Source: Dillenia suffruticosa (Eukaryota; Streptophyta; Magnoliopsida; Dilleniales; Dilleniaceae). From it: a stretch of DNA of 64,000 nucleotides. Shown here piece after piece: positions 1 to 64,000 of this stretch (positions within the stretch are counted from its first letter, which is position 1; each line of letters begins with the position of its first letter). A program made the translations under genes and the position numbers. The stretch spans positions 7,296,001 to 7,360,000 of the forward strand of contig JAVTVX010000035.1 of assembly GCA_033439265.1 (NCBI GenBank). The letters run 5' to 3'. The notes beneath the pieces are model-generated. The model did no database searches, was not told where the DNA came from, and saw only the letters and a list, made by a program, of their open reading frames with translations.

Positions 1-57
1 ATGACGTCAAAGTACTTTCAAAAAAACAACCATCACCTAGAAGCAAGAAATTTTTAC

Positions 58-1807
58 CTCTATTGGAACCCCATGTAAAGACTTCTCCCCCTTCTGTTGC
101 AATGACTGTATGATGTTTAGCTGCTGCGACAGCCTTAATGCAGCGGGAGCCTAAACCAGTCACTATTCTTGGGGTGATAACTGCAGCTTGACCGCTGCAT
201 AGAATGAAAATAAAAACTCTGATTGATGAAGCAAAAGTCTGTTCTCCAAACAAAGTACAAACAGCTAATGAAAAATAAGTAGTCATAGAGTTGATAATAA
301 TGTCAGACATGACCAAGCCTCTTATTTTTGCAATTGAAGACTACAACATTGTGAACCTTTATATTCTAAAAATACTTAAACCTGCAGCAAAAAGGGGCAT
401 CTTTTCTGTTGGAAAGCCAATGTCTCATGACAGAATTAAAATTTTAATCAGAAAGATGTCAGACATGGCCAAGCCTCGCATTTTTACAAGTGAAGACTAC
501 AATATTGTGCATCTTCATGTTCAAAAAATACTTCAACCTGCAGCAAAAAGGGCATCTTTTCTGTTTGAATCAATGTCTTACGACAGAACTAAAATTTTAA
601 TCAGAAAGATAGTAGTGCACTCCAGAAATCACTTAAACTTTAGACATGCGCATACATTACAAAAAAAGGGTCCAGATTATTGCTATAAAATCTCCAAATG
701 GACAAATAGACACACACATACATGAGCACTAACTGCCATATAAGCTTGTACCTGTGAATATCAAATTCAGGGTGCCCGAGGCGACCCCCTCTTCCGAAGC
801 CCCAAGTGTAGACTTCACCAAGAGCACTAACTGCAACACTATGGAATTTGGCAGAAGAAATCAACTTGATAAAAGAACCATGAAGTGAGTCAACCTTGCA
901 CGGCAACTTATACATGTGAGCAGTCCCTGTTCCAAGTTGATAATTTGCACCACTGCCCCAACTAAACAGCTCTGTAGCCACTGTACAGAAACAGGTATTT
1001 CCTAAGGCCATGCCTAGATTTTAAGTTCATTGTGTGTGAGAATTATATAATCCTCAGAGGACAATTTCTACACCTTAATTATTACCTGAACTACAATCAG
1101 TCCCAGAGGCCCGTAACACAGACCCAGAGAGAAGATCAACAGGTGTTCGACATTTAGAGTCCTCCATTGTAATTGATGCACCAGACTGAAGAAGGACACT
1201 GGCCACGGCAAGATGACCAAAATGAAGAGCTCTGTGAAGGCTACTCCATCCAGATTCTCCATCCTGAAATTGTCATCCAAAAAGTGATAAATAAGACCTA
1301 ATATAATACTAAAGGCAAGGATCCAACGCCTCAGTACCATATACTCCGACAGTGTTCAGAGTACCCACAATTGTAGCACTTTAATAGGCGACTTAGTTTG
1401 AGAGATAGTAACATAATGTAGAGAGAGAGAACAGTGGAAAAACAATTAATATATTCAGGACAAGAACTAGCTACCAAAGAAAGGAGAAATCATATAACAA
1501 GATGAAGAAAATAATTGGAATAAAAACACACCCTGGCATCTGGGTCTGCACCAGCTGCAAGAAGCCTCCTGACAATGGGAACATGATTTCTCCATGTCGC
1601 AATGTGAAGAAGAGTGAGGCCAAATGGATTCCTCACATTAACATTACCACAATTCTTCTTCAGTAGCATCAAAGCTGCATCTACGTCGGCCAATGAACCT
1701 TCTCGGACAATCAGCCAGAGGTCTTTGGCAGGCCCACTCAACAAATTTTTTCGAGGAGGAGCCAACAAATTATGCTTGTGTGCTTGAGGTGTAGATAACC
1801 CATCCAT
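58..1807 (-). CDS. Ankyrin-RCC1 protein, IBtk-like, 5' part (3' end beyond window)
   Basis: Exons on the minus strand: 1532-1807 (start codon at 1805-1807), 1086-1263, 752-980 and 58-194, all joined in frame through GT-AG introns; the gene continues past position 1. Exons 1-2 encode two ankyrin-type repeats (NPFGLTLLHIATWRNHVPIV; SGWSSLHRALHFGHLAVASV). Exons 3-4 encode RCC1 beta-propeller repeats (ELFSWGSGANYQLG, GEVYTWGFGRGGRLG, GEVFTWGSN). Ankyrin followed by RCC1 is the order in plant homologues of IBtk, which normally carry BTB domains further on; those would lie outside the window. Such proteins are thought to be substrate adaptors of cullin-3 ubiquitin ligases; the role here is inferred from family only. 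Open frames in other phases over these exons are shadows. Confidence 0.85.
301..611. repeat. 156-bp tandem duplication inside an intron
   Basis: Two adjacent diverged copies start at 301 and 457, each opening with TGTCAGACATG and closing with AATTTTAATCAGAAAGA or a close variant. The pair lies in the intron between RCC1 exons 752-980 and 58-194. A plus-strand open frame crosses both copies because the period is a multiple of three, but it has no family resemblance and is not called as a gene. Confidence 0.8.
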
Positions 1808-3004
1808 TCTTCTTTCTTTTTTTCTTTTTCTTTTTCTTTTTTTTTTAATTTAAACTATAAAAGCACTCTCAATCACGAAATTTATACCAAATCAGAATCC
1901 TACCACTTCAAGAATGTCAAGAGCCAGTTTCACCAAAATCCTAATAAAATGTTAGTCAATACTCTCAACTAACAATTCCTAATCTCTGGCCCTTGAAAGT
2001 TCTTGGCTGAACTAATCCATGATTATATAGATTTCATCACGGCCTATTAGACTTGAATCAAGATATCGATCTACAAGCAGTACTCAAGAATCAACATTTC
2101 TAAGCTACAATTTACACCATAACCTTAGTTATGATCAGAAACAAGTTTATGTAGCCATTTCTGAGTTTGAGTACCTATCACAAGTCATTTTCACGAGAAA
2201 TCACCGATTATTGTCCAGAAAAACCTGCAGTTAAACAAATTTGTCAGTAACATGGTATCCAGTCAACATTAGAATGCAAGATTAGGAAAACAGCAGACAT
2301 TTGTCTCAAAAACCCAAAAGGTGAAATCAAACTCCTCAAAATGGTTTACAAACATAAATAGATTCATCTAGGTTGCAGTTAATTTTACAACTTGTTTCCA
2401 AATATGAGAAATCGTGCAAATTAATAGCACTGATATTACCAAAAGAGGGAGAGGGGGGGGAGACAGAAAGAACATAGTAAACAACAAAGTACATTTGAAA
2501 TCAAGTCCAAGTGGAGAAAAGCATTGGATCCTATCTGATCTAACTTCATGGGTAACTCAATCCTAATGGGGAATTAAGTCAGATGGAACTGATGAAAGGA
2601 CACTAAATTCAGCTTAGAACAGAAAGATCTCAAAAACCTGTTTGCACAAATAATCCAAATTCGAACCTTTTACTAGATTCAGCAACTGCCAGAGTAGAAG
2701 GATCAAGAATTCAATCTGGAAAAATAGGAAGATAGGAATCAAAATTGACCAAACCACATAAAAATGAATCATGCCCAGTTCACAAAATCCAACATTTCAC
2801 TTGAAAAGCCCAACAATGTTGCATCTGAGTCGAAGAAACCCCTCCCCATTACGTCAGAATCATAAATTTAACGCGTGAATTTAATGCAATAGTAGAACAT
2901 AACAAACAATCCGAAGAAATTAAGAGAACTAAATCCACAAGAAATGGATTCAACACCATCTAAACTGAAAACCAATCAAGGGAAAACTTTAAAAAGAAAA
3001 ATAC

Positions 3005-3113
3005 CTAGGAAGAGAGAGTTGAAAATTTGCAGACGAAGAAACCGATGAACTGAAAAGCACTTTCTCTGTTGAATGAAGGGCCTCTCTCTCTCTCTCTCTC
3101 TCTCTCCCTCTCT
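3005..3113 (-). other. Probable non-coding first exon of the ankyrin-RCC1 gene
   Basis: A good minus-strand donor (CTAG|GTATTT, cut after 3005) follows a GA-rich leader; the (CT)n run at about 3081-3113 reads as (GA)n in the transcript, a common plant 5'-leader feature. The acceptor of the implied roughly 1.1-kb leader intron is not clear; one candidate lies near 1857. Sequence at about 3120-3830 has higher G+C than the spacer beyond it and probably holds the promoter. I see no convincing gene there. Confidence 0.4.
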
Positions 3114-4289
3114 CTTATTATGGTGATGGTATCTGTTCCGCAGAGAATCGACTATCAGAATATACCCTTCCAAACCCCAAGGCATCAAAGGTCACTACAT
3201 GAGGAGAGAGAAGAAACGTTACAGATGCCCACCGGACCCGACTAGAAGTTCTCGGAGGTAGACGGAAATACCCTTGTATTTTTAACGAATTTACAGTAAC
3301 GTAAGAGTCGGGTCGGTCGGGTTGCGCTGTCCGCGTTGCCAAGTTTTCTCCGACTGTTCTCACCAGAATGTTGTGAGTGCGTTACACGTGGCGGATTCGA
3401 CATCCTCCACGTAATCAGAAGTACGGGCGACGTGTTTGCTTGTTTGGAAAATTTAGGAGAGAGAAGCGATTTTAATATGTTTGGTCATTTCTATCGGTGG
3501 TTACGATTTTTGCAACCGCCAAACAACTCAAAACGGACGAAACATCAAGAAAATGTGTAATCACTAACTTGCCCCGCTCTTTCATGGGTTGTGAAGCAGA
3601 GTTCTTGGGGGTAATATGGTCTTTTAACTGTGAAAGGAGAAAAGATTGCCTGCGGAGAGTACAGTCGGAGAATAAGATCGTGGGTCCCAGCATTGGTTGA
3701 CGATTCAGGCTTGTAATCGGCGTACCACATGCTGCCGTGCAGCAGCGATTTCTGACATTGAAAAGGCACGCCTGTGAGGATGAGGTGTCCTGGTTCGATT
3801 GGCTAATTTTAAAAGTGTAGTTCAACTTTGTTTGCCACGTCAGAACGTACCATTGTTCAACTCTTTCTTTATTCTACTTATTTTCTATTTATTTAGAAAT
3901 GTCAACTTCTCGTTTTTTTTGTATTTTTAAATTAAAAAAAAATCAATAAAACTTTATCATTTCATTTAATAATTAATTCAATAAAAGGTCAATTAATTTA
4001 ATAAATATATAATGGATCTATATATATATATGTTATCACAATTTTGAATAATATAAATCATATATCTATTTCAATATATTTAAATAAAATAATTAAATTA
4101 AATAAATTTATACAGAATCAATTAAAAAACACTTTACATTAATTTATTTTTGTTCGCATAGAATTACTTTTTTAATAGGATAAGAATTATATTATTCGGA
4201 TGAAAAAGTAAATAATTGAAATTTTTTGTTAACATAATTCTTTTATACTTTTTCTATCAAATAAACATTATTCATGAATTAAAAAGAGT

Positions 4290-5190
4290 GAAGAAAGACA
4301 ACTCTTTTTCTTTTTTGAATATCTTACAAACTCATGAAGTTTATAATATATTTTTAGAAATTATAATCTTTCGTATTTTATTTTTAAAATAAGTTGTAAA
4401 AATATTTTAATAAAATAAGATCAAACAATTTGTAAGAGATTGAGATAAGTTGTAATTTTATTTGGTATCATATGAATTTTTTTTAGCATTGAAATGATTA
4501 AAAAGGAAATAGTGCATTAATATCATATAAAATAACTATTTACTAACATGGAAAAAGTAAATACCATATAATAAAATATTAATTATGACAATTTAAGAAG
4601 TTTGTAGGCTAAGATAAAATAGTTTATGAATTCTAAATATCTTATTTTTTGAATTTATAAACTTTTTTACATATAAATAATCAAACAAATTTCATGAATT
4701 TATAAACTCTTAAACATTGTATAAGATGAGTTTATATACTTAGAGGGTATTTGGCTAAATTGAAAAATTATTCAAAACATTTTATTAAATGTTTTAAAAT
4801 TTATAAATTTTTTAAATTTGTTTAGTACATTGTTTTTTTCTAAAAATGTTTATAAATTCTTTAAAAAAAAAAATTGCTCCATCCCAATTTTTTAATGCGG
4901 CTTATAATCTATTTTATCTTAATCTATAAACTAATTAAATTAATTTATTAATATTTTATTATATCATTTTCATACTTTTTATATTAATAAATAGTTATTT
5001 ACATGATATTAATAGTATTTTTTTTTAGTCATTTTAACACTAAAAGAAATCATAAAAATTCATTACTACCAAACATTACAACACATTATAAGACATCTTA
5101 TTTTATCCAAATACCCAAATAACTTATTTTGAAAATATATTATGATAATTTATAAATTATTCAAAATAAATTTAGCCAAATGAACTCTTA
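4290..5190. repeat. Long imperfect inverted repeat, nested MITE-like
   Basis: A left arm of about 4.3-4.65 kb is repeated in inverse orientation at about 4.9-5.19 kb: for example TAAGATAAAATAG near 4611 against CTATTTTATCTTA near 4911, and AAATAACTATTTACTAA near 4530 against TTAATAAATAGTTATTT near 4984. Inside it, TTTGGCTAAAT near 4750 and ATTTAGCCAAA near 5171 form a second inverted pair like the ends of hAT-type plant MITEs. No coding potential. Arm limits are approximate. Confidence 0.65.
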
Positions 5191-5624
5191 GCTAAATATT
5201 CTCTAAATCTCCAATTCCCCGAAAGTTTTTACAATATTAGCGGGTGATATTAAGCCCACGTAACATTTGCTAAGACCCCTTTGTCTAATTTAAAAAAAAA
5301 AAAAGAAAGAAAAGAAAAAGAAAAAGAAGAGGAAAAGTAGGCATTAATCAGATTAATAATTCAATCTATGGGACGTCAAGCATTGAATGTTACTCAAAAT
5401 TTTTCAAAGGGCATGAGTTGGGCTTCCTTGGCCAAAAAGTTACATGAGACCAATCCCAAAAGGAAAGTCCTTTTGATTTGACCATATAGATTTGGCTTCA
5501 CATCACATACCATTTACGATCCATCTTTTTGCCTAATGTAAGGAACAGCGAGGCTGAATGTTTGTTTTCATTCACATACCAACTCATATTCGATTTTATT
5601 TCAATTGGATTCCTTCTTTTTTTT

Positions 5625-5850
5625 TTAATATTTTTTTATACTCTTGGACTCAATCCATCACCCGATATTCAGAGTTTCATTCCGATTAGTCCGAATTAAC
5701 CCGACTGAGATCTCTCTTATGGGGTAAGATTCTCCTAACGTAATTGACTCCATGTTCAAATCACGAATCAAATTCGTAATCTTAATAAAAAATATTATAA
5801 TCTATCAATTACATCAACTGCCTATCGATCTTTAATATTGTGAAAGCAGG
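5625..5850 (-). mobile_element. SINE-like remnant
   Basis: Read on the minus strand, this ends in an A-rich tail (poly-T on plus at about 5620-5640) preceded by a 3' body resembling the SINE at 18031-18221 (a CTAATCGG, ACTCTGA, ATATCGGGTG series against TTAGTCAG, TTTCGGATACCGG). A degenerate box B-like TTTGATTCGTG lies upstream. Target duplications are not clear. Confidence 0.35.
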
Positions 5851-6212
5851 TAACAGATCCTTCTCTAAGTTCAGTGGCATATTCTTTTAAAGCTAATAAA
5901 AATTGCCACCGCAACTGTTGGTAACCACATGCTGGGAGGAACAAAATTTTCTCACTTGGCAACACCAACCATGCCAAAACCAGGAATTGAGAAAATGGTT
6001 CCTCTCTCTCTCTTTCTCTCTCAAATCAACTCCACTGCTTAATTTCTTCTCTGTCACTCCCTTAAAATAGAGGCATATGTTGGATCCAAGCGCATATTCT
6101 TTTAATCTTTTAGGAGCGGAATTGCCACCAGACCTGTCCCTAGCCATAAAAAAATGCTTCATAGATTCAACACAGAGCAATCAAATTTGTGTCATCTGGC
6201 ATTTAAAAATCA

Positions 6213-6380
6213 ATGCCCACCTCAGACAACGTGATCTCCACTAGTAATTCCCTATCCGAAAAGGACCCTGTTCCTGGAGAATCATCCGTGGATGATCAAG
6301 CATCGTGTTGTTTCGACATCTTTCAAAATAACCGCATTTGTGTCGATCACTCTTCATTTGATATGCCACTTTCACATTGA
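6213..6380 (+). other. Unassigned 55-codon open frame
   Basis: An ATG frame with a balanced, non-repetitive composition (starts MPTSDNVISTSNSLSEKDPV, ends at TGA 6378-6380). It has an in-frame stop just upstream, no recognised domain and no clear splice context. It could be a decayed exon or chance. The rest of about 5.86-6.85 kb holds nothing else I can support. Confidence 0.15.
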
Positions 6381-6856
6381 ACCCATTCCAACTTCTATTT
6401 GATTTTGCTTCCGCTCAAGAGCAGACAATATATACCACAGACTTACCGCTGCCTCAGGTTCGTAAAAACATGCCATAACCTGATAATCCTTTCTCTAAAT
6501 GAAACGAGACTTCAAAAGTATGGACGAAGACGAGGGTGATGAAATGGTGGACAAAAGTCAATATTACAATTGGACAAAAGTTATAGAATGAGTTGGTCAG
6601 AAATGGACTCCAATATAGACTAATGTTACAAACAAGACACTAACATGGGCACAATGACTCAAGAATGAAATGAGGACAAAAAAATTATACACATTTCTGG
6701 AGAAAGAATAAAAATGATCTAAACAACAGCAATAGCACACAAAACCCACGAAACCAAAAAATAACAGGACAAAAGAGATGGCACAAGAGGGCACTTCAAT
6801 TCTCCGAAACCTGAGTGAGGTCTTCTATTTCAAACAGAATATGTTCAACCAAAGGT

Positions 6857-7057
6857 AACAAGCAATGGATGGTAGTGATGATTTCTTGTCTTCAAAGGAC
6901 TTGGCAGTATTGCCGATTTCCAACTTACACAGAAATTGGAGCCTTCCGAGTAGAGGAAACAAGCAATGGATGGTAGTGATGATTTCTTGTCTTCAAAGGA
7001 CTTGCAGTATTGCCGATTTCCAACTTACACAGCAATTGGAGCCTCCTTAGTTGAAAG
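6857..7057 (-). repeat. 101-bp tandem duplication covering the last exon of the BPA1-like gene
   Basis: Units start at 6857 and 6958 and are nearly identical (one 1-bp indel and a few substitutions). The upstream unit (in gene sense) holds the real terminal exon 7025-7045; the second holds a mutated copy at about 6926-6944 reading GCTCCAATTTCTGTGTAA after CTCGGAAG. If GAAG|GCT served as acceptor, the end would change from EAPIAV to APISV in the same frame. Confidence 0.9.
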
Positions 7058-10000
7058 AAAGTCAAATCAAAACTCATAATAAAAGTGAATTTCTTCAACA
7101 GCGTAAAGGCTAAAAATTGGTTTAAACAAAACTGCAGTATGAATATTATATCCCCATAATGGAACGAGACAAGCAGAATAATTCTCAAGGAAATTAGAGG
7201 CAGTGAATACTACCTTTGCGGTCAAGTTTGAGACTGCCGTATGGAACTTTTCTCTGGTTTTTGTACCAGCTACCTGGCCAGCCTTAGCAACCCTACTGAA
7301 AGCACCATTCAACCAAGCTGTCCCTGCTGTTACATACCTGATGGGATAAACCAAGAAAAACAAGTGGACTCCAGTGTTTTAGTCCCTTGAGTTTACAAAT
7401 TAAGTAAATATTTCCTGAATGCAGGCATTAGATGCAACTGATGACTACAGTGATAGTGACGATAGTATGAAGAAAGAACGAACTAATAATAAATTAATTA
7501 AAACCAACATGCTATTTTATTTGTCCCTGAACTTTAGCACCAATCTGTTATTGGTCCCAAAGCTTCAATTTTGTCAATGTGGTCAATTTAGCTCATGTTT
7601 CTAATTGAGAATATAATCTAGTGTCAATCAATCTCCATTACACAAAAGCCAACAGGGCCTTAAAAACCCATGATGCCGCAAATGAAAACTGAATGCACAT
7701 AATGGAAGAGGGTGACAGAAAACTCCCTTTTACAGTAAAACAAATTTGAAATAAACAGTAGCCACCTGATAAAAACATGATGAAAGATCTCACGATGGAA
7801 ACTATTATGACAAGTTCTTTTAAATTGAATTAAAGATTACGGTTGAATCTACATATCATGTCTTGTCAAATATCACCATACTAGTTTTCTTTATTAAAAT
7901 AGAAATGAAGGTGGAAACCTAAAAGTTTCAAAACTATAGAGCAGGAGTTTTAATTCAGATGGTAACTCATATACTAAAAACCTTCCCTGAATTTAAGTCT
8001 TACCTCCTCCATGTTGCATAGCACAAAAAAAAGGCAAATTACTTGTCAAGGTCCTAAACCATGCCTTAGGTAAATAAGGTCCAGAACTTTAAAGACTGTA
8101 GTTGAGGTTCTAAACTTCAGAAAAGTAACAAATAAGGTTCATCTGCTGTTAACATCCATTAATTCTTCACTGGCACCATTGATTACTGTTGATGGATCAA
8201 ATTTCTATTTCCCTTTTGACTATTTTAACAGAGACCCATATATTTTTTCTAGCAAACAGTCTTTTGGGGGGGAAGTCTTTTTCATCGACCAAGAGAGCGA
8301 AAAGAGGAGAGAGAAAGCTCTCGACCAATGGTGGTCTGCAGCATAGGAGAGAGCAAGAAGATTGAGAAGAGAGAAAGACTTTGACACTGGAACCGGCAGC
8401 GGGGAGGGGAGAGAACAAAGAGAGAAGATAGTAGGTTTTTAACAATTATGATGCATACACAATCGCATCTTACATCCAAACTAGTTTATGCTGGATAGAG
8501 AAATCCTTGAGAGCATATGCTTTTATGCTCACATTAAAAAACAATTTTTCTAAGGAAGCAGTTCATATGGAGACATTTTTAATCATTGCCAATGTCACCA
8601 CATCATTAACAGTCAATAAATTTCATTCCCGAAAAAATAAAGACCCTAATACGCAAATAACTGTAATTCCATTTCCAAGTCATCCCGAATGCATAAAGCA
8701 CTGAAATTGATCAAAATTTTCTCCTTCTTTTTACTCAATTCCCTTAGTTTATCCCCTAACTTGACTAAAATATGGCAAGCAAATTTCTTTGAAATCAAAG
8801 AGAGAGAAAGAGAGAGTACTTGGGTAAGGCAAGAAGGTGTTTGGCGATGTCAGGTTGGTGGTGGTGTGAGAAGCAGAGGAAAGAGGAAGTGGAGGGGCTC
8901 TTGTTACTCTGGAGACCTGCTCTCCTTTCTCTTTGTTTTCTCCCCTTCCAGCTGCCGGTGCTGGTAGCGGAGACTCTCTCTCCTCCGCCGCAGGCCACCG
9001 GTGGCCAAGACTTTCCCTCCTCTCTTCTCTCTCTTGGTCGATGAAAAAGACAGTTATTTTCCAAAAGACTATTTATTTAAAAAAAAGTATAGGTTTCTAT
9101 TAAAAACAAAAATGATGGTCAAAAGGTAAATTATAAAGAAAAAAAATCCATCAACACCTGGTAACAGTGCCGTTAAAAAAAAAATAACATTAACAGAGGA
9201 CTAAATTTATTTGTTAACTTTTTAAAGTTTCGAACTTCAATTGTAGCTATTTTGCTTTGAGTTTCTAGCCTTGTAATTTCCTCCTGGGTGGCTTCCCCTT
9301 GAAGCCCTTAATACAGCTTTTATTCATAAAAATAAAAAAAAAATAAAAAAATAAAAAAAAAAATTGTGGCTTTTAAAGTTCTGAACGTTATTTGTTACTT
9401 AGAACATAGTTTTGGACCTTGACAAGTTATTTGCTAAGGCAGTATACATTTCAAAATTTTGGGCCAAAAATAGAGGAATCAGAAGTTCAAGAACTTCAGG
9501 ATTTGGTCATCAGATACCAAGACATAACATTTGAATATTTGACCAAGACAACACCATGTCTATACTCAAAAAACTACTGTTGCTACTACATCTGCCACAA
9601 TATCTAAATAGCCTGCGGCAACACTAAGATTTCCTCACTACTAGCATAGCTCTTAACTCCTTCCAACCCACTTAAATTGCTACTTCAGTGACGAACGCCA
9701 CCACTATCAATCAAAATACAACCCAATCATCAAAGAGATTGCTCAGAAATGTCATTAAGGTTGTCGTCATCATAGTTGTTTGCCCTTTCCTTTTTCTTTT
9801 CTCTTTCACTAGACACATAAAAGGGTAAGAGGAAAAACATAGGCATATAGGTGCTAGTGGCCCACACCACCACTAAAGAACTGGTGGAAGATGATGGAAT
9901 GAGAGCTAGCCAATGAGTGAAGAAGATGTAAATTTGTCAACATTATGGAAAAGGAGTATAGAATAGGTTTTTATTTAGCTCAGAACAGAGAAAGAGGAGG

Positions 10001-13000
10001 AGGATGATGAGAAGGACAAGCGGACTACCTTGATTGTCAAGCTACATGAAGAAGCTACGATGTAGCTCCAAGCTGCAATTTCACAACTCACGAGAGACAA
10101 CAACGACACTTAGCAGAGAGGGAATCCAAAATAAAGCATAAAACCCTTAGCATGGTTATTTGAGACATAACAAGATAAGAAAAGGGGTCCAACCCAAGAA
10201 CTAGCAATCCAATTTGAGTCCCAGACAGAATTTGATCCCTTCTCAACATTTTGTCCAAACCTTGATCTGGGATGTTAAAAAATGGAAAAAACCAACATGA
10301 ATTGATTGAAGTAATCTCGGTTTTAAGGTATTGAAGAACCAAGGCGTGTCCCTAATAGTTTCTATTTAGTTGCTTTGATTAATAGTGCCAAATTATATAA
10401 GTGTGCCACTTATTTTCATTATTCCTATAAAACAATCAGGCCTGGAAATCACTAATATAAAATGAAGAAATAAATTATCTTCCGTATGCATGGCCTACAT
10501 TTATCAACATAACTGAATACACCTCAAGCTGTGCCAATTAAATGAGTCAAGAACACTAACATATAAGATGGAATAATTAGCTTATAATAAACCAGCTTAG
10601 TGACCGTCATGAACATTATTTTGACATCGATTCCAGATTTGTATGTCACAAAGTTAAAATATGCATGCTTCACTCAACATTTATTATTCAGCACAGCAAA
10701 ACATTAGTTGAAACAAACATGTAAAGTAGGGTCTACTGCAACCGATTGCAGATGTAGGGCAAAACATTTTACCTGCTTGTTTTAACAGCTGATCCTGTAT
10801 CATTTAATTTTCTCTCTGCAGCTAGTAATGCAGCCATTGTTTTATCTGACACTTGAAGCTTCTGATCCATAGATTTTACTTTCTCATTCACCACTGAAAT
10901 GCCAACCGTAAACTTCTCACTAAGCCCCACTCTCCTGTCAAAAGATATGACCTTGGCAGATGCACCAGCTGTCAACTGATGCTTCTCGTCAAATGCTTTA
11001 GCCTTGTTCATGGCATCTTGTCCTAAAGCAGAACCTTTTGCCAGCATATTTGTAACAATAACTTGAGCTTTAGTAACATAAACTCTTCCACTGCGAGAAG
11101 AGTTAGTTTTCACCTGCTAGTAGAGGACAGTTATTTTGGTCAATAAGATTAACAAAGAAGTCAAATCAAACATACTAATTGACAGAATTAAGGTCAATGG
11201 TCTTTACAGACATTTAAGACACTACGACTCATTTCTTAGACACACCAGGATTACAGAAAATCTTCAAGCAGAGGAATCCTGCATCTTGGAAAGTCTTATA
11301 CACATCAAAACAATAAAGCCACATTATTCATCATACATACTATTTAGACCATCTGCTAGTAGGATCACAACATGCTACAAGTGTCTCACTTTCACCTTGT
11401 TTACAAAGCATTTATTGATTTGAATCATTTATCAGCCAAGAACTGGAAACTTATAGGCAACAAGTTAGTAACCAAGAGTACCATCCATGTGATAAAAAAT
11501 GTTAACCTTTCTACAAATTTGGTTTAATCTACATATTAGTTTCATCTGGACATTTACCATCAATAACAATTTGCTGAGAATCTGAGCTTGATTTTAATCA
11601 TGTTAAATTTTCAAGAAAAAAGCTTTTGATCTAGCCATGGAGGTGGAAAGCATTCCGAGGACAAGGTTGTCTTTTATGCTTATCTATTAACTCACGCCTC
11701 GTGTTTCTAAAATTATAGTTTAGAGCAGTTGAAGAGGGATTGAAAAGCGGCCCCTTATTAGTTTATGTCTTGTTCTTCGCTCCTTTTTCACTTACTTCCA
11801 AGGATTTCTCATCCTTAAAGCTTTGTATATTCTCTATTATATCAAATACAATTCGAATTATATAGAATAATAACTTTTTGAGAATCCATGTATTTTTCTT
11901 TTGGTTTATAAGGAGGGACTGTCCATAGGAGGGAGGTATGGGGGTAAATCCTGCCAGTTCACCAATCACCGATGGTTCGAGAATTGCTAAGCCCACATTA
12001 CATGCAATAGTACCTAGAATTACTTCTGAAAGAATATATAAAATATCATTGGGCTATGCAGGTTCTCCATAATAATTATGACCTATACCTTTAGCTAATT
12101 TAGCTCTTAATATAGGATCATTCAGGTCAGGTTTTCTTGTTATTTGGATAGGTGAATTCTTATATATTCATCCCCCAAAAAAACTGGACATGATACTTTT
12201 TCATCATCCGGCTCGAACAAAAATAAAAAGATATTTTTCTATTTTTTTATTTAGAAATTCTAGAAAAATAGAAATAAAAGAGAATAGAACAATAGATATA
12301 TATTCTCTGCATCTACACATATTTGAATGATTCTTTTTGAATGAAAGGATCCCATTTTTCTGGAATTGCAACTAACCATTAATTGAAAGGAGTTTAGTTC
12401 TTACAGATAAATGCTCAAAACCGAAGTAAGCTTGCAAAATTGATTATGATCAACGGCTTTCTAGGTCATCTTAGACCTTACCAATTAGGCTTTATCCCCA
12501 AATTATCTCAAGCATGTTTACAGACAAAGAATTGACTTGTTACTAATAGAATTGACTTGTTACTAATACAGTCTAGCCTCTATTCTTCTATAGATCCCTT
12601 GTCTGGGGATAAAGCCTAAGTATATTTAATGTGCTTAGGGATTTAAACGCAGCCCCTTATTAGTCTATGTGTTGCTTTTTGCTCCTTTTTCACTCACTTC
12701 CGAGGATTTCTCATCATTAAAGCTTTGTATATTCTCTATTATATCAAACACAACTCAATGTATATAGAATAATAACTTTTTGAGAATCTAAGTATTTTTC
12801 TTTTGGTTTATAAGGAGGGACTGTCCATAGGAGGAAGGTATGGGGATAAATCCTAAGGCCCCAACTCAAAGGAGGGCAAAACTTCCAGGCAATCCAAAAC
12901 ATGGGGGAAGAACTTAGATTTTATTTTGGTACCTCAACATTTGAATCATTTTCTGTAAGAGCCATGCTTCCAGCACCTTCGCTGCTCCACAATTCCTGTG

Positions 13001-16000
13001 CATTTTTATTGAGATAACAATTCTTATTATCAACTGAAAAGCAATTGTAAATAGCAATGAGAGGAATTACCTGCATCTCAGCTTTTGGCACATAGTTTTC
13101 AACAGGAGTAATGCTAACAATCTGATCTACAATAGTTGCTCCCTGCAAATAATAAAAACTAGTGTAAATTCTGGAACACTGGTGTCTTTATCTCATTTAC
13201 AAGAAGAAGATAAGAGTATTTGTGGTTAATACAAGAATGGAAAGTACATGAGTGACCGCAAATTACTGATAGAAGAAAAGACACTGATACAGCACTTAAC
13301 AATTTTTTAAGTATCAATGAAGGAAAAAGATTATCTTGAATATTGACCATTTTTCTCCTGAAAGAGGTTCTTAAGTCTGGGCTCCACAACAAGATGCAAA
13401 TGCCACGGAAAATGGCATTAGAAAAGATTTCCATATTAACTTTTGCAGAAAATCTCCTTTTTTTAATGATGTCCTATCTGCGTTTTACCCATGAAAAGCA
13501 ACAATTTTCTGGTTCAAATTACTATGATGGTTTAATAACCAGCACATAAAATGTCTACAATTTATTTATTATCGCATCTGACACCCTTCTGCATGTCAGC
13601 AATACACCAGCTTCATTTGCCAGAGATCACAATTGTGTGCACACTATCCCTGTGAAGAAAAGATTAGGGCAAAAAAATACAAACGAAATGACTGTACATA
13701 TTATATGCATAAACACATATGCATGGATATCCATCCGAACATTTACGAGTGTTCATTTATGTGGGCATAAAAGTGATGCCCACCATCACGCAACTTCGTT
13801 TGTTACATCAGCCATTAAAGCCAATAACCATATGAACACACTCAAGAACATAGCTCCAATATAGATCCATGAGACACATGCACATGATTAAAACAATTTA
13901 GATAACACTTTCTTGTCCAAAAAAAAAAAAGTTACATATAAAAAGCCAATGCCCTAAATTTACAGATTACTTAGTCGCCTCATTTCAGCTTATCCCAAGA
14001 AATTTCCTTCATTTAATTAGGCAAATAGGCATTATGCATCACGGTTCTATTAGAATGAAACACACACTTTTGGCATCTAGGGAACATGATTGATCATAAT
14101 CCTATAGGTTCGTGGCCAGTATGTTCCCGCAGCCAAAATTTACAACATCGCAATCTCCTATATGATGTCATTTTTAGTGGAAATCCCATCACAATGCAGC
14201 ATTTGCACATGTACAATACGTTCCCAGACCTAAGGCTTGAAGTCCATCCATGTAACATACTGATAACATCTCCCTTACAAAGTCTGACATTTCAATAAAT
14301 TAACAGCATCACATTTTGTGTATCAACCCCATAGTCATATCATCTAATGATGTGGAAAGTTAGTAAGGGGAAAGTTCTCTCCTTGACATGGTATATGATA
14401 GGCAAGTGCTTCTCGCTAACAATCGATGCTTGCTTGATCAATCATGCCGCGTCATCTAATGAAGAGGCAGGTCAAAAGTGCATTAGAGAGCGTCACTAGG
14501 TAACTGGTGGAAATTTTCAACATCAAATCATGTGCCTCCAATGTCATTTTTTATTACCAAAATTTCCCTCATTGTACCAATTTGTCACATCATCAGATAA
14601 CACAGCTACCATGGGTGACATCTAAGCTCCCATGTTCTCAATTTATTATCAAGTCGTACTTCATTCTGAAGGTGTTACATTCACTTTTCAGAAGATCTAG
14701 AAAAAGAATTTGGATCAGGATATTTGGTCCTGCAAATTTAAGTATCCAAGATTTTTTGAGCAAGGCACTTTTCAGCAACAGGATTCTCATATTCTTTCCT
14801 CTTTTATATCCTTGCGTCCTCCTTAATTAAAGAGTATTCAATCTCAATCAAGCATAACAGAAAGCACCCTGTATGCATCAGAGGTACAGTGATCCAACCA
14901 TACAAATTGGGCAAGATTCACTTTGATAACATTTATAACACCATGGGACTCATCTCATAGGGCTATTGACTCATGGTCAGCCCATGGGGCCACAGAACAA
15001 TACTTCAGTCCATATACAAGACAAAAAATTATCCCATTGTCATCTGTAACACCAAGAAATCTCATCCAAAAAAGATTACTCTAGGAGGTACAATTAGGAC
15101 TTTTGGTTCATCCTATGTACTCCAGATCCTTCCTGTGGATGTGAAATGTTGAATAAGATGCACTCAAACTAACAATCTTCTCCCTTACGTCCTAGTGTCA
15201 TTGCTAAAAAAGGTTATGGCTATTTAATAACAAACTTTTCTGATTAACTTTATGATCAACACATGGCCCAAGATGCAGTGCTCCTGCCCACATGCAAATA
15301 AAGCATAGGTCCAATTTAGCATCACAAGACCTCACCACAAGGGCTTGATAAGAATTTTCATTCAGGTTCCTTGGTCAAGTACCCCCAGATATTTTCCATG
15401 AGAATCCAGTGTGGGACAGGGTACTTTTCACGGATGCAAGTCTCATATTAAGGACCTTAATTTATTTAAAAGGTCTTTCACAAAATTAGAAGCTTATGGC
15501 TTGTGAGGGAGAATGTTTTGGAAGGTTGGAGAAGAAAAATACGGGCAGCATCACCATGGGTGAACATCAAAGAAGTAAGTGAGTCTTGCATCATAACAAA
15601 ATAGATGATTACAGGAGGTTGGAAGACTCATGCCTTGTGTGCTGTGAGCTTCAAGGTAAAGAAGATTTAGTGTTGGTCCAATGTGTGTCAATTGTGGGTC
15701 CATTCATCTTTGTTGAAGCAACTCTTTGATATTTATGTTATGCTGGCAAATGAGGTAAGAATAAGAGATGGTCAAAGCTCAGTCTATTGCAACCTGGGTT
15801 AGTAAGACTAGAAGGCAAAGGGTATAGTCCTTATGTGAAACATACACATGGCAAGGAAATTGAGATATTACTGAATTTTTGTAGAGAGTTGTGTAGACAA
15901 ATACAGAAGGAGCTAATATAGGTTTTTAGGTGGAAACTCTTTACCACGTTCTTATGAGAGGCTGAGGACGAATTTTAACCATGGAATACCATCAAAGAAG

Positions 16001-17178
16001 AGGGAAAGTCTCAAATAGGTGATTCCTTAGCCAAGTAAACACGGAAACATGCAGGACGCAATTGTCCACATTAGAGAGTGAGAATGGGCTCATTTAATTT
16101 AGGGCATCTCCTTGCTGGTTGATGTTAGGTTAAAAATGAATTACTAGCATGGATTCTTTCACAAGGAAGAAAAGGCCTATTGATGTTATCCTCCCACTTA
16201 CTACTTACCATTACCAATTACCAATTACAACAAAATAAACCATTACATGAGGATTCAGAAGGAATGGACAAATCACTCTCAATGGCAACCATTCTTAACA
16301 AACTGCTAGTTTTCATGAGGCAAATATGATACTGATGTGGCTTCGCATTCATACTAAGAATGCTATTGTTTATATCTGGTGGCATCCCCTTTGTGTTTAT
16401 ATTATGCTTTTAACAACGAAAGGGTAACACCATATTTTCAAACACAAACATCCATTCTGCATGTCATTTTCAGTCTTTATTTCTAGAAACAGCATGAATT
16501 TTGAAATCAACTCGCTATATTATAACCCCCCAAATTTTCAGAACCACGAATAGATAATTGTCTTTTCTTTTATATTTTATTAGTTCAATATATTCAACAA
16601 CATTGACTATTCAACATATTAGCCCTAACCACCTTCCTCCCCCTCCCCGTCCACACCCAACAAGAGATAGGACATCAGTAAGAGATCAAAAACCGAATGC
16701 ACAAAAATGACTAGGCGACACCAAATTAAAGTGAATAAGAGGAACGGGTAAAAAAGGCATAAAGATGTAAGAGAGCGAGAGAGAGAGAGAGAGAGAGGCG
16801 CACCGATAACAATAAGGCGATTTCAAGGGCCTTTGGATCTTTAAAAGTAACATATGCAGTCTTCAATTGCCCAGGCTCACTGCACTCAATTTTAACATAG
16901 TATAAGTGAAAATTTTAACCCGAAACAAAATCGAAGAAGATGAAGAAGAACGAACGAACGAACCGGTAGATCTCAATGTGTTCAATGTCACCAGAGAAAG
17001 AGAAGAACTCGTGAATTTCTCTCTCGGTGGCTAGATCTGATAAATGCCCTACTTGTACCGTTCTCGTCTGTTCCAATTCCAAACACGAAAAGTAAAACAA
17101 ACATAAAGATCAAATTCATCAAACACCTCCCAAATGCAGATCAATCCAACACTACTTGGTTTCAATTCTTACCTGCAT
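7025..17178 (-). CDS. BPA1-like RRM protein (binding partner of ACD11 family)
   Basis: Eight coding exons, all frame-consistent: 17173-17178 (ATGCAG only), 16964-17067, 16804-16879, 13071-13142, 12933-12995, 10773-11113, 7214-7337, 7025-7045; 807 nt, 268 residues, the usual size for the family. Residues 3-85 form an RRM ([30 protein letters not shown]). The long exon 10773-11113 gives the charged helical region typical of BPA1-like proteins ([40 protein letters not shown]), followed by [20 protein letters not shown] and a short end EAPIAV. BPA1 binds the ceramide-1-phosphate transfer protein ACD11 in Arabidopsis; that role is inferred here. The transcript leader is GA-rich. The introns (up to 3.7 kb) carry a TIR element, a LINE tail and plastid DNA, and the terminal exon is duplicated downstream. 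Confidence 0.92.
8034..9434. mobile_element. TIR/foldback transposon (non-autonomous) in BPA1-like intron
   Basis: The outer ends are inverted: GCAAATTACTTGTCAAGGTCC at 8034 against its near complement at 9414-9434. Long subterminal arms match too: 8170-8420 is inverted at about 8920-9190, sharing for example TTTTTCATCGACCAAGAGAG with its complement near 9030. Arms of several hundred bp suggest a Mutator-like or foldback element without coding capacity. No clear target duplication is visible. GA-rich overlapping open frames inside the arms are not genes. Confidence 0.7.
9249..9361 (+). mobile_element. Short A-tailed LINE-like 3' end inserted in the TIR element
   Basis: The insert ends in A-rich sequence (about 9330-9361) preceded by GCCCTTAATACAGCTTTTAT, typical of plant LINE 3' ends. 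It is flanked by AATTGTAGCT (9239-9248) and AATTGTGGCT (9362-9371), 9 of 10 identical, a credible target-site duplication. It interrupts the right arm of the TIR element, so it is younger than that element. Confidence 0.6.
11735..12858. repeat. Two ~220-bp direct repeats flanking the petD fragment
   Basis: 11735-11959 and 12640-12858 are direct copies (shared CCTTTTTCACT, GCTTTGTATATTCTCTATTA, GGAGGGACTGTCCATAGGAG), separated by about 680 bp that includes the petD insert. They could be part of the same organelle-derived insert, or LTR-like ends of a small element that captured plastid DNA. A 21-bp tandem repeat (GAATTGACTTGTTACTAATA) lies at about 12530-12570. Confidence 0.75.
11951..12420 (-). 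pseudogene. petD: Plastid petD fragment in a nuclear intron (NUPT)
   Basis: Read on minus, this encodes [17 protein letters not shown], then [10 protein letters not shown], a stop in place of Trp, NDILYI and later [18 protein letters not shown], matching cytochrome b6f subunit IV exon 2. It is preceded by sequence resembling the 3' end of the plastid petD group II intron (GAGCCGGATGATGAAAAAGT). The match breaks off after GELAG near 11957. The internal TAG and the truncation show it is non-functional. It sits in the BPA1-like intron between exons 12933-12995 and 10773-11113. The right limit is approximate. Confidence 0.85.
13200..16800. other. Large BPA1-like intron, no assigned content
   Basis: A 3.66-kb intron between exons 16804-16879 and 13071-13142. 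I find no coding family, no clear terminal repeats and no tRNA here. Moderate A+T and scattered open frames under 110 codons look random. A (GA)n tract lies at about 16775-16797. Confidence 0.5.
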
Positions 17179-17185
17179 TGTATTC

Positions 17186-17189
<4 letters not shown>

Positions 17190-17226
<37 letters not shown>

Positions 17227-17300
17227 GGTAATTCGAATGTGGTTGTGTTGAGTAAAATTACAAAGAGAGAGAGAAGAGAGAGAGAGATGAGCGATGGAAG
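17190..17300 (-). promoter_or_regulatory. GA-rich 5' leader of the BPA1-like gene
   Basis: (CT)n at 17190-17223 and GA-rich blocks at 17263-17290 lie directly upstream (minus strand) of the ATGCAG first coding exon. Such (GA)n tracts are frequent in plant 5' leaders and promoters and may bind GAGA-type BPC factors. The start of transcription cannot be placed from sequence alone. Confidence 0.4.
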
Positions 17301-18030
17301 GGAAAAGGGAAAGCATACAACTCAGCTGCGTCTGTGTTTAAAGAGAGAGAAAATGCCCTTCCAAGTTTTCTTGTTAATTGCAGAGCTCTTTGTTGTTGTG
17401 TGAACAAAGCAAATCTGACAAAGTTTCTGCATATGTGAAGATTCTTTCCTTCGGTACGCCTCTTTTTCCCTTTTCCAGTTTTGTCCTTCTCCAAATGACG
17501 TAAATGCCCAAAGGGCTCGCGTACTGCTGTTCCCTTTGTTCATTGAAATATCACAGACTGCGTATAATTAATTTTATTAACTTCGTGACCATATGGCTTT
17601 GTTTAATTTAGAATTAAATATCTCAAAAATAAAATAATAAGATTATCTTCAAAAAAAAATAAAAATAGTTTTTTAATTAGATTTTATTTTTTAAATTTGG
17701 AATTAAATAGTTTATTTTTTAAAATAAAAATAATTTTATTAATGGCGTGGGAAGAGCAAAACCATATTTCCATTTTTTCAATTTATTATTTTTGTGACAA
17801 TTTAATCTATCCTCTAAATTAGATGAGAAATAAAGTGTAAATGAAGTAAATCAAACAAAATATTTTGGTAAGTTTTGTTTTTGATATGAATTTACAAACT
17901 TATGATGTTTAGAATTTAATCTAATTTTAATTTTAGAAAAAAATTAAATATACGAACAAATAAATAAAAAAGAAGATATGATTTGCAAAATTATATAATG
18001 ATATGGCCGACAATCAGTTCGTCTCTTTTA

Positions 18031-18221
18031 TTTTTTTTTATACTATACCAACCGGTATCCGAAATCATACTCTGACTAATTTGGTTCGGAATTTATAGTG
18101 ATCCATTTAAGAAACTATCTTTCTAATATAGTTTTTTTTATGCTTAACCCGCGAGTTGAACTCGAGTACTTGATTAAAAGATTTAACATCACATCCCATT
18201 AGGCTAACTGTCCGTCAGTGA
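18031..18221 (-). mobile_element. tRNA-derived SINE with perfect 13-bp target duplication
   Basis: The element is bounded by identical 13-bp direct repeats TTCGTCTCTTTTA at 18018-18030 and 18222-18234. On minus it begins TCACTGACGGACAGTTAGCC, has degenerate pol III boxes (AGCCTAATGGGA; GAGTTCAACTCG), a tRNA-unrelated body and an A-rich end (TATAGTATAAAAAAAAA). At about 190 bp it fits a plant SINE. The perfect duplication suggests a comparatively young insertion. Confidence 0.8.
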
Positions 18222-19417
18222 TTCGTCTCTTTTACAGGATTGAGTGCATGCACCATACTTGCAATAGAAATTTTAATTTTTGATGCCCAAATTGATATAT
18301 GGAATTAAATTGAAAGTTTATCTATTAACATGCAGAGGTATGCTTAGCACAAAAAAAGGGCCTATAGTACCCTATTTATTGACATGAATAGGGTTCCTCG
18401 GTCTGGCTATAAATTTTAAAGCATTGAGAGAAAGGATGAGAAGTTGGTGGGATTGAATTGAATTGCATTGGTTTGAACCTAATTATGTGTTGGGTGAGCT
18501 TTGTATGATTTTTAGATCTAAGATGGCTAACGTGGTTCTTGTAGAGACACTCGATTGATAAAAATATTTTATTCAAATGTTTATTTTTTCAAAATTTAGT
18601 ATTCAAAATTTTATAAATATATATATTTTAACGATTTTCACGATTGTTATATAATAAAAAAAATAATTAATTAATGTGAGATATAAATCTATGGGATCTC
18701 TTATTGAAGTAAATCAATAAATAAATTCATATGCGAATGAATTAAATAAATATTTTAATGATTTGAATATGAGATCTTATATTTTTTATATCCTCTGATT
18801 AAAATACTGTCTCATCCTTAATTGATGCTCTTGAATTCGTTTAGCCACCGTTGATTTGATTTACATTTTAATTATTATTTCTCTCACCCGTTATGTATAT
18901 ATAATTAGTAGACACCCATTTATATACATATTTACTTCCATATGCAAAATTTAACTTTTCTATATAGCATATAAAACAAATCTTCAATTTTATCCTAAAA
19001 CCACATTACATTTTTTACAATAATTTTATCCCTTTTAAACATCTCTTTGTCTATCCATCTCCCCCATAATCTTTTTCCTCAGAACTGCTCATAGTTGCAC
19101 ATACAGTGATCATCACACATTGAATCCAACCCCAAATGCTAATATTTAATCATATTGAGTCTAATATAATTTATTTTAATCTAGTTCAATTAATTTAATT
19201 ATATTTAATCTCATGGGACAGACATGCCCAAAGTGTATATTTTGCACTCTCCTAATACCCTAATCAAGAAATAATGAAATAGTACATATCATTGGAGGTC
19301 TAAAAAAAAATAATTGTTTCAAAATGAAAACCAATTAATTACCCATTGATTTCATTAAAATCAAAATTACTATAGCTAAAAGTAGCATAATTTATATGGA
19401 TTACGATCTCAAGAAAA

Positions 19418-19487
19418 CAGTTTAATAGTTATAATTTTCTCTCTCAATTTCATGATTTGAAATTCAAATTTCATGTAACAAAAAATA
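19418..19487 (+). mobile_element. Mini tRNA-like A-tailed retroposon, copy 1
   Basis: CAGTTTAATAGTTATAATTT (box A-like), then GAAATTCAAATTTC (box B-like), then GTAACAAAAAATAATA. The same pattern recurs at 19612, 45216 and 49001 on plus, at 44766 on minus, and in the tRNA-array units on minus. Confidence 0.55.
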
Positions 19488-19611
19488 ATAATAATTTCTA
19501 TAAATCATCATCATATAAATGGTTTAATACAAATTTGTATTATCGAAAAGGATTAAATTACAAACAAAAGAAATAATAAATTATTAATTATTAATAATTT
19601 ATTATGTCAGA

Positions 19612-19670
19612 CAGTTTAGTGATCATAATCTCTTTTTATTCTAATTTTAAATATTTATATAATAAAAAAA
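19612..19670 (+). mobile_element. Mini tRNA-like A-tailed retroposon, copy 2
   Basis: CAGTTTAGTGATCATAATCT, a shortened middle, then ATAATAAAAAAAA. The box A-like half is well kept and the box B-like half is decayed. Confidence 0.45.
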
Positions 19671-19695
19671 ATTATAATTCATTATAAAATAAAAG

Positions 19696-19751
19696 GAAAA
19701 GAAAATATGCCTTTTCCTTTTAATTACAGACAAAAGGCATATTTTCTTTTC
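19696..19751. repeat. 20-bp perfect inverted repeat, 16-nt loop
   Basis: GAAAAGAAAATATGCCTTTT at 19696-19715 is exactly complementary to 19732-19751. No flanking gene explains it; it may be a solo small palindrome or the edge of a MITE. Confidence 0.8.
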
Positions 19752-19924
19752 TTTCTATCAAAAATGTCTTCGTCAAGAAGCCAATTAGGCCAGACCCATT
19801 AACGTCACTAGAACTAATTCTTTGTCTCCCACATTTATGACGTCCATAATTTTCTGTCGGTCGAAGCCTGCATTTCTCTCTCCCTCTCTTTTTTTTCTTA
19901 TTTTTTATTATTATTTTTGTTAAA

Positions 19925-20095
19925 TTAGTCAAAAAAAACCATATCTTAATTAATTTGATTCGAAACTTATAATAATTCATTTAAAAAGTTATACTCATAA
20001 TATAATTTACTCTATACATAAATTACCACTTAAACTTAAAATTTTAATTAAATAATCTAATATCATATTCTAATAAATTAATTATTCGTTAATTT
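19925..20095 (-). mobile_element. Diverged SINE related to the 18031 copy
   Basis: Shares the order of blocks with 18031-18221: TTAATTTGATTCGAAACTTATA, then ATTCATTTAAAAAGTTATAC, then AATAATCTAATATCATATTC, then TTATTCGTTA, against TAATTTGGTTCGGAATTTAT, CATTTAAGAAACTAT and TTTAACATCACATCCC. Substitutions are many and no target duplication is left. Confidence 0.45.
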
Positions 20096-20172
20096 CTCAT
20101 CACTCAAAGTCATCCTTTTCTCTTTCTTTGTCTAAGAGGCCGGTAGAATTATTGGATTCGACTAAAATTACC

Positions 20173-20371
20173 ACGTTAAAGATTTGATGTCATAGTTAGA
20201 CTACCAACCTAATATTTGAGATTTTATCCCGATTAATTTGGGTCAACTACTTACATGACCTAATTGAGGAGGTAGGTCTCCCGTCGTTGATTTTTTCGTT
20301 TCCATGAGGGATCAAACTCCCGATCATGATTAAAGGGTTTCAGTTACTGAACCAACTGAACCATCGATAGT
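20173..20371 (-). mobile_element. tRNA-derived SINE-like element
   Basis: On minus it starts CTATCGATGGTTCAGTTGG, a good box A, and has GGGAGTTTGATCCCT about 40 nt on, a fair box B, then a non-tRNA body. A 7-bp match AATTACC occurs at both ends (20166-20172, 20372-20378), too short to prove target duplication. The 3' limit is uncertain. Confidence 0.5.
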
Positions 20372-23300
20372 AATTACCTTAAAAAAACAATAAAAATTTG
20401 ACCCAAATAATTTTGAATTGAATTATCTATTTTTATTTTTTATTACAGAGAAAAATAATAAAGTAATTATAAATAATCTCAAAAAATAAAATATTCATCC
20501 TCTCTTAGAAATAATCGGTAATTGGGATGCCATTACTAAAACACATTGCTTGGACACACTATATGATCAAAATTCATTTGAAAAATTATTTTATTAAACT
20601 TGATATGGAATAACAATTTGTATGGAAATAATTTCTTCTTCTTCTAACTCTTCTTCTTCCTTTTGGTTTTGCAAAGTAACCATTTTTTTTGGGGGGGGGA
20701 TCGCAATGGCAATGGAGAAAGAGGGTAGAATGGTAAAAAAGAAGAAAACATCAGATGGTGTGGGATGTCATTCCATTTAACATAATGATAGTCGATTATA
20801 GAAGTGAGTCAGTTTGATCCTTTTTTGGTCAATATGTGAAGTGTCGGCTCCTGTCTTCAGCTTTGAGCGCCGAATAAGACTAGAGTTGGACATTTTGGAC
20901 CCTTTATGCCGCCTCTTTTCACTGCTCCCATGTTAAATTGTAAATTATTATAAATAGATAGCAGTCCTGTGTTTCTGCCAGGGGTCTTAAATGGGTCAAG
21001 AAGCAACAAAGAATTTGGGTGTAAAACGTTTGAGTTATTCTTTGTTTTTAAATAATTATACTTGTTAAGGTGATGGAAATTTCCCATGACCAAAAGTTGT
21101 GCTGTCACACAATGATTGAAGAATTTGATTTGGTTTGTTGATTGGTCTGTTTTTGATCATTTTGGATAAGTAGGAGTTGGTGGGATTCGATGGAGGTGCA
21201 TTAATTTGATCCAAATCATGTACAGGTGAGACTTGTGTTGCTTTCATCTAAAATAGTTAATGTGTAATACAACTTGGGTTAATGGCATGCGGTGTGCCAC
21301 TTTCACCTTGAGCTTATCCAACAATTCATGCTTTTGAATGAACAAAAAGGAAAATATTGTGGACTGTCTTCTTTGAAAGAAATACCCCAAAACGCATGTC
21401 ATTTCAGACTGATTGTCTTCTGGGAAACCCATGAAGCCTTTGCAAAAGAAAGCTAACTTATTTCCCAGTTCTACTTAAAAGAGTTCATACAAGCCTCCTT
21501 TTGCCACTTCAATTTCAGACAATTGAATCCACCACTCAAAAACTCTTCTATGTTGGCTCCAACCATGATTTCCAAAAAGGTGGATAAATACTTTCATTGG
21601 CCTACAAGTCCCTTCAACCAGATAAACCACACAATTCTGCTCATTTTAACTATACATGGCTACCAAAGACCCCACTTCAACCACGTTGAGCATCACTTGC
21701 CAAAATGACTGCAAGGAAATTCTTGACTCTGGGGGGGGGGGGGAAGCAAAGCCATTTAGCACAAGCTCTTGCTAGTCGAAGCAAACATGAGAGAAGACAT
21801 ATTAGAGAGACTTACAAGGGAATGTACGGTGAAAACCTGATAGACCATCTTCATAATACCCAGAAGAGTAGTAAGAAAGGTTCTATTGGTGTTTTCTCAA
21901 GTTTGTGCGAGATTCTATTACTTTGGATCCTAGACCAGCATGAGCGTGATGAAGTCATAGCTAGAGAAGCCATTGAACAAGAAGAAACCAAATACTGGGC
22001 TCTTGTGGAAATCTACGTGGGCAAAAAATCAAGTCATTTTCTTCTCATGAATCAAGCATACGCCAAGAGATTCAAGAGACAACTAGAACAAGATATTAAT
22101 AATATCGAGACTCCTCATCCTTACCAAAAGGTAAGCTTACTATTCCTTTTTTTTTTTTTTTGTGGTATAAGGAGATGCAATTAAATAAAACTGAACTGAA
22201 AAATGAATGGTGGAAGTGGGAGGCTTTACCGCTTAAGTTGTTTCTGAGGGACATAAGTTTAGTATTTCTAAAGATGCCAAATGGTTATATGATGCACATA
22301 CTAGTCATAAGAATCATATGCGGAAGTCGAGGTTTGGTGTGACAGAATCTGGTGGCACTGGCTGCCTCACGAAAAGCACACAATGTCGATGTAATACATT
22401 GCCAAGTGAGATGCAAGGAGGTTCTTTGAAACAGGGGAAGGAAGAGCAGGATCATTGGATGAAAATGTTGTACTAGAGATTCTTAGCAAAAGAAGCCTTT
22501 CACATTCGAACAAACACTCTCTGGCTACAAACATAATGATTAAGGTAACTACTATTTTTTTTTTAATTCTACGTTAATTTTATCAAAATTTCATAAAATT
22601 GTTACAAGGAGATTGGATCATTTTTCCTCTACAACAGGCTCTCAAGAGGGGTCTCACGTGAATTTGAAGGAGCATTGAACGGGGTCATCAAATGCCTGTA
22701 CAAGCCGTATTCATATTATGCAAAGGTCTGATTATGGATTGATAATTAGCAATTTACTCCAAATTAGTCAATCATAACCCATGTAGTTTGTGCAGACACT
22801 GTATGCAAGTATTAAGGGCACGGAGAAGGATGACAGTGCACTGGCACGCATCTTAATTAGCAGGGCTGAGGTTGACATTGAAGAAATTCAAAAAATGTTC
22901 AAGAAAAAAAAAAGGGACGGAATTGAGAGATGCTATTTGTGACAGGGTTCCATCAGGGGATTATAGGAACTTTGTTGTTGCTGTCACGCCCCGAACCGGG
23001 ATCGTGAACAGCCGCCCATTGTCCCTGGATACCGACTGTATTTTTACAGAAAATCGGACAAAACCTCCCCATAAATCGGAGGTTTCCCGAGTACAATTTC
23101 ACCTGTATATCATATTCATCCCGAAAAATAAGTAAATGGCCATCTCGGCCTCTCCAAAATCAACGAATACCACAGCCAACATCCAGAACAACGTAAGGCT
23201 ATAAGTTTCTAACAGTTCTAGCAACAAACCTCTACTGTCATGCCCAACTAGAGCATGAGCAGCTGCCACACCGAGCGGACTTAAATTCTACGCATATATA

Positions 23301-24108
23301 AAATAAATTCCCAAGTTATTTTTAAATATTTACAAATGCCTCAATGCAATGAAATAATCAACACGAAAGTTTCACGAATAAAAGTCCATAATTTATACAG
23401 TCATCCCAGAAAATTTAGATAAATGGAATGGTCAAACTAAATCTCCAATACATAACAATGTCACTAATCATCGTAGCGGAAGAGATGGAAAACATTCATA
23501 CCCAAGCCCAGTGGTGTCTCCTCGATCCAACACTAATCCTGTGGGAAAGAAAGTGAGGGGTGAGTATCTATGGGAGGATACTCAGTAAGTGAGGGGATTG
23601 ACATCATACTATCAATATCGAGGTGAATTTGGAGTGTCAAAGCATAAGATAAGAAAATATCCATAGTGTGCAAACCGATCATGTTATTTCAAAATCATAT
23701 ATAATACGCACACATCAGAAATCAAGATATGCATCCCAAAATTTTACATCAATGTCATGAAGAGCCGGCCAATGAAATATTCCCGACAATGGTCTACCTC
23801 GACCAAGGACGGCGCATGGGGGGTTTTTCCAAATGCAAGTATTAAAGAATGGCTCTCTGCCCCAATGTTGACCACAGACTACCCCAATTAACCTGTAAAT
23901 AATAATAATGTACATATAACTAGTCAGCCGTGTATGGTGCCCCCGCCTGGTGCTAGACGGAGCCGTACTCAACGTCCTCTCCGATGAGGGTCAACCTGGG
24001 ACACCCATACACACGACAATCTGGCGGATACCTCCGGCCGAAGCGTATCCGGACACAAGGGGTGTCTCTACCAGATGTCCTTCGTAGCTACGGATCACAA
24101 TATCATAT

Positions 24109-24285
24109 CAGCCGGGCACGTAGCCCCATGCATCCCATCACCAGATCAGCCGGGCATATAGCCCCATGCATAATATCATAACGTCAGCCGGGCATACAGC
24201 CCAATGCATAATATCATAAAGTCGACCGGGCATACAGCCCAAAACATAATATCATAAAGTCGGCCGGGCATACAGCCCAAATGTG
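24109..24285. repeat. Five 38-bp tandem units inside the solo LTR
   Basis: Units start at 24109, 24147, 24185, 24223 and 24261, each with the core GCCGGGCATACAGCCC or a close variant followed by ATAATATCATAAAGT in the later units. Confidence 0.9.
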
Positions 24286-25542
24286 TAAATAAATCCATTT
24301 AAAACCATGTGCCAATGCAGTGGAAGCATTAAAACATATCAATATGTCGAAAATATGGCACAATATATGTTTATCAAAACTCATGGATGCATATCAATAA
24401 AGTCAGCAGTTAAGACACTCCAAAGGTCACAAAACATTTCATCAAATATTGGAAAGTCATAACAATCATACATTTTGCAGAAACATGTCATTTAAAAGAT
24501 ATTTTTGAAACATGGTTTTCAATCAATAGCGAATGTCAAAGTCCCATTCACCGTTCTACGGGAGGGAAGTCACTCCCTACTGACAAGCCAAATCGGATCT
24601 GACCGCTCGAGTCTCCAAAAGATCAACCTAAATCAGATCATCAAATTTCTGTAACATTCTATACTTAACCTTCAATTCATATATAATCATTTCATAATTT
24701 GTATTCTATTTGCATTCCACTTACACTCTAAACATATACAGAACATTTCATCTTAGATTCAATTCTAGATTCATCCAAAGTATCAGTTAGAGCCGAAATC
24801 TCCTCACCTAGGGTTTTCTCGAAGCGCCGAGTCTCGTCCGAAAGTCGCTTCGGTCACTCCAAAGTCTGTAGGGTTTCCTATCAAAACAAGGTTTATTTGT
24901 TAGATCTAAACACAGATCCGAAGCAAAACCCTAAGTCATTTACCTGCGTGGAGATTCGTGGGCTGTCACGGGCCGTCGCGGGCTCGTGGGCCACGGGCCG
25001 AACTAGGCTCGTGGGCCACGGGCCGAACTGGGCTCGTGGGCTACAGCTAGATGGCTCGCTGTCTGCGGGCCAGCGGGCTGGCGGGCCGATGGGCCGGTGG
25101 GCCTGCAGCTGATGGGCCTGCGGGCTGACAGTGGCTCGCGGGCTGGTGCTCGCCCGTGTGCTGGCACGCGCCCGTGTGCTGGCACGCGCCCGTGCGCTGC
25201 GCTGGCTCGTGCGCGCTCGCGCGCTGCTGCGTGCCCCTGCGCACTCGCGCACTCTGCTCGCGGGCTCTGCTCGCGCGCCTGCTCGCTCGCCTGCTCGCGC
25301 GCTCTGCTCGTGCGCCTGCTCGCTTGCGTGCTCCTGCGCTCCTGCGCTCGCGCTCCTGTGCTCCTGCGCTCGCGCTGTGTGCTGGGGGATCGCGCTGCAG
25401 AAGGCACTGCAGTCGCGCGCTATGGCGGAAGAAGATGCTCGCGGAGGCTCGTGGCGGTGTGCGGCGAGGCGGAGAGAGAGCGATCGTCGGAGATCGCGAG
25501 AGGGAGAGAAGACAGAGTGAGGTAGAGAGAGAAACCGAGAGG

Positions 25543-25638
25543 GAAGAAGAAGAAGAAGGAGAAGAAGAAGAAGAAGAAGAAGAAGAAGAAGAAGAAGAAG
25601 AAGAAGAAGAAGAAGAAGAAGAAGAAGAAGAAGAAGAA
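25543..25638. repeat. (GAA)n microsatellite
   Basis: About 30 GAA triplets with one GGA interruption near 25558, inside the solo LTR. It gives an artefactual poly-Glu frame. Confidence 0.95.
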
Positions 25639-25718
25639 TGGCGGCGGCGGTGGCTGTGGCGGAGGAAGCCGAACGGCCGCGGGAGCAGATGAACGGCCGC
25701 AGGAGAGGGAACGTCGGG

Positions 25719-25753
<35 letters not shown>

Positions 25754-25784
25754 GAAATTTGGGGCTTTAGCCCTAAATCAAATT

Positions 25785-25827
<43 letters not shown>

Positions 25828-25869
25828 CTTGGTGTTACAGTTGCCTTAGTCACATCCACCTCTACTTAG

Positions 25870-28262
25870 TCTCTCTCTCTCTCTCTCTGATATGGGGGGA
25901 AAAAAACTCACAATATCTCATACTCTCTTTGTTATTATTGTTTATGGTATGAAAAGTTAGGGCATGCATAGGTTGATCTTTTATGGTTTGACAGAATGTA
26001 GCGCATGACTTTGTACATTATTAGAGGGTTATGCTTCTTTTTGCAACTATTTGTTGTTTAAACCACTTATAAAACAAGTTAGAACCCATGGAATGCTTTT
26101 CTTTGCTTTTGAGATGAAAAGCATGAAAGTGGTCTCCTGCTTTTGAAGCAAAAAAGGAATGGTAGATTACTTGGTCTGCTATTAAAAGGATTTGCAAAAG
26201 GAAAAAGAAAAAAGTAATCATTTGAAAGGAAAAAGGGATACGTTATGTCTTGAATGGACTCCCTTTCGTGGTCTTTTGTTGAAAAGATCCCAACCTTGGA
26301 CAGGAGTTAAGATGCTTCTGGACAGCGAGACAAGTGAAACAGCCTGCTTGGTTTCTCTCTTGAAAGAATTTTTAGAAATTTTACGTGCTTTTCTAGAGAG
26401 GGAGGAAAAAAATTCAATATTGAATAAAAAATATTAAAATGTGAAAAACAATTCTTTTCTATATATATTTTAATTCTGAAACAAAATTCCAACAATATAT
26501 GTCTCGGGAAACAATAAAATTAAAATTCAATTTGAATCTATTAAAATTCTAAAAATTACAATTCCATAGAATCTTGATTTCAATTATAGAGTACCAATCT
26601 ATATCAAACCATCAAATTGAAAAGAACATCTTTAATCCTCCACCATACTCCATTTGCCACCAAACTCCTAAATTTGGACATTACTACAAAAATAGACCCA
26701 TGCCGTACGTAGGTTGAAACCAGTGGCAAAAGTCACAAAACCACGCTGAAGGCAGTGTTGCATTAGTTCTATGATGGTTGCAACTGAACCCATTGGCGAC
26801 TTCCGCTAGAGGGTGAGATACTCCCCCGGGGGAGGGGAGGGGGGATCCTGCATTTTCATAAGATTTTGCTGGCTTGAAAGTTAATAGTCAATCAGAGATG
26901 CATACATTCATGCCCGCTTTGTTATCTCCACCCTTTGGATCTCCACTGATGTATTCAAAGGGTTATCCCTAAAAGTGTAAAAAGTTTCTTAATCTATTGA
27001 TCTTGAAATATATAGTGGAAGGTAGAGGAGCATTGAAAGACTAAATCTATCAATTCTAACCCCAATTAGTCTCTAGAATTGTGCATAGAACCTTCATAAC
27101 CTTCTAGTAGAGAAAGTTACACCTAATATTGCTGTAATTAAGAATTATAAGCACAATTCTGGCATATGAAAGAGGAAGGCTTGTGCCAACAAAATATGAG
27201 AGACATAATTAACAAAATATTTATAACCTCTAAATGGCCAATCTAGCTAGCGAGCAGGAGATGTACAGCCAACAACATTTTCTAAACACAACCATTCACC
27301 CGGAAAGAGGAAATGTTATGTATTTTAAGGGTTGAAAATCTAAAAAAAAAAAAAGTTAAGATGAAAATGAATGAAAATATTCACAAAAACCATGACAGCA
27401 AAAATTGGAACAAGCCAAACCTATATCAGCATGAAGGATATAAGCGAAAGACCAGCATAAAGCAGAAAACAACTTTATTTTGCAATATGTCTCCAACCAA
27501 AGAGGGAAAAAGAAAATTGAAGTCAGTAGATACAGGGTATATATAAATCTTTTTGTAGTAAAATAAATTTTAGTCAAAGTTCCTTGCAAATAAAGAACAT
27601 AAAAGATTGGTTGGTTGCGAGAGTCAAAGGGTGCACGAAAGGGATCTATATAGTCAAGAGCAGTTTCATGCTGCCGATAGTGATAATGACGTTAGATTAA
27701 TGATTAATAAAGTAAAGATTTGCATGCATGGCCTCCAGTTGAGATGTATTATGATTACTTGTGGTAATAGGCATTGGGGGTCCATAACTTTTACATGAGC
27801 AATCAACAGAAATACAGTAGCTTTCAGCAGCACTTGATATCAAATTCTTACTGGGTAGAGAACTCATAAAACGCATGCCAACATATTCACGAGTAATAGT
27901 TGATGGACTGCATATCGGCAACAAATCCGAGAAATTATGGGAGAAACAAAAGGAACAAGGTATGGGAAAAGAAAAGAAAACCAAAGTAAAATCAAACTTC
28001 GCACACGGGGTAGGGGATAAATCTTGACCAAGAGATGCAGAATTTGCAGACTCCAAACTTGTGTACACCATGAGTGGGATCTTCCTAAAGGAGAAAATGC
28101 ACCTAATAATAAGAGGATTATACTTTGAGATTACCTCTAAGATAAGCTCACATGCCCCTTCTTAGCGCGTTCAATAGCAAAGTAACTGAAAATATAAGGA
28201 ATGAAAAATTAGAATTTAGTATAGACAAGAATAAAAATCAATGTCTCACTGCATTAATTCTA
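25870..28262. other. Spacer without supported genes
   Basis: Starts with (CT)n just after the annexin stop (possibly its former 3' UTR), then AT-rich sequence. Open frames of 60-125 codons at 26-28 kb show no recognisable domain. Some HPR1 3' exon residue may persist near 28150-28190 (minus: GAACGCGCTAAGAAGGGG after a TTTTCAG acceptor-like site), but the match is too weak to call. Confidence 0.4.
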
Positions 28263-28366
28263 TGAATGTGTCTCACCACATTAGCTTTAGCACCACCTCC
28301 TCCATGCTTGAATATCTTCTCCAAGTAAGAGATGATTCACCATTGGTCTCAGCATAACCTATGCAA
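28263..28366 (-). pseudogene. HPR1: HPR1 exon remnant (c) at the left edge of the array
   Basis: Minus-strand translation GYAETNGESSLTWRRYSSMEEV matches the hydroxypyruvate reductase segment that in Arabidopsis reads ANGEQPVTWKRASSMEEV. The frame shifts after EEV, and a decayed ANVVRHIH corresponds to the EADLISLHP region. HPR1 is the peroxisomal NADH-dependent enzyme of photorespiration reducing hydroxypyruvate to glycerate. This exon lies outside the repeated unit, on the side expected for a downstream exon of a minus-strand gene. Confidence 0.7.
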
Positions 28367-28490
28367 AATTTTTCTGCTTAGAATGTTATCATCTAAAAAA
28401 ATGTCCATTCACTTAGTTGAAATGTGTGAAGTAGGCAAATGCATCAGAATTTCCATGAAATGCATGTAAATTTTAATGATTAGATGGGAG

Positions 28491-28760
28491 TACCATCATT
28501 CTAGGATTAGCATAACCAAAATGACTCCAATCACACACACAATTTGTCCTTTTAGCGAGTTTCTGATAGACTTATAATCGAAATATGACCAACAATCAGA
28601 ACAAACCACTTGCTTTCCTCATCGGAGAATTAGGAAAAAAAAAACACATTGGAAGAGTAATGATGATCATACAGATGAGGAAGCCATCCATCATATAAGC
28701 CTGCTCTAATGAACTTATCCGCTTCCACGGTTCTTCTAACTATTGCGAGGTGAAGATAAA
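28491..28760 (-). pseudogene. HPR1: HPR1 exon remnants a and b, first array unit
   Basis: Exon a (about 28670-28760) reads LHLAIVRRTVEADKFIRAGL then YDGWLPHLY, matching HPR1 LSLAAARRIVEADEF and GGLYEGWLPHLF. Exon b (28491-28563) reads LLKGQTVCVIGV, then after a short deletion RFGYANPRMMV, matching LLKGQTVGVIGAGRIG and AYARMMV. About 100 bp between them looks like the former intron. The same pair recurs in each full unit, about 110-200 bp (a) and 300-380 bp (b) upstream of each tRNA, always antisense to it. Confidence 0.8.
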
Positions 28761-28868
28761 CCTATTAGTTCTACAGTAGTTTCTTATAAACAAATTTTAT
28801 CCTATAAATTATTATTTGACATATTTTGTTTCTTTTTATAATATCATCATTAACTACTCAGCCAACAA

Positions 28869-28939
28869 GCACCAGTGGTCTAGTTGTAGAATAGTACCTT
28901 GCCACGGTATACACCCGAGTTTGATTCCCGGCTGGTGCA
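28869..28939 (+). tRNA. tRNA-Gly(GCC), unit 1, degenerate
   Basis: 71 nt with anticodon GCC. Compared with the array consensus it has GTTGTAG in place of GTGGTAG in the D arm, a TTGCCAC anticodon loop, and CCGAG opposite CCCGG in the T stem (an A-C mismatch). Box B is TTTGATT in place of TTCGATT. Probably weak or inactive. Confidence 0.7.
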
Positions 28940-28950
28940 ATTGGTGAAGC

Positions 28951-29035
28951 TTGAAGCTGTGAGGATAATTGCACTCACAAGTGATGGTGGGTCTATCACA
29001 TGTCTGAATTTCGGATGATAAATTATGAGCTTCAA
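28951..29035 (+). ncRNA. C/D snoRNA-like segment, unit 1 (box D altered)
   Basis: Starts 11 nt after the tRNA. Terminal stem TTGAAGC/GCTTCAA, box C-like GTGAGGA, CTGA (D') in GTCTGAATT, internal ATGATAA (C'). A short deletion before the 3' stem changes box D to ATGA. T-rich terminator from 29036. Confidence 0.55.
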
Positions 29036-29326
29036 TTTTTATTTTTTTAATGTCTTTTCCATAAATTCAAGTTGGCATCCATTGGTGGGCCGACCATGCT
29101 AGTCACATAGTCATAGTGGGCTGGCAAAAGTGACACAGCAACGAAGATATCCTTCCATAACTTACAAGAGATATTTCTGATCATGTAAGAAAATTTATAA
29201 AAACATGGTACAAAAGGGATAAGTAGCGTTCTCTCTCTCTCTCTCCCTAGCATGAGGGTAGAAAATCTAATGTCGAAAGTATGTTGGTCTGGTCATTCCT
29301 TTGCTTTGCAAGACATCGTACCATCA

Positions 29327-29403
29327 TTTTTTTTGTTGTATAAGAATTTGAATCTGCAATCATCAGGTTGGGAATGAGAGTTTGTACCACTACATTATTC
29401 TCT
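29327..29403 (-). mobile_element. Mini tRNA-like A-tailed retroposon inside an array unit
   Basis: On minus: AATGTAGTGGTACAAACTC, then GATTGCAGATTCAAATTCTT, then ATACAACAAAAAAAATGATGG. It has the same arrangement as the copies at 19418, 19612, 44766, 45216 and 49001. Every full unit carries a version, so it was present before amplification. Confidence 0.55.
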
Positions 29404-29990
29404 CGGAGACACCATCATTCTAAGAAATGCATGTAAATCTTAATGATTAGGAACTATAACCTATGCAAAATTCTTCTACTTAGGTTGTGACAATGTAAAA
29501 TGTGACTATTCACTTAGTTGAAATGTTTGAAACAAGCAAATGCATAAAAAATTCCAAGAAATGCATGTAAATTTTAATGATTAGGAACTAAACAAGTAAT
29601 ATGGGAGTACCATCATTCTAGGATTAGCAGAACCAAAACGACTTCAATCACACACACATTTAGTCCTTTTAGCAAGTTTCTGATAGATTTACAACCGAAA
29701 TATGACCAACAATCAAAACAAAACACTTGCTCTCCTCATGAGAGAATTAGGGAAGAAAAAAAAAAACACATTGGAAGAGTAATGATGATCATACAGAGGA
29801 GGAAGCCATCCATCATTTAAGCCTGCTCTAATGAACTTTTCTGCATCCACGGTTCTTCTAATTACTGTGAGGTGAAGATAAACTTATTAGTTCTACATTA
29901 GTTTCTTATAAACAAATTTTATCTCATAAATTATTATTTGACATATTTTGTTTCTTTTTATAATATCATCATTAACTACCCGACCAACAA

Positions 29991-30061
29991 GTATCAGTGG
30001 TCTAGTGGTAGAATAGTATCCTGCCACGGTACAGACCTGGGTTCGATTCCCGGCTGGTGCA
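29991..30061 (+). tRNA. tRNA-Gly(GCC), unit 2
   Basis: 71 nt. The acceptor strand GTATCAG still pairs with CTGGTGC through two wobble pairs; anticodon stem and T arm are intact apart from wobbles. The downstream snoRNA was lost in a deletion that joined the tRNA to HPR1 exon b sequence. Confidence 0.8.
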
Positions 30062-30234
30062 ATTGGTGAAGTATAATTGCAAACCAAAACGACTCTGGTG
30101 AAGTATAATTGCAAACCAAAACGACTCCAATCACACACACAATTTGTCCTTTTAGTAAGTTTCTGATAGACTTATAAACTTATAACCGAAATATGATCAA
30201 CAATCAAAACAAAACACTTGCTCTCCTCAAGTTG

Positions 30235-30335
30235 GCACCAGTGGTCTAGTGGTAGAATAGTACCCTGCCACGGTATAGACCTGGGTTCGATTTCCAGCCA
30301 ATTGCATTGGCTGGGTTCGATTCCCAGCCAATGCA
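30235..30335 (+). pseudogene. tRNA-Gly pseudogene with duplicated T arm, unit 3
   Basis: The 5' two-thirds (acceptor, D arm, GCC anticodon arm) are intact. The T arm occurs twice (CTGGGTTCGATTTCCAG near 30281 and CTGGGTTCGATTCCCAG near 30311), and the 3' acceptor strand reads CCAAT(T)GC, no longer complementary to GCACCAG. Confidence 0.85.
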
Positions 30336-30346
30336 ATTGGTGAAGC

Positions 30347-30438
30347 TTGAAGCTGTGAGGATAATTGTGCTTACAAGTGATAGTGGGTCTATCACACGTC
30401 TCAATTTCGGATGATAAATTAACGCTTCTGAGCTTCAA
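30347..30438 (+). ncRNA. C/D snoRNA-like segment, unit 3
   Basis: 92 nt with stem TTGAAGC/GCTTCAA, GTGAGGA, ATGATAA and box D CTGA just before the 3' stem. D' is changed (GTCTCAA). T-rich terminator follows. Confidence 0.6.
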
Positions 30439-31386
30439 TTTTTATTTTTTTAATGACTTTTTCATAAATTCAAGTTGGAGTCCATTGGTGGGCCGGCCAT
30501 GCTTGTCTCATAGTCATAGTGGGCTGGCAAAAGTGATACAGCACCGAAGATATCATTCCATAACTTACAAGAGATATATCTGATCATGTAAGAAAATTTA
30601 TAAAAACATGGTACAATAGAGATAAGTAGTGTTCTCTCTGTCTTCCTAGCATGAGGGTAGAAAATCTAATGCCCAAAGTATGCTGGTCTGGTCATTCCTT
30701 TGCTTTGCAAGACATCATACCATCATTTTTTTTTATAAGAACTTGAATTTAGAATCATCAGCTTGGGAATGGAGGTTTATATCACTAGACTGTCTCCTCG
30801 GAGACACCATTATTCTAAGAAATACATGTAAATCTTAATGATTAGGAACTATAACCATGCAAAATTCTTCTGCTTAGGTTGTGACAATCTAAGATGTGTC
30901 CATTCACTTAGTTGAAATGTTTGAAGTAGGCAAATGCATAAAAAAATCCAAGAAATGCATGTAAATTTTAATGATTAGGAACCAAATAAGTAACGTGGGA
31001 GTACCATCATTCTAGGATTAGCATAACCAAAACGACTCAAATCACACACACAGTTTGTCCTTTTAGCAAGTTTCTGATAGACTTATAACCGAAATATGAG
31101 CAACAATCAAAACAAAATACTTGCTCTCCTCATGAGAGAATTAAGAAAAAAAAAAAAAAAAACACATTGGAAGAGTAATGATGATCATACAGATGAGGAA
31201 GCCATCCATCATATAAGTCTGCTCTAATGAACTTATCAGCTTCCACGGTTCTTTTAACTACTGCGAGGTAAAGATAAACCTACTAGTTCTGCAGTAGTTT
31301 CTTATAAACAAATTTTATCCTATAAATTATTGTTTGACATATTTTGTTTCTTTTTATAATATCATCATTAACTGCCCGACCAACAA

Positions 31387-31457
31387 GCACCAGTGATCTA
31401 GTGGTAGAATAGTACCCTGCCACGGTACAGACCTGGGTTCGATTCCCGGCTGGTGCA
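31387..31457 (+). tRNA. tRNA-Gly(GCC), unit 4
   Basis: 71 nt, near-consensus, with one D-arm change (GTGATCT in place of GTGGTCT) and a wobble in the T stem. Downstream only the 3' half of the snoRNA segment remains, present twice (about 31460-31506 and 31543-31585), each with ATGATAA and CTGA but no box C. Confidence 0.8.
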
Positions 31458-32529
31458 ATACGTCAGAATTTCGAATGATAAATTAGCGCTTCTGAGCTTC
31501 AATTTTTATTTTTTTAATGACTTTTTCATAAATTCAAGTTGACGTCAGAATTTCGGATGATAAATTAGCGCTTCTGAGCTTCAATTTTTATTTTTTAATG
31601 ACTTTTTCATAAATTCAAGATGGCGTCCATTGGTGGGCCGACCATGCTAGTCTCATAGTCATAGTGGGTTGGCAAAAGTGACACAGCACCGAATATATCC
31701 TTCCATAACTTACAAGAGATATATCTGATCATATAAGAAAATTTATAAAAACATTGTACAAAAGAGATAAGTAGTGTTCTCTCTATCTCTCTCCCTGGCA
31801 TGAGGGTAGAAAATTTAATGCCGAAAGTATGTTGGTCTAGTCATTCCTTTGCTTTGCAAGACATCATACCATCATTTTTTTTACAAGAACTTGAATTTAG
31901 AATCACCAGCTTAGGAAGGGAGATTTATATCACTAGATTGTCCACTCGAAAATACCATCATTCTAAAAAATGCATATAAATCTTAATAATTAGGAACTAT
32001 AACCTATGCAGAATTCTTTTGCTTAGGTTGTGACAATGTAAAATGTGCCCATTCACTTAGTTGAAATGTTTGAAGTAGGCAAATGCATAAAAAATTCCAA
32101 GAAATGCATGTAAATTTTAATGATCAGGAACTAGACGAGTAATATGAGAGTACCATTATTCTAGGATTAGCATAACCAAAATGACTCCAATCACATACAT
32201 AGTTTGTCCTTTTAATAAGTTTCTGATAGACTTATAATCGAAATATGATCAACAATAAAAACAAAACACTTGCTCTCCTCATGAGAGAATTAGAAAAAAA
32301 AAAACCACATTGGAAGAGTAATAATGATCATAGAGATGAGGAAGCCATCCATCATATAAGCCTGCTCTAATGAACTTATCCGCTTCCACGGTTCTTCTAA
32401 TTACCGCGAGGTGAAGATAAACCTATTAGTTCTACAGTAGTTTCTTATAAACAAATTTTATCCCATAAATTATTATTTGACATATTTTGTTTCTTTTTAT
32501 AATATCATCATTAACTACTCGACCAACAA

Positions 32530-32600
32530 GCACTAGTGGTCTAGTGGTAGAATAGTACCCTGCAACGGTACAGACCCGGGTTCGATTCTCGGCTGATGCA
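32530..32600 (+). tRNA. tRNA-Gly-like with anticodon GCA (Cys), unit 5
   Basis: 71 nt. The anticodon at 32562-32564 is GCA instead of GCC, so it would read the Cys codon UGC if made and charged. The acceptor has one C-A mismatch and one wobble; the T stem has a wobble (CTCGG). The snoRNA that follows has lost box D and its 3' stem. Confidence 0.75.
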
Positions 32601-33644
32601 ATTGGTAAAGCTTGAAGCTGTGAGGATGCACTTACAAGTGATGGTGGGTCTATCACATGTCAGAATTTCGGATGATAAATTAGCTTGTTCATAAATTCAA
32701 GTTGGCATTTTTTAATGACTTGTTCATAAATTCAAGTTGGCGTCGATTGGTGGGCCGACCATGCTAGTCTCATAGTCATAGTGGGTTGGCAAAAGTGACA
32801 CAGCACTGAATATATCCTTCCATAAGTTACAAGAGATATATCTGATCATGTAAGAAAATTTATAAAAACATGGTACAAAAGGGATAAGTAGTATTCTCTC
32901 TATCTCTCTCCCTGGCATGAGGGTAGAAAATTTAATGCCGAAAGTATGTTGGTCTAGTCATTCCTTTGCTTTGCAAAACATCATACCATCATTTTTTTTT
33001 TACAAGAACTTGATTTAGAATCACCAGCTTAGGAAAAGAGATTTATATCACTAGATTGTCCCCTCGAATACACCATCATTCTAAGAAATGCATATAAATC
33101 TTAATAATTAGGAACTATACCCTATGCAGAATTCTTCTGCTTAGGTTGTGACAATGTAAAATGTGCCCATTCACTTAGTTGAAATGTTTGAAGTAGGCAA
33201 ATGCATAAAAAATTCCAAGAAATGCATGTAAATTTTAATGATCAGGAACTAGACGAGTAATATGGGAGTACCATCATTCTAGGATTAGCATAACCAAAAT
33301 GACTCCAATCACATACATAGTTTGTCCTTTTAACAAGTTTCTGATAGACTTATAACCGAAATATGATCAACAATCAAAACAAAACACTTGCTCTCCTCAT
33401 GAGAGAATTAAAAAAAAAACCACATTGGAAGAGTAATAATGATCATACAGATGAGAAAGCCATCCATCATATAAGCCTGCTCTAATGAACTTATCCGCTT
33501 CCACGGTTCTTCTAACTACCGCGAGGTGAAGATAAACCTACTAGTTCTACAGTAGTTTCTTATAAACAAATTTTATCCCATAAATTATTATTTGACATAT
33601 TTTGTTTCTTTTTATAATATCATCATTAACTACTCGACCAACAA

Positions 33645-33715
33645 GCACTAGTGGTCTAGTGGTAGAATAGTACCCTGCCACGGTACAGACCCGGGTTCGA
33701 TTCCCGGCTGGTGCA
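33645..33715 (+). tRNA. tRNA-Gly(GCC), unit 6, best preserved
   Basis: 71 nt. It matches the standard plant nuclear tRNA-Gly(GCC) except for one acceptor change giving a T-G wobble (GCACTAG). Intact box A (TGGTCTAGTGG) and box B (GGTTCGATTCC). The 5' flank has ACCAACAAG (CAA motif) and an AT-rich TATA-like stretch. The snoRNA segment is deleted at both ends. Confidence 0.9.
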
Positions 33716-33847
33716 ATTGCGCTTACAAGTGATGGTGGGTCTATCACACGTCAGAATTTCGGCGTGGGTTGGCAAAAGTGACACAGCACTGAATATATCC
33801 TTCCATAACTTACAAGAGATATATCTGATCATGTAAGAAAATTTATA

Positions 33848-33971
33848 AAAACATGGTACAAAAGGGATAAGTAGTATTAAAACATGGTACAAAAGGGATA
33901 AGTAGTATTAAAACATGGTACAAAAGGGATAAGTAGTATTAAAACATGGTACAAAAGGGATAAGTAGTATT
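33848..33971. repeat. Four 31-bp tandem units inside array unit 6
   Basis: AAAACATGGTACAAAAGGGA plus TAAGTAGTATT repeated four times. The single version occurs in other units, so this is a local recent expansion. Confidence 0.9.
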
Positions 33972-34721
33972 CTCTCTATCTCTCTCCCTGGCATGAGGGT
34001 AGAAAATTTAATGCCGAAAGTATGTTGGTCTAGTCATTCCTTTGGTTTGCAAAACATCATGCCATCATTTTTTTTTTACAAGAACTTGATCTAGAATCAC
34101 CAGTTTAGGAAAAGAGATTTATATCACTAGATTGTCCCCTCGAATACACCATCATTCTAAGAAATGCATATAAATCTTAATAATTAGGAACTATAACCTA
34201 TGCAGAATTCTTCTGCTTAGTTTGTGACATTGTAAAATGTGCCCATTCACTTAGTTGAAATGTTTGAAGTAGGCAAATGCATAAAAAATTCCAAGAAATG
34301 CATGTAAATTTTAATGATCAGGAACTAGACGAGTAATATGGGAGTACCATCATTCTAGGATTAGCATAACCAAAATGACTCCAATCACATACATAGTTTG
34401 TCCTTTTAATAAGTTTCTGATAGACTTATAATCGAAATATGATCAACAATCAAAACAAAACACTTGCTCTCCTCATGCGAGAATTAGAAAAAAAAACCAC
34501 ATTGGAAGAGTAATAATGATCATACAGATGAGAAAGCCATCCATCATATAAGCCTGCTCTAATGAATTTATCCGCTTCCACGGTTCTTCTAACTACCGCG
34601 AGGTGAAGATAAACCTACTAGTTCTACAGTAATTTCTTATAAACAAATTTTATCCCATAAATTATTATTTGACATATTTTGTTTCTTTTTATAATATCAT
34701 CATTAACTACTCGACCAATAA

Positions 34722-34792
34722 GTACTAGTGGTCTAGTGGTAGAATAGTACCCTGCCACGGTACAGACCCGGGTTTGATTCCCGGCTGGTGCA
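34722..34792 (+). tRNA. tRNA-Gly(GCC), unit 7, followed by a partial T-arm repeat
   Basis: 71 nt with GTACTAG acceptor strand (wobbles) and TTTGATT in the T loop. Immediately after, 34795-34814 repeats the 3' T arm and acceptor strand (TTCGATTCCCGGCTGGTGCA), so the spacer to the snoRNA is longer than elsewhere. Confidence 0.8.
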
Positions 34793-34825
34793 ATTTCGAT
34801 TCCCGGCTGGTGCAATTGGTGAAGC

Positions 34826-34917
34826 TTGAAGCTGTGAGGATAATTGCGCTTACAAGTGATGGTGGGTCTATCACACGTCAGAATTGCGGCTGATAAATTA
34901 GCGCTTCTGAGCTTTAA
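34826..34917 (+). ncRNA. C/D snoRNA-like segment, unit 7
   Basis: 92 nt with stem TTGAAGC/GCTTTAA, box C-like GTGAGGA and box D CTGA. The internal C' motif is CTGATAA and D' reads GTCAGAA. Confidence 0.55.
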
Positions 34918-35861
34918 TTTTTATTTTTTAATGACTTTTTCATAAATTCAAGTTGGCGTCCATTGGTGGGCCGACCATGCTAGTCTCATAGTCATAGTGG
35001 GCTGGCAAAAGTGACACAGCACTGAATATATCCTTCCATAACTTACAAGAGATATATCTGATCATGTAAGAAAATTTATAAAAACATGGTACAAAAGGGA
35101 TAAGTAGTATTCTCTCTATCTCTCTCCCTGGCATGAGGGTAGAAAATTTAATGCCGAAAGTATGTTGGTCTAGTCATTCCTTTGGTTTGCAAAACATCAT
35201 ACCATCATTTTTTTTTACAAGAACTTGATCTAGAATCACCAGCTTAGGAAAAGAGATTTATATCACTAGATTGTCCCCTCGAATACACCATCATTCTAAG
35301 AAATGCATATAAATCTTAATAATTAGGAACTATAACCTATGCAGAATTCTTTTGCTTAGGTTGTGACATTGTAAAATGTGCCCATTCACTTAGTTGAAAT
35401 GTTTGAAGTAGGCAAATGCATAAAAAATTCCAAGAAATGCATGTAAATTTTAATGATCAAGAACTAGACGAGTAATATGGGAGTACCATCATTCTAGGAT
35501 TAGCATAACCAAAACGACTCCAATCACATACATAGTTTGTCCTTTTAACAAGTTTCTGATAGACTTATAACCGAAATATTATCAACAATCAAAACAAAAC
35601 ACTTGCTCTCCTCATGAGAGAATTAGGAAAAAAAAACCACATTAGAAGAGTAATAATGATCAAAGAGATGAGGAAGCCATCCATCATATAAGCCTGCTCT
35701 AATGAATTTATCCGCTTCCACGATTCTTCTAACTACCGCGAGGTGAAGATAAACCTACTAGTTCTACAGTAGTTTCTTAAAAACAAATTTTATCCCATAA
35801 ATTAGTATTTGACATATTTGGTTTCTTTTTATAATATCATCATTAACTACTCGACCAACAA

Positions 35862-35932
35862 GCACTAGTGGTCTAGTGGTAGAATAGTACCCTGCCACGA
35901 TACAGACCCGGGTTCGATTCTCGCCTGGTGCA
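35862..35932 (+). tRNA. tRNA-Gly(GCC), unit 8, stem mismatches
   Basis: 71 nt. The anticodon stem carries GATAC in place of GGTAC (C-A mismatch) and the T stem 3' strand is CTCGC (one mismatch, one wobble). Confidence 0.75.
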
Positions 35933-35943
35933 ATTGGTGAAGC

Positions 35944-36035
35944 TTGAAGCTGTGAGGATAATTGCGCTTACAAGTGATGGTGGGTCTATCACACGTCAGA
36001 ATTTCGGATGATAAATTAGCGCTTCTGAGCTTTAA
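35944..36035 (+). ncRNA. C/D snoRNA-like segment, unit 8
   Basis: 92 nt with all elements near consensus: TTGAAGC/GCTTTAA stem, GTGAGGA, ATGATAA, box D CTGA; only D' is changed (GTCAGAA). It lies 11 nt after the tRNA. Confidence 0.6.
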
Positions 36036-36978
36036 TTTTTATTTTTTAATGACTTTTTCATTAATTCAAGTTGGCGTCCATTGGTGGGCCGACCATGCTA
36101 GTCTCATAGTCATAGTGGTCTGGCAAAAGTGACACAGCACTGAATATATCCTTCCATAACTTACAAGAGATATATCTGATCATGTAAGAAAATTTATAAA
36201 AACATGGTACAAAAGGGATAAGTAGTATTCTCTCTATCTCTCTCCCTGGCATGAGGGTAGAAAATTTAATGCCGAAAGTATGTTGGTCTAGTCATTCCTT
36301 TGCTTTGCAAAACATCATACCATCATTTTTTTTACAAGAACTTGATCTAGAATCACCAGCTTAGGAAGGGAGATTTATATCACTAAATTGTCCTCTCGAA
36401 TACACCATCATTCTAAGAAATGCATATAAATCTTAATAATTAGGAACTATAACCTATGCAGAATTCTTCTACTTAGGTTGTGACAATGTAAAATGTGTCC
36501 ATTCACTTAGTTGAAATGTTTGAAGCAGGCAAATGCATAAAAAATTCCAAGAAATGCATGTAAATTTTAATGATTAGGAACTAGACGAGTAATATGGGAG
36601 TACCATCATTCTAGGATTAGCATAACCAAAACGACTCCAATCACATACATAGTTTTTCCTTTTAACAAGTTTCTGATAGACTTATAACCGAAATATGATC
36701 AACAATCAAAACAAAACACTTGCTCTCCTCATGAGAGAATTAGAAAAAAAAACCCACATTGGAAGAGTAATAATGATCATAGAGATGAGAAAGCCATCCA
36801 TCATATAAGCCTGCTCTAATGAACTTATCCGCTTCCACGGTTCTTCTAACTACCGCGAGGTGAAGATAAACCTACTAGTTCTACAGTAGTTTCTTAAAAC
36901 AAAATTTTATCCCATAAATTATTATTTGACATATTTTGTTTCTTTTTATAATATCATCATTAACTACTCGACCAACAA

Positions 36979-37049
36979 GCACTAGTGGTCTAGTGGTAGA
37001 ATAGTACCCTGCCACGATACAGACCCGGGTTCGATTCCCGGCTGGTGCA
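36979..37049 (+). tRNA. tRNA-Gly(GCC), unit 9
   Basis: 71 nt, consensus except the acceptor wobble (GCACTAG) and the same GATAC anticodon-stem change as unit 8. Confidence 0.8.
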
Positions 37050-37060
37050 ATTGGTGAAAC

Positions 37061-37144
37061 TTAAAACTGTGAGGATTTACAAGTGATGGTGGGTCTATCA
37101 CACGTCAGAATTTCGGATGATAAATTAGCGCTTCTGAGCTTCAA
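37061..37144 (+). ncRNA. C/D snoRNA-like segment, unit 9, decayed
   Basis: The 5' stem has become TTAAAAC and about 8 nt are missing after box C; ATGATAA and box D CTGA remain. Confidence 0.4.
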
Positions 37145-38063
37145 TTTTTATTTTTTAATGACTTTTTCATAAATTCAAGTTAGCGTCCATTGGTGGGCCG
37201 ACCATGCTAGTCTTATCGTCATAGTGGGCTGGCAGAAGTGACATAGCACCAATATATCCTTCCATAACTTACAAGAGATATATCTGATCATGTAAGAAAA
37301 TTTATAAAGACATAGTACAAAAGGGATAAGTAGTGTTCTCTCCATCTCTCTCCCTGGCATGAGGGTAGAAAATTTAATGCCGAAAGTATGTTGGTCTAGT
37401 CATTCCTTTGCTTTGCAAGACATCATACCATCATTTTTTTTACTAGAACTTGAATTTAGAATCACTAGCTTAGGAAGGGAGATTTATATCACTATATTGT
37501 CCCCTCGAATACACCATCATTCCAAAAAATGTATATAAATCTTAATAATTAGGAACTATAACCTATGCAGAATTCTTCTGCTTAGGTTGTGACATTGTAA
37601 AATGTGCCCATTCACTTAGTTGAAATGTTTGAAGTAGGCAAATGCATAAAAAATTCCAAGAAATGCATGTAAATTTTAATGATTAGGAACTAGACGAGTA
37701 ATATGGGAGTACCATCATTCTAGGATTAGCATAACCAAAACGACTCCAATCACATACATAGTTTGTCCTTTTAACAAGTTTCTGTTTGTCCTTTTAACAA
37801 GTTTCTGATAGACTTATAATCGAAATATGATCAACAATCAAAGCAAAACACTTGCTCTCCTCTTGAGAGAATTAGAAAAAAAAACCACATTGGAAGAGTA
37901 ATAATGATCATACAGATGAGGAAGCCATCCATCATATAAGCCTGCTCTAATGAACTTATCCGCTTCCACGGTTCTTCTAACTACTGCGAGGTGAAGATAA
38001 ACCTACTAGTTTGACATATTTTGTTTCTTTTTATAAAATCATCATTAACTACCCGACCAACAT

Positions 38064-38145
38064 GCACCAGTGGTCTAGTGGTAGAATAGTACCCTGCCAC
38101 GGTGCAGACCTGGGTTCGATTCCCAGCCAATGCCTAGCCAATGCA
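38064..38145 (+). pseudogene. tRNA-Gly pseudogene, unit 10
   Basis: Acceptor 5' strand, D arm and GCC anticodon arm are intact. The T arm is CTGGGTTCGATTCCCAG, followed by AGCCAATGC twice, which cannot pair with GCACCAG. Shares its 3' sequence with unit 3. Confidence 0.85.
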
Positions 38146-38156
38146 ATTGGTGAAGC

Positions 38157-38232
38157 TTGAAGCTGTGAGGATAATTGTGCTTACAAGTGACGTCTGAATT
38201 TCGGATGATAAATTAGCGCTTCTGAGCTTCAA
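38157..38232 (+). ncRNA. C/D snoRNA-like segment, unit 10, internal deletion
   Basis: Stem, GTGAGGA, D' CTGA, ATGATAA and box D CTGA are all present, but about 16 nt of the C-to-D' interval are missing (76 nt in all), removing much of the possible guide upstream of D'. Confidence 0.5.
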
Positions 38233-39179
38233 TTTTTATTTTTTTAATGACTTTTTCATAAATTCAAGTTGGAGTCCATTGGTGGGCCGACCATGCTTGT
38301 CTCATAGTCATAGTGGGCTGGCAAAAGTGACACAACACCGAAGATATCATTCCAAAACTTACAAGAGATACATCTGATCATGTAAGAAAATTTATAAAAA
38401 CATGGTACAATAGAGATAAGTAGTGTTCTCTCTGTCTTCCTAGCAAGAGGGTAGAAAATCTAATGCCCAAAGTATGCTGGTTTGGTCATTCCTTTGCTTT
38501 GCATGACATCATACCATCATTTTTTTTTATAAGAACTTGAATCTAGAATCATCAGGTTGGGAAGAGAGGTTTATATTACTAGACTTTCTCCTCGGAGACA
38601 CCATTATTCTAAGAAATACATGTAAATCTTAATGATTAGGAACTATAACCTATGCAAAATTCTTCTGCTTAGGTTGTGACAATCTAAGATGTGTCCATTC
38701 ACTTAGTTGAAATGTTTGAAGTAGGCAAATGCATAAAAAATTCCAAGAAATGCTTGTAAAATTTAATGATTAGGAACCAGATAAGTAACGTGGGAGTACC
38801 ATCATTCTAGGATTAGCATAACCAAAACGACTCCAATCACACACAGAGTTTGTCCTTTTAGCAAGTTTCTGATAGACTTATAACCGAAATATGAGCAACA
38901 ATTAAAACAAAATGCTTGCTCTCCTCATGAGAGAATTAGGAAACAAAAAAAAAAACACATTGGAAGAGTAATGATGATCATACAGATGAGGAAGCCATCC
39001 ATCATATAAGTCTACTCTAATGAACTTATCCGCTTCCACGGTTCTTCTAACTACTGCGAGGTAAAGATAAACCTACTAGTTCTGCAGTAGTTTCTTACAA
39101 ACAAATTTTATCCTATAAATTATTGTTTGACATATTTTGTTTCCTTTTATAATATCATCATTAACTGCCCGACCAACAA

Positions 39180-39238
39180 GCACCAATGGTCTAGTGGTAG
39201 AATAGTACCCTGCCACGGTACAGACCCTGGTTTGATTA
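39180..39238 (+). pseudogene. Truncated tRNA-Gly, unit 11
   Basis: Intact through the GCC anticodon arm. The T arm stops at TTTGATT and joins AGCTTCAATTTTT, which is the 3' end of the snoRNA segment. One deletion removed the tRNA 3' end and nearly all of the snoRNA. Confidence 0.85.
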
Positions 39239-39397
39239 GTAGCTTCAATTTTTATTTTTTAGTAACTTTTTCATAAATTCAAGTTGGCGTCCATTGGGTG
39301 ACACAGCACCGAAGATATCCTTCCATAAATTACAAGAGATATATCTGATCTTGTAAGAAAATTTATAAAAACATAGTATAATAGGGATAAGTAGTGT

Positions 39398-39428
<31 letters not shown>

Positions 39429-40164
39429 AGCATGAGGGTAGAAAATCTAATGCCGAAAGTATGCTGGTCTGGTCATTCCTTTGCTTTGCAAGACATCGTA
39501 CCATCATTTTTTTTGTTGTACAAAAATTTAAATATAAAATCACAAGATTGTGAATGAGAGTTTGTACTATTAGATTGTTCTCCGGGAAACACCATCATTC
39601 TAAGAAATGCATGTAAATCTTAATGATTAGGAACTATAACTTATGCGAAATTCTTCTGCTTAGGTTGTGACAATATATGATGTGCCCATTCACTTAGTTG
39701 AAATGTTTGAAGTAGGCAAATGCATAAAAAATTCCAAGAAATGCATGTAAATTTTAATGATTAGGGACTAGACAAGTAATATGGGAGTACCAACATTCTA
39801 GGATTAGCAGAACCAAAATGACTCCAGTCACACACACAGTTTGTCCTTTTAGCAAGTTTTTGATAGACTTATAACCGAAATATGACCAACAATCAAAACA
39901 AAATACTTGCTCTCCTCATGAGAGATTTAGGAAAAAAAAAACACTTTGGAAGAGTAATGATGATCATCAGATGAGGGAGCCATCCATCATATAAGCCTGC
40001 TCTAATGAATTTATCCACTTCCACGGTTCTTCTAACTACTGCGAGGTGAAGATAAATCTACTAGTTCTACAGTAGTTTCTTATAAACAAATTTTATCCCA
40101 TAAATTATTATTTGACATATTTTGTTTCTTTTTATAATATTATCATTAACTACTCGGCCAACAA

Positions 40165-40235
40165 GCACCAGTGGTCTAGTAGTAGAATAGTACTCAGTCA
40201 CGGTACAGACCGGGATTCGATTCCCGGCTGGTGCA
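40165..40235 (+). tRNA. tRNA-Gly-like with anticodon GTC, unit 12
   Basis: 71 nt. The anticodon at 40197-40199 is GTC (would read Asp GAC) and the preceding U33 position is A. GTAGTAG in the D arm and a shifted T stem (GACCGGGATTCG) add damage. Probably not a working tRNA. Confidence 0.65.
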
Positions 40236-40246
40236 ATTGGTGAAGC

Positions 40247-40338
40247 TTGAAGCTATGAGGATAATTGCGCTTACAAGTGATGGTGGGTCTATCACAAGTC
40301 TGAATTTCAGATGATAAATTAGCGCTTCTGAGCTTCAA
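40247..40338 (+). ncRNA. C/D snoRNA-like segment, unit 12, most complete
   Basis: 92 nt: stem TTGAAGC (40247-40253) with GCTTCAA (40332-40338), box C-like ATGAGGA (40255-40261), D' CTGA (40300-40303), C' ATGATAA (40311-40317), box D CTGA (40328-40331), then an oligo-T terminator. It begins 11 nt after the tRNA. Box C has one departure from RTGATGA. The layout fits the tRNA-Gly/snoR43 dicistronic genes known in Arabidopsis; the target is not established. Confidence 0.65.
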
Positions 40339-41336
40339 TTTTTATTTTTTAAATGTCTTTTTCACAAATTCAAGTTGTGGTCCATTGGTGGGCCGACCAT
40401 GGTAGTCTCATAGTCATAGTGGGCCGGCAAAAGTGATACAACACCGAAGATATCCTTTTTTGTTTGTTTGGTGAGAGCACCGAAGTTGTCCTTCCATAAC
40501 TTACAAGAGATATATCCGATCATGAAAGAAAATTTATAAAAACATAGTACAATAGGGATAAGTAGTGTTCTCTCTCTCTTCCTAGCACGAGGGTAGAAAA
40601 TCTAATGCCCAAAGTATGCTGGTCTGGTCATTCCTTTGCTTTGCAAGACATCGTACCATCATTTTTTTTTTATTATACAAGAATTTGAATATGGAATCAT
40701 CAGATTGAAAAGGGGATTTGTACTATTAGCTTGTCCCTTCGGAAACACCATCATTCTAAGAAATGCATGTAAATCTTAATGATTAGGAACTATAACCTAT
40801 GCAAAATTCTTCTGCTTAGGTTGTGACAATCTAAAATGTGCCCATTCACTTAGTTGAAATGTTTGAAGTACGCAAATGCATAAAATATTTCAAGAAATGC
40901 TTGTAAATTTTAATGATTAGGAACTAGACAAGTAATATGAGAGTACCATTATTCTAGCATTAGCAGAACCAAAACGACTCCAATCACACACATAATTTGT
41001 CCAATTCCTCACAGACCTATAACAGAAATAAGGCCAACAATCAAAACAAAACACTTGTTTTCCTCATAATTAAAATTAAAAAACCAAATATTGGAAGAGC
41101 AATGATGATCATATAGATGAGGAAGCCATCCATCATATAAGCTTGCTCCAATGAACTCATCCGCTTCCGCTTCCATGGCTCTTCTAACTAATGCAAGATT
41201 AAGCTACTATTTTTGTAGTAGTTTCTTATAAATAAATTTTATCTCATAAATTATTATTTGACACATTTTGTTTCTCTTTATGTTCTTATTCTTATTATTA
41301 ATTAGCGAATATGATCCAGCAAGTACAAGCCAATGA

Positions 41337-41407
41337 GCACAAGTGGTCCAGTGATAGCATAGTACCTTGTCACGGTACAGATACGGGTTTCATTCCCAGG
41401 TGATGCA
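41337..41407 (+). tRNA. tRNA-Gly-like with anticodon GTC, unit 13, diverged
   Basis: 71 nt. Anticodon GTC at 41369-41371 with U33 kept; several changes in D arm (CCAGTGATAGC) and T loop (GGTTTCATTCC). The snoRNA that follows has lost its 3' part including box D. Confidence 0.6.
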
Positions 41408-41543
41408 ATTGGCGAAGCTGTGAGAATAATTGCACTTACAAGTGATGGTGGGTCCATCACACGCCTAAGTGACACAGCACCAAAGATATCCTTCCATAAC
41501 TTACAAGAGAAATATCTAATCATGTAAGAACATTTATAAAAAC

Positions 41544-41649
41544 ATGGTACAATAGGGATAAGTAATGTTCTCTCTCTCCCTCCTCTAGCATTTGGGTAGA
41601 AAATCTAATGCCATAATATAAAAAACATGGTACAATAGGAATAAGCAAT

Positions 41650-41742
<93 letters not shown>

Positions 41743-41807
41743 AGCATTTGGGTAGAAAATCTAATGCCATAATAAACAAAAACATGGTACAATAGGAATA
41801 AGTAATG

Positions 41808-41839
<32 letters not shown>

Positions 41840-41850
41840 CCTAGCATTTG
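41544..41850. repeat. Local triplication with long (CT)n in the last array unit
   Basis: A block from AACATGGTACAATAGG through a (CT)n run to AGCATTTGGGT and AATCTAATGCC occurs three times; the middle copy carries about 44 CT repeats (41651-41739). Confidence 0.85.
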
Positions 41851-42104
41851 GGTGGAAAATCTAATGCCGAAAATGTACTGGTCTTGTCATTTCTTTGCTT
41901 TGCAAGACATGTAACCATCATTCTAAGAAATGCATGTAAATTTTAATAATTGGAAGCTATAACCTATGCAAAAGTCTTCTGATCAGGTTGTGACAACTCA
42001 AAAAATGCCCATTCGGTTGAAATGTTTGAAGTAGGCAAATGCATCAGAAATCCAAGAAATTCATGTGAATTTTAATAATTAGGAGCTAGACAAGTAATAT
42101 GAGA

Positions 42105-42370
42105 GTACCATCATTATAGCATTAGCAGAACCAAAACGTCCAATCACACACACAATTTGTCCTTTTAGCAAGTTCCAGACAGATCTATAACAGAAATAAA
42201 GTCAACAATCAAGACAAAACACTTGTCCTCCTTATGAGAGAATTAAAAAAAAAAAAAAACATTGGAAGAGTAATGATGATCATACAGGTGAGGAATCCAT
42301 CCATCATATAAGCCTGCTCCAATGAACTCATCCGCATCCGCAGTTCTTCTAACCGCTTTAAGGTGAAGAT
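42105..42370 (-). pseudogene. HPR1: HPR1 exon remnants a and b, last array unit
   Basis: Exon a (about 42283-42370) is the best preserved for this part: LHLKAVRRTADADEF, then IGAGLYDGWIPHLY. Exon b lies at about 42105-42178. No tRNA follows further right; beyond about 42400 the similarity to the repeat unit stops. Confidence 0.8.
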
Positions 42371-42679
42371 AATATATTAGTTCTGCAGTAGTTTCTTATA
42401 AGCATTCCCTATCTTAAAAACCACATAAATATCTCCACAATCACATTTCTAGCATTACTTTCTGTCCAATAGAATAAGATCAATGCTATTTATTATAATA
42501 AAAAAGCCCATGACAAGTTTTTTTGTGACTGGTGGCAGATTGTAATAAAAAAATTCCGAACATCATACATAGTAACACTTAATAGTAAATCTGAGCTCAT
42601 GAAAGTATCATCATTCATAATAATTTTTTTTCCTTATAGTAACAGTAAACCTTCTATCTCTCAAAAACAAACTTGCAGG

Positions 42680-42810
42680 ACTTTTTCAAAAGCAACACAA
42701 TACTTAGCAGCAAAGAGATCAACATTATTGTAGCCAACAGCCATGTTACCAAACCCTTTGCTTCCTGCTCTGCTTAAAGCAGAGAACAATGTTTCACCCA
42801 AATCCTTCGT
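42680..42810 (-). pseudogene. HPR1: HPR1 N-terminal exon remnant right of the array
   Basis: Minus translation TKDLGETLFSALSRAGSKGF then GNMAVGYNNVDLFAAKYCV matches the HPR1 N-terminal part (TEDWGETLFSALSKAGGKAF, SNMAVGYNNVD). After YCVAF the frame runs into unrelated sequence. This piece is upstream of exon a in a minus-strand HPR1, as expected if the array expanded within the gene. Earlier exons were not found to the right. Confidence 0.8.
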
Positions 42811-44765
42811 CAGCAGAAACCAAAACAATTCAATCAATTCAGTTATACACATACAATTTGATTCTCAAACAGCAAATTGATCCAGTGAGTTCCCAAGTTT
42901 TCTGCCAACAATTCTATACTTTACATTCGGATTACCAGCCATAAGGAAAACCAAATTTGTCACCGAAAAACTCTTGAAGGAAGTTAATGCATCTCCTAGC
43001 AATCCGTGTCAAAACAAAGGTGCAATTTAAGCACTGGAAACCAAGGTAGTCCTGGCAGACCCTTATGACAGGACACACAGATCTTTGAAATGTAGGAGCT
43101 TTGAGTGTCATTGAAGTTGACAGACAAGCACCAGCATATAAGCGTAACTCCAAGCACATCCTTATATTACTTTATCAGGTGGACAAATGGGAAACCTCAT
43201 ACATTTGTCCACCAATATATTTAAGAATCAATGTACAAACTACACAATATATGGACAATTATACAAGGATTACATTACAACCCCTGGCCTCTAACTAGCG
43301 CTGATCTTTTTACAGCATAAAACACCAACATTGAGTGGTCTCAAAGCAAAAGGCGAAATCCACATTAAGTCCAGTATGATCATTGTCTTTGGCCTTTGAA
43401 CCATATCAAGGGATTTGAAATATAACAGAAGAAGAAATTTAAAGTGATCACTCGGGAAAAAGTACTGCAAAAATATATATCCAAATGCTAAACAAATGGG
43501 GGAGAGAGAGAGAGAGAGAGAGAATTGAGGAATCATATTAACAATAAAAAAATCATATCTATGCTAAGATGCTTAGTTTCGCAAAACATGGAATGGTCAG
43601 CTACTGGTAGATTGAATATTAAAGCGGTTGCTTACATCCTTTCTTTCACAAAAATTCAGTTGCATGATGAAATGTGAGAGAACCTAAAACATAGATCCTT
43701 TGGCAAGCAAAATTATCAGGAGTAAAGTTACCATGAAAATAACCTCCCTAGGATATATCTAACTTCAAAGAATTCTTATATTGGGTAATTCATACCCCCA
43801 TACTAAACCTAGCAATCTTCAATCAGAAAATTGAAACTTTCAAGTTAGCAGAATCACAAAATGAATTAACCCATTATCAACCATTGGAATTTGAGCAAGG
43901 TTCCGTGAAAGAAAGCGACAGACCCACATCAAACACCCAGTAATTACTAACCCTAAAATCTCTGTAAACATTTCAAAGCCCAAACAATGACACGTGCTCT
44001 GCTCATACTTCTTCCGCTTCCGGTCAAAAACATTGACCGGTCAAAGTTGGAGCAACGGGTCAATAAACCCGGTCTCCGGGTCACTCAACTTTTTGCCTTT
44101 TCCTTTCTTTTTCTCAACTCTCTTTGCCGGTACCGAGGGCGTGTTTATTTTATGAAAATATTCAATTATATCAATTTATAAAGATTATTTTCAATTTTTT
44201 TACATTTTTACAAATATTCAAATTTTTTCTGTAGAACGATTTCCTATAATTATCAGAATTATAATATTCTATTTTTTAGTAAAAAAATATTTAAGAAATT
44301 CATTTTTTGGAAAATACCCAAAAATAAAAATAAAAATAAAAATATTTTCTCAAATTCTATTATTGAAAAAAATAAATACAATTATAATAAATATTTAAAC
44401 TAATTTTTAGAATAGTTTTAAAATTGTGCTGCTTGAAAATAGTTTTAATTACCCAAAACAGTTTTCATATGTTAACAAAAAAAAAAAAAGAAAGAAAGAA
44501 AGAAACCATTGTATCTAAATTGTAGTCAAAACTCTTTAATTAAAAATACTTTTGCTCTAATATCAAAGTAAGTTTACGAAAAATGATAGATTTTATGGTA
44601 AAAATAAAACAAAAAATACAATCGAAACACTTAAAAATTTAAAAAAAAATATATATTTTTTAATAACATTACGTTTTTGCTTCTCACGCAAATTACCATT
44701 CTATATGTAATTCTTTCTTCAATTTTTTTTACTCTTCCCCAATGTATTATTTGATCTATCTTTCT

Positions 44766-44840
44766 CTCTTTTTTTGTTGTATAAATATTTGAATTTGAAA
44801 TTATCAGATTTGGAAAAAAAGATTTGTACCACTAAACTAT
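44766..44840 (-). mobile_element. Mini tRNA-like A-tailed retroposon
   Basis: On minus: ATAGTTTAGTGGTACAAATC, then TTTCAAATTCAAATATTT, then ATACAACAAAAAAAGAG. Close to the version in the array units. Confidence 0.55.
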
Positions 44841-45215
44841 CCCCTTAAGAACTTTTTCTTTTTAAACTCTAGATCGATTTCGATCATTTGCTTTCTTCTC
44901 TTCTTTTCTCATTTTTTTTTAATTCCTATTACACTCTGTTCCCATTTCTTCTCTCTTTCTCTGCTCTCTTCTTTCTTCTCTCATCTCTCTCTTACTTTTA
45001 TTTTTCTCTTTAGAGAATGGCTAGAATTGATCGAGAAAGACAGAGAAGAGAGAGAGTTGAAATTTGATTGGACAAGAGAGAAGAGATCAATAAAAGGGAG
45101 GGAGAGGGAGGAAGTGAGAGAGTGTGTGTGTGTGAGGGTGAGGATGGAATCAATTTAGAGAGAGAGATTTGATCAAGATTGAGTGAGGAAAGAAAGGAAG
45201 AGAGATTTTGGGAGA

Positions 45216-45274
45216 CAGTTTAATGGTCACAATTTTTCGATCCAGGATTCGAATTTTTATGTAACAATAAAAAG
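45216..45274 (+). mobile_element. Mini tRNA-like A-tailed retroposon
   Basis: CAGTTTAATGGTCACAATTT, then CAGGATTCGAATTTTTATG, then TAACAATAAAAAG. Its box B-like GATTCGAATTTT is the best kept of the dispersed copies. Confidence 0.55.
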
Positions 45275-45890
45275 GGGAAAGAGAATGAGTCTCGGAACAA
45301 ACAATTATTTCACCTAAAAGTATGAGACAATGTTTCAAAATTTGCCACATCGCACTTGTGGTTTTACTTTTGCTCATGTTTCAAAATTTATTTTTTTCAT
45401 ACTGTGTTTCAAGTAAAGATTAATTAAATTAAAATTAATTTAATATAAGATATTAGTTTCACAAATAATGAACTTAATACTATTTAGTTACCCAAAACAA
45501 AATAATTAAAAAATTTCTCTAGACATCGAACAATTTGTTGTCTAAAACAATGACAATGACAACCCCAAATGATGATTTTGGGTTGGGAGTGGCGATTGTC
45601 GACGTTAAAATTAAAATGAAGATTGCTTATAAGCCATTTTGACATGAATTTCATTTTTTTCTTGAATTTAAATTTTCTCAAATATTCTAAAAATTCAACC
45701 CCGTTGCTCTCCTGCATCAACTTAAAGATAAACCAGCTTTGGCAAGGTATTATAAGTAATCCTAGGTAGGATTACTAAGGTTGGAAGCCAAACATGAAAT
45801 GTAAAATACAAGGAAGATGATCTTTGGCTTGTCAATTGATATCACATATGTACGTAACAACCAGATTTAGTAATTAGTTCTTAGTTCCCA

Positions 45891-46636
45891 TCATTTGAAC
45901 GTCCATAAATAGCATATGCGACAACCAAGAACAAACACCACAGCCGCCACCGTCACCCCAGCAGCAAAAACAAGCACTCTTCTGCTCACCGTCACACTGG
46001 GCCACCCACTCGCCATGGCTGTGGTTGTTCCCGCCAAGACAGGTTCTTGAAATGTACCTTTTCCGGTTACTTGATTGACCAGGTCATCTCTTGTTGGCTT
46101 TTCCTCTGTCTGAACTCTGCTCAGGTTAAACTCCATCAGCATTTTAGGTTTTGTTGTATGGTCCTCTTTGGTAGTTGATGAAGTGACCTTTTTGGGCATT
46201 GTAATGTACAGATATTCTCTCATGAATTTTGCTTTGATTTCATCTTCTTTACAGTGCTTTGGTACTTTGATTTCCTTCTGGAATCTGCTCCACTTGCGCT
46301 CACCAACATGTCTCTGTCCAGTGATTCTCAAAAGCCCAGAATTGTTTATCACAACCTTCAAGTTTTCCTTTCTGAATTCTGGCCCAGAAAAAAAAGGAGA
46401 TCATCATGAATTGTCGCAAAAAAATAAATTTTCATGGCTTTCCTTTTCATAATTTTTCTTACTACCTTCTTTTCTGAAAATTGATATGAATGAAAAAAAA
46501 AAAAGAAGAAGAAGAAGAAGAAAATACCCGGAAGATGGATAACAAGAGTTTCGAGTTCATCGTCTCTTTCCCATCTGCAATAAGGCTCGAAATCATGGTA
46601 TTCATGTGGGAGTGCAGCTCCAGCCTTGGCATCCAT
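45891..46636 (-). CDS. RTM2-like HSP20 protein with C-terminal membrane anchor
   Basis: Two exons: 46528-46636 (ATG at 46634-46636) and 45891-46378, 597 nt, 198 residues, frame kept across the GT-AG intron. The N-terminal part is an alpha-crystallin/HSP20 domain (LVIHLPEFRKENLKVVINNS, GLLRITGQRHVGERKWSRFQ, YLYITMPKKV). A low-complexity linker follows, then one hydrophobic segment near the C terminus (VLVFAAGVTVAAVVFVLGCR), so a tail-anchored protein is likely. This layout is that of the plant RTM2-like group; Arabidopsis RTM2 restricts long-distance movement of a potyvirus, but most members have no known role, and no such function is claimed here. A TATA box lies about 80 bp upstream of the ATG. 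A (GAA)n-rich stretch sits in the intron. Confidence 0.9.
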
Positions 46637-46711
46637 TGATGAAGATCTCTCTGGTTTGATTCGTTTATTTGAGGAAAGTAGCAGTGATTGATGAAACCAT
46701 ATTGGTAACAT

Positions 46712-46721
46712 GTATATATAC
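46712..46721 (-). promoter_or_regulatory. TATA box of the RTM2-like gene
   Basis: GTATATATAC on minus, about 76-85 bp upstream of the start codon at 46636, at a spacing that suits a short 5' leader. Confidence 0.55.
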
Positions 46722-46739
46722 ATATTCGGCCAGGCTTAT

Positions 46740-49700
46740 ACTTCCTTTTTGTTATTACGTGTGTAAAGAAAGGAATGTGTTAATCAGAGAAAAAGGTTTG
46801 CATAGAAGAGGTTTCCTTGGGGTCTCCTCTTAGAAGAGAGAATAATACCTTTTTGGTTCTTAGGGTTACAGATTGCACCTGTTGTCCTCCAGATGAGCCT
46901 TCTAGTTGACAAGGTCGATCTTTTTTTCTTACATTGGCAAATTAAACTGCCCATGTTCCTTGTTTGAAGTTGAACCAGATTCCTTATCCTACTTAATTAT
47001 TTTCTAAGGTCATTTTCACTCTTTTTTTTAAATAAGGGTAAGAAAAAATATGGAATAAAGAAGTACAAGGGAATACAGATAGATGATTGAGTAGTTTCTT
47101 TTTCTTAAAAATAAATATTAGTAGTTTATTTAGAACCCCTTTACTTTTTTTTTCATTAAAAATTAATATTTCAATACTTATAATACTATCACAAACAAAA
47201 TGTGGCATGTTTTGAATCAATACAAGGCCTTGTTCATTAATGGTTCTACATTAGAATTGAAAATAATTCAATAGAAGAAGAAAAATTTGAAAAGTAATCG
47301 CGCATAAAAACCCTTGATGGGGTTTTTGAAGCCTTAAAAAAACCTTGAATATGAGAACAATTACTCTTCCAGCAAAGTTTGTGAGCTACCTCATTTCCTA
47401 TTCTATGAAGCATTTCCATCCAGGCAACTGGAGAAAGATGTTTTGAGCTTCTGCAACCATCTTTTCCGGCTAGTCTTCGATCCCTCTGGGGGAGCATCCC
47501 CCCATAGTGGTGTATTCATTCTTGCTTGTAGGTACAATAGTACTAAAAATTATTCAAAATTTTTAATATAAAAATTTTGAGAAGAGATAGAGAGTGAAGG
47601 GAGAGGATTCAAATCTAACGGACAATTTGGCATACATGTCCATGTAACATGAATCATTAGCCATTCAAATTTACATCAATAGGACTGGAAATGCACTAAA
47701 CTATGAAAAAGAGGAATATCCAAATTTTGGCCCTTCATAAATGAAATTTATTCAAAAATATTAATATGGTGGGCTCAAGGGGTGGAAAACGAGTGAAGCT
47801 AACTCACTACATTTCACGACTATTTCAAAATTAGGTTAATGAGTCAATTTCGTAAATTAAATATGTAATAAAACTTTTTCATTTACTTAAAAGATGAACT
47901 TATTTTGAATTACAGAGTATTCAATTAATTTGATTTGTCAACTTACTTGATATGTTTTTATATTTTTGATTCTATTGACCTAAGAAATTTCTAGTGATGA
48001 ACATGAACAAAAGCCTAAGAATTTCTATTGTTTGAGATCGCTTCAAAAAATGCAATAGAGTTTGAAAAAATTAATGCAGTCATTGCTAGAAAAAACATGC
48101 AATTTATCATACAAAATCAGCCAACTATTTGAAATCTAGTTAAATGTATATGAACTTATGGGTGAATCCAAACCATCTTGATGTGAGCCGAGTGTAAGCA
48201 AAATAATAATAGATAAATTAACTCACTAAAAAATGGGATAAATAAAATTTGATCGACTCAAATTTTAACTAAATTCAGCTCAACTCAGCTTAAATTACCT
48301 TCACCGTAGATTTAATTGTTGTAGTTCGAAGCTTGATTACATAATAATCCAATACATATGAGTGCTACATTTTATTTAAACTTAAGCATGGATTGGCTTC
48401 CCACATAGAAAAAGAGAATATATGCATAACACAAAAAAGCATAATATTTAACAATTTTAATTCCCTTAAATTAGCATAATATATATTTAAATATAATAAA
48501 ATTGTAAAGTCCTTACTTGCAGCAATAAGCTTATTATCGACTAGTTTTGAATAGGAGCACACTTATCAAAGAATTGAAAAAAAAATTATAAAAATTAATT
48601 GATTTTTAGAGTAAAAAAGTTAACTTATGTCAATCGAAAAATCAAATCTACTTATATAAGAGAGAGAGGCTTGGCGGTGCCGTGTCGTGAGTTCTTGTCT
48701 CCTTGATTCACATGGGATCTCTTACAATGTTAAATGGAGAGGAACAATTTGGCAGCACCGTTCTTAGAATGGATCCACATATTGCTCAACCTATGCTCGA
48801 GACTCGATGATCAGTTGGTTTCTCCTCCAAGGATCGATTGTTACATCGAGTTGATGTGGGGAATCAAAGATTGTGACCCAAATGAAATCCATAAAGGAGA
48901 TAGTTTTTACATTAATCTTAATGACTCTCTATACCAAAAGATTAATGCACCCCGGAAGGATACGATACGATGATAGCTAAGCTATCGAGATTTTCAAGAA
49001 CGTAGTTTAGTAATTATAATCTTCCTTCATGACTTGAAGATCGCATATTCAAATTTTGGTATAACAAAAAAAATAACTAAGTTATTGGGTTGACAAATGG
49101 AAGATAGAATGATGTGTTTAAGGATCAGATCTCTTTGGAAACCCTTGAAAATGATTATTTGCTTGGGGGGTTCTATAAACTCAATGATTGCGGACGAAGT
49201 CTGCTCGGAGGATCATGGATGGTGTTGCCTATTTTATTGTTCAACTTTGAGATCACGAGTCTAAAGCTCATGCAGGTCCATGCTCTCATGTCGTTGGTTC
49301 GCCCCGCTTTCGAGCACACGAATTTAGTTCCATGAGTCATTGAAGATTGACTTAACAAAGTTATCAAAATCAATTATAAAACATTTTTCATGTTTCATAA
49401 AATCTATAAATCCACGTCATAAATTCTTAGAGAAAAAAAGAAATTCTAAAATACAAATGATGGAAATAGGCATAAACCAATGATATTTGAAATTAGATTT
49501 TTCTTTCGTTCCATTTTAATTATTATTTTTTTTAATTTTTTGTTTTATTTTAAATATCATCTTTTTCTAATTTTATCTTTTGTCTCTAAATTGTGATATG
49601 ATAAATTTGATTTAATTTTTATATAATAATTTTAAAAGATATTTGAAGCGAAACCGTGAGCTGGCCGAGGTTGTAACCTGGTAATTCTCGATAATCCGTG

Positions 49701-49790
49701 GTTTTACATTTTTTTAAAGAAATCAAGAAAATTGAAATAAATCCCCGACTTCTCTATTTTATTTCCTCCTCATTACCGTAAAACCACAGC
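46740..49790. other. Spacer between the HSP20 and RRM genes
   Basis: AT-rich; no gene supported. A minus open frame at 47246-47497 and frames at 48.7-49.4 kb have no recognised domain. A mini retroposon lies at 49001-49072. The last 200 bp are probably the promoter of the RRM gene, with TATA-like CTATAAAG at 49791. Confidence 0.45.
49001..49072 (+). mobile_element. Mini tRNA-like A-tailed retroposon
   Basis: GTAGTTTAGTAATTATAATC, then GATCGCATATTCAAATTTTG, then GTATAACAAAAAAAATAA. The same family as the copies at 19418 and 45216. Confidence 0.55.
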
Positions 49791-49848
49791 TATAAAGCCA
49801 TATGCGAGAGCCTTTTGTTAGGGAGAAACCAAAAAGCATCGAGAGACA

Positions 49849-52800
49849 ATGCCTCCAAGAAGACGAGCACGGAGAGTCCTTGCCAAGAAATCCACGCGGA
49901 AATCCTCCGACCAACTTCCTCCTCCCTCTCCCGAATCCACCACCGTCGCAGGCGGCAATGTCGACGGCGATGCCTTGGTCGAAGCAGTAACTCCGAATTC
50001 TGTTGTTCCCGAAGAATCAACAGAACCCGCAGCAACGCCCAAAACAACTCCAGAAATTGCTGATGTTGTTAGCCCTAATTCAGTCTCTGTTGAATCTTGC
50101 GATGAACGTCGCCGCGATGTCTTGGTAAAGGAAGATACGGTGACTGGGGAAGCTGTTGGGAAGAGTAGTGATGGCGTTGAAAACCCTAGGGTTTGTGTTT
50201 CTGGGGATGGAAAGAAGGAGGCGATCGTTGAAAAGGAGGGGAAGCGTGTGGTGAAGAGAGTGAGAGTTGTTAAGAAGGTGATCAAGAAGAAAGTTCCCAA
50301 GAAGGTGAAGACGACTTTGGGAGTTTGTTCGTCGAGTGCCCAGTCCAAGAATGAGGGAAATTCTAGCGATGTTTCAACCGAAGTCGAAAATCCTAACGTT
50401 AATATTTCTGGTGAAACAAAAAATAGAAATGAAACTGATACTAATATGTCCGAGGTTTCTGAACGTGAAAAGAAGTCTGAATCCAATGCGGCCCGGGACA
50501 ACAAGGATGTTTCCAAAAGGCCAACTTCTCATGTAGAGGAGTCTGTTGAAAATGGGGAGCCCCTTGCAGATGAAAATGCTGGATGTATGAATGAAGTTGC
50601 AGAGGTAGGTAGCGAGGAGCGTGAAGTTGGTGGTGGTGATACGGGTGTAAAGGATCAGACCAAAAAGGATGAGACCAAGTATAACGGGGTTGGTGATGAT
50701 ATAGGTGATGGGATAATAACTATGAGTGAGGAAATGGAGGCACTGGAGCGTAAAAAGAGGAGGAGGACTGAGATTTTCGTTGGTGGTTTGGATAAGAACG
50801 CAAAGGAGGAAGATATTAGGAAAGCTTTCGAGGAAGTAGGTAAAATAGTGGAGGTGAGGCTGGTAATGAATAATCAAACTGGGAAGAACAAAGGGTATGC
50901 ATTCGTGCGGTTTGCGTTGGCAGCTGATGCTAAGAAAGCTTTGGAAGCATTTTCAAAAGTTGAGGTAATTCTGTGGGACTCTTTAATTTTAATCATATCC
51001 TGCTCTGCTCATCAGCTATTTCTAATTTGTTTGAACTTGAATTGGTAGTGGAGTCCCTTACACGTGGACAGTGTATGAGTGTAGCAAAGAGGGTTGATAG
51101 CTAGAAGAATGAGGCTTGACATAATTGAGAGAAATTAAATCTTTAAGCTAGGATTAATGACATTTAACTTGTATTCCCTCCATTTAGCTATCTGCTTGTT
51201 CTTGATGGTGCAACAATTTCATTAAGAAATGAATACTAGCACAAAAATATGTAGGAATTTTGGATACCTTCAAGGTGCTGAACAAGATTGGTGTGAGAAA
51301 AAAAAAACAACATTTAACTTATATTCCCCCCATTTTTCTGTCTGTTAGTTCTTGACAGTGCAACAATTTCATTAAGAAATGAATCCCAGCACAAAAACAT
51401 GTAGAAGCTTTGGCACCTCCACGTGCCTAACATCAAGGAGCTGAACAAAATTAGCATGTGGATAAGAGCAAAACAATCGTGGCATTTAACTTGTATTCCC
51501 TTCATGTTGCTGTCTGTTAGTTCTTGATGGAGCAATGATTTCATTAAGTGATGAATCCTAGCACAAAACTACCTAGGAACCTTTGATACCTCCTCGAGCC
51601 GAACATCAAGGAACAAATTAGTATGACAACAAGAACAAAACAATCATGGCATGTGTGACCACTCTAATGTGGTTCTTAGAATGTATGAGGTTGGTTATGG
51701 TGGAGGGAGATTAGAATTGGAAGACATTCTTGATGGAGTTCTACACTAGAGTGGGGGATGGTTCTAGGTTTCCTTTTGGTAAGATGTGGTATGACAGTTC
51801 GGAAGTATATGAATCGAACAAGTAATATAGTAATGAATACAAATTTGCTAACTAGTCAATCTATATTTATAGTAATATTGTAACGAAGTTGTTCCCATGA
51901 GAACTATTATCTAAATATCAGTTTGGTAACTAATTGCTCTATTTAGACCAATAAATTGTAGAACTAGTTAAACTAACTAATGAAGATTATGACGATGAAA
52001 TTGAGCCAAATAAATATGGAAAAAAACTAGAGCATCTGATTTCACCTATGGTACTACAATTTGAATTATTAACCGAATTTATCAAGACTAATTTATTATA
52101 TTGCCAAATTAGAATTCCTTTAATTATTTATTATTTTCTCTGAGAAATATTAAACTCGTTACCTACTTAACAGTACATCTTTGTCTAGTATAGATTTTAT
52201 TAAGAGATAATACATTAAGAACTAGGGATTCCTCACATGATTGGACTAGTCACAAGCACCGGAGCTTTCCTATGCATTCAAGCAGTGGTAGCTTATCGCA
52301 TGATCTATTTTCGTATATTATCTCTAGATCTCTATATGAAAAATTAGATGAATTAATAGGTAATTATTTTAACGGAGCTTCTAGGTTTTAGAATGACGAG
52401 TTTGTGTGGAGCACGAGTGACTGGTAATGTAAACTTTCTGCAACTTCTTTGCAATTACTGAAAGCATAGTGTTTTTGAAAGGGAGAAGGATGCACTTGCA
52501 TGGATGGTAAACAGGGAGTGCTCTTTTTGAATTAAAGTGTCTAAGGAGCACAGTGATCTGCGGAGAGGAACATATGGATGAGAGGGTTCTTTTCTGGGGG
52601 TGCAGTGTGGAAGACAGGGGGGCCTTTTTTGCTTAGGAGATGATGTGAGAGGCTTAACCAAGATAGTCTTCAAAAAAGGAGAGATCATTTTTGTGAATAG
52701 ATGCTCTCTGTACAAAAGAAATCTGGTAAAAGTTGATCATTTTGGTTTTCAATTGCTCATGGGTAAGATGCTGGTGGAAGATAGTTTATTCCTTGCTTCA

Positions 52801-55800
52801 TTTACAGGTGCCCTCTAAACTATGAATATAGTGTAATGAGTTACGGACAATGGCGTATTACTACTACGATGAAGTCAATCTTGATGATTCTTCTTGTTTC
52901 TTTATTTAATTATTTTTATTTTATTGGTGTGGAAAGGAGAAGTATGAGTGGGTTGGAGGACATTGAGAGATCCCTATCCTTTTCATGGATTTCCTTTGAA
53001 AACTCTTTTCTTTTTTTTTTTTGTTTTAGGTCTATTGCTCTTTAGAGGGCGAACCTTGGTGCAACGGTTGAGTTGCTCCTTTGGTGACCTCGAGATTATG
53101 GGTTTGAGGCGTGGAAATAGGCTCTTTGCAAAAAATGCAAGGGGAAGGCTGCGTACATGTACGCTCACCTTCCCCCTACCCCTGCACTAAATTGGGCAGC
53201 AATTTGTGCACGGGGTGAGCCCTATAGGTCTATTGCTCTCTAGAAGAGGATTTTGCTACCTTTGTGAATTTATTCTTTGTTTTCTAGTTTGGTCATAAGT
53301 GTGCTCCCGACTTTATTTTTTTGTAAACTCTTCATTTTTTTGTAAATTTCGCAAATGCCTTTGAGGTTTCTGGAAGAATTTGTTTCTCTTTTCCTCCCCC
53401 TTTTTTGTTTGCACAAGTTGTTATCAGCTTGAATTTGACAGAACATTCTATGTTCTTGACGCCTCTTAAAATTTGATTTGAATGATGTTGAGTCAAATTT
53501 ATAAGGTATACTGAATGATTCATATGTTTGGACTGCCTGAATGTTGTACATAATGCATCTGGTAGGGAGAAAAAGTGTTGTGAGTTAATTCTGGATGTTT
53601 AATGAGCTACACTTTTATGAAAATCTGAAGCTGGTTTGGTGCTACAAGTTGGCTTGTTTATGTTGGTGTAATGTCTTATATAATCAAAATGCTCTTTAAG
53701 TACTCTAGACATATAACACCTTGACATGCACTTGTATGATACAAGTTTGTTCTAAAGATGGGAAATGATAAATGAGTTGAACTGTGTGTCTTGATGTGTT
53801 AAAGATTTAAGATTAAATTTTATGCTTTAAAAGTGTTTAAGACAATAAACTGAAACTTTGGTACTTAGGCACTTTATATCTCATTTGGGAAAGTTGAGAT
53901 ATAGGCTAGTTTATCAATGCAAAAGTTATTAATATAATGATAATTTAGATATTTTGGTACAAAGAAATTTAACTTTTATTTTCTAAACCTGATATTTTCT
54001 AAATTTTTTTGGTCGCTTTGATTGAAAATTTTTATAAGTAGAATAAGACAAAATAGAGACAAGTTGAGTCAAATGGAGAGCTTTCACAAACAGCTCCATA
54101 TTAATTGTTAGTGCTGTCTTAGTAATTGGATTGTCTTAGCAGTTTTATATGACTTGGCTAGGGGACAAAACACTCTTGTATAAATTTCATTGATAATCTG
54201 AAAATTCACAGGGTGATGTGCCTCGAGGGACAGTGATATAACTAGCATTTTAGTTTTGTTGAGAAGCTTTACCTGTAGGTCAATGTGGAGTTTGATTATT
54301 GAGGCCTTGAAGAATTCAATTAGAGAAGAAGCACCAAGACCAGATAGTTTTGGCATAGATCTCCTTGAAGGTAATTGGTAGGTTGTGGGACATGATAGGA
54401 TAATCTGCGAGGCTTTCACACGTCTGAGGAATCGTTGTAAGTGTCCATTTTTCCTAAATGGACAAGGTCTCCTAATATAAAATATTTCTAATATGGCAAC
54501 TTGGCATGTAATAAATTGATTGCTTTCTGGTAACTTTGAAATATCTACAATTCATTATCATAACGTAAATTTATGAAAAATAGTCTGTCAAGGCTCTCCT
54601 ACTATTTTGTAAAGTTTCCTTGTCACTCTGTCTGCGTTTGTGCTTCAGATGATATATCTGGTAACAGAAAAGATCAAGCAGGCATTGAGTAGATTACTCT
54701 CAGCATAACTGTACCGCAAGAAGTGAAGAAAAGAAGGCCTAAAAAGAGGATGGGGTTGTCTAAAAAAATATGAATGGCTTCTTGTATCAAAGGAAATAAA
54801 AAGGATTGCTTTAAACCATTTCCTGGGTATGACTAAAGCTAAATCATGTTAAAAAAAATGATGCAAATTGGGGGGGGGAACATGAGTGTTGCTCGAGTTA
54901 ATGAACAATATGTCTGTTATATTTGGATTATTATCTTTCTCTTTGTTGTCCATAATTTTCTTGTCAGATATCATGCTTATCTTAGTTCTAAGACGTACCA
55001 TTTGGGAGCCAGATTCTTGAAAAAGAATACATCGTACTCTATCTGTATCATGCTCTTGTCTCTTTTTCTGTAACTTATTCTCTTGATTTATGTACTGCCT
55101 ACTAGCATTTTATGGGATGCTAGATAAAAGAGCCTGTCATCATCTGCTAACTCTGTGCTTCTCTTGTTTTAATTGCAACCGTAGATTTATGGAAAACAGT
55201 GTAGTGCATCATATGTTGAGGGCAATGACACCATATTCCTTGGTAATCTTGACAAGAAATGGAAAACTGAAGATGTAAATTTTTTTTTCCTTTTTTTCCT
55301 TCTTATAATCCTTTTTAAGTTCCTTAAATTTGGAGTTTGTAATCTGATGTGGGTACCATATCTGCACAGATAAATAAGCTATTGCTGGATATCGGAATTG
55401 AAAAAATAGAAAAAGTTACGGTTATGGCAGATCCAAATAATTCTGAGCGCAATCGTGGGTTTGCATTTGTTGAACTTGAAACAATAAAAGACGCACATAC
55501 TGCATTTAAAAAACTTCAAAAGAAGGATGCCTTTGGGAAACAGCACAAAATAAAAGTTGCTTGGGCTGAACCTCTGAAAGAGCCAGATGAAGAAGCGATG
55601 CAGAAGGTGTGTAAACTAATTTTTACTGCAGATGGGCAAAATTTTGTCTTCTTTACATTATATATATGTATATATATTTTCCTGGTTGGTATTTGATAAG
55701 TTCAATTTCCTTTTGTAGTTTTGCGTTTTCTATTATTTCGTCAATTTTTGAATTGCATAATAAAGTATCCTCCGCTGTTGAATTGAACACCCTTATGACA

Positions 55801-58800
55801 CCTTTTGCTTACCTTGCCCTTGTGAAGGTGAAAGCAGTTTATGCAGAATTTATACCATCCTCATGGGATGAAGAGAAAGTTAAAGATCATTTTAAGAAAT
55901 TTGGGGAGATTGAGAATGTTGTTCTAGCTAGAAATCTGCAGGCATCTAGAAGAAAAGACTTCGCATTTGTTAGATACACAAGTCGTGAGGCTGCTCTCTT
56001 GTGTATCGAGTCACTCAACCGTGAAGCCGTAATCGATGATGGGTCCAAGGTTCTACATTTTTATACTCAAAAAGTTTTTTAAATTTCCGTTTGAGCCTTA
56101 ACTCAATGTTTATCTTTGGCCTTGTAGGTCAATATCAAGGCTTCGCTTGCAAAACCCTTATCAAAGGGAAAGCAAGGCAAAAGAACTGCGGAAGTTGTCA
56201 GTAAGGAATCGGCCAAAGAGAAACCAAAGGTGGCCAAACGTGAGTTTTTGCTTTGTTTTCTTATTTTGACAAAATTTTGGGATAAAGAGAAACCAAAGGT
56301 GCCTGCGCAAACATCTAATTGATCTCAGGGATTGCCTGAAAATAAGAAATGTGTTATACTACCTTTTTTAGTTATCCCTTTTCTTGTTTATTTTCAGTTT
56401 TGGTTCCTATGCTGCCAGTGCACCAAAAAGCTTGTTGCTCTTTATTTGTGCACCCTTGACCACAATTTTAAGTGACAGAATTGCACCTTGTATCAGGTCT
56501 ATCCATGGGATATGAAGAATCTTCCATCAATATGCCTGGGCATTAGGGAATATGTTGTTACTTCTAAAATATCTGATTATGCAACTAACAGAAAAAGAAA
56601 ATGTCGTGATAGTCTGTTCACTGTGTTTATTGTGAGTTTGAAAATAGCGTGTGGCACTCTCTTTGCCAGCTGTAATTCTAGTCCGAGGCTGCAATGTGCA
56701 ATCTTTCTGGGCTGAACTATGATATGCTGTATATTGATACATTTGAAGATGCCTATTAGTAAATTGATGACAATAATCTGAAATTATGTTAAAGTTTCTA
56801 ATATCTGAAATATAAGTTCACAACTGTTGTTCACTTCTGGAAGTATTACTCAATTTTACACTATCCTTGTTCTTCATTTGCTTGTAGACTTGTAAATTGA
56901 TGAATATCATATTCCTCATGTTCAAGTTTACTCAGCCTAATCAAAGGTTTACTTTACTCCTTGAGTTGGTCACATTGACGGCCTCGAAACTTAAACTGAG
57001 CCTTTTCTTAACTCTCTGTAACAGTTAGAGTTCTAAAAGTTCTAATTTTTACAACAAAGAATGATCCTACGCTCACTTGAATGACAAATCTCATGTTGTT
57101 TTGACACAAAATTGATTTGTACACAACTAATTGTTACCCTGATCTTTCTCAGGTGCTGCACAGATAAGTTATCCTAGAAACAAGGTGATACCTGCCCAAG
57201 TTCATTACATGCCTGGTGGAAGTGATAGATCTTCAACAAATGATGAACTTATAAAACTATTGAGGGAGCAAGCTTCGTGGGGGCATCCACAAGTAGGCTA
57301 TGCTGTAGGTAAGTATAATTTTTTTCATTGGTTTTATTATATTTATGTTGCAGAGTTTCTTTGTCTTTATTTGGATCTTTACACTAAAATGAGTTTATAG
57401 GTTGGTGGTGTATCTGCAGTGGCGGATCTAGACAAGTGAGTATTGAAGATTTAAAGTAGCAAGCTATAAGTAAAGAATGAAAAACTTCAAGAGTTTTATT
57501 GATCTTTCAAAGGAAATGTACAAGAATTGAAGACATTTTTTCATACCTTCAAAGAGCAACTAGAGCCTCTTTTTATAGAGAAAGAGGGAAGAGAGCTTAA
57601 GAGAGAGAAAAAAGAGGGAAAAACAGACGTTGGGGCAGTTCCAACGGCTCCTTGAAGGAGCAGTTGGGGCCCCTTGTTGGGCCCCTTTGAGAGGAGCAAA
57701 TCTGGGCCCTAAAGGGCCCAGCAAATGCACACAGGATGAGCTCATTTAGGGCCTAATTTGGGTCCTTAAATAATCCGGAAAGACTGGACAAAGACAGGGA
57801 AAATCTGTCCCTTTGAAATCTTACAAATAGGATCCCTAATTCTCCTCCATTTCAACAGTGAGTTTGGGGGAGGGGGGCAATGTATTTTTATTGGTAGCAC
57901 ATAGTAGGAGTGTAATGAAAAATATGAAGACATTGAGGGGGAATACGATATTTTCTTTAAGGACTTTATTGAAATAATTTTCAAAACTTTGTTGCGGGTG
58001 GGGGAATGGCCCCCTCAAATGTTCTCATACTTTCACATGTGTCTTGGGTTGCACAATCTAGTCTAATAGGATATTGGTACAACACTTTGAAGACACGACC
58101 CAGAGGTGTCCTAGCCTTGTCTACATTAGCTAATATTATAGTCAAATACACACGTTTAGAACAATTTTTGAACGCTTAAAATCACTTGATGGATGAAATG
58201 GTTTATATATCTGCAAAATTGGAAACCAAAATCAAAATACCATAAAGGCTATTATAAAACTCAAAATAAGTTATTAAAAAGGTTTGTAGAGGCAAATTTA
58301 GCCGAACATATTTGCTAATTTTTATATAAATATAACACTATTTTTTTTGTAAAAATATGCGTAGTTTAACAAGTCTGTACATTTCAAGTTGTATCCCTTT
58401 TTTAACTTTCCTCTTCCATGTCTATGTCATAATGTGACTGGCATCCTTGTTATTTTTTTTTAACAGATTGGAAACTAAAATAAATCTTATCTGGTAAGCA
58501 ATGTTTCTTAAAACTGTTGTGGACTGGCAGGTCCGATAGTCAGACCATCAATGGCCTTTTTTATGGTCTGAATACACCTCAAAAAATGATGGGATAAAAA
58601 TTCACTAAACTCATTGGTCAGACCATTAGAATCAGAGAACCAGAGTCATAAATTGTGGTACAACTGTGTAAAAACAGTTGATTTTAATTCATCCAGAATC
58701 CGGTTGTTGGAATCTTACATTCCAATGACTTTCTTTATGAGTTTTCTTTCTTTTTGCTCATTTGTTTTCCGGAGGAGTATTTTTCTTAGTTTTGGCCTTT

Positions 58801-59067
58801 GATTAAGAATCAATGCATTTGTTTTGAGTCGAATCAAAGTTGAAGTTTGTTTCATTAGTAAAACTTTTTATCCAGTTCGGCCTGGACTCTATCAAAGGTG
58901 TTTGAAGTTTGTTTCTTTGGTAAAACATTTTACTTTTATCAATTGGTGGAGAATAAGAGGGTGTCTTGGTTTGTTCTCATTAGGCTTGGACTCTACCTAT
59001 GTGGTTGGTGGGTCTTCTCTTCTCTTCTTTCTTTGTTTCTTTCTTTCATTTTCTTCTGATCCTTCTC

Positions 59068-59101
<34 letters not shown>

Positions 59102-60868
59102 TTTCTTCTTCTCACTATATATATATATATATATATTTTTTGTTTCTCATTCAATTATTTTCAGATTGCGAGTTCTGACATCCCTATGAAGTGAATGGGG
59201 CTTTAAAGAGAATGAAGAATAATAAAGCCTAGGACCCGAGAACATCCCTATAGAAGTGTGGAAATGATTAGGTGAATTTGGTATAATAATGTTAACGGAT
59301 ATTTTCAACAAAATTTGATAAACCAAGAAAATGCCCCAAATATGGAGGAAGAGTATAATCGTATAGCTATATTAGAATAAAGGAGACATACAAAATTGTT
59401 CCAACTATAGAGAAATTAAACTTATGAGCCATACCATGAAACTATGGGAAAGAATGATAGAACATAAATTGATATTAGAGATAAATATTTCTCAAAATCA
59501 ATTTGGATTTATGCCTGGTAGATTCACTACGGAAGCAATCCACTTGTTAAGACATTTGATGGACACATATAGAGCACATAAGAGAGACTTACATATGGTA
59601 TTCATTGATCTAGAAAAAGCATATGATAGGATTCCTAAAGATGTATTATGGTGGGTGCTGATAAAAAAATGGATATCTTCGAAATATATTAATCTCATTA
59701 GAGATATGCATGAGGGAGTTGTAACTAATGTAAGAACTCGCAGGGGTTTGAGCAATAGCTTTCCCATTAACATCGGATTCCATCAAGGCTCAGCATTAAG
59801 TCCCCTCCTCTTTGTAATAGTAATAGACAAAATTATAAAAAACATTCCAGATGAAATACCACGGTGTATGTTTTTTGCAGATGATATAGTTCTAGTTGAT
59901 GAAACTAGGGAGGGTATTCATGCTAAATTAAAGTTATGAATGATCATACTAGAATTCAGAGGGTTTCAATTGAGTAGATCGAAAATTGAGTATATGAGAT
60001 GTAGGTTTAGCAACAATCATCGAAATGACGACAAAACGATCAGATTAGATGGACAAGATGTACTAGAAAATGAATGATTTAGGTATCTAGGTTTCATCAT
60101 TCAAAATGATGGCAATATAGATTGAGATGTGAACCATAAAATTCAAGCATACCGGATGAAATGGAGAAAAACATCCGGAATTCTTTGCGATCGCACGATA
60201 CCAATGCATTTGAAGGGAAAGTTCTATAGAGCCGCGGTTAGATCTGCATTATTGTATGGTACTGAGTGTTGGGCTATTAAACAACCATAATAACAAAAAA
60301 TAGTTGTAGCAGAAACGAGAATGCTTAGGTAGATGTGTGGGAAAAGTAGAAGAGATAGAATTAGAAATGAAGAGATTCGTAACAAGTTGGGAGTTAGTTC
60401 AATTGTGGATAAGATGCGAGAGTGTCGTTTGAGATGGTTTGGGCATATGCAAAGAAGACTTAAGGACACACCAGTTAAGAGAATCGAGAACTTAAAAATG
60501 AGAGATTTAGTAAAGCGTAGGAGTAGACCGTTAAAAACTTGGATGCAAGTTATTAGTAAAGATATGATAGTTAAGGATGTAGACGAGAAAATGACCATCG
60601 ATAGAAATGAATGGCGTAAAAGAATCCGCACAAATTAAATTAATATATTTTAAATTTATTTATTTATTTATTTATTTACTTTTATTATTATTATTATTAT
60701 TATTATTTTTATTCTCTTCTATATTTATTTATATTTTTGTATTTATTAATTTTTTTTTCTTTTTAATCATAATTTGTCTCTCAAATGACCGACTCCAAAT
60801 TATTGGGTTTAAGATTCAGTTTGTTGTTATTGTTGAGTTCTGATTTCTGCGATGAATTGTTGAAAATA

Positions 60869-60899
<31 letters not shown>

Positions 60900-62440
60900 C
60901 ACCATTACGGTTTTAAGTTTTGGGTTGGGATTTGTGGGTTTTTTTTTGATGATGTTTATTCCATCTATTGTCACATCCTATTGGTGTTAGGAATTGAAAT
61001 GAAAAATTATGAATGGAATTTCAATTTTGTAGCCACACTGGGTAGTATCTGGTATAATTATAAATAACCATTTTTATTGAACCATGGATGTACTGGTGAG
61101 CCATGAGCCAGCATCCTTTTTGGCTCGATGTCCATGCTGCGTTTGAAAAGCTTGCTGGTAAGATATGGAGTTTAAATAACTTCTAATGCCCTAAAAAAAC
61201 TATAACAATAGAAAACACAATATTATGAAAGTCTTCTATAAGAAATACAAAATATTCCAAATGTTTACTACATCGCTTGCAATCTACACCTTGTAACTTG
61301 CTACAGTGTAAAATTTTCATAATTTTTTTCCACATTACATGTGTGTCCGTGCTTTGTAGCTTACTATTGGATTAGCAAAAACCAATTAGTTTGTTGTCAA
61401 GTTTAGTTTCTGCAATGCTGTGTGGCTGGAAGGGAGGCTGAAACAAAGATCAGAGTATCTTATGAGTAAAAAAATCAATCTTCGATTCCAGTTGAACAAG
61501 TTAACTTTTAAATTACCAGCTTTTACATGTAACACGGTTGTAAAAGTGGTTCTGCAGACAAAGTGATTCCTTTGCCTTTCCCTCTCAGAACTTCATTTTT
61601 CTAACTTCTACTTTTTCTCTTTTTATTCTTTTTCTTTTTTTTTGGGGGGGGGGGGAGGGGGTGGTGTGTTAATTTGCTTTCGTACCTTGGCTCCACTGTA
61701 GCATTTTTGTGACAGTTTTCTAACCATCTTAAATTGTAATTTTTGTGGCCGGAGCTGATGCTTCTAACGTGTCTGATATATCTCTGTTTTGTTGGGTTGG
61801 ACAGGCCCTTCTAGTTATGAATACTCCCATTCCTTACCTGGAAGGAAGCGTTCATTGTCTGCATTAGTAAGTTATTTATTTATTATTTTCTAATTACATT
61901 AGTTAGTAGCATTGGTTGGTGATTCAGTAGATTAGTATGAAGCTGTATAAATTTTGAAAGTGCTCTCAACTTCCATTGGAAATACAGGGAGATGATTCAC
62001 TCTATTCAGATCCTAGAGTCTATCCTCGCACTCGCTTGGAAAGTTCTTATACTGTATCAAGTTCCAGGTCTGATTTCCTTCTTTTCCGGTGGCAACTATT
62101 TTTTAAGTCTCTCTCCCTGTCTCCACCTCTTTTTTTGGATCCTGTTAACATTTTTGAATATTCTTGACTCTTTACAATTATCTTATGGATTTGTTAGTGT
62201 GCACAAAACTTATGTAAAATGGTTTTGTTGTTATTTGTTAGCTGTGGTGCATTGCCCCAGCCTGCTGGAATGTCATCTCAATCGTATTATCAGCAACAAG
62301 GCACTGGTTATTCTTCAGGTATGCTGACATTTTCCACTTATCTTTGCGTTTAGGACATTTCCAGACTTCAGGTTGAAATGATCTTCTCTTTGCTGCCAGG
62401 CTCTTACTATGGGTTTGAAGATCCTACTGCTAATATCCAG
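49849..62440 (+). CDS. Three-RRM hnRNP Q/R-like RNA-binding protein (3' end beyond window)
   Basis: Ten exons seen, all frame-consistent: 49849-50964, 55185-55274, 55370-55606, 55828-56049, 56128-56239, 57153-57308, 61805-61866, 61988-62067, 62242-62318, 62400-62440; 731 codons so far, and the stop was not found. The first 300 residues are low-complexity and charged with a Lys-rich basic cluster near residue 130. RRM1 starts near residue 306 (IFVGGL; KGYAFVRF), RRM2 follows (IFLGNL; RGFAFVEL), then RRM3 (VKAVYAEFIPSSWDEEKVKD; KDFAFVRY), then a Tyr/Ser/Gly/Gln-rich tail. This is the order of plant hnRNP Q-like proteins such as Arabidopsis AT2G44710; a nuclear RNA-binding role is inferred. Intron 1 (4.2 kb) and intron 6 (4.5 kb) carry SINE and LINE insertions. 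Confidence 0.93.
51159..51657. repeat. Three tandem ~160-bp units in RRM-gene intron 1
   Basis: Units start near 51159, 51310 and 51482, each opening CATTTAACTT(G/A)TATTCCC and containing GCAACAATTTCATTAAG or a variant. Divergence between units shows an old expansion. Confidence 0.8.
53046..53224 (+). mobile_element. Au-type SINE with 19-bp target duplication
   Basis: Body: GGGCGAACCTTGGTGCAACG (box A region), GATTATGGGTTTGAGGCGTG (box B region), then GCAAGGGGAAGGCTGCGTAC, which is the hallmark of the plant Au SINE family. Flanked by TAGGTCTATTGCTCTTTAG (53027-53045) and TAGGTCTATTGCTCTCTAG (53225-53243), 18 of 19 identical. It lies in intron 1 of the RRM gene, sense orientation. Confidence 0.9.
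57430..58020. other. Unassigned intronic stretch in RRM-gene intron 6
   Basis: Contains a GC-richer block with a perfect palindrome-like CTGGGCCCTAAAGGGCCCAG near 57704 and GA-rich sequence. It may be a remnant of a repeat element, but no terminal repeats or coding motifs were found. (CTGTTG)n-like repeats lie at about 59075-59104. Confidence 0.3.
59179..60834 (+). mobile_element. 5'-truncated RTE-type LINE in RRM-gene intron 6
   Basis: Encodes reverse transcriptase with QFGFMPGRFTTEAIHLLR, LHMVFIDLEKAYDRIPKDVL and the catalytic MFFADDIVLVDETREG, then a 3' part with FYRAAVRSALLYGTECWAIK and CRLRWFGHMQRR. In-frame stops before the RT core and after about 59938 show it is dead. The 3' end TTGTTGTTATTGTTG is typical of the clade. 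A 9-bp duplication GAGTTCTGA flanks it (59170-59178, 60835-60843). Confidence 0.9.
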
Positions 62441-62719
62441 GTATGTTGCCTTCAATACATATAAGATTTGCACAGGCCTTTTGCTTCAATTTTTATTTTC
62501 ATTTTTAGATTAGAAACAAAGGAGGTGCTAACCCACAAAAGCTAAAATGAAAAGGGATCTCTAAAATTAAGAACCTCTACAAAGGATCCAAAATAACTTA
62601 GAAGATAACAAAAAATTTCAAACACTTGGGTAAATTAGTTACAAGAATTATCGATGGTTTCATTGCCTCTTGAAATGCTGTTATTTTGTTCCCTTTGAAC
62701 CAACCGAAACACAGCAGCC

Positions 62720-63090
62720 TAAAGAGTCTTCTCCTTACTATGTAAACCCACACACCATTCCATGCTCATGACTTGCTCTATAGATAGCACAAATTCACTG
62801 ATCAAATGTGCAAAAGAGTGAATCTTCTCCATAAAAACAAGTCCAAGGGCAATGAAGTAGGTAGTCCCCAAATGAACTTTAGAGGAAGAGGAGGAATTCC
62901 AAATGAACTTCCATGGAAAAGGAGGACCATTGCCTATCCATGCTGTTGAATTTGTGCAGATTGTAATACTCCTTGACCTCAAAGGTCCTCTCGGTGTTTG
63001 GTGATCCCCTCCAAACCATAAAATCTTCCTTGTGTATATCCAACTTCACCTTCTTCAGCAATTTATAGAAGTTGAAGAGACTCAATTTCT
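62720..63090 (-). pseudogene. LINE zinc-binding (zf-RVT) fragment, antisense to the RRM gene
   Basis: Two overlapping minus frames give DFMVWRGSPNTERTFEVKEY, then after a shift FPWKFIWNSSSSSKVHLGTT and YFIALGLVFMEKI, the spacing and residues of the zf-RVT domain found at the C terminus of plant L1-type LINE polyproteins. Frameshifted and truncated. It sits past exon 62400-62440 of the RRM gene, presumably in its next intron. Confidence 0.55.
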
Positions 63091-64000
63091 TAACCGTTTT
63101 CTTGTTGTTGAAATTGGCATTCCAACGACAATGATCTCATTTCATGAGGCTGCACTACTGATTGTGCCAAATGTGAATTCTCAACTTGTTACACCTTAAA
63201 AACCACATCAGCATGAATATCTCCCAGCTTCTTTCCATCTCCTTCAAACAGCCAACCAAAAGACCTAGCAACCTGTTAGAGATTCACCCATTTTAAGTTG
63301 TTCGATACTTGGTTGCAATCACCTCTTGCCAAAGAGAATTATGCTCAACTAAGAATCTTCACAACCATTTTTTGCAAAAGTGCCTTGTTAAAATCTTTCA
63401 GAGTTTTAAAATGTGAAGCAGGGGCATGGACATGGCTATAGAGAATTCCTAAGAATATAGGACACAATAGATACATGTAATGTGTGTCTATGTCTGTCTC
63501 TGTATGTGTATAATCAAAGCTTGATTTGAGTCTGAATTGGTAGAAGCAACTTTGTGAGTGGAGAGAACATGGATAGCCAACTCTGCTTAGGTTGGGATAA
63601 GAAAGGTAGAGAAGCAGCGCAAGCTGCACTCTTCGGGTTGGAAGAGGCTTCCTTGAGAAGCTTCACAGATTTCAAGACACTCAGCCTCTTTTGTACTTTT
63701 TAAATGCTTATTTTGGGTTGGGCCAGGCTTTGCTCTATGAAATGGGCGGCTCATGTTTGTCCGGTAAAAGTAAGTATCTTATTAAGTATTTCCAGAAATG
63801 GGCTTAACCATCTCCATAAATGAGCCTATGGGGCTACTTCAAAGACAATGTATTACTCTAGTTTTCCATAAAAACTGCAAAAAGATCTCTGCAATATTCT
63901 GGAAAGGGAAAATGTGTTCAAATCTGTTATTTGGACAAAAATGTATAACTAAAGTTGGAGAAGCTACAAAATTTTCATCCATTTCTTCACACTTTGGAAA

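Follow-up and report, generated by a model that had tools for sequence, protein, structure and literature searches.

A 64,000-nucleotide stretch of the Dillenia suffruticosa genome (contig C35), called the window here, carries repeated tRNA-Gly-like and box C/D snoRNA-like sequences among remains of HPR1, and this raises the question of how such an array arose and whether its units can still act as genes. We consider it quite probable that it is a plant nuclear tandem array derived from one pol III-type dicistron, which was inserted in an HPR1 pseudogene, multiplied, and is now mostly decaying.

The units and their two RNA parts

The array consists of 12 tandem tRNA-bearing units on the plus strand (28484-42098), which are 0.99-1.40 kb long, follow each other at the ~1.1-kb spacing already claimed in an earlier note on this DNA, and each combine a segment derived from tRNA-Gly with a whole or fragmentary box C/D snoRNA. 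The same note had counted 13 dicistronic units. The tandem array is real, but the repeats beyond the tRNA-bearing units at both ends are HPR1 segments only and most snoRNAs are broken. Thirteen intact dicistrons were rejected, as the snoRNA is absent or fragmentary after several tRNAs and is full-length with box C, box D and closing stem in only 4 of the 12 units (30350, 34829, 35947 and 40250). All of the following parts lie on the plus strand:

28869..28939, +: unit 1 tRNA-Gly(GCC) (ARAGORN; Rfam 47.1 bits)
28954..29032, +: unit 1 snoR114, box D lost (Rfam 48.1 bits)
29991..30061, +: unit 2 tRNA-Gly(GCC), no snoRNA directly after it (ARAGORN)
30235..30306, +: unit 2 second tRNA-Gly copy with altered 3' end (model R2 76.5 bits; Rfam 34 bits)
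30350..30435, +: unit 2 full-length snoR114 (Rfam 56.8 bits)
31387..31457, +: unit 3 tRNA-Gly(GCC) (ARAGORN), followed by two snoR114 3' halves at 31460 and 31542
32530..32600, +: unit 4 gene derived from tRNA-Gly, anticodon GCA, which ARAGORN calls tRNA-Cys
32615..32690, +: unit 4 snoR114, internally deleted, without box D
33645..33715, +: unit 5 tRNA-Gly(GCC), the best tRNA of the array (Rfam 60.3 bits)
33715-33762, +: unit 5 snoR114, clipped at both ends
34722..34792, +: unit 6 tRNA-Gly(GCC) with altered B box and a 22-bp duplication of the tRNA 3' end (ARAGORN)
34829..34914, +: unit 6 full-length snoR114 (Rfam 61.6 bits)
35862..35932, +: unit 7 tRNA-Gly(GCC) (ARAGORN; Rfam 40.5 bits)
35947..36032, +: unit 7 full-length snoR114 (Rfam 64.5 bits), giving the most complete dicistron of the window
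36979..37049, +: unit 8 tRNA-Gly(GCC) (ARAGORN)
37064..37141, +: unit 8 snoR114 with an 8-nt deletion behind box C (Rfam 45.8 bits)
38064..38134, +: unit 9 tRNA-Gly(GCC) (ARAGORN)
38160..38229, +: unit 9 snoR114 lacking 16 nt including the internal hairpin
39180..39247, +: unit 10 truncated tRNA, with a 28-nt snoRNA remnant at 39241-39268
40165..40235, +: unit 11 mutated tRNA-Gly (Rfam 36.2 bits; no ARAGORN call)
40250..40335, +: unit 11 full-length snoR114, the top score of the window (Rfam 65.5 bits)
41337..41407, +: unit 12 degenerate tRNA, with a partial snoR114 at 41415-41466

The tRNA-Gly was confirmed by ARAGORN, which called eight tRNA-Gly(GCC) and the tRNA-Gly-derived gene with anticodon GCA; several of the tRNAs were rejected or re-read by this program. 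The proposed similarity of the trailer to C/D snoRNAs also held, with six copies passing the Rfam gathering score over the full model and three more below the cut-off, but Rfam assigns them to snoR114 (RF01421), where snoR43 had been suggested. Where units are intact, an 11-nt linker leads to a closing stem (TTGAAGC/GCTTCAA) around box C (GTGAGGA or ATGAGGA) and box D (CTGA), and a T-run stands immediately 3' of the snoRNA but not right after the tRNA, all in agreement with the earlier description. We read these units as predicted dicistrons of tRNA-Gly(GCC), no intervening T4, a snoR114-family box C/D snoRNA and then a T-run.

The remaining copies are less complete. No snoRNA or only a fragment follows the tRNAs at 29991, 31387, 33645, 39180 and 41337, and five of ten tabulated snoRNAs do not have boxes C and D and closing stem together, while the copy at 38160 keeps all three despite its 16-nt loss. 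Upstream of these ten snoRNAs an A-box match was found seven times and a B-box match six times; among the full-length ones both boxes are present at 30350 and 35947, only the A box at 34829 and neither at 40250. None of the ten has a T4 ahead of position +73, counted from the snoRNA start, a length unremarkable on its own in the window, where the next T4 is a median of 100 nt away. Across 13 selected copies, 90.2% of the closing stem cells are paired, compared to at most 50% when the stem is slid; one of four pairs changes on both sides (an A-U/G-C switch), a count reached by 386 of 500 shuffles. Folding the unit 7 precursor gave a weak z-score of only -1.9.

The HPR1 pseudogene and the origin of the insert

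The borders of the array can be described by the following segments:

28291-28374, -: leftward continuation, HPR1 residues 204-234 (tblastn)
28354..28789, -: left-most 436-bp HPR1-pseudogene repeat copy, 79% to locus L033 on contig C13 (tblastn; junction alignment)
28790..29455, +: unit 1 insert, 666 bp, with 5' flank, tRNA-Gly, snoR114, T-run and downstream flank (junction alignment); its right end duplicates ~40 bp of HPR1 intron
42099..42404, -: right-most copy of the HPR1 repeat, joined without insert to the pseudogene's 5' part
42586..42933, -: this 5' part, which contains stops and matches HPR1 best at residues ~11-116 (tblastn)

By tblastn, every unit carries HPR1-derived sequence on its minus strand, so that the antisense HPR1 exons of the earlier note exist as sequence, but they are pseudogene fragments and not functional exons. 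A role as functional antisense cargo was rejected, given the stops in the HPR1 copy here, the array-free pseudogene on C13 and a locus on C21 that matches residues 1-380 of HPR1. The nearest sequence to this C21 HPR1 comes from Trapa incisa (94%). An HSP20-like ORF is also present in the window, with its sole match in Dillenia turbinata (68%).

The paralogue on C13 (79% identical) matches both flanks of the array and reveals its junctions: by comparison, the 666-bp tRNA-snoRNA segment sits between copies of the 436-bp HPR1 stretch. A relative of this segment without HPR1 is present on C34 (locus L022, 75-82% over parts). Deduced from the end products only, the insertion in the HPR1 pseudogene would go back to the repair of a break in which a flank was duplicated and a patch templated. 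As direct 436-bp copies flank the segment, this set-up could be multiplied by unequal crossing-over, which may have expanded the insert to 12 units and also homogenised the middle of the array, where units 4-8 share 94-98% identity and other pairs mostly 81-93%.

Two other readings were considered. A SINE or Helitron carrying the tRNA-snoRNA pair and copied in tandem would find a parallel in the Helitron origin argued for the Arabidopsis tRNA-Cys cluster (PMC10701932), and part of the unit spacer (~36326-36396) is a dispersed repeat with more than 20 matches elsewhere in the genome. We nevertheless regard a mobile element as very improbable, because the insert is bordered by 436 bp of duplicated host sequence together with a templated patch, and because the related units share only the tRNA and snoRNA (C37) or only the tRNA (C16) with those of the window. 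That the arrays are assembly artefacts is hardly credible: tandem repeats are commonly mis-assembled and the C37 stretch includes 2500 N, but the window units diverge from each other by 2-19% and carry private indels, and the array flanks match the array-free paralogue.

Decay, possible silencing and related loci

For units 1-11 the mean divergence is 0.109 for the tRNA and 0.134 for linker plus snoRNA, compared to 0.060-0.097 for HPR1-derived and spacer DNA. Since both RNA parts have diverged at least as much as the surrounding pseudogene, most units look unconstrained, and purifying selection is not evident in most of the 12. Judged from their sequences, few units could perhaps still act as a dicistron, the best being 35862/35947; 34722/34829 (B box altered) and 30235/30350 (tRNA malformed) are perhaps candidates as well, and the remaining units appear to be decaying.

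The mutations themselves fit a tRNA cluster that is methylated and silenced in the manner of the Arabidopsis Ser/Tyr cluster, with expression confined at most to special cells. Outside tRNA and snoRNA, C>T changes in units 1-11 are about twice as common at CG and CHG (51/581) as at CHH (119/2827; counts rounded back from rates), a pattern expected of methylated DNA that supports silencing. The precedent is the Arabidopsis SYY cluster, methylated and silent in most tissues (PMC12308677). As the spectrum only suggests cytosine methylation at some time, we consider silencing a real possibility, though one falling short of an even chance; it can be combined with the insertion, multiplication and decay proposed above.

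Similar units have been amplified separately elsewhere in the genome, where there are also larger arrays than this one. On C37, 56 snoR114 copies were tabulated, 28 of them with boxes C (here GTGAGGT) and D and closing stem, and 54 with no T4 ahead of position +73 relative to the snoRNA start. The spacer is unrelated to that of the window, and a common ancestor of both arrays beyond the tRNA-snoRNA pair, which is all they have in common, was rejected. In 42 C37 units the snoRNA has diverged slightly less (0.086) than the spacer (0.106-0.124). Divergence is also lower in the leading tRNA (0.104) than in a relic tRNA of the spacer (0.177). Together with the retained boxes and stems and the existence of several arrays of amplified tRNA-Gly-led dicistrons, these values would fit a dosage amplification kept by selection for more tRNA-Gly and/or snoR114. 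Such selection seems unlikely to us, as the C37 tRNA has diverged about as much as its spacer, the RNA parts in the window are conserved no better than the pseudogene, and just 2 of the 12 window units pair a full-length snoRNA with a tRNA-Gly that ARAGORN called.

At nine dispersed snoR114 loci the first T4 follows 0-12 nt behind the snoRNA in every case (chance 0.05-0.10 each), seven of them have an upstream match to the A or the B box, and the tRNA part has decayed at several; the locus on C27, for instance, retains both boxes in a degenerate tRNA. The dicistronic gene type proposed for every window unit fits the sequence tests, most clearly at independent loci outside the window, although most of the 12 units are broken. 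Two arrays on C16 are built from a tRNA-Gly/tRNA-Phe dicistron, with 148 exact junctions genome-wide. Tentatively, tRNA-Gly(GCC) might provide a second RNA with both a portable pol III promoter and a signal for release by RNase Z, with repeated amplification of dicistrons (snoR114 on C35 and C37, tRNA-Phe in the two C16 arrays), whose tRNAs at dispersed loci lose decoding parts, often keep A and/or B box and might end as a mere promoter and processing cassette. These loci would allow testing whether a tRNA can persist solely in that role for a snoRNA. With several arrays, dispersed copies whose tRNAs have decayed to different degrees and a paralogue lacking the array, the genome would also permit testing directly how pol III dicistrons originate and multiply, and how they become silenced and are lost.

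Comparison with known systems

Plants reportedly have dicistronic tRNA-Gly/snoR43 (tsnoRNA) genes, the subject of Kruszka et al. 2003, EMBO J 22:621. As in these genes, the tRNA-Gly of the window units comes first, a C/D snoRNA follows a few nt later and only then a T-run; unlike them, the snoRNA is snoR114 by Rfam, the genes form tandem arrays, most window units are broken and the tRNA has decayed at several dispersed loci. PMC8053127, PMC8351944 and PMC8166872 cite these dicistrons, and the last quotes a tRNA-snoRNA linker of 1-16 bp from Michaud et al. 2011, a range that includes the 11 nt found here. Our literature search, whose scope did not extend to the founding paper of Kruszka et al. 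2003, found no tandem array of tRNA-snoRNA dicistrons.

With RF01421 the window shares six copies above the gathering score over the full model, but box C is GTGAGGA, ATGAGGA or (C37) GTGAGGT and linkage to a tRNA is not a feature of that model. The snoR114 family is described as multi-copy in upland cotton (24 copies, PMC11222342) and is named an orphan in Arabidopsis (PMC8053127), so that no methylation target is known for it.

Tandem tRNA clusters of Arabidopsis comprise Pro, Ser-Tyr-Tyr and Cys (PMC12308677, PMC10701932), the latter paper adding that tRNA-Pro clusters often overlap introns of opposite-strand genes. The window array, too, consists of head-to-tail repeats of tRNA units with one or two isoacceptors, and like those clusters it has tandem tRNA genes, pseudogene copies and variable units. 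In contrast to those clusters, the arrays of this genome repeat a two-RNA dicistron that has a snoRNA or (C16) a tRNA-Phe in second place, and the new point is the apparent recurrent amplification of such tRNA-Gly-led dicistrons.

Layout of the array and condition of its units

Using a single unit (35477-36593) as query against the window we obtained head-to-tail matches spanning 28354-42404. The tandem arrangement proposed in the earlier note is thus confirmed, while its count of 13 units has to be reduced to the 12 with a tRNA-derived segment, as the extra pieces at both array ends carry HPR1 only. The nine tRNA genes called by ARAGORN lie on the forward strand between 28869 and 38134, with no others called in the window; eight are tRNA-Gly(GCC) and the ninth is a copy with its anticodon turned into GCA. 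Six snoR114 matches score above the Rfam family gathering score.

Features of the array and its HPR1 surroundings
28484, 29601, 30996, 32144, 33262, 34338, 35477, 36594, 37703, 38791, 39781, 40937: starts of units 1-12
28954, 30350, 34829, 35947, 37064, 40250: snoR114 over the gathering score (Rfam)
38160, 32615, 41415: snoR114 below the gathering score (looser Rfam search)
28291-28374: HPR1 residues 204-234 (tblastn)
42586-42933: 5' part of HPR1, with stops (tblastn)

Intact units show the anatomy described before, with a tRNA, an 11-nt linker, the closing stem TTGAAGC/GCTTCAA, box C as GTGAGGA or ATGAGGA, box D as CTGA and T-runs last. That every unit is a whole dicistron could not be upheld: just four of the ten window copies tabulated (the 3'-half fragments 31460 and 31542 and the weak match 51975 being left out), namely 30350, 34829, 35947 and 40250, combine full length with both boxes, C and D, and the closing stem. 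The snoRNA at 38160 keeps both boxes and the stem with 16 nt missing. An ARAGORN-called tRNA-Gly precedes 34829 and 35947, a malformed tRNA copy 30350 and a mutated tRNA 40250. Exact A and B boxes are located upstream of 30350 and 35947, 34829 has the A box only and 40250 neither. Taking snoRNA length, boxes and stem, the called tRNA-Gly and both promoter boxes together, 35862/35947 is the sole unit passing every test applied. The best tRNA of the array (33645) is followed by a snoRNA truncated at both ends, and the snoRNA of unit 10 is only a 28-nt remnant.

The window also holds a dispersed repeat in the unit spacer (36326-36396, more than 20 matches across the genome), a group II intron match over the Rfam cut-off (12142-12216, reverse strand), perhaps an organelle DNA insertion, and open frames which by eye resemble a LINE-type reverse transcriptase (59376-60635, forward strand).

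The HPR1 host sequence, origin and decay

Using Arabidopsis HPR1 (differing from P0017 at one residue) as tblastn query, we found residues 130-158, often also 159-172, in the units on their minus strand. We searched the genome (596 Mb, 37 contigs, the window being C35:7296001-7360000) with window 27500-43500 and found an array-free paralogue on contig C13 (L033), which is 79% identical to 27500-28782 and 41957-43497 over 1349 and 1582 aligned columns; these two stretches overlap by ~430 bp, the sequence recurring in the units. On C21 (L034) HPR1 residues 1-380 are matched in pieces, and the protein assembled from these shares 89% identity with the Arabidopsis enzyme. C34 (L022) carries a relative of the tRNA-snoRNA segment that includes some of the downstream flank, its best pieces showing 75-82%.

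The junctions are sharp: host sequence stops near 28789, the 666-bp segment follows, and the host restarts at 29456, ~436 bp 'earlier', with a ~40-bp HPR1 intron copy immediately ahead. From their appearance, the insertion probably arose when a break was repaired, a large piece of flank being duplicated and a patch copied in from a template, and the resulting direct repeats would then permit unequal crossing-over. Units 4-8 are 94-98% identical, units 2 and 9 95% and the remaining pairs mostly 81-93%, a pattern often seen in such arrays.

Mean pairwise divergence in units 1-11 is 0.109 for the tRNA, 0.060-0.087 for HPR1-derived stretches, 0.097 for the downstream spacer and 0.134 for linker plus snoRNA, where on average 16.5% is missing and misalignment at indels may inflate the figure. 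The 60 nt upstream of the tRNA diverge by 0.049, probably no lower than their neighbours would lead one to expect. In units 3-8 alone, tRNA and spacer show similar values, 0.048 and 0.038. By these figures the array is decaying as a whole, and a few of its units may be active. Changes at A/T positions are rarer in the tRNA (~4/315) than elsewhere (~209/6765), which is not significant (p = 0.063). CG and CHG sites show an excess of C>T changes, suggesting cytosine methylation in the past.

Related arrays and dispersed loci

An Rfam-family search of the genome gave at least 51 snoR114 matches (57 candidates scored) and none in 14 control genomes. A second, interrupted tRNA-Gly-snoR114 array including 2500 N lies on C37 at about 3990000-4091300 (L009-L019). 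Of its ~976-bp unit, just the tRNA-snoRNA part has a match in the window, and no HPR1 sequence was seen in the unit. Our snoRNA model R1 found 59 matches there; leaving out three weak ones, 28 of the 56 tabulated copies keep C, D and closing stem, and ARAGORN called 40 tRNAs, 35 of them Gly. Divergence among 42 chosen units is lowest in the snoRNA (0.086), followed by the tRNA (0.104), the spacers (0.106-0.124) and a relic tRNA (0.177), a pattern that hints at weak constraint. The spacer holds this relic and an internal duplication. Reverse-strand snoZ103 pairs recur three times around the array (L009:2202-2472, L016:6560-6850, L019:8265-8555), a sign of larger segmental duplications.

Scanning for the pol III terminator T4 from 7 nt upstream of the snoRNA, none appeared ahead of position +73 in 10/10 window and 54/56 C37 copies. 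The median distance to T4 from random starts is 33 nt in the C37 array and 100 nt in the window array, so that the T4-free stretch in the latter is not striking. As array copies share kinship, the nine dispersed snoR114 loci provide a better test. In all nine, the snoRNA end is followed within 0-12 nt by the first T4, with a chance of 0.05-0.10 per locus, though the three C29 loci may be interrelated. Upstream, the B box is matched in six, the A box in five and at least one of them in seven; C19 and C29a matched neither with the patterns used. The top-scoring snoR114 of the genome search (76.6 bits, C27, L020:4553-4716) stands behind a degenerate tRNA that keeps both boxes, and C29:7725001-7745000 (L023, L024) is a small cluster of three snoR114 over the Rfam cut-off plus weaker ones. 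Across 13 selected copies, standard pairs fill 90.2% of the cells of the closing stem, and slid partners reach 50% at most. A switch between A-U and G-C occurs in one of the four stem pairs, a count reached by 386 of 500 shuffles; the covariation score was reached by none of 500.

The exact tRNA-Gly 3' end occurs 102 times genome-wide, and C16 carries two tandem arrays of another dicistron, tRNA-Gly/tRNA-Phe.

Tandem tRNA-Gly/tRNA-Phe arrays
C16:4155902-4341948 (L036)
C16:5527074-5612206 (L037)

Their units (885 and 823/1646 bp) consist of tRNA-Gly, a short linker without T4 and tRNA-Phe(GAA), and two samples of 3.5 and 4 kb contained no snoR114. Being 70-77% alike, the two arrays are of common origin. 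The exact Gly/Phe junction pattern occurs 148 times genome-wide, 99 of the 100 places listed being on C16.

Comparison with known tRNA-snoRNA genes

Among the matches listed, judged by titles and abstract starts, we found no paper on tandem tRNA-snoRNA arrays. Plant tRNA clusters are covered in PMC12308677 and PMC10701932, the excerpts of which do not contain the word 'snoRNA'. Elsewhere, tRNA-snoRNA genes are mentioned with reference to Kruszka et al. 2003 (PMC4660826, PMC8351944, PMC3022908), their spacing is quoted as 1-16 bp with no poly-T behind such tRNAs (PMC8166872), snoR114 and most snoR43 variants are counted among the Arabidopsis orphan C/D snoRNAs (PMC8053127), and 24 snoR114 copies are reported for upland cotton (PMC11222342). 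The locus is real and of an ordinary kind in an unusual arrangement: the plant gene type is known, and its tandem array here is mostly dead. What makes the locus interesting is that such arrays recur within one genome.
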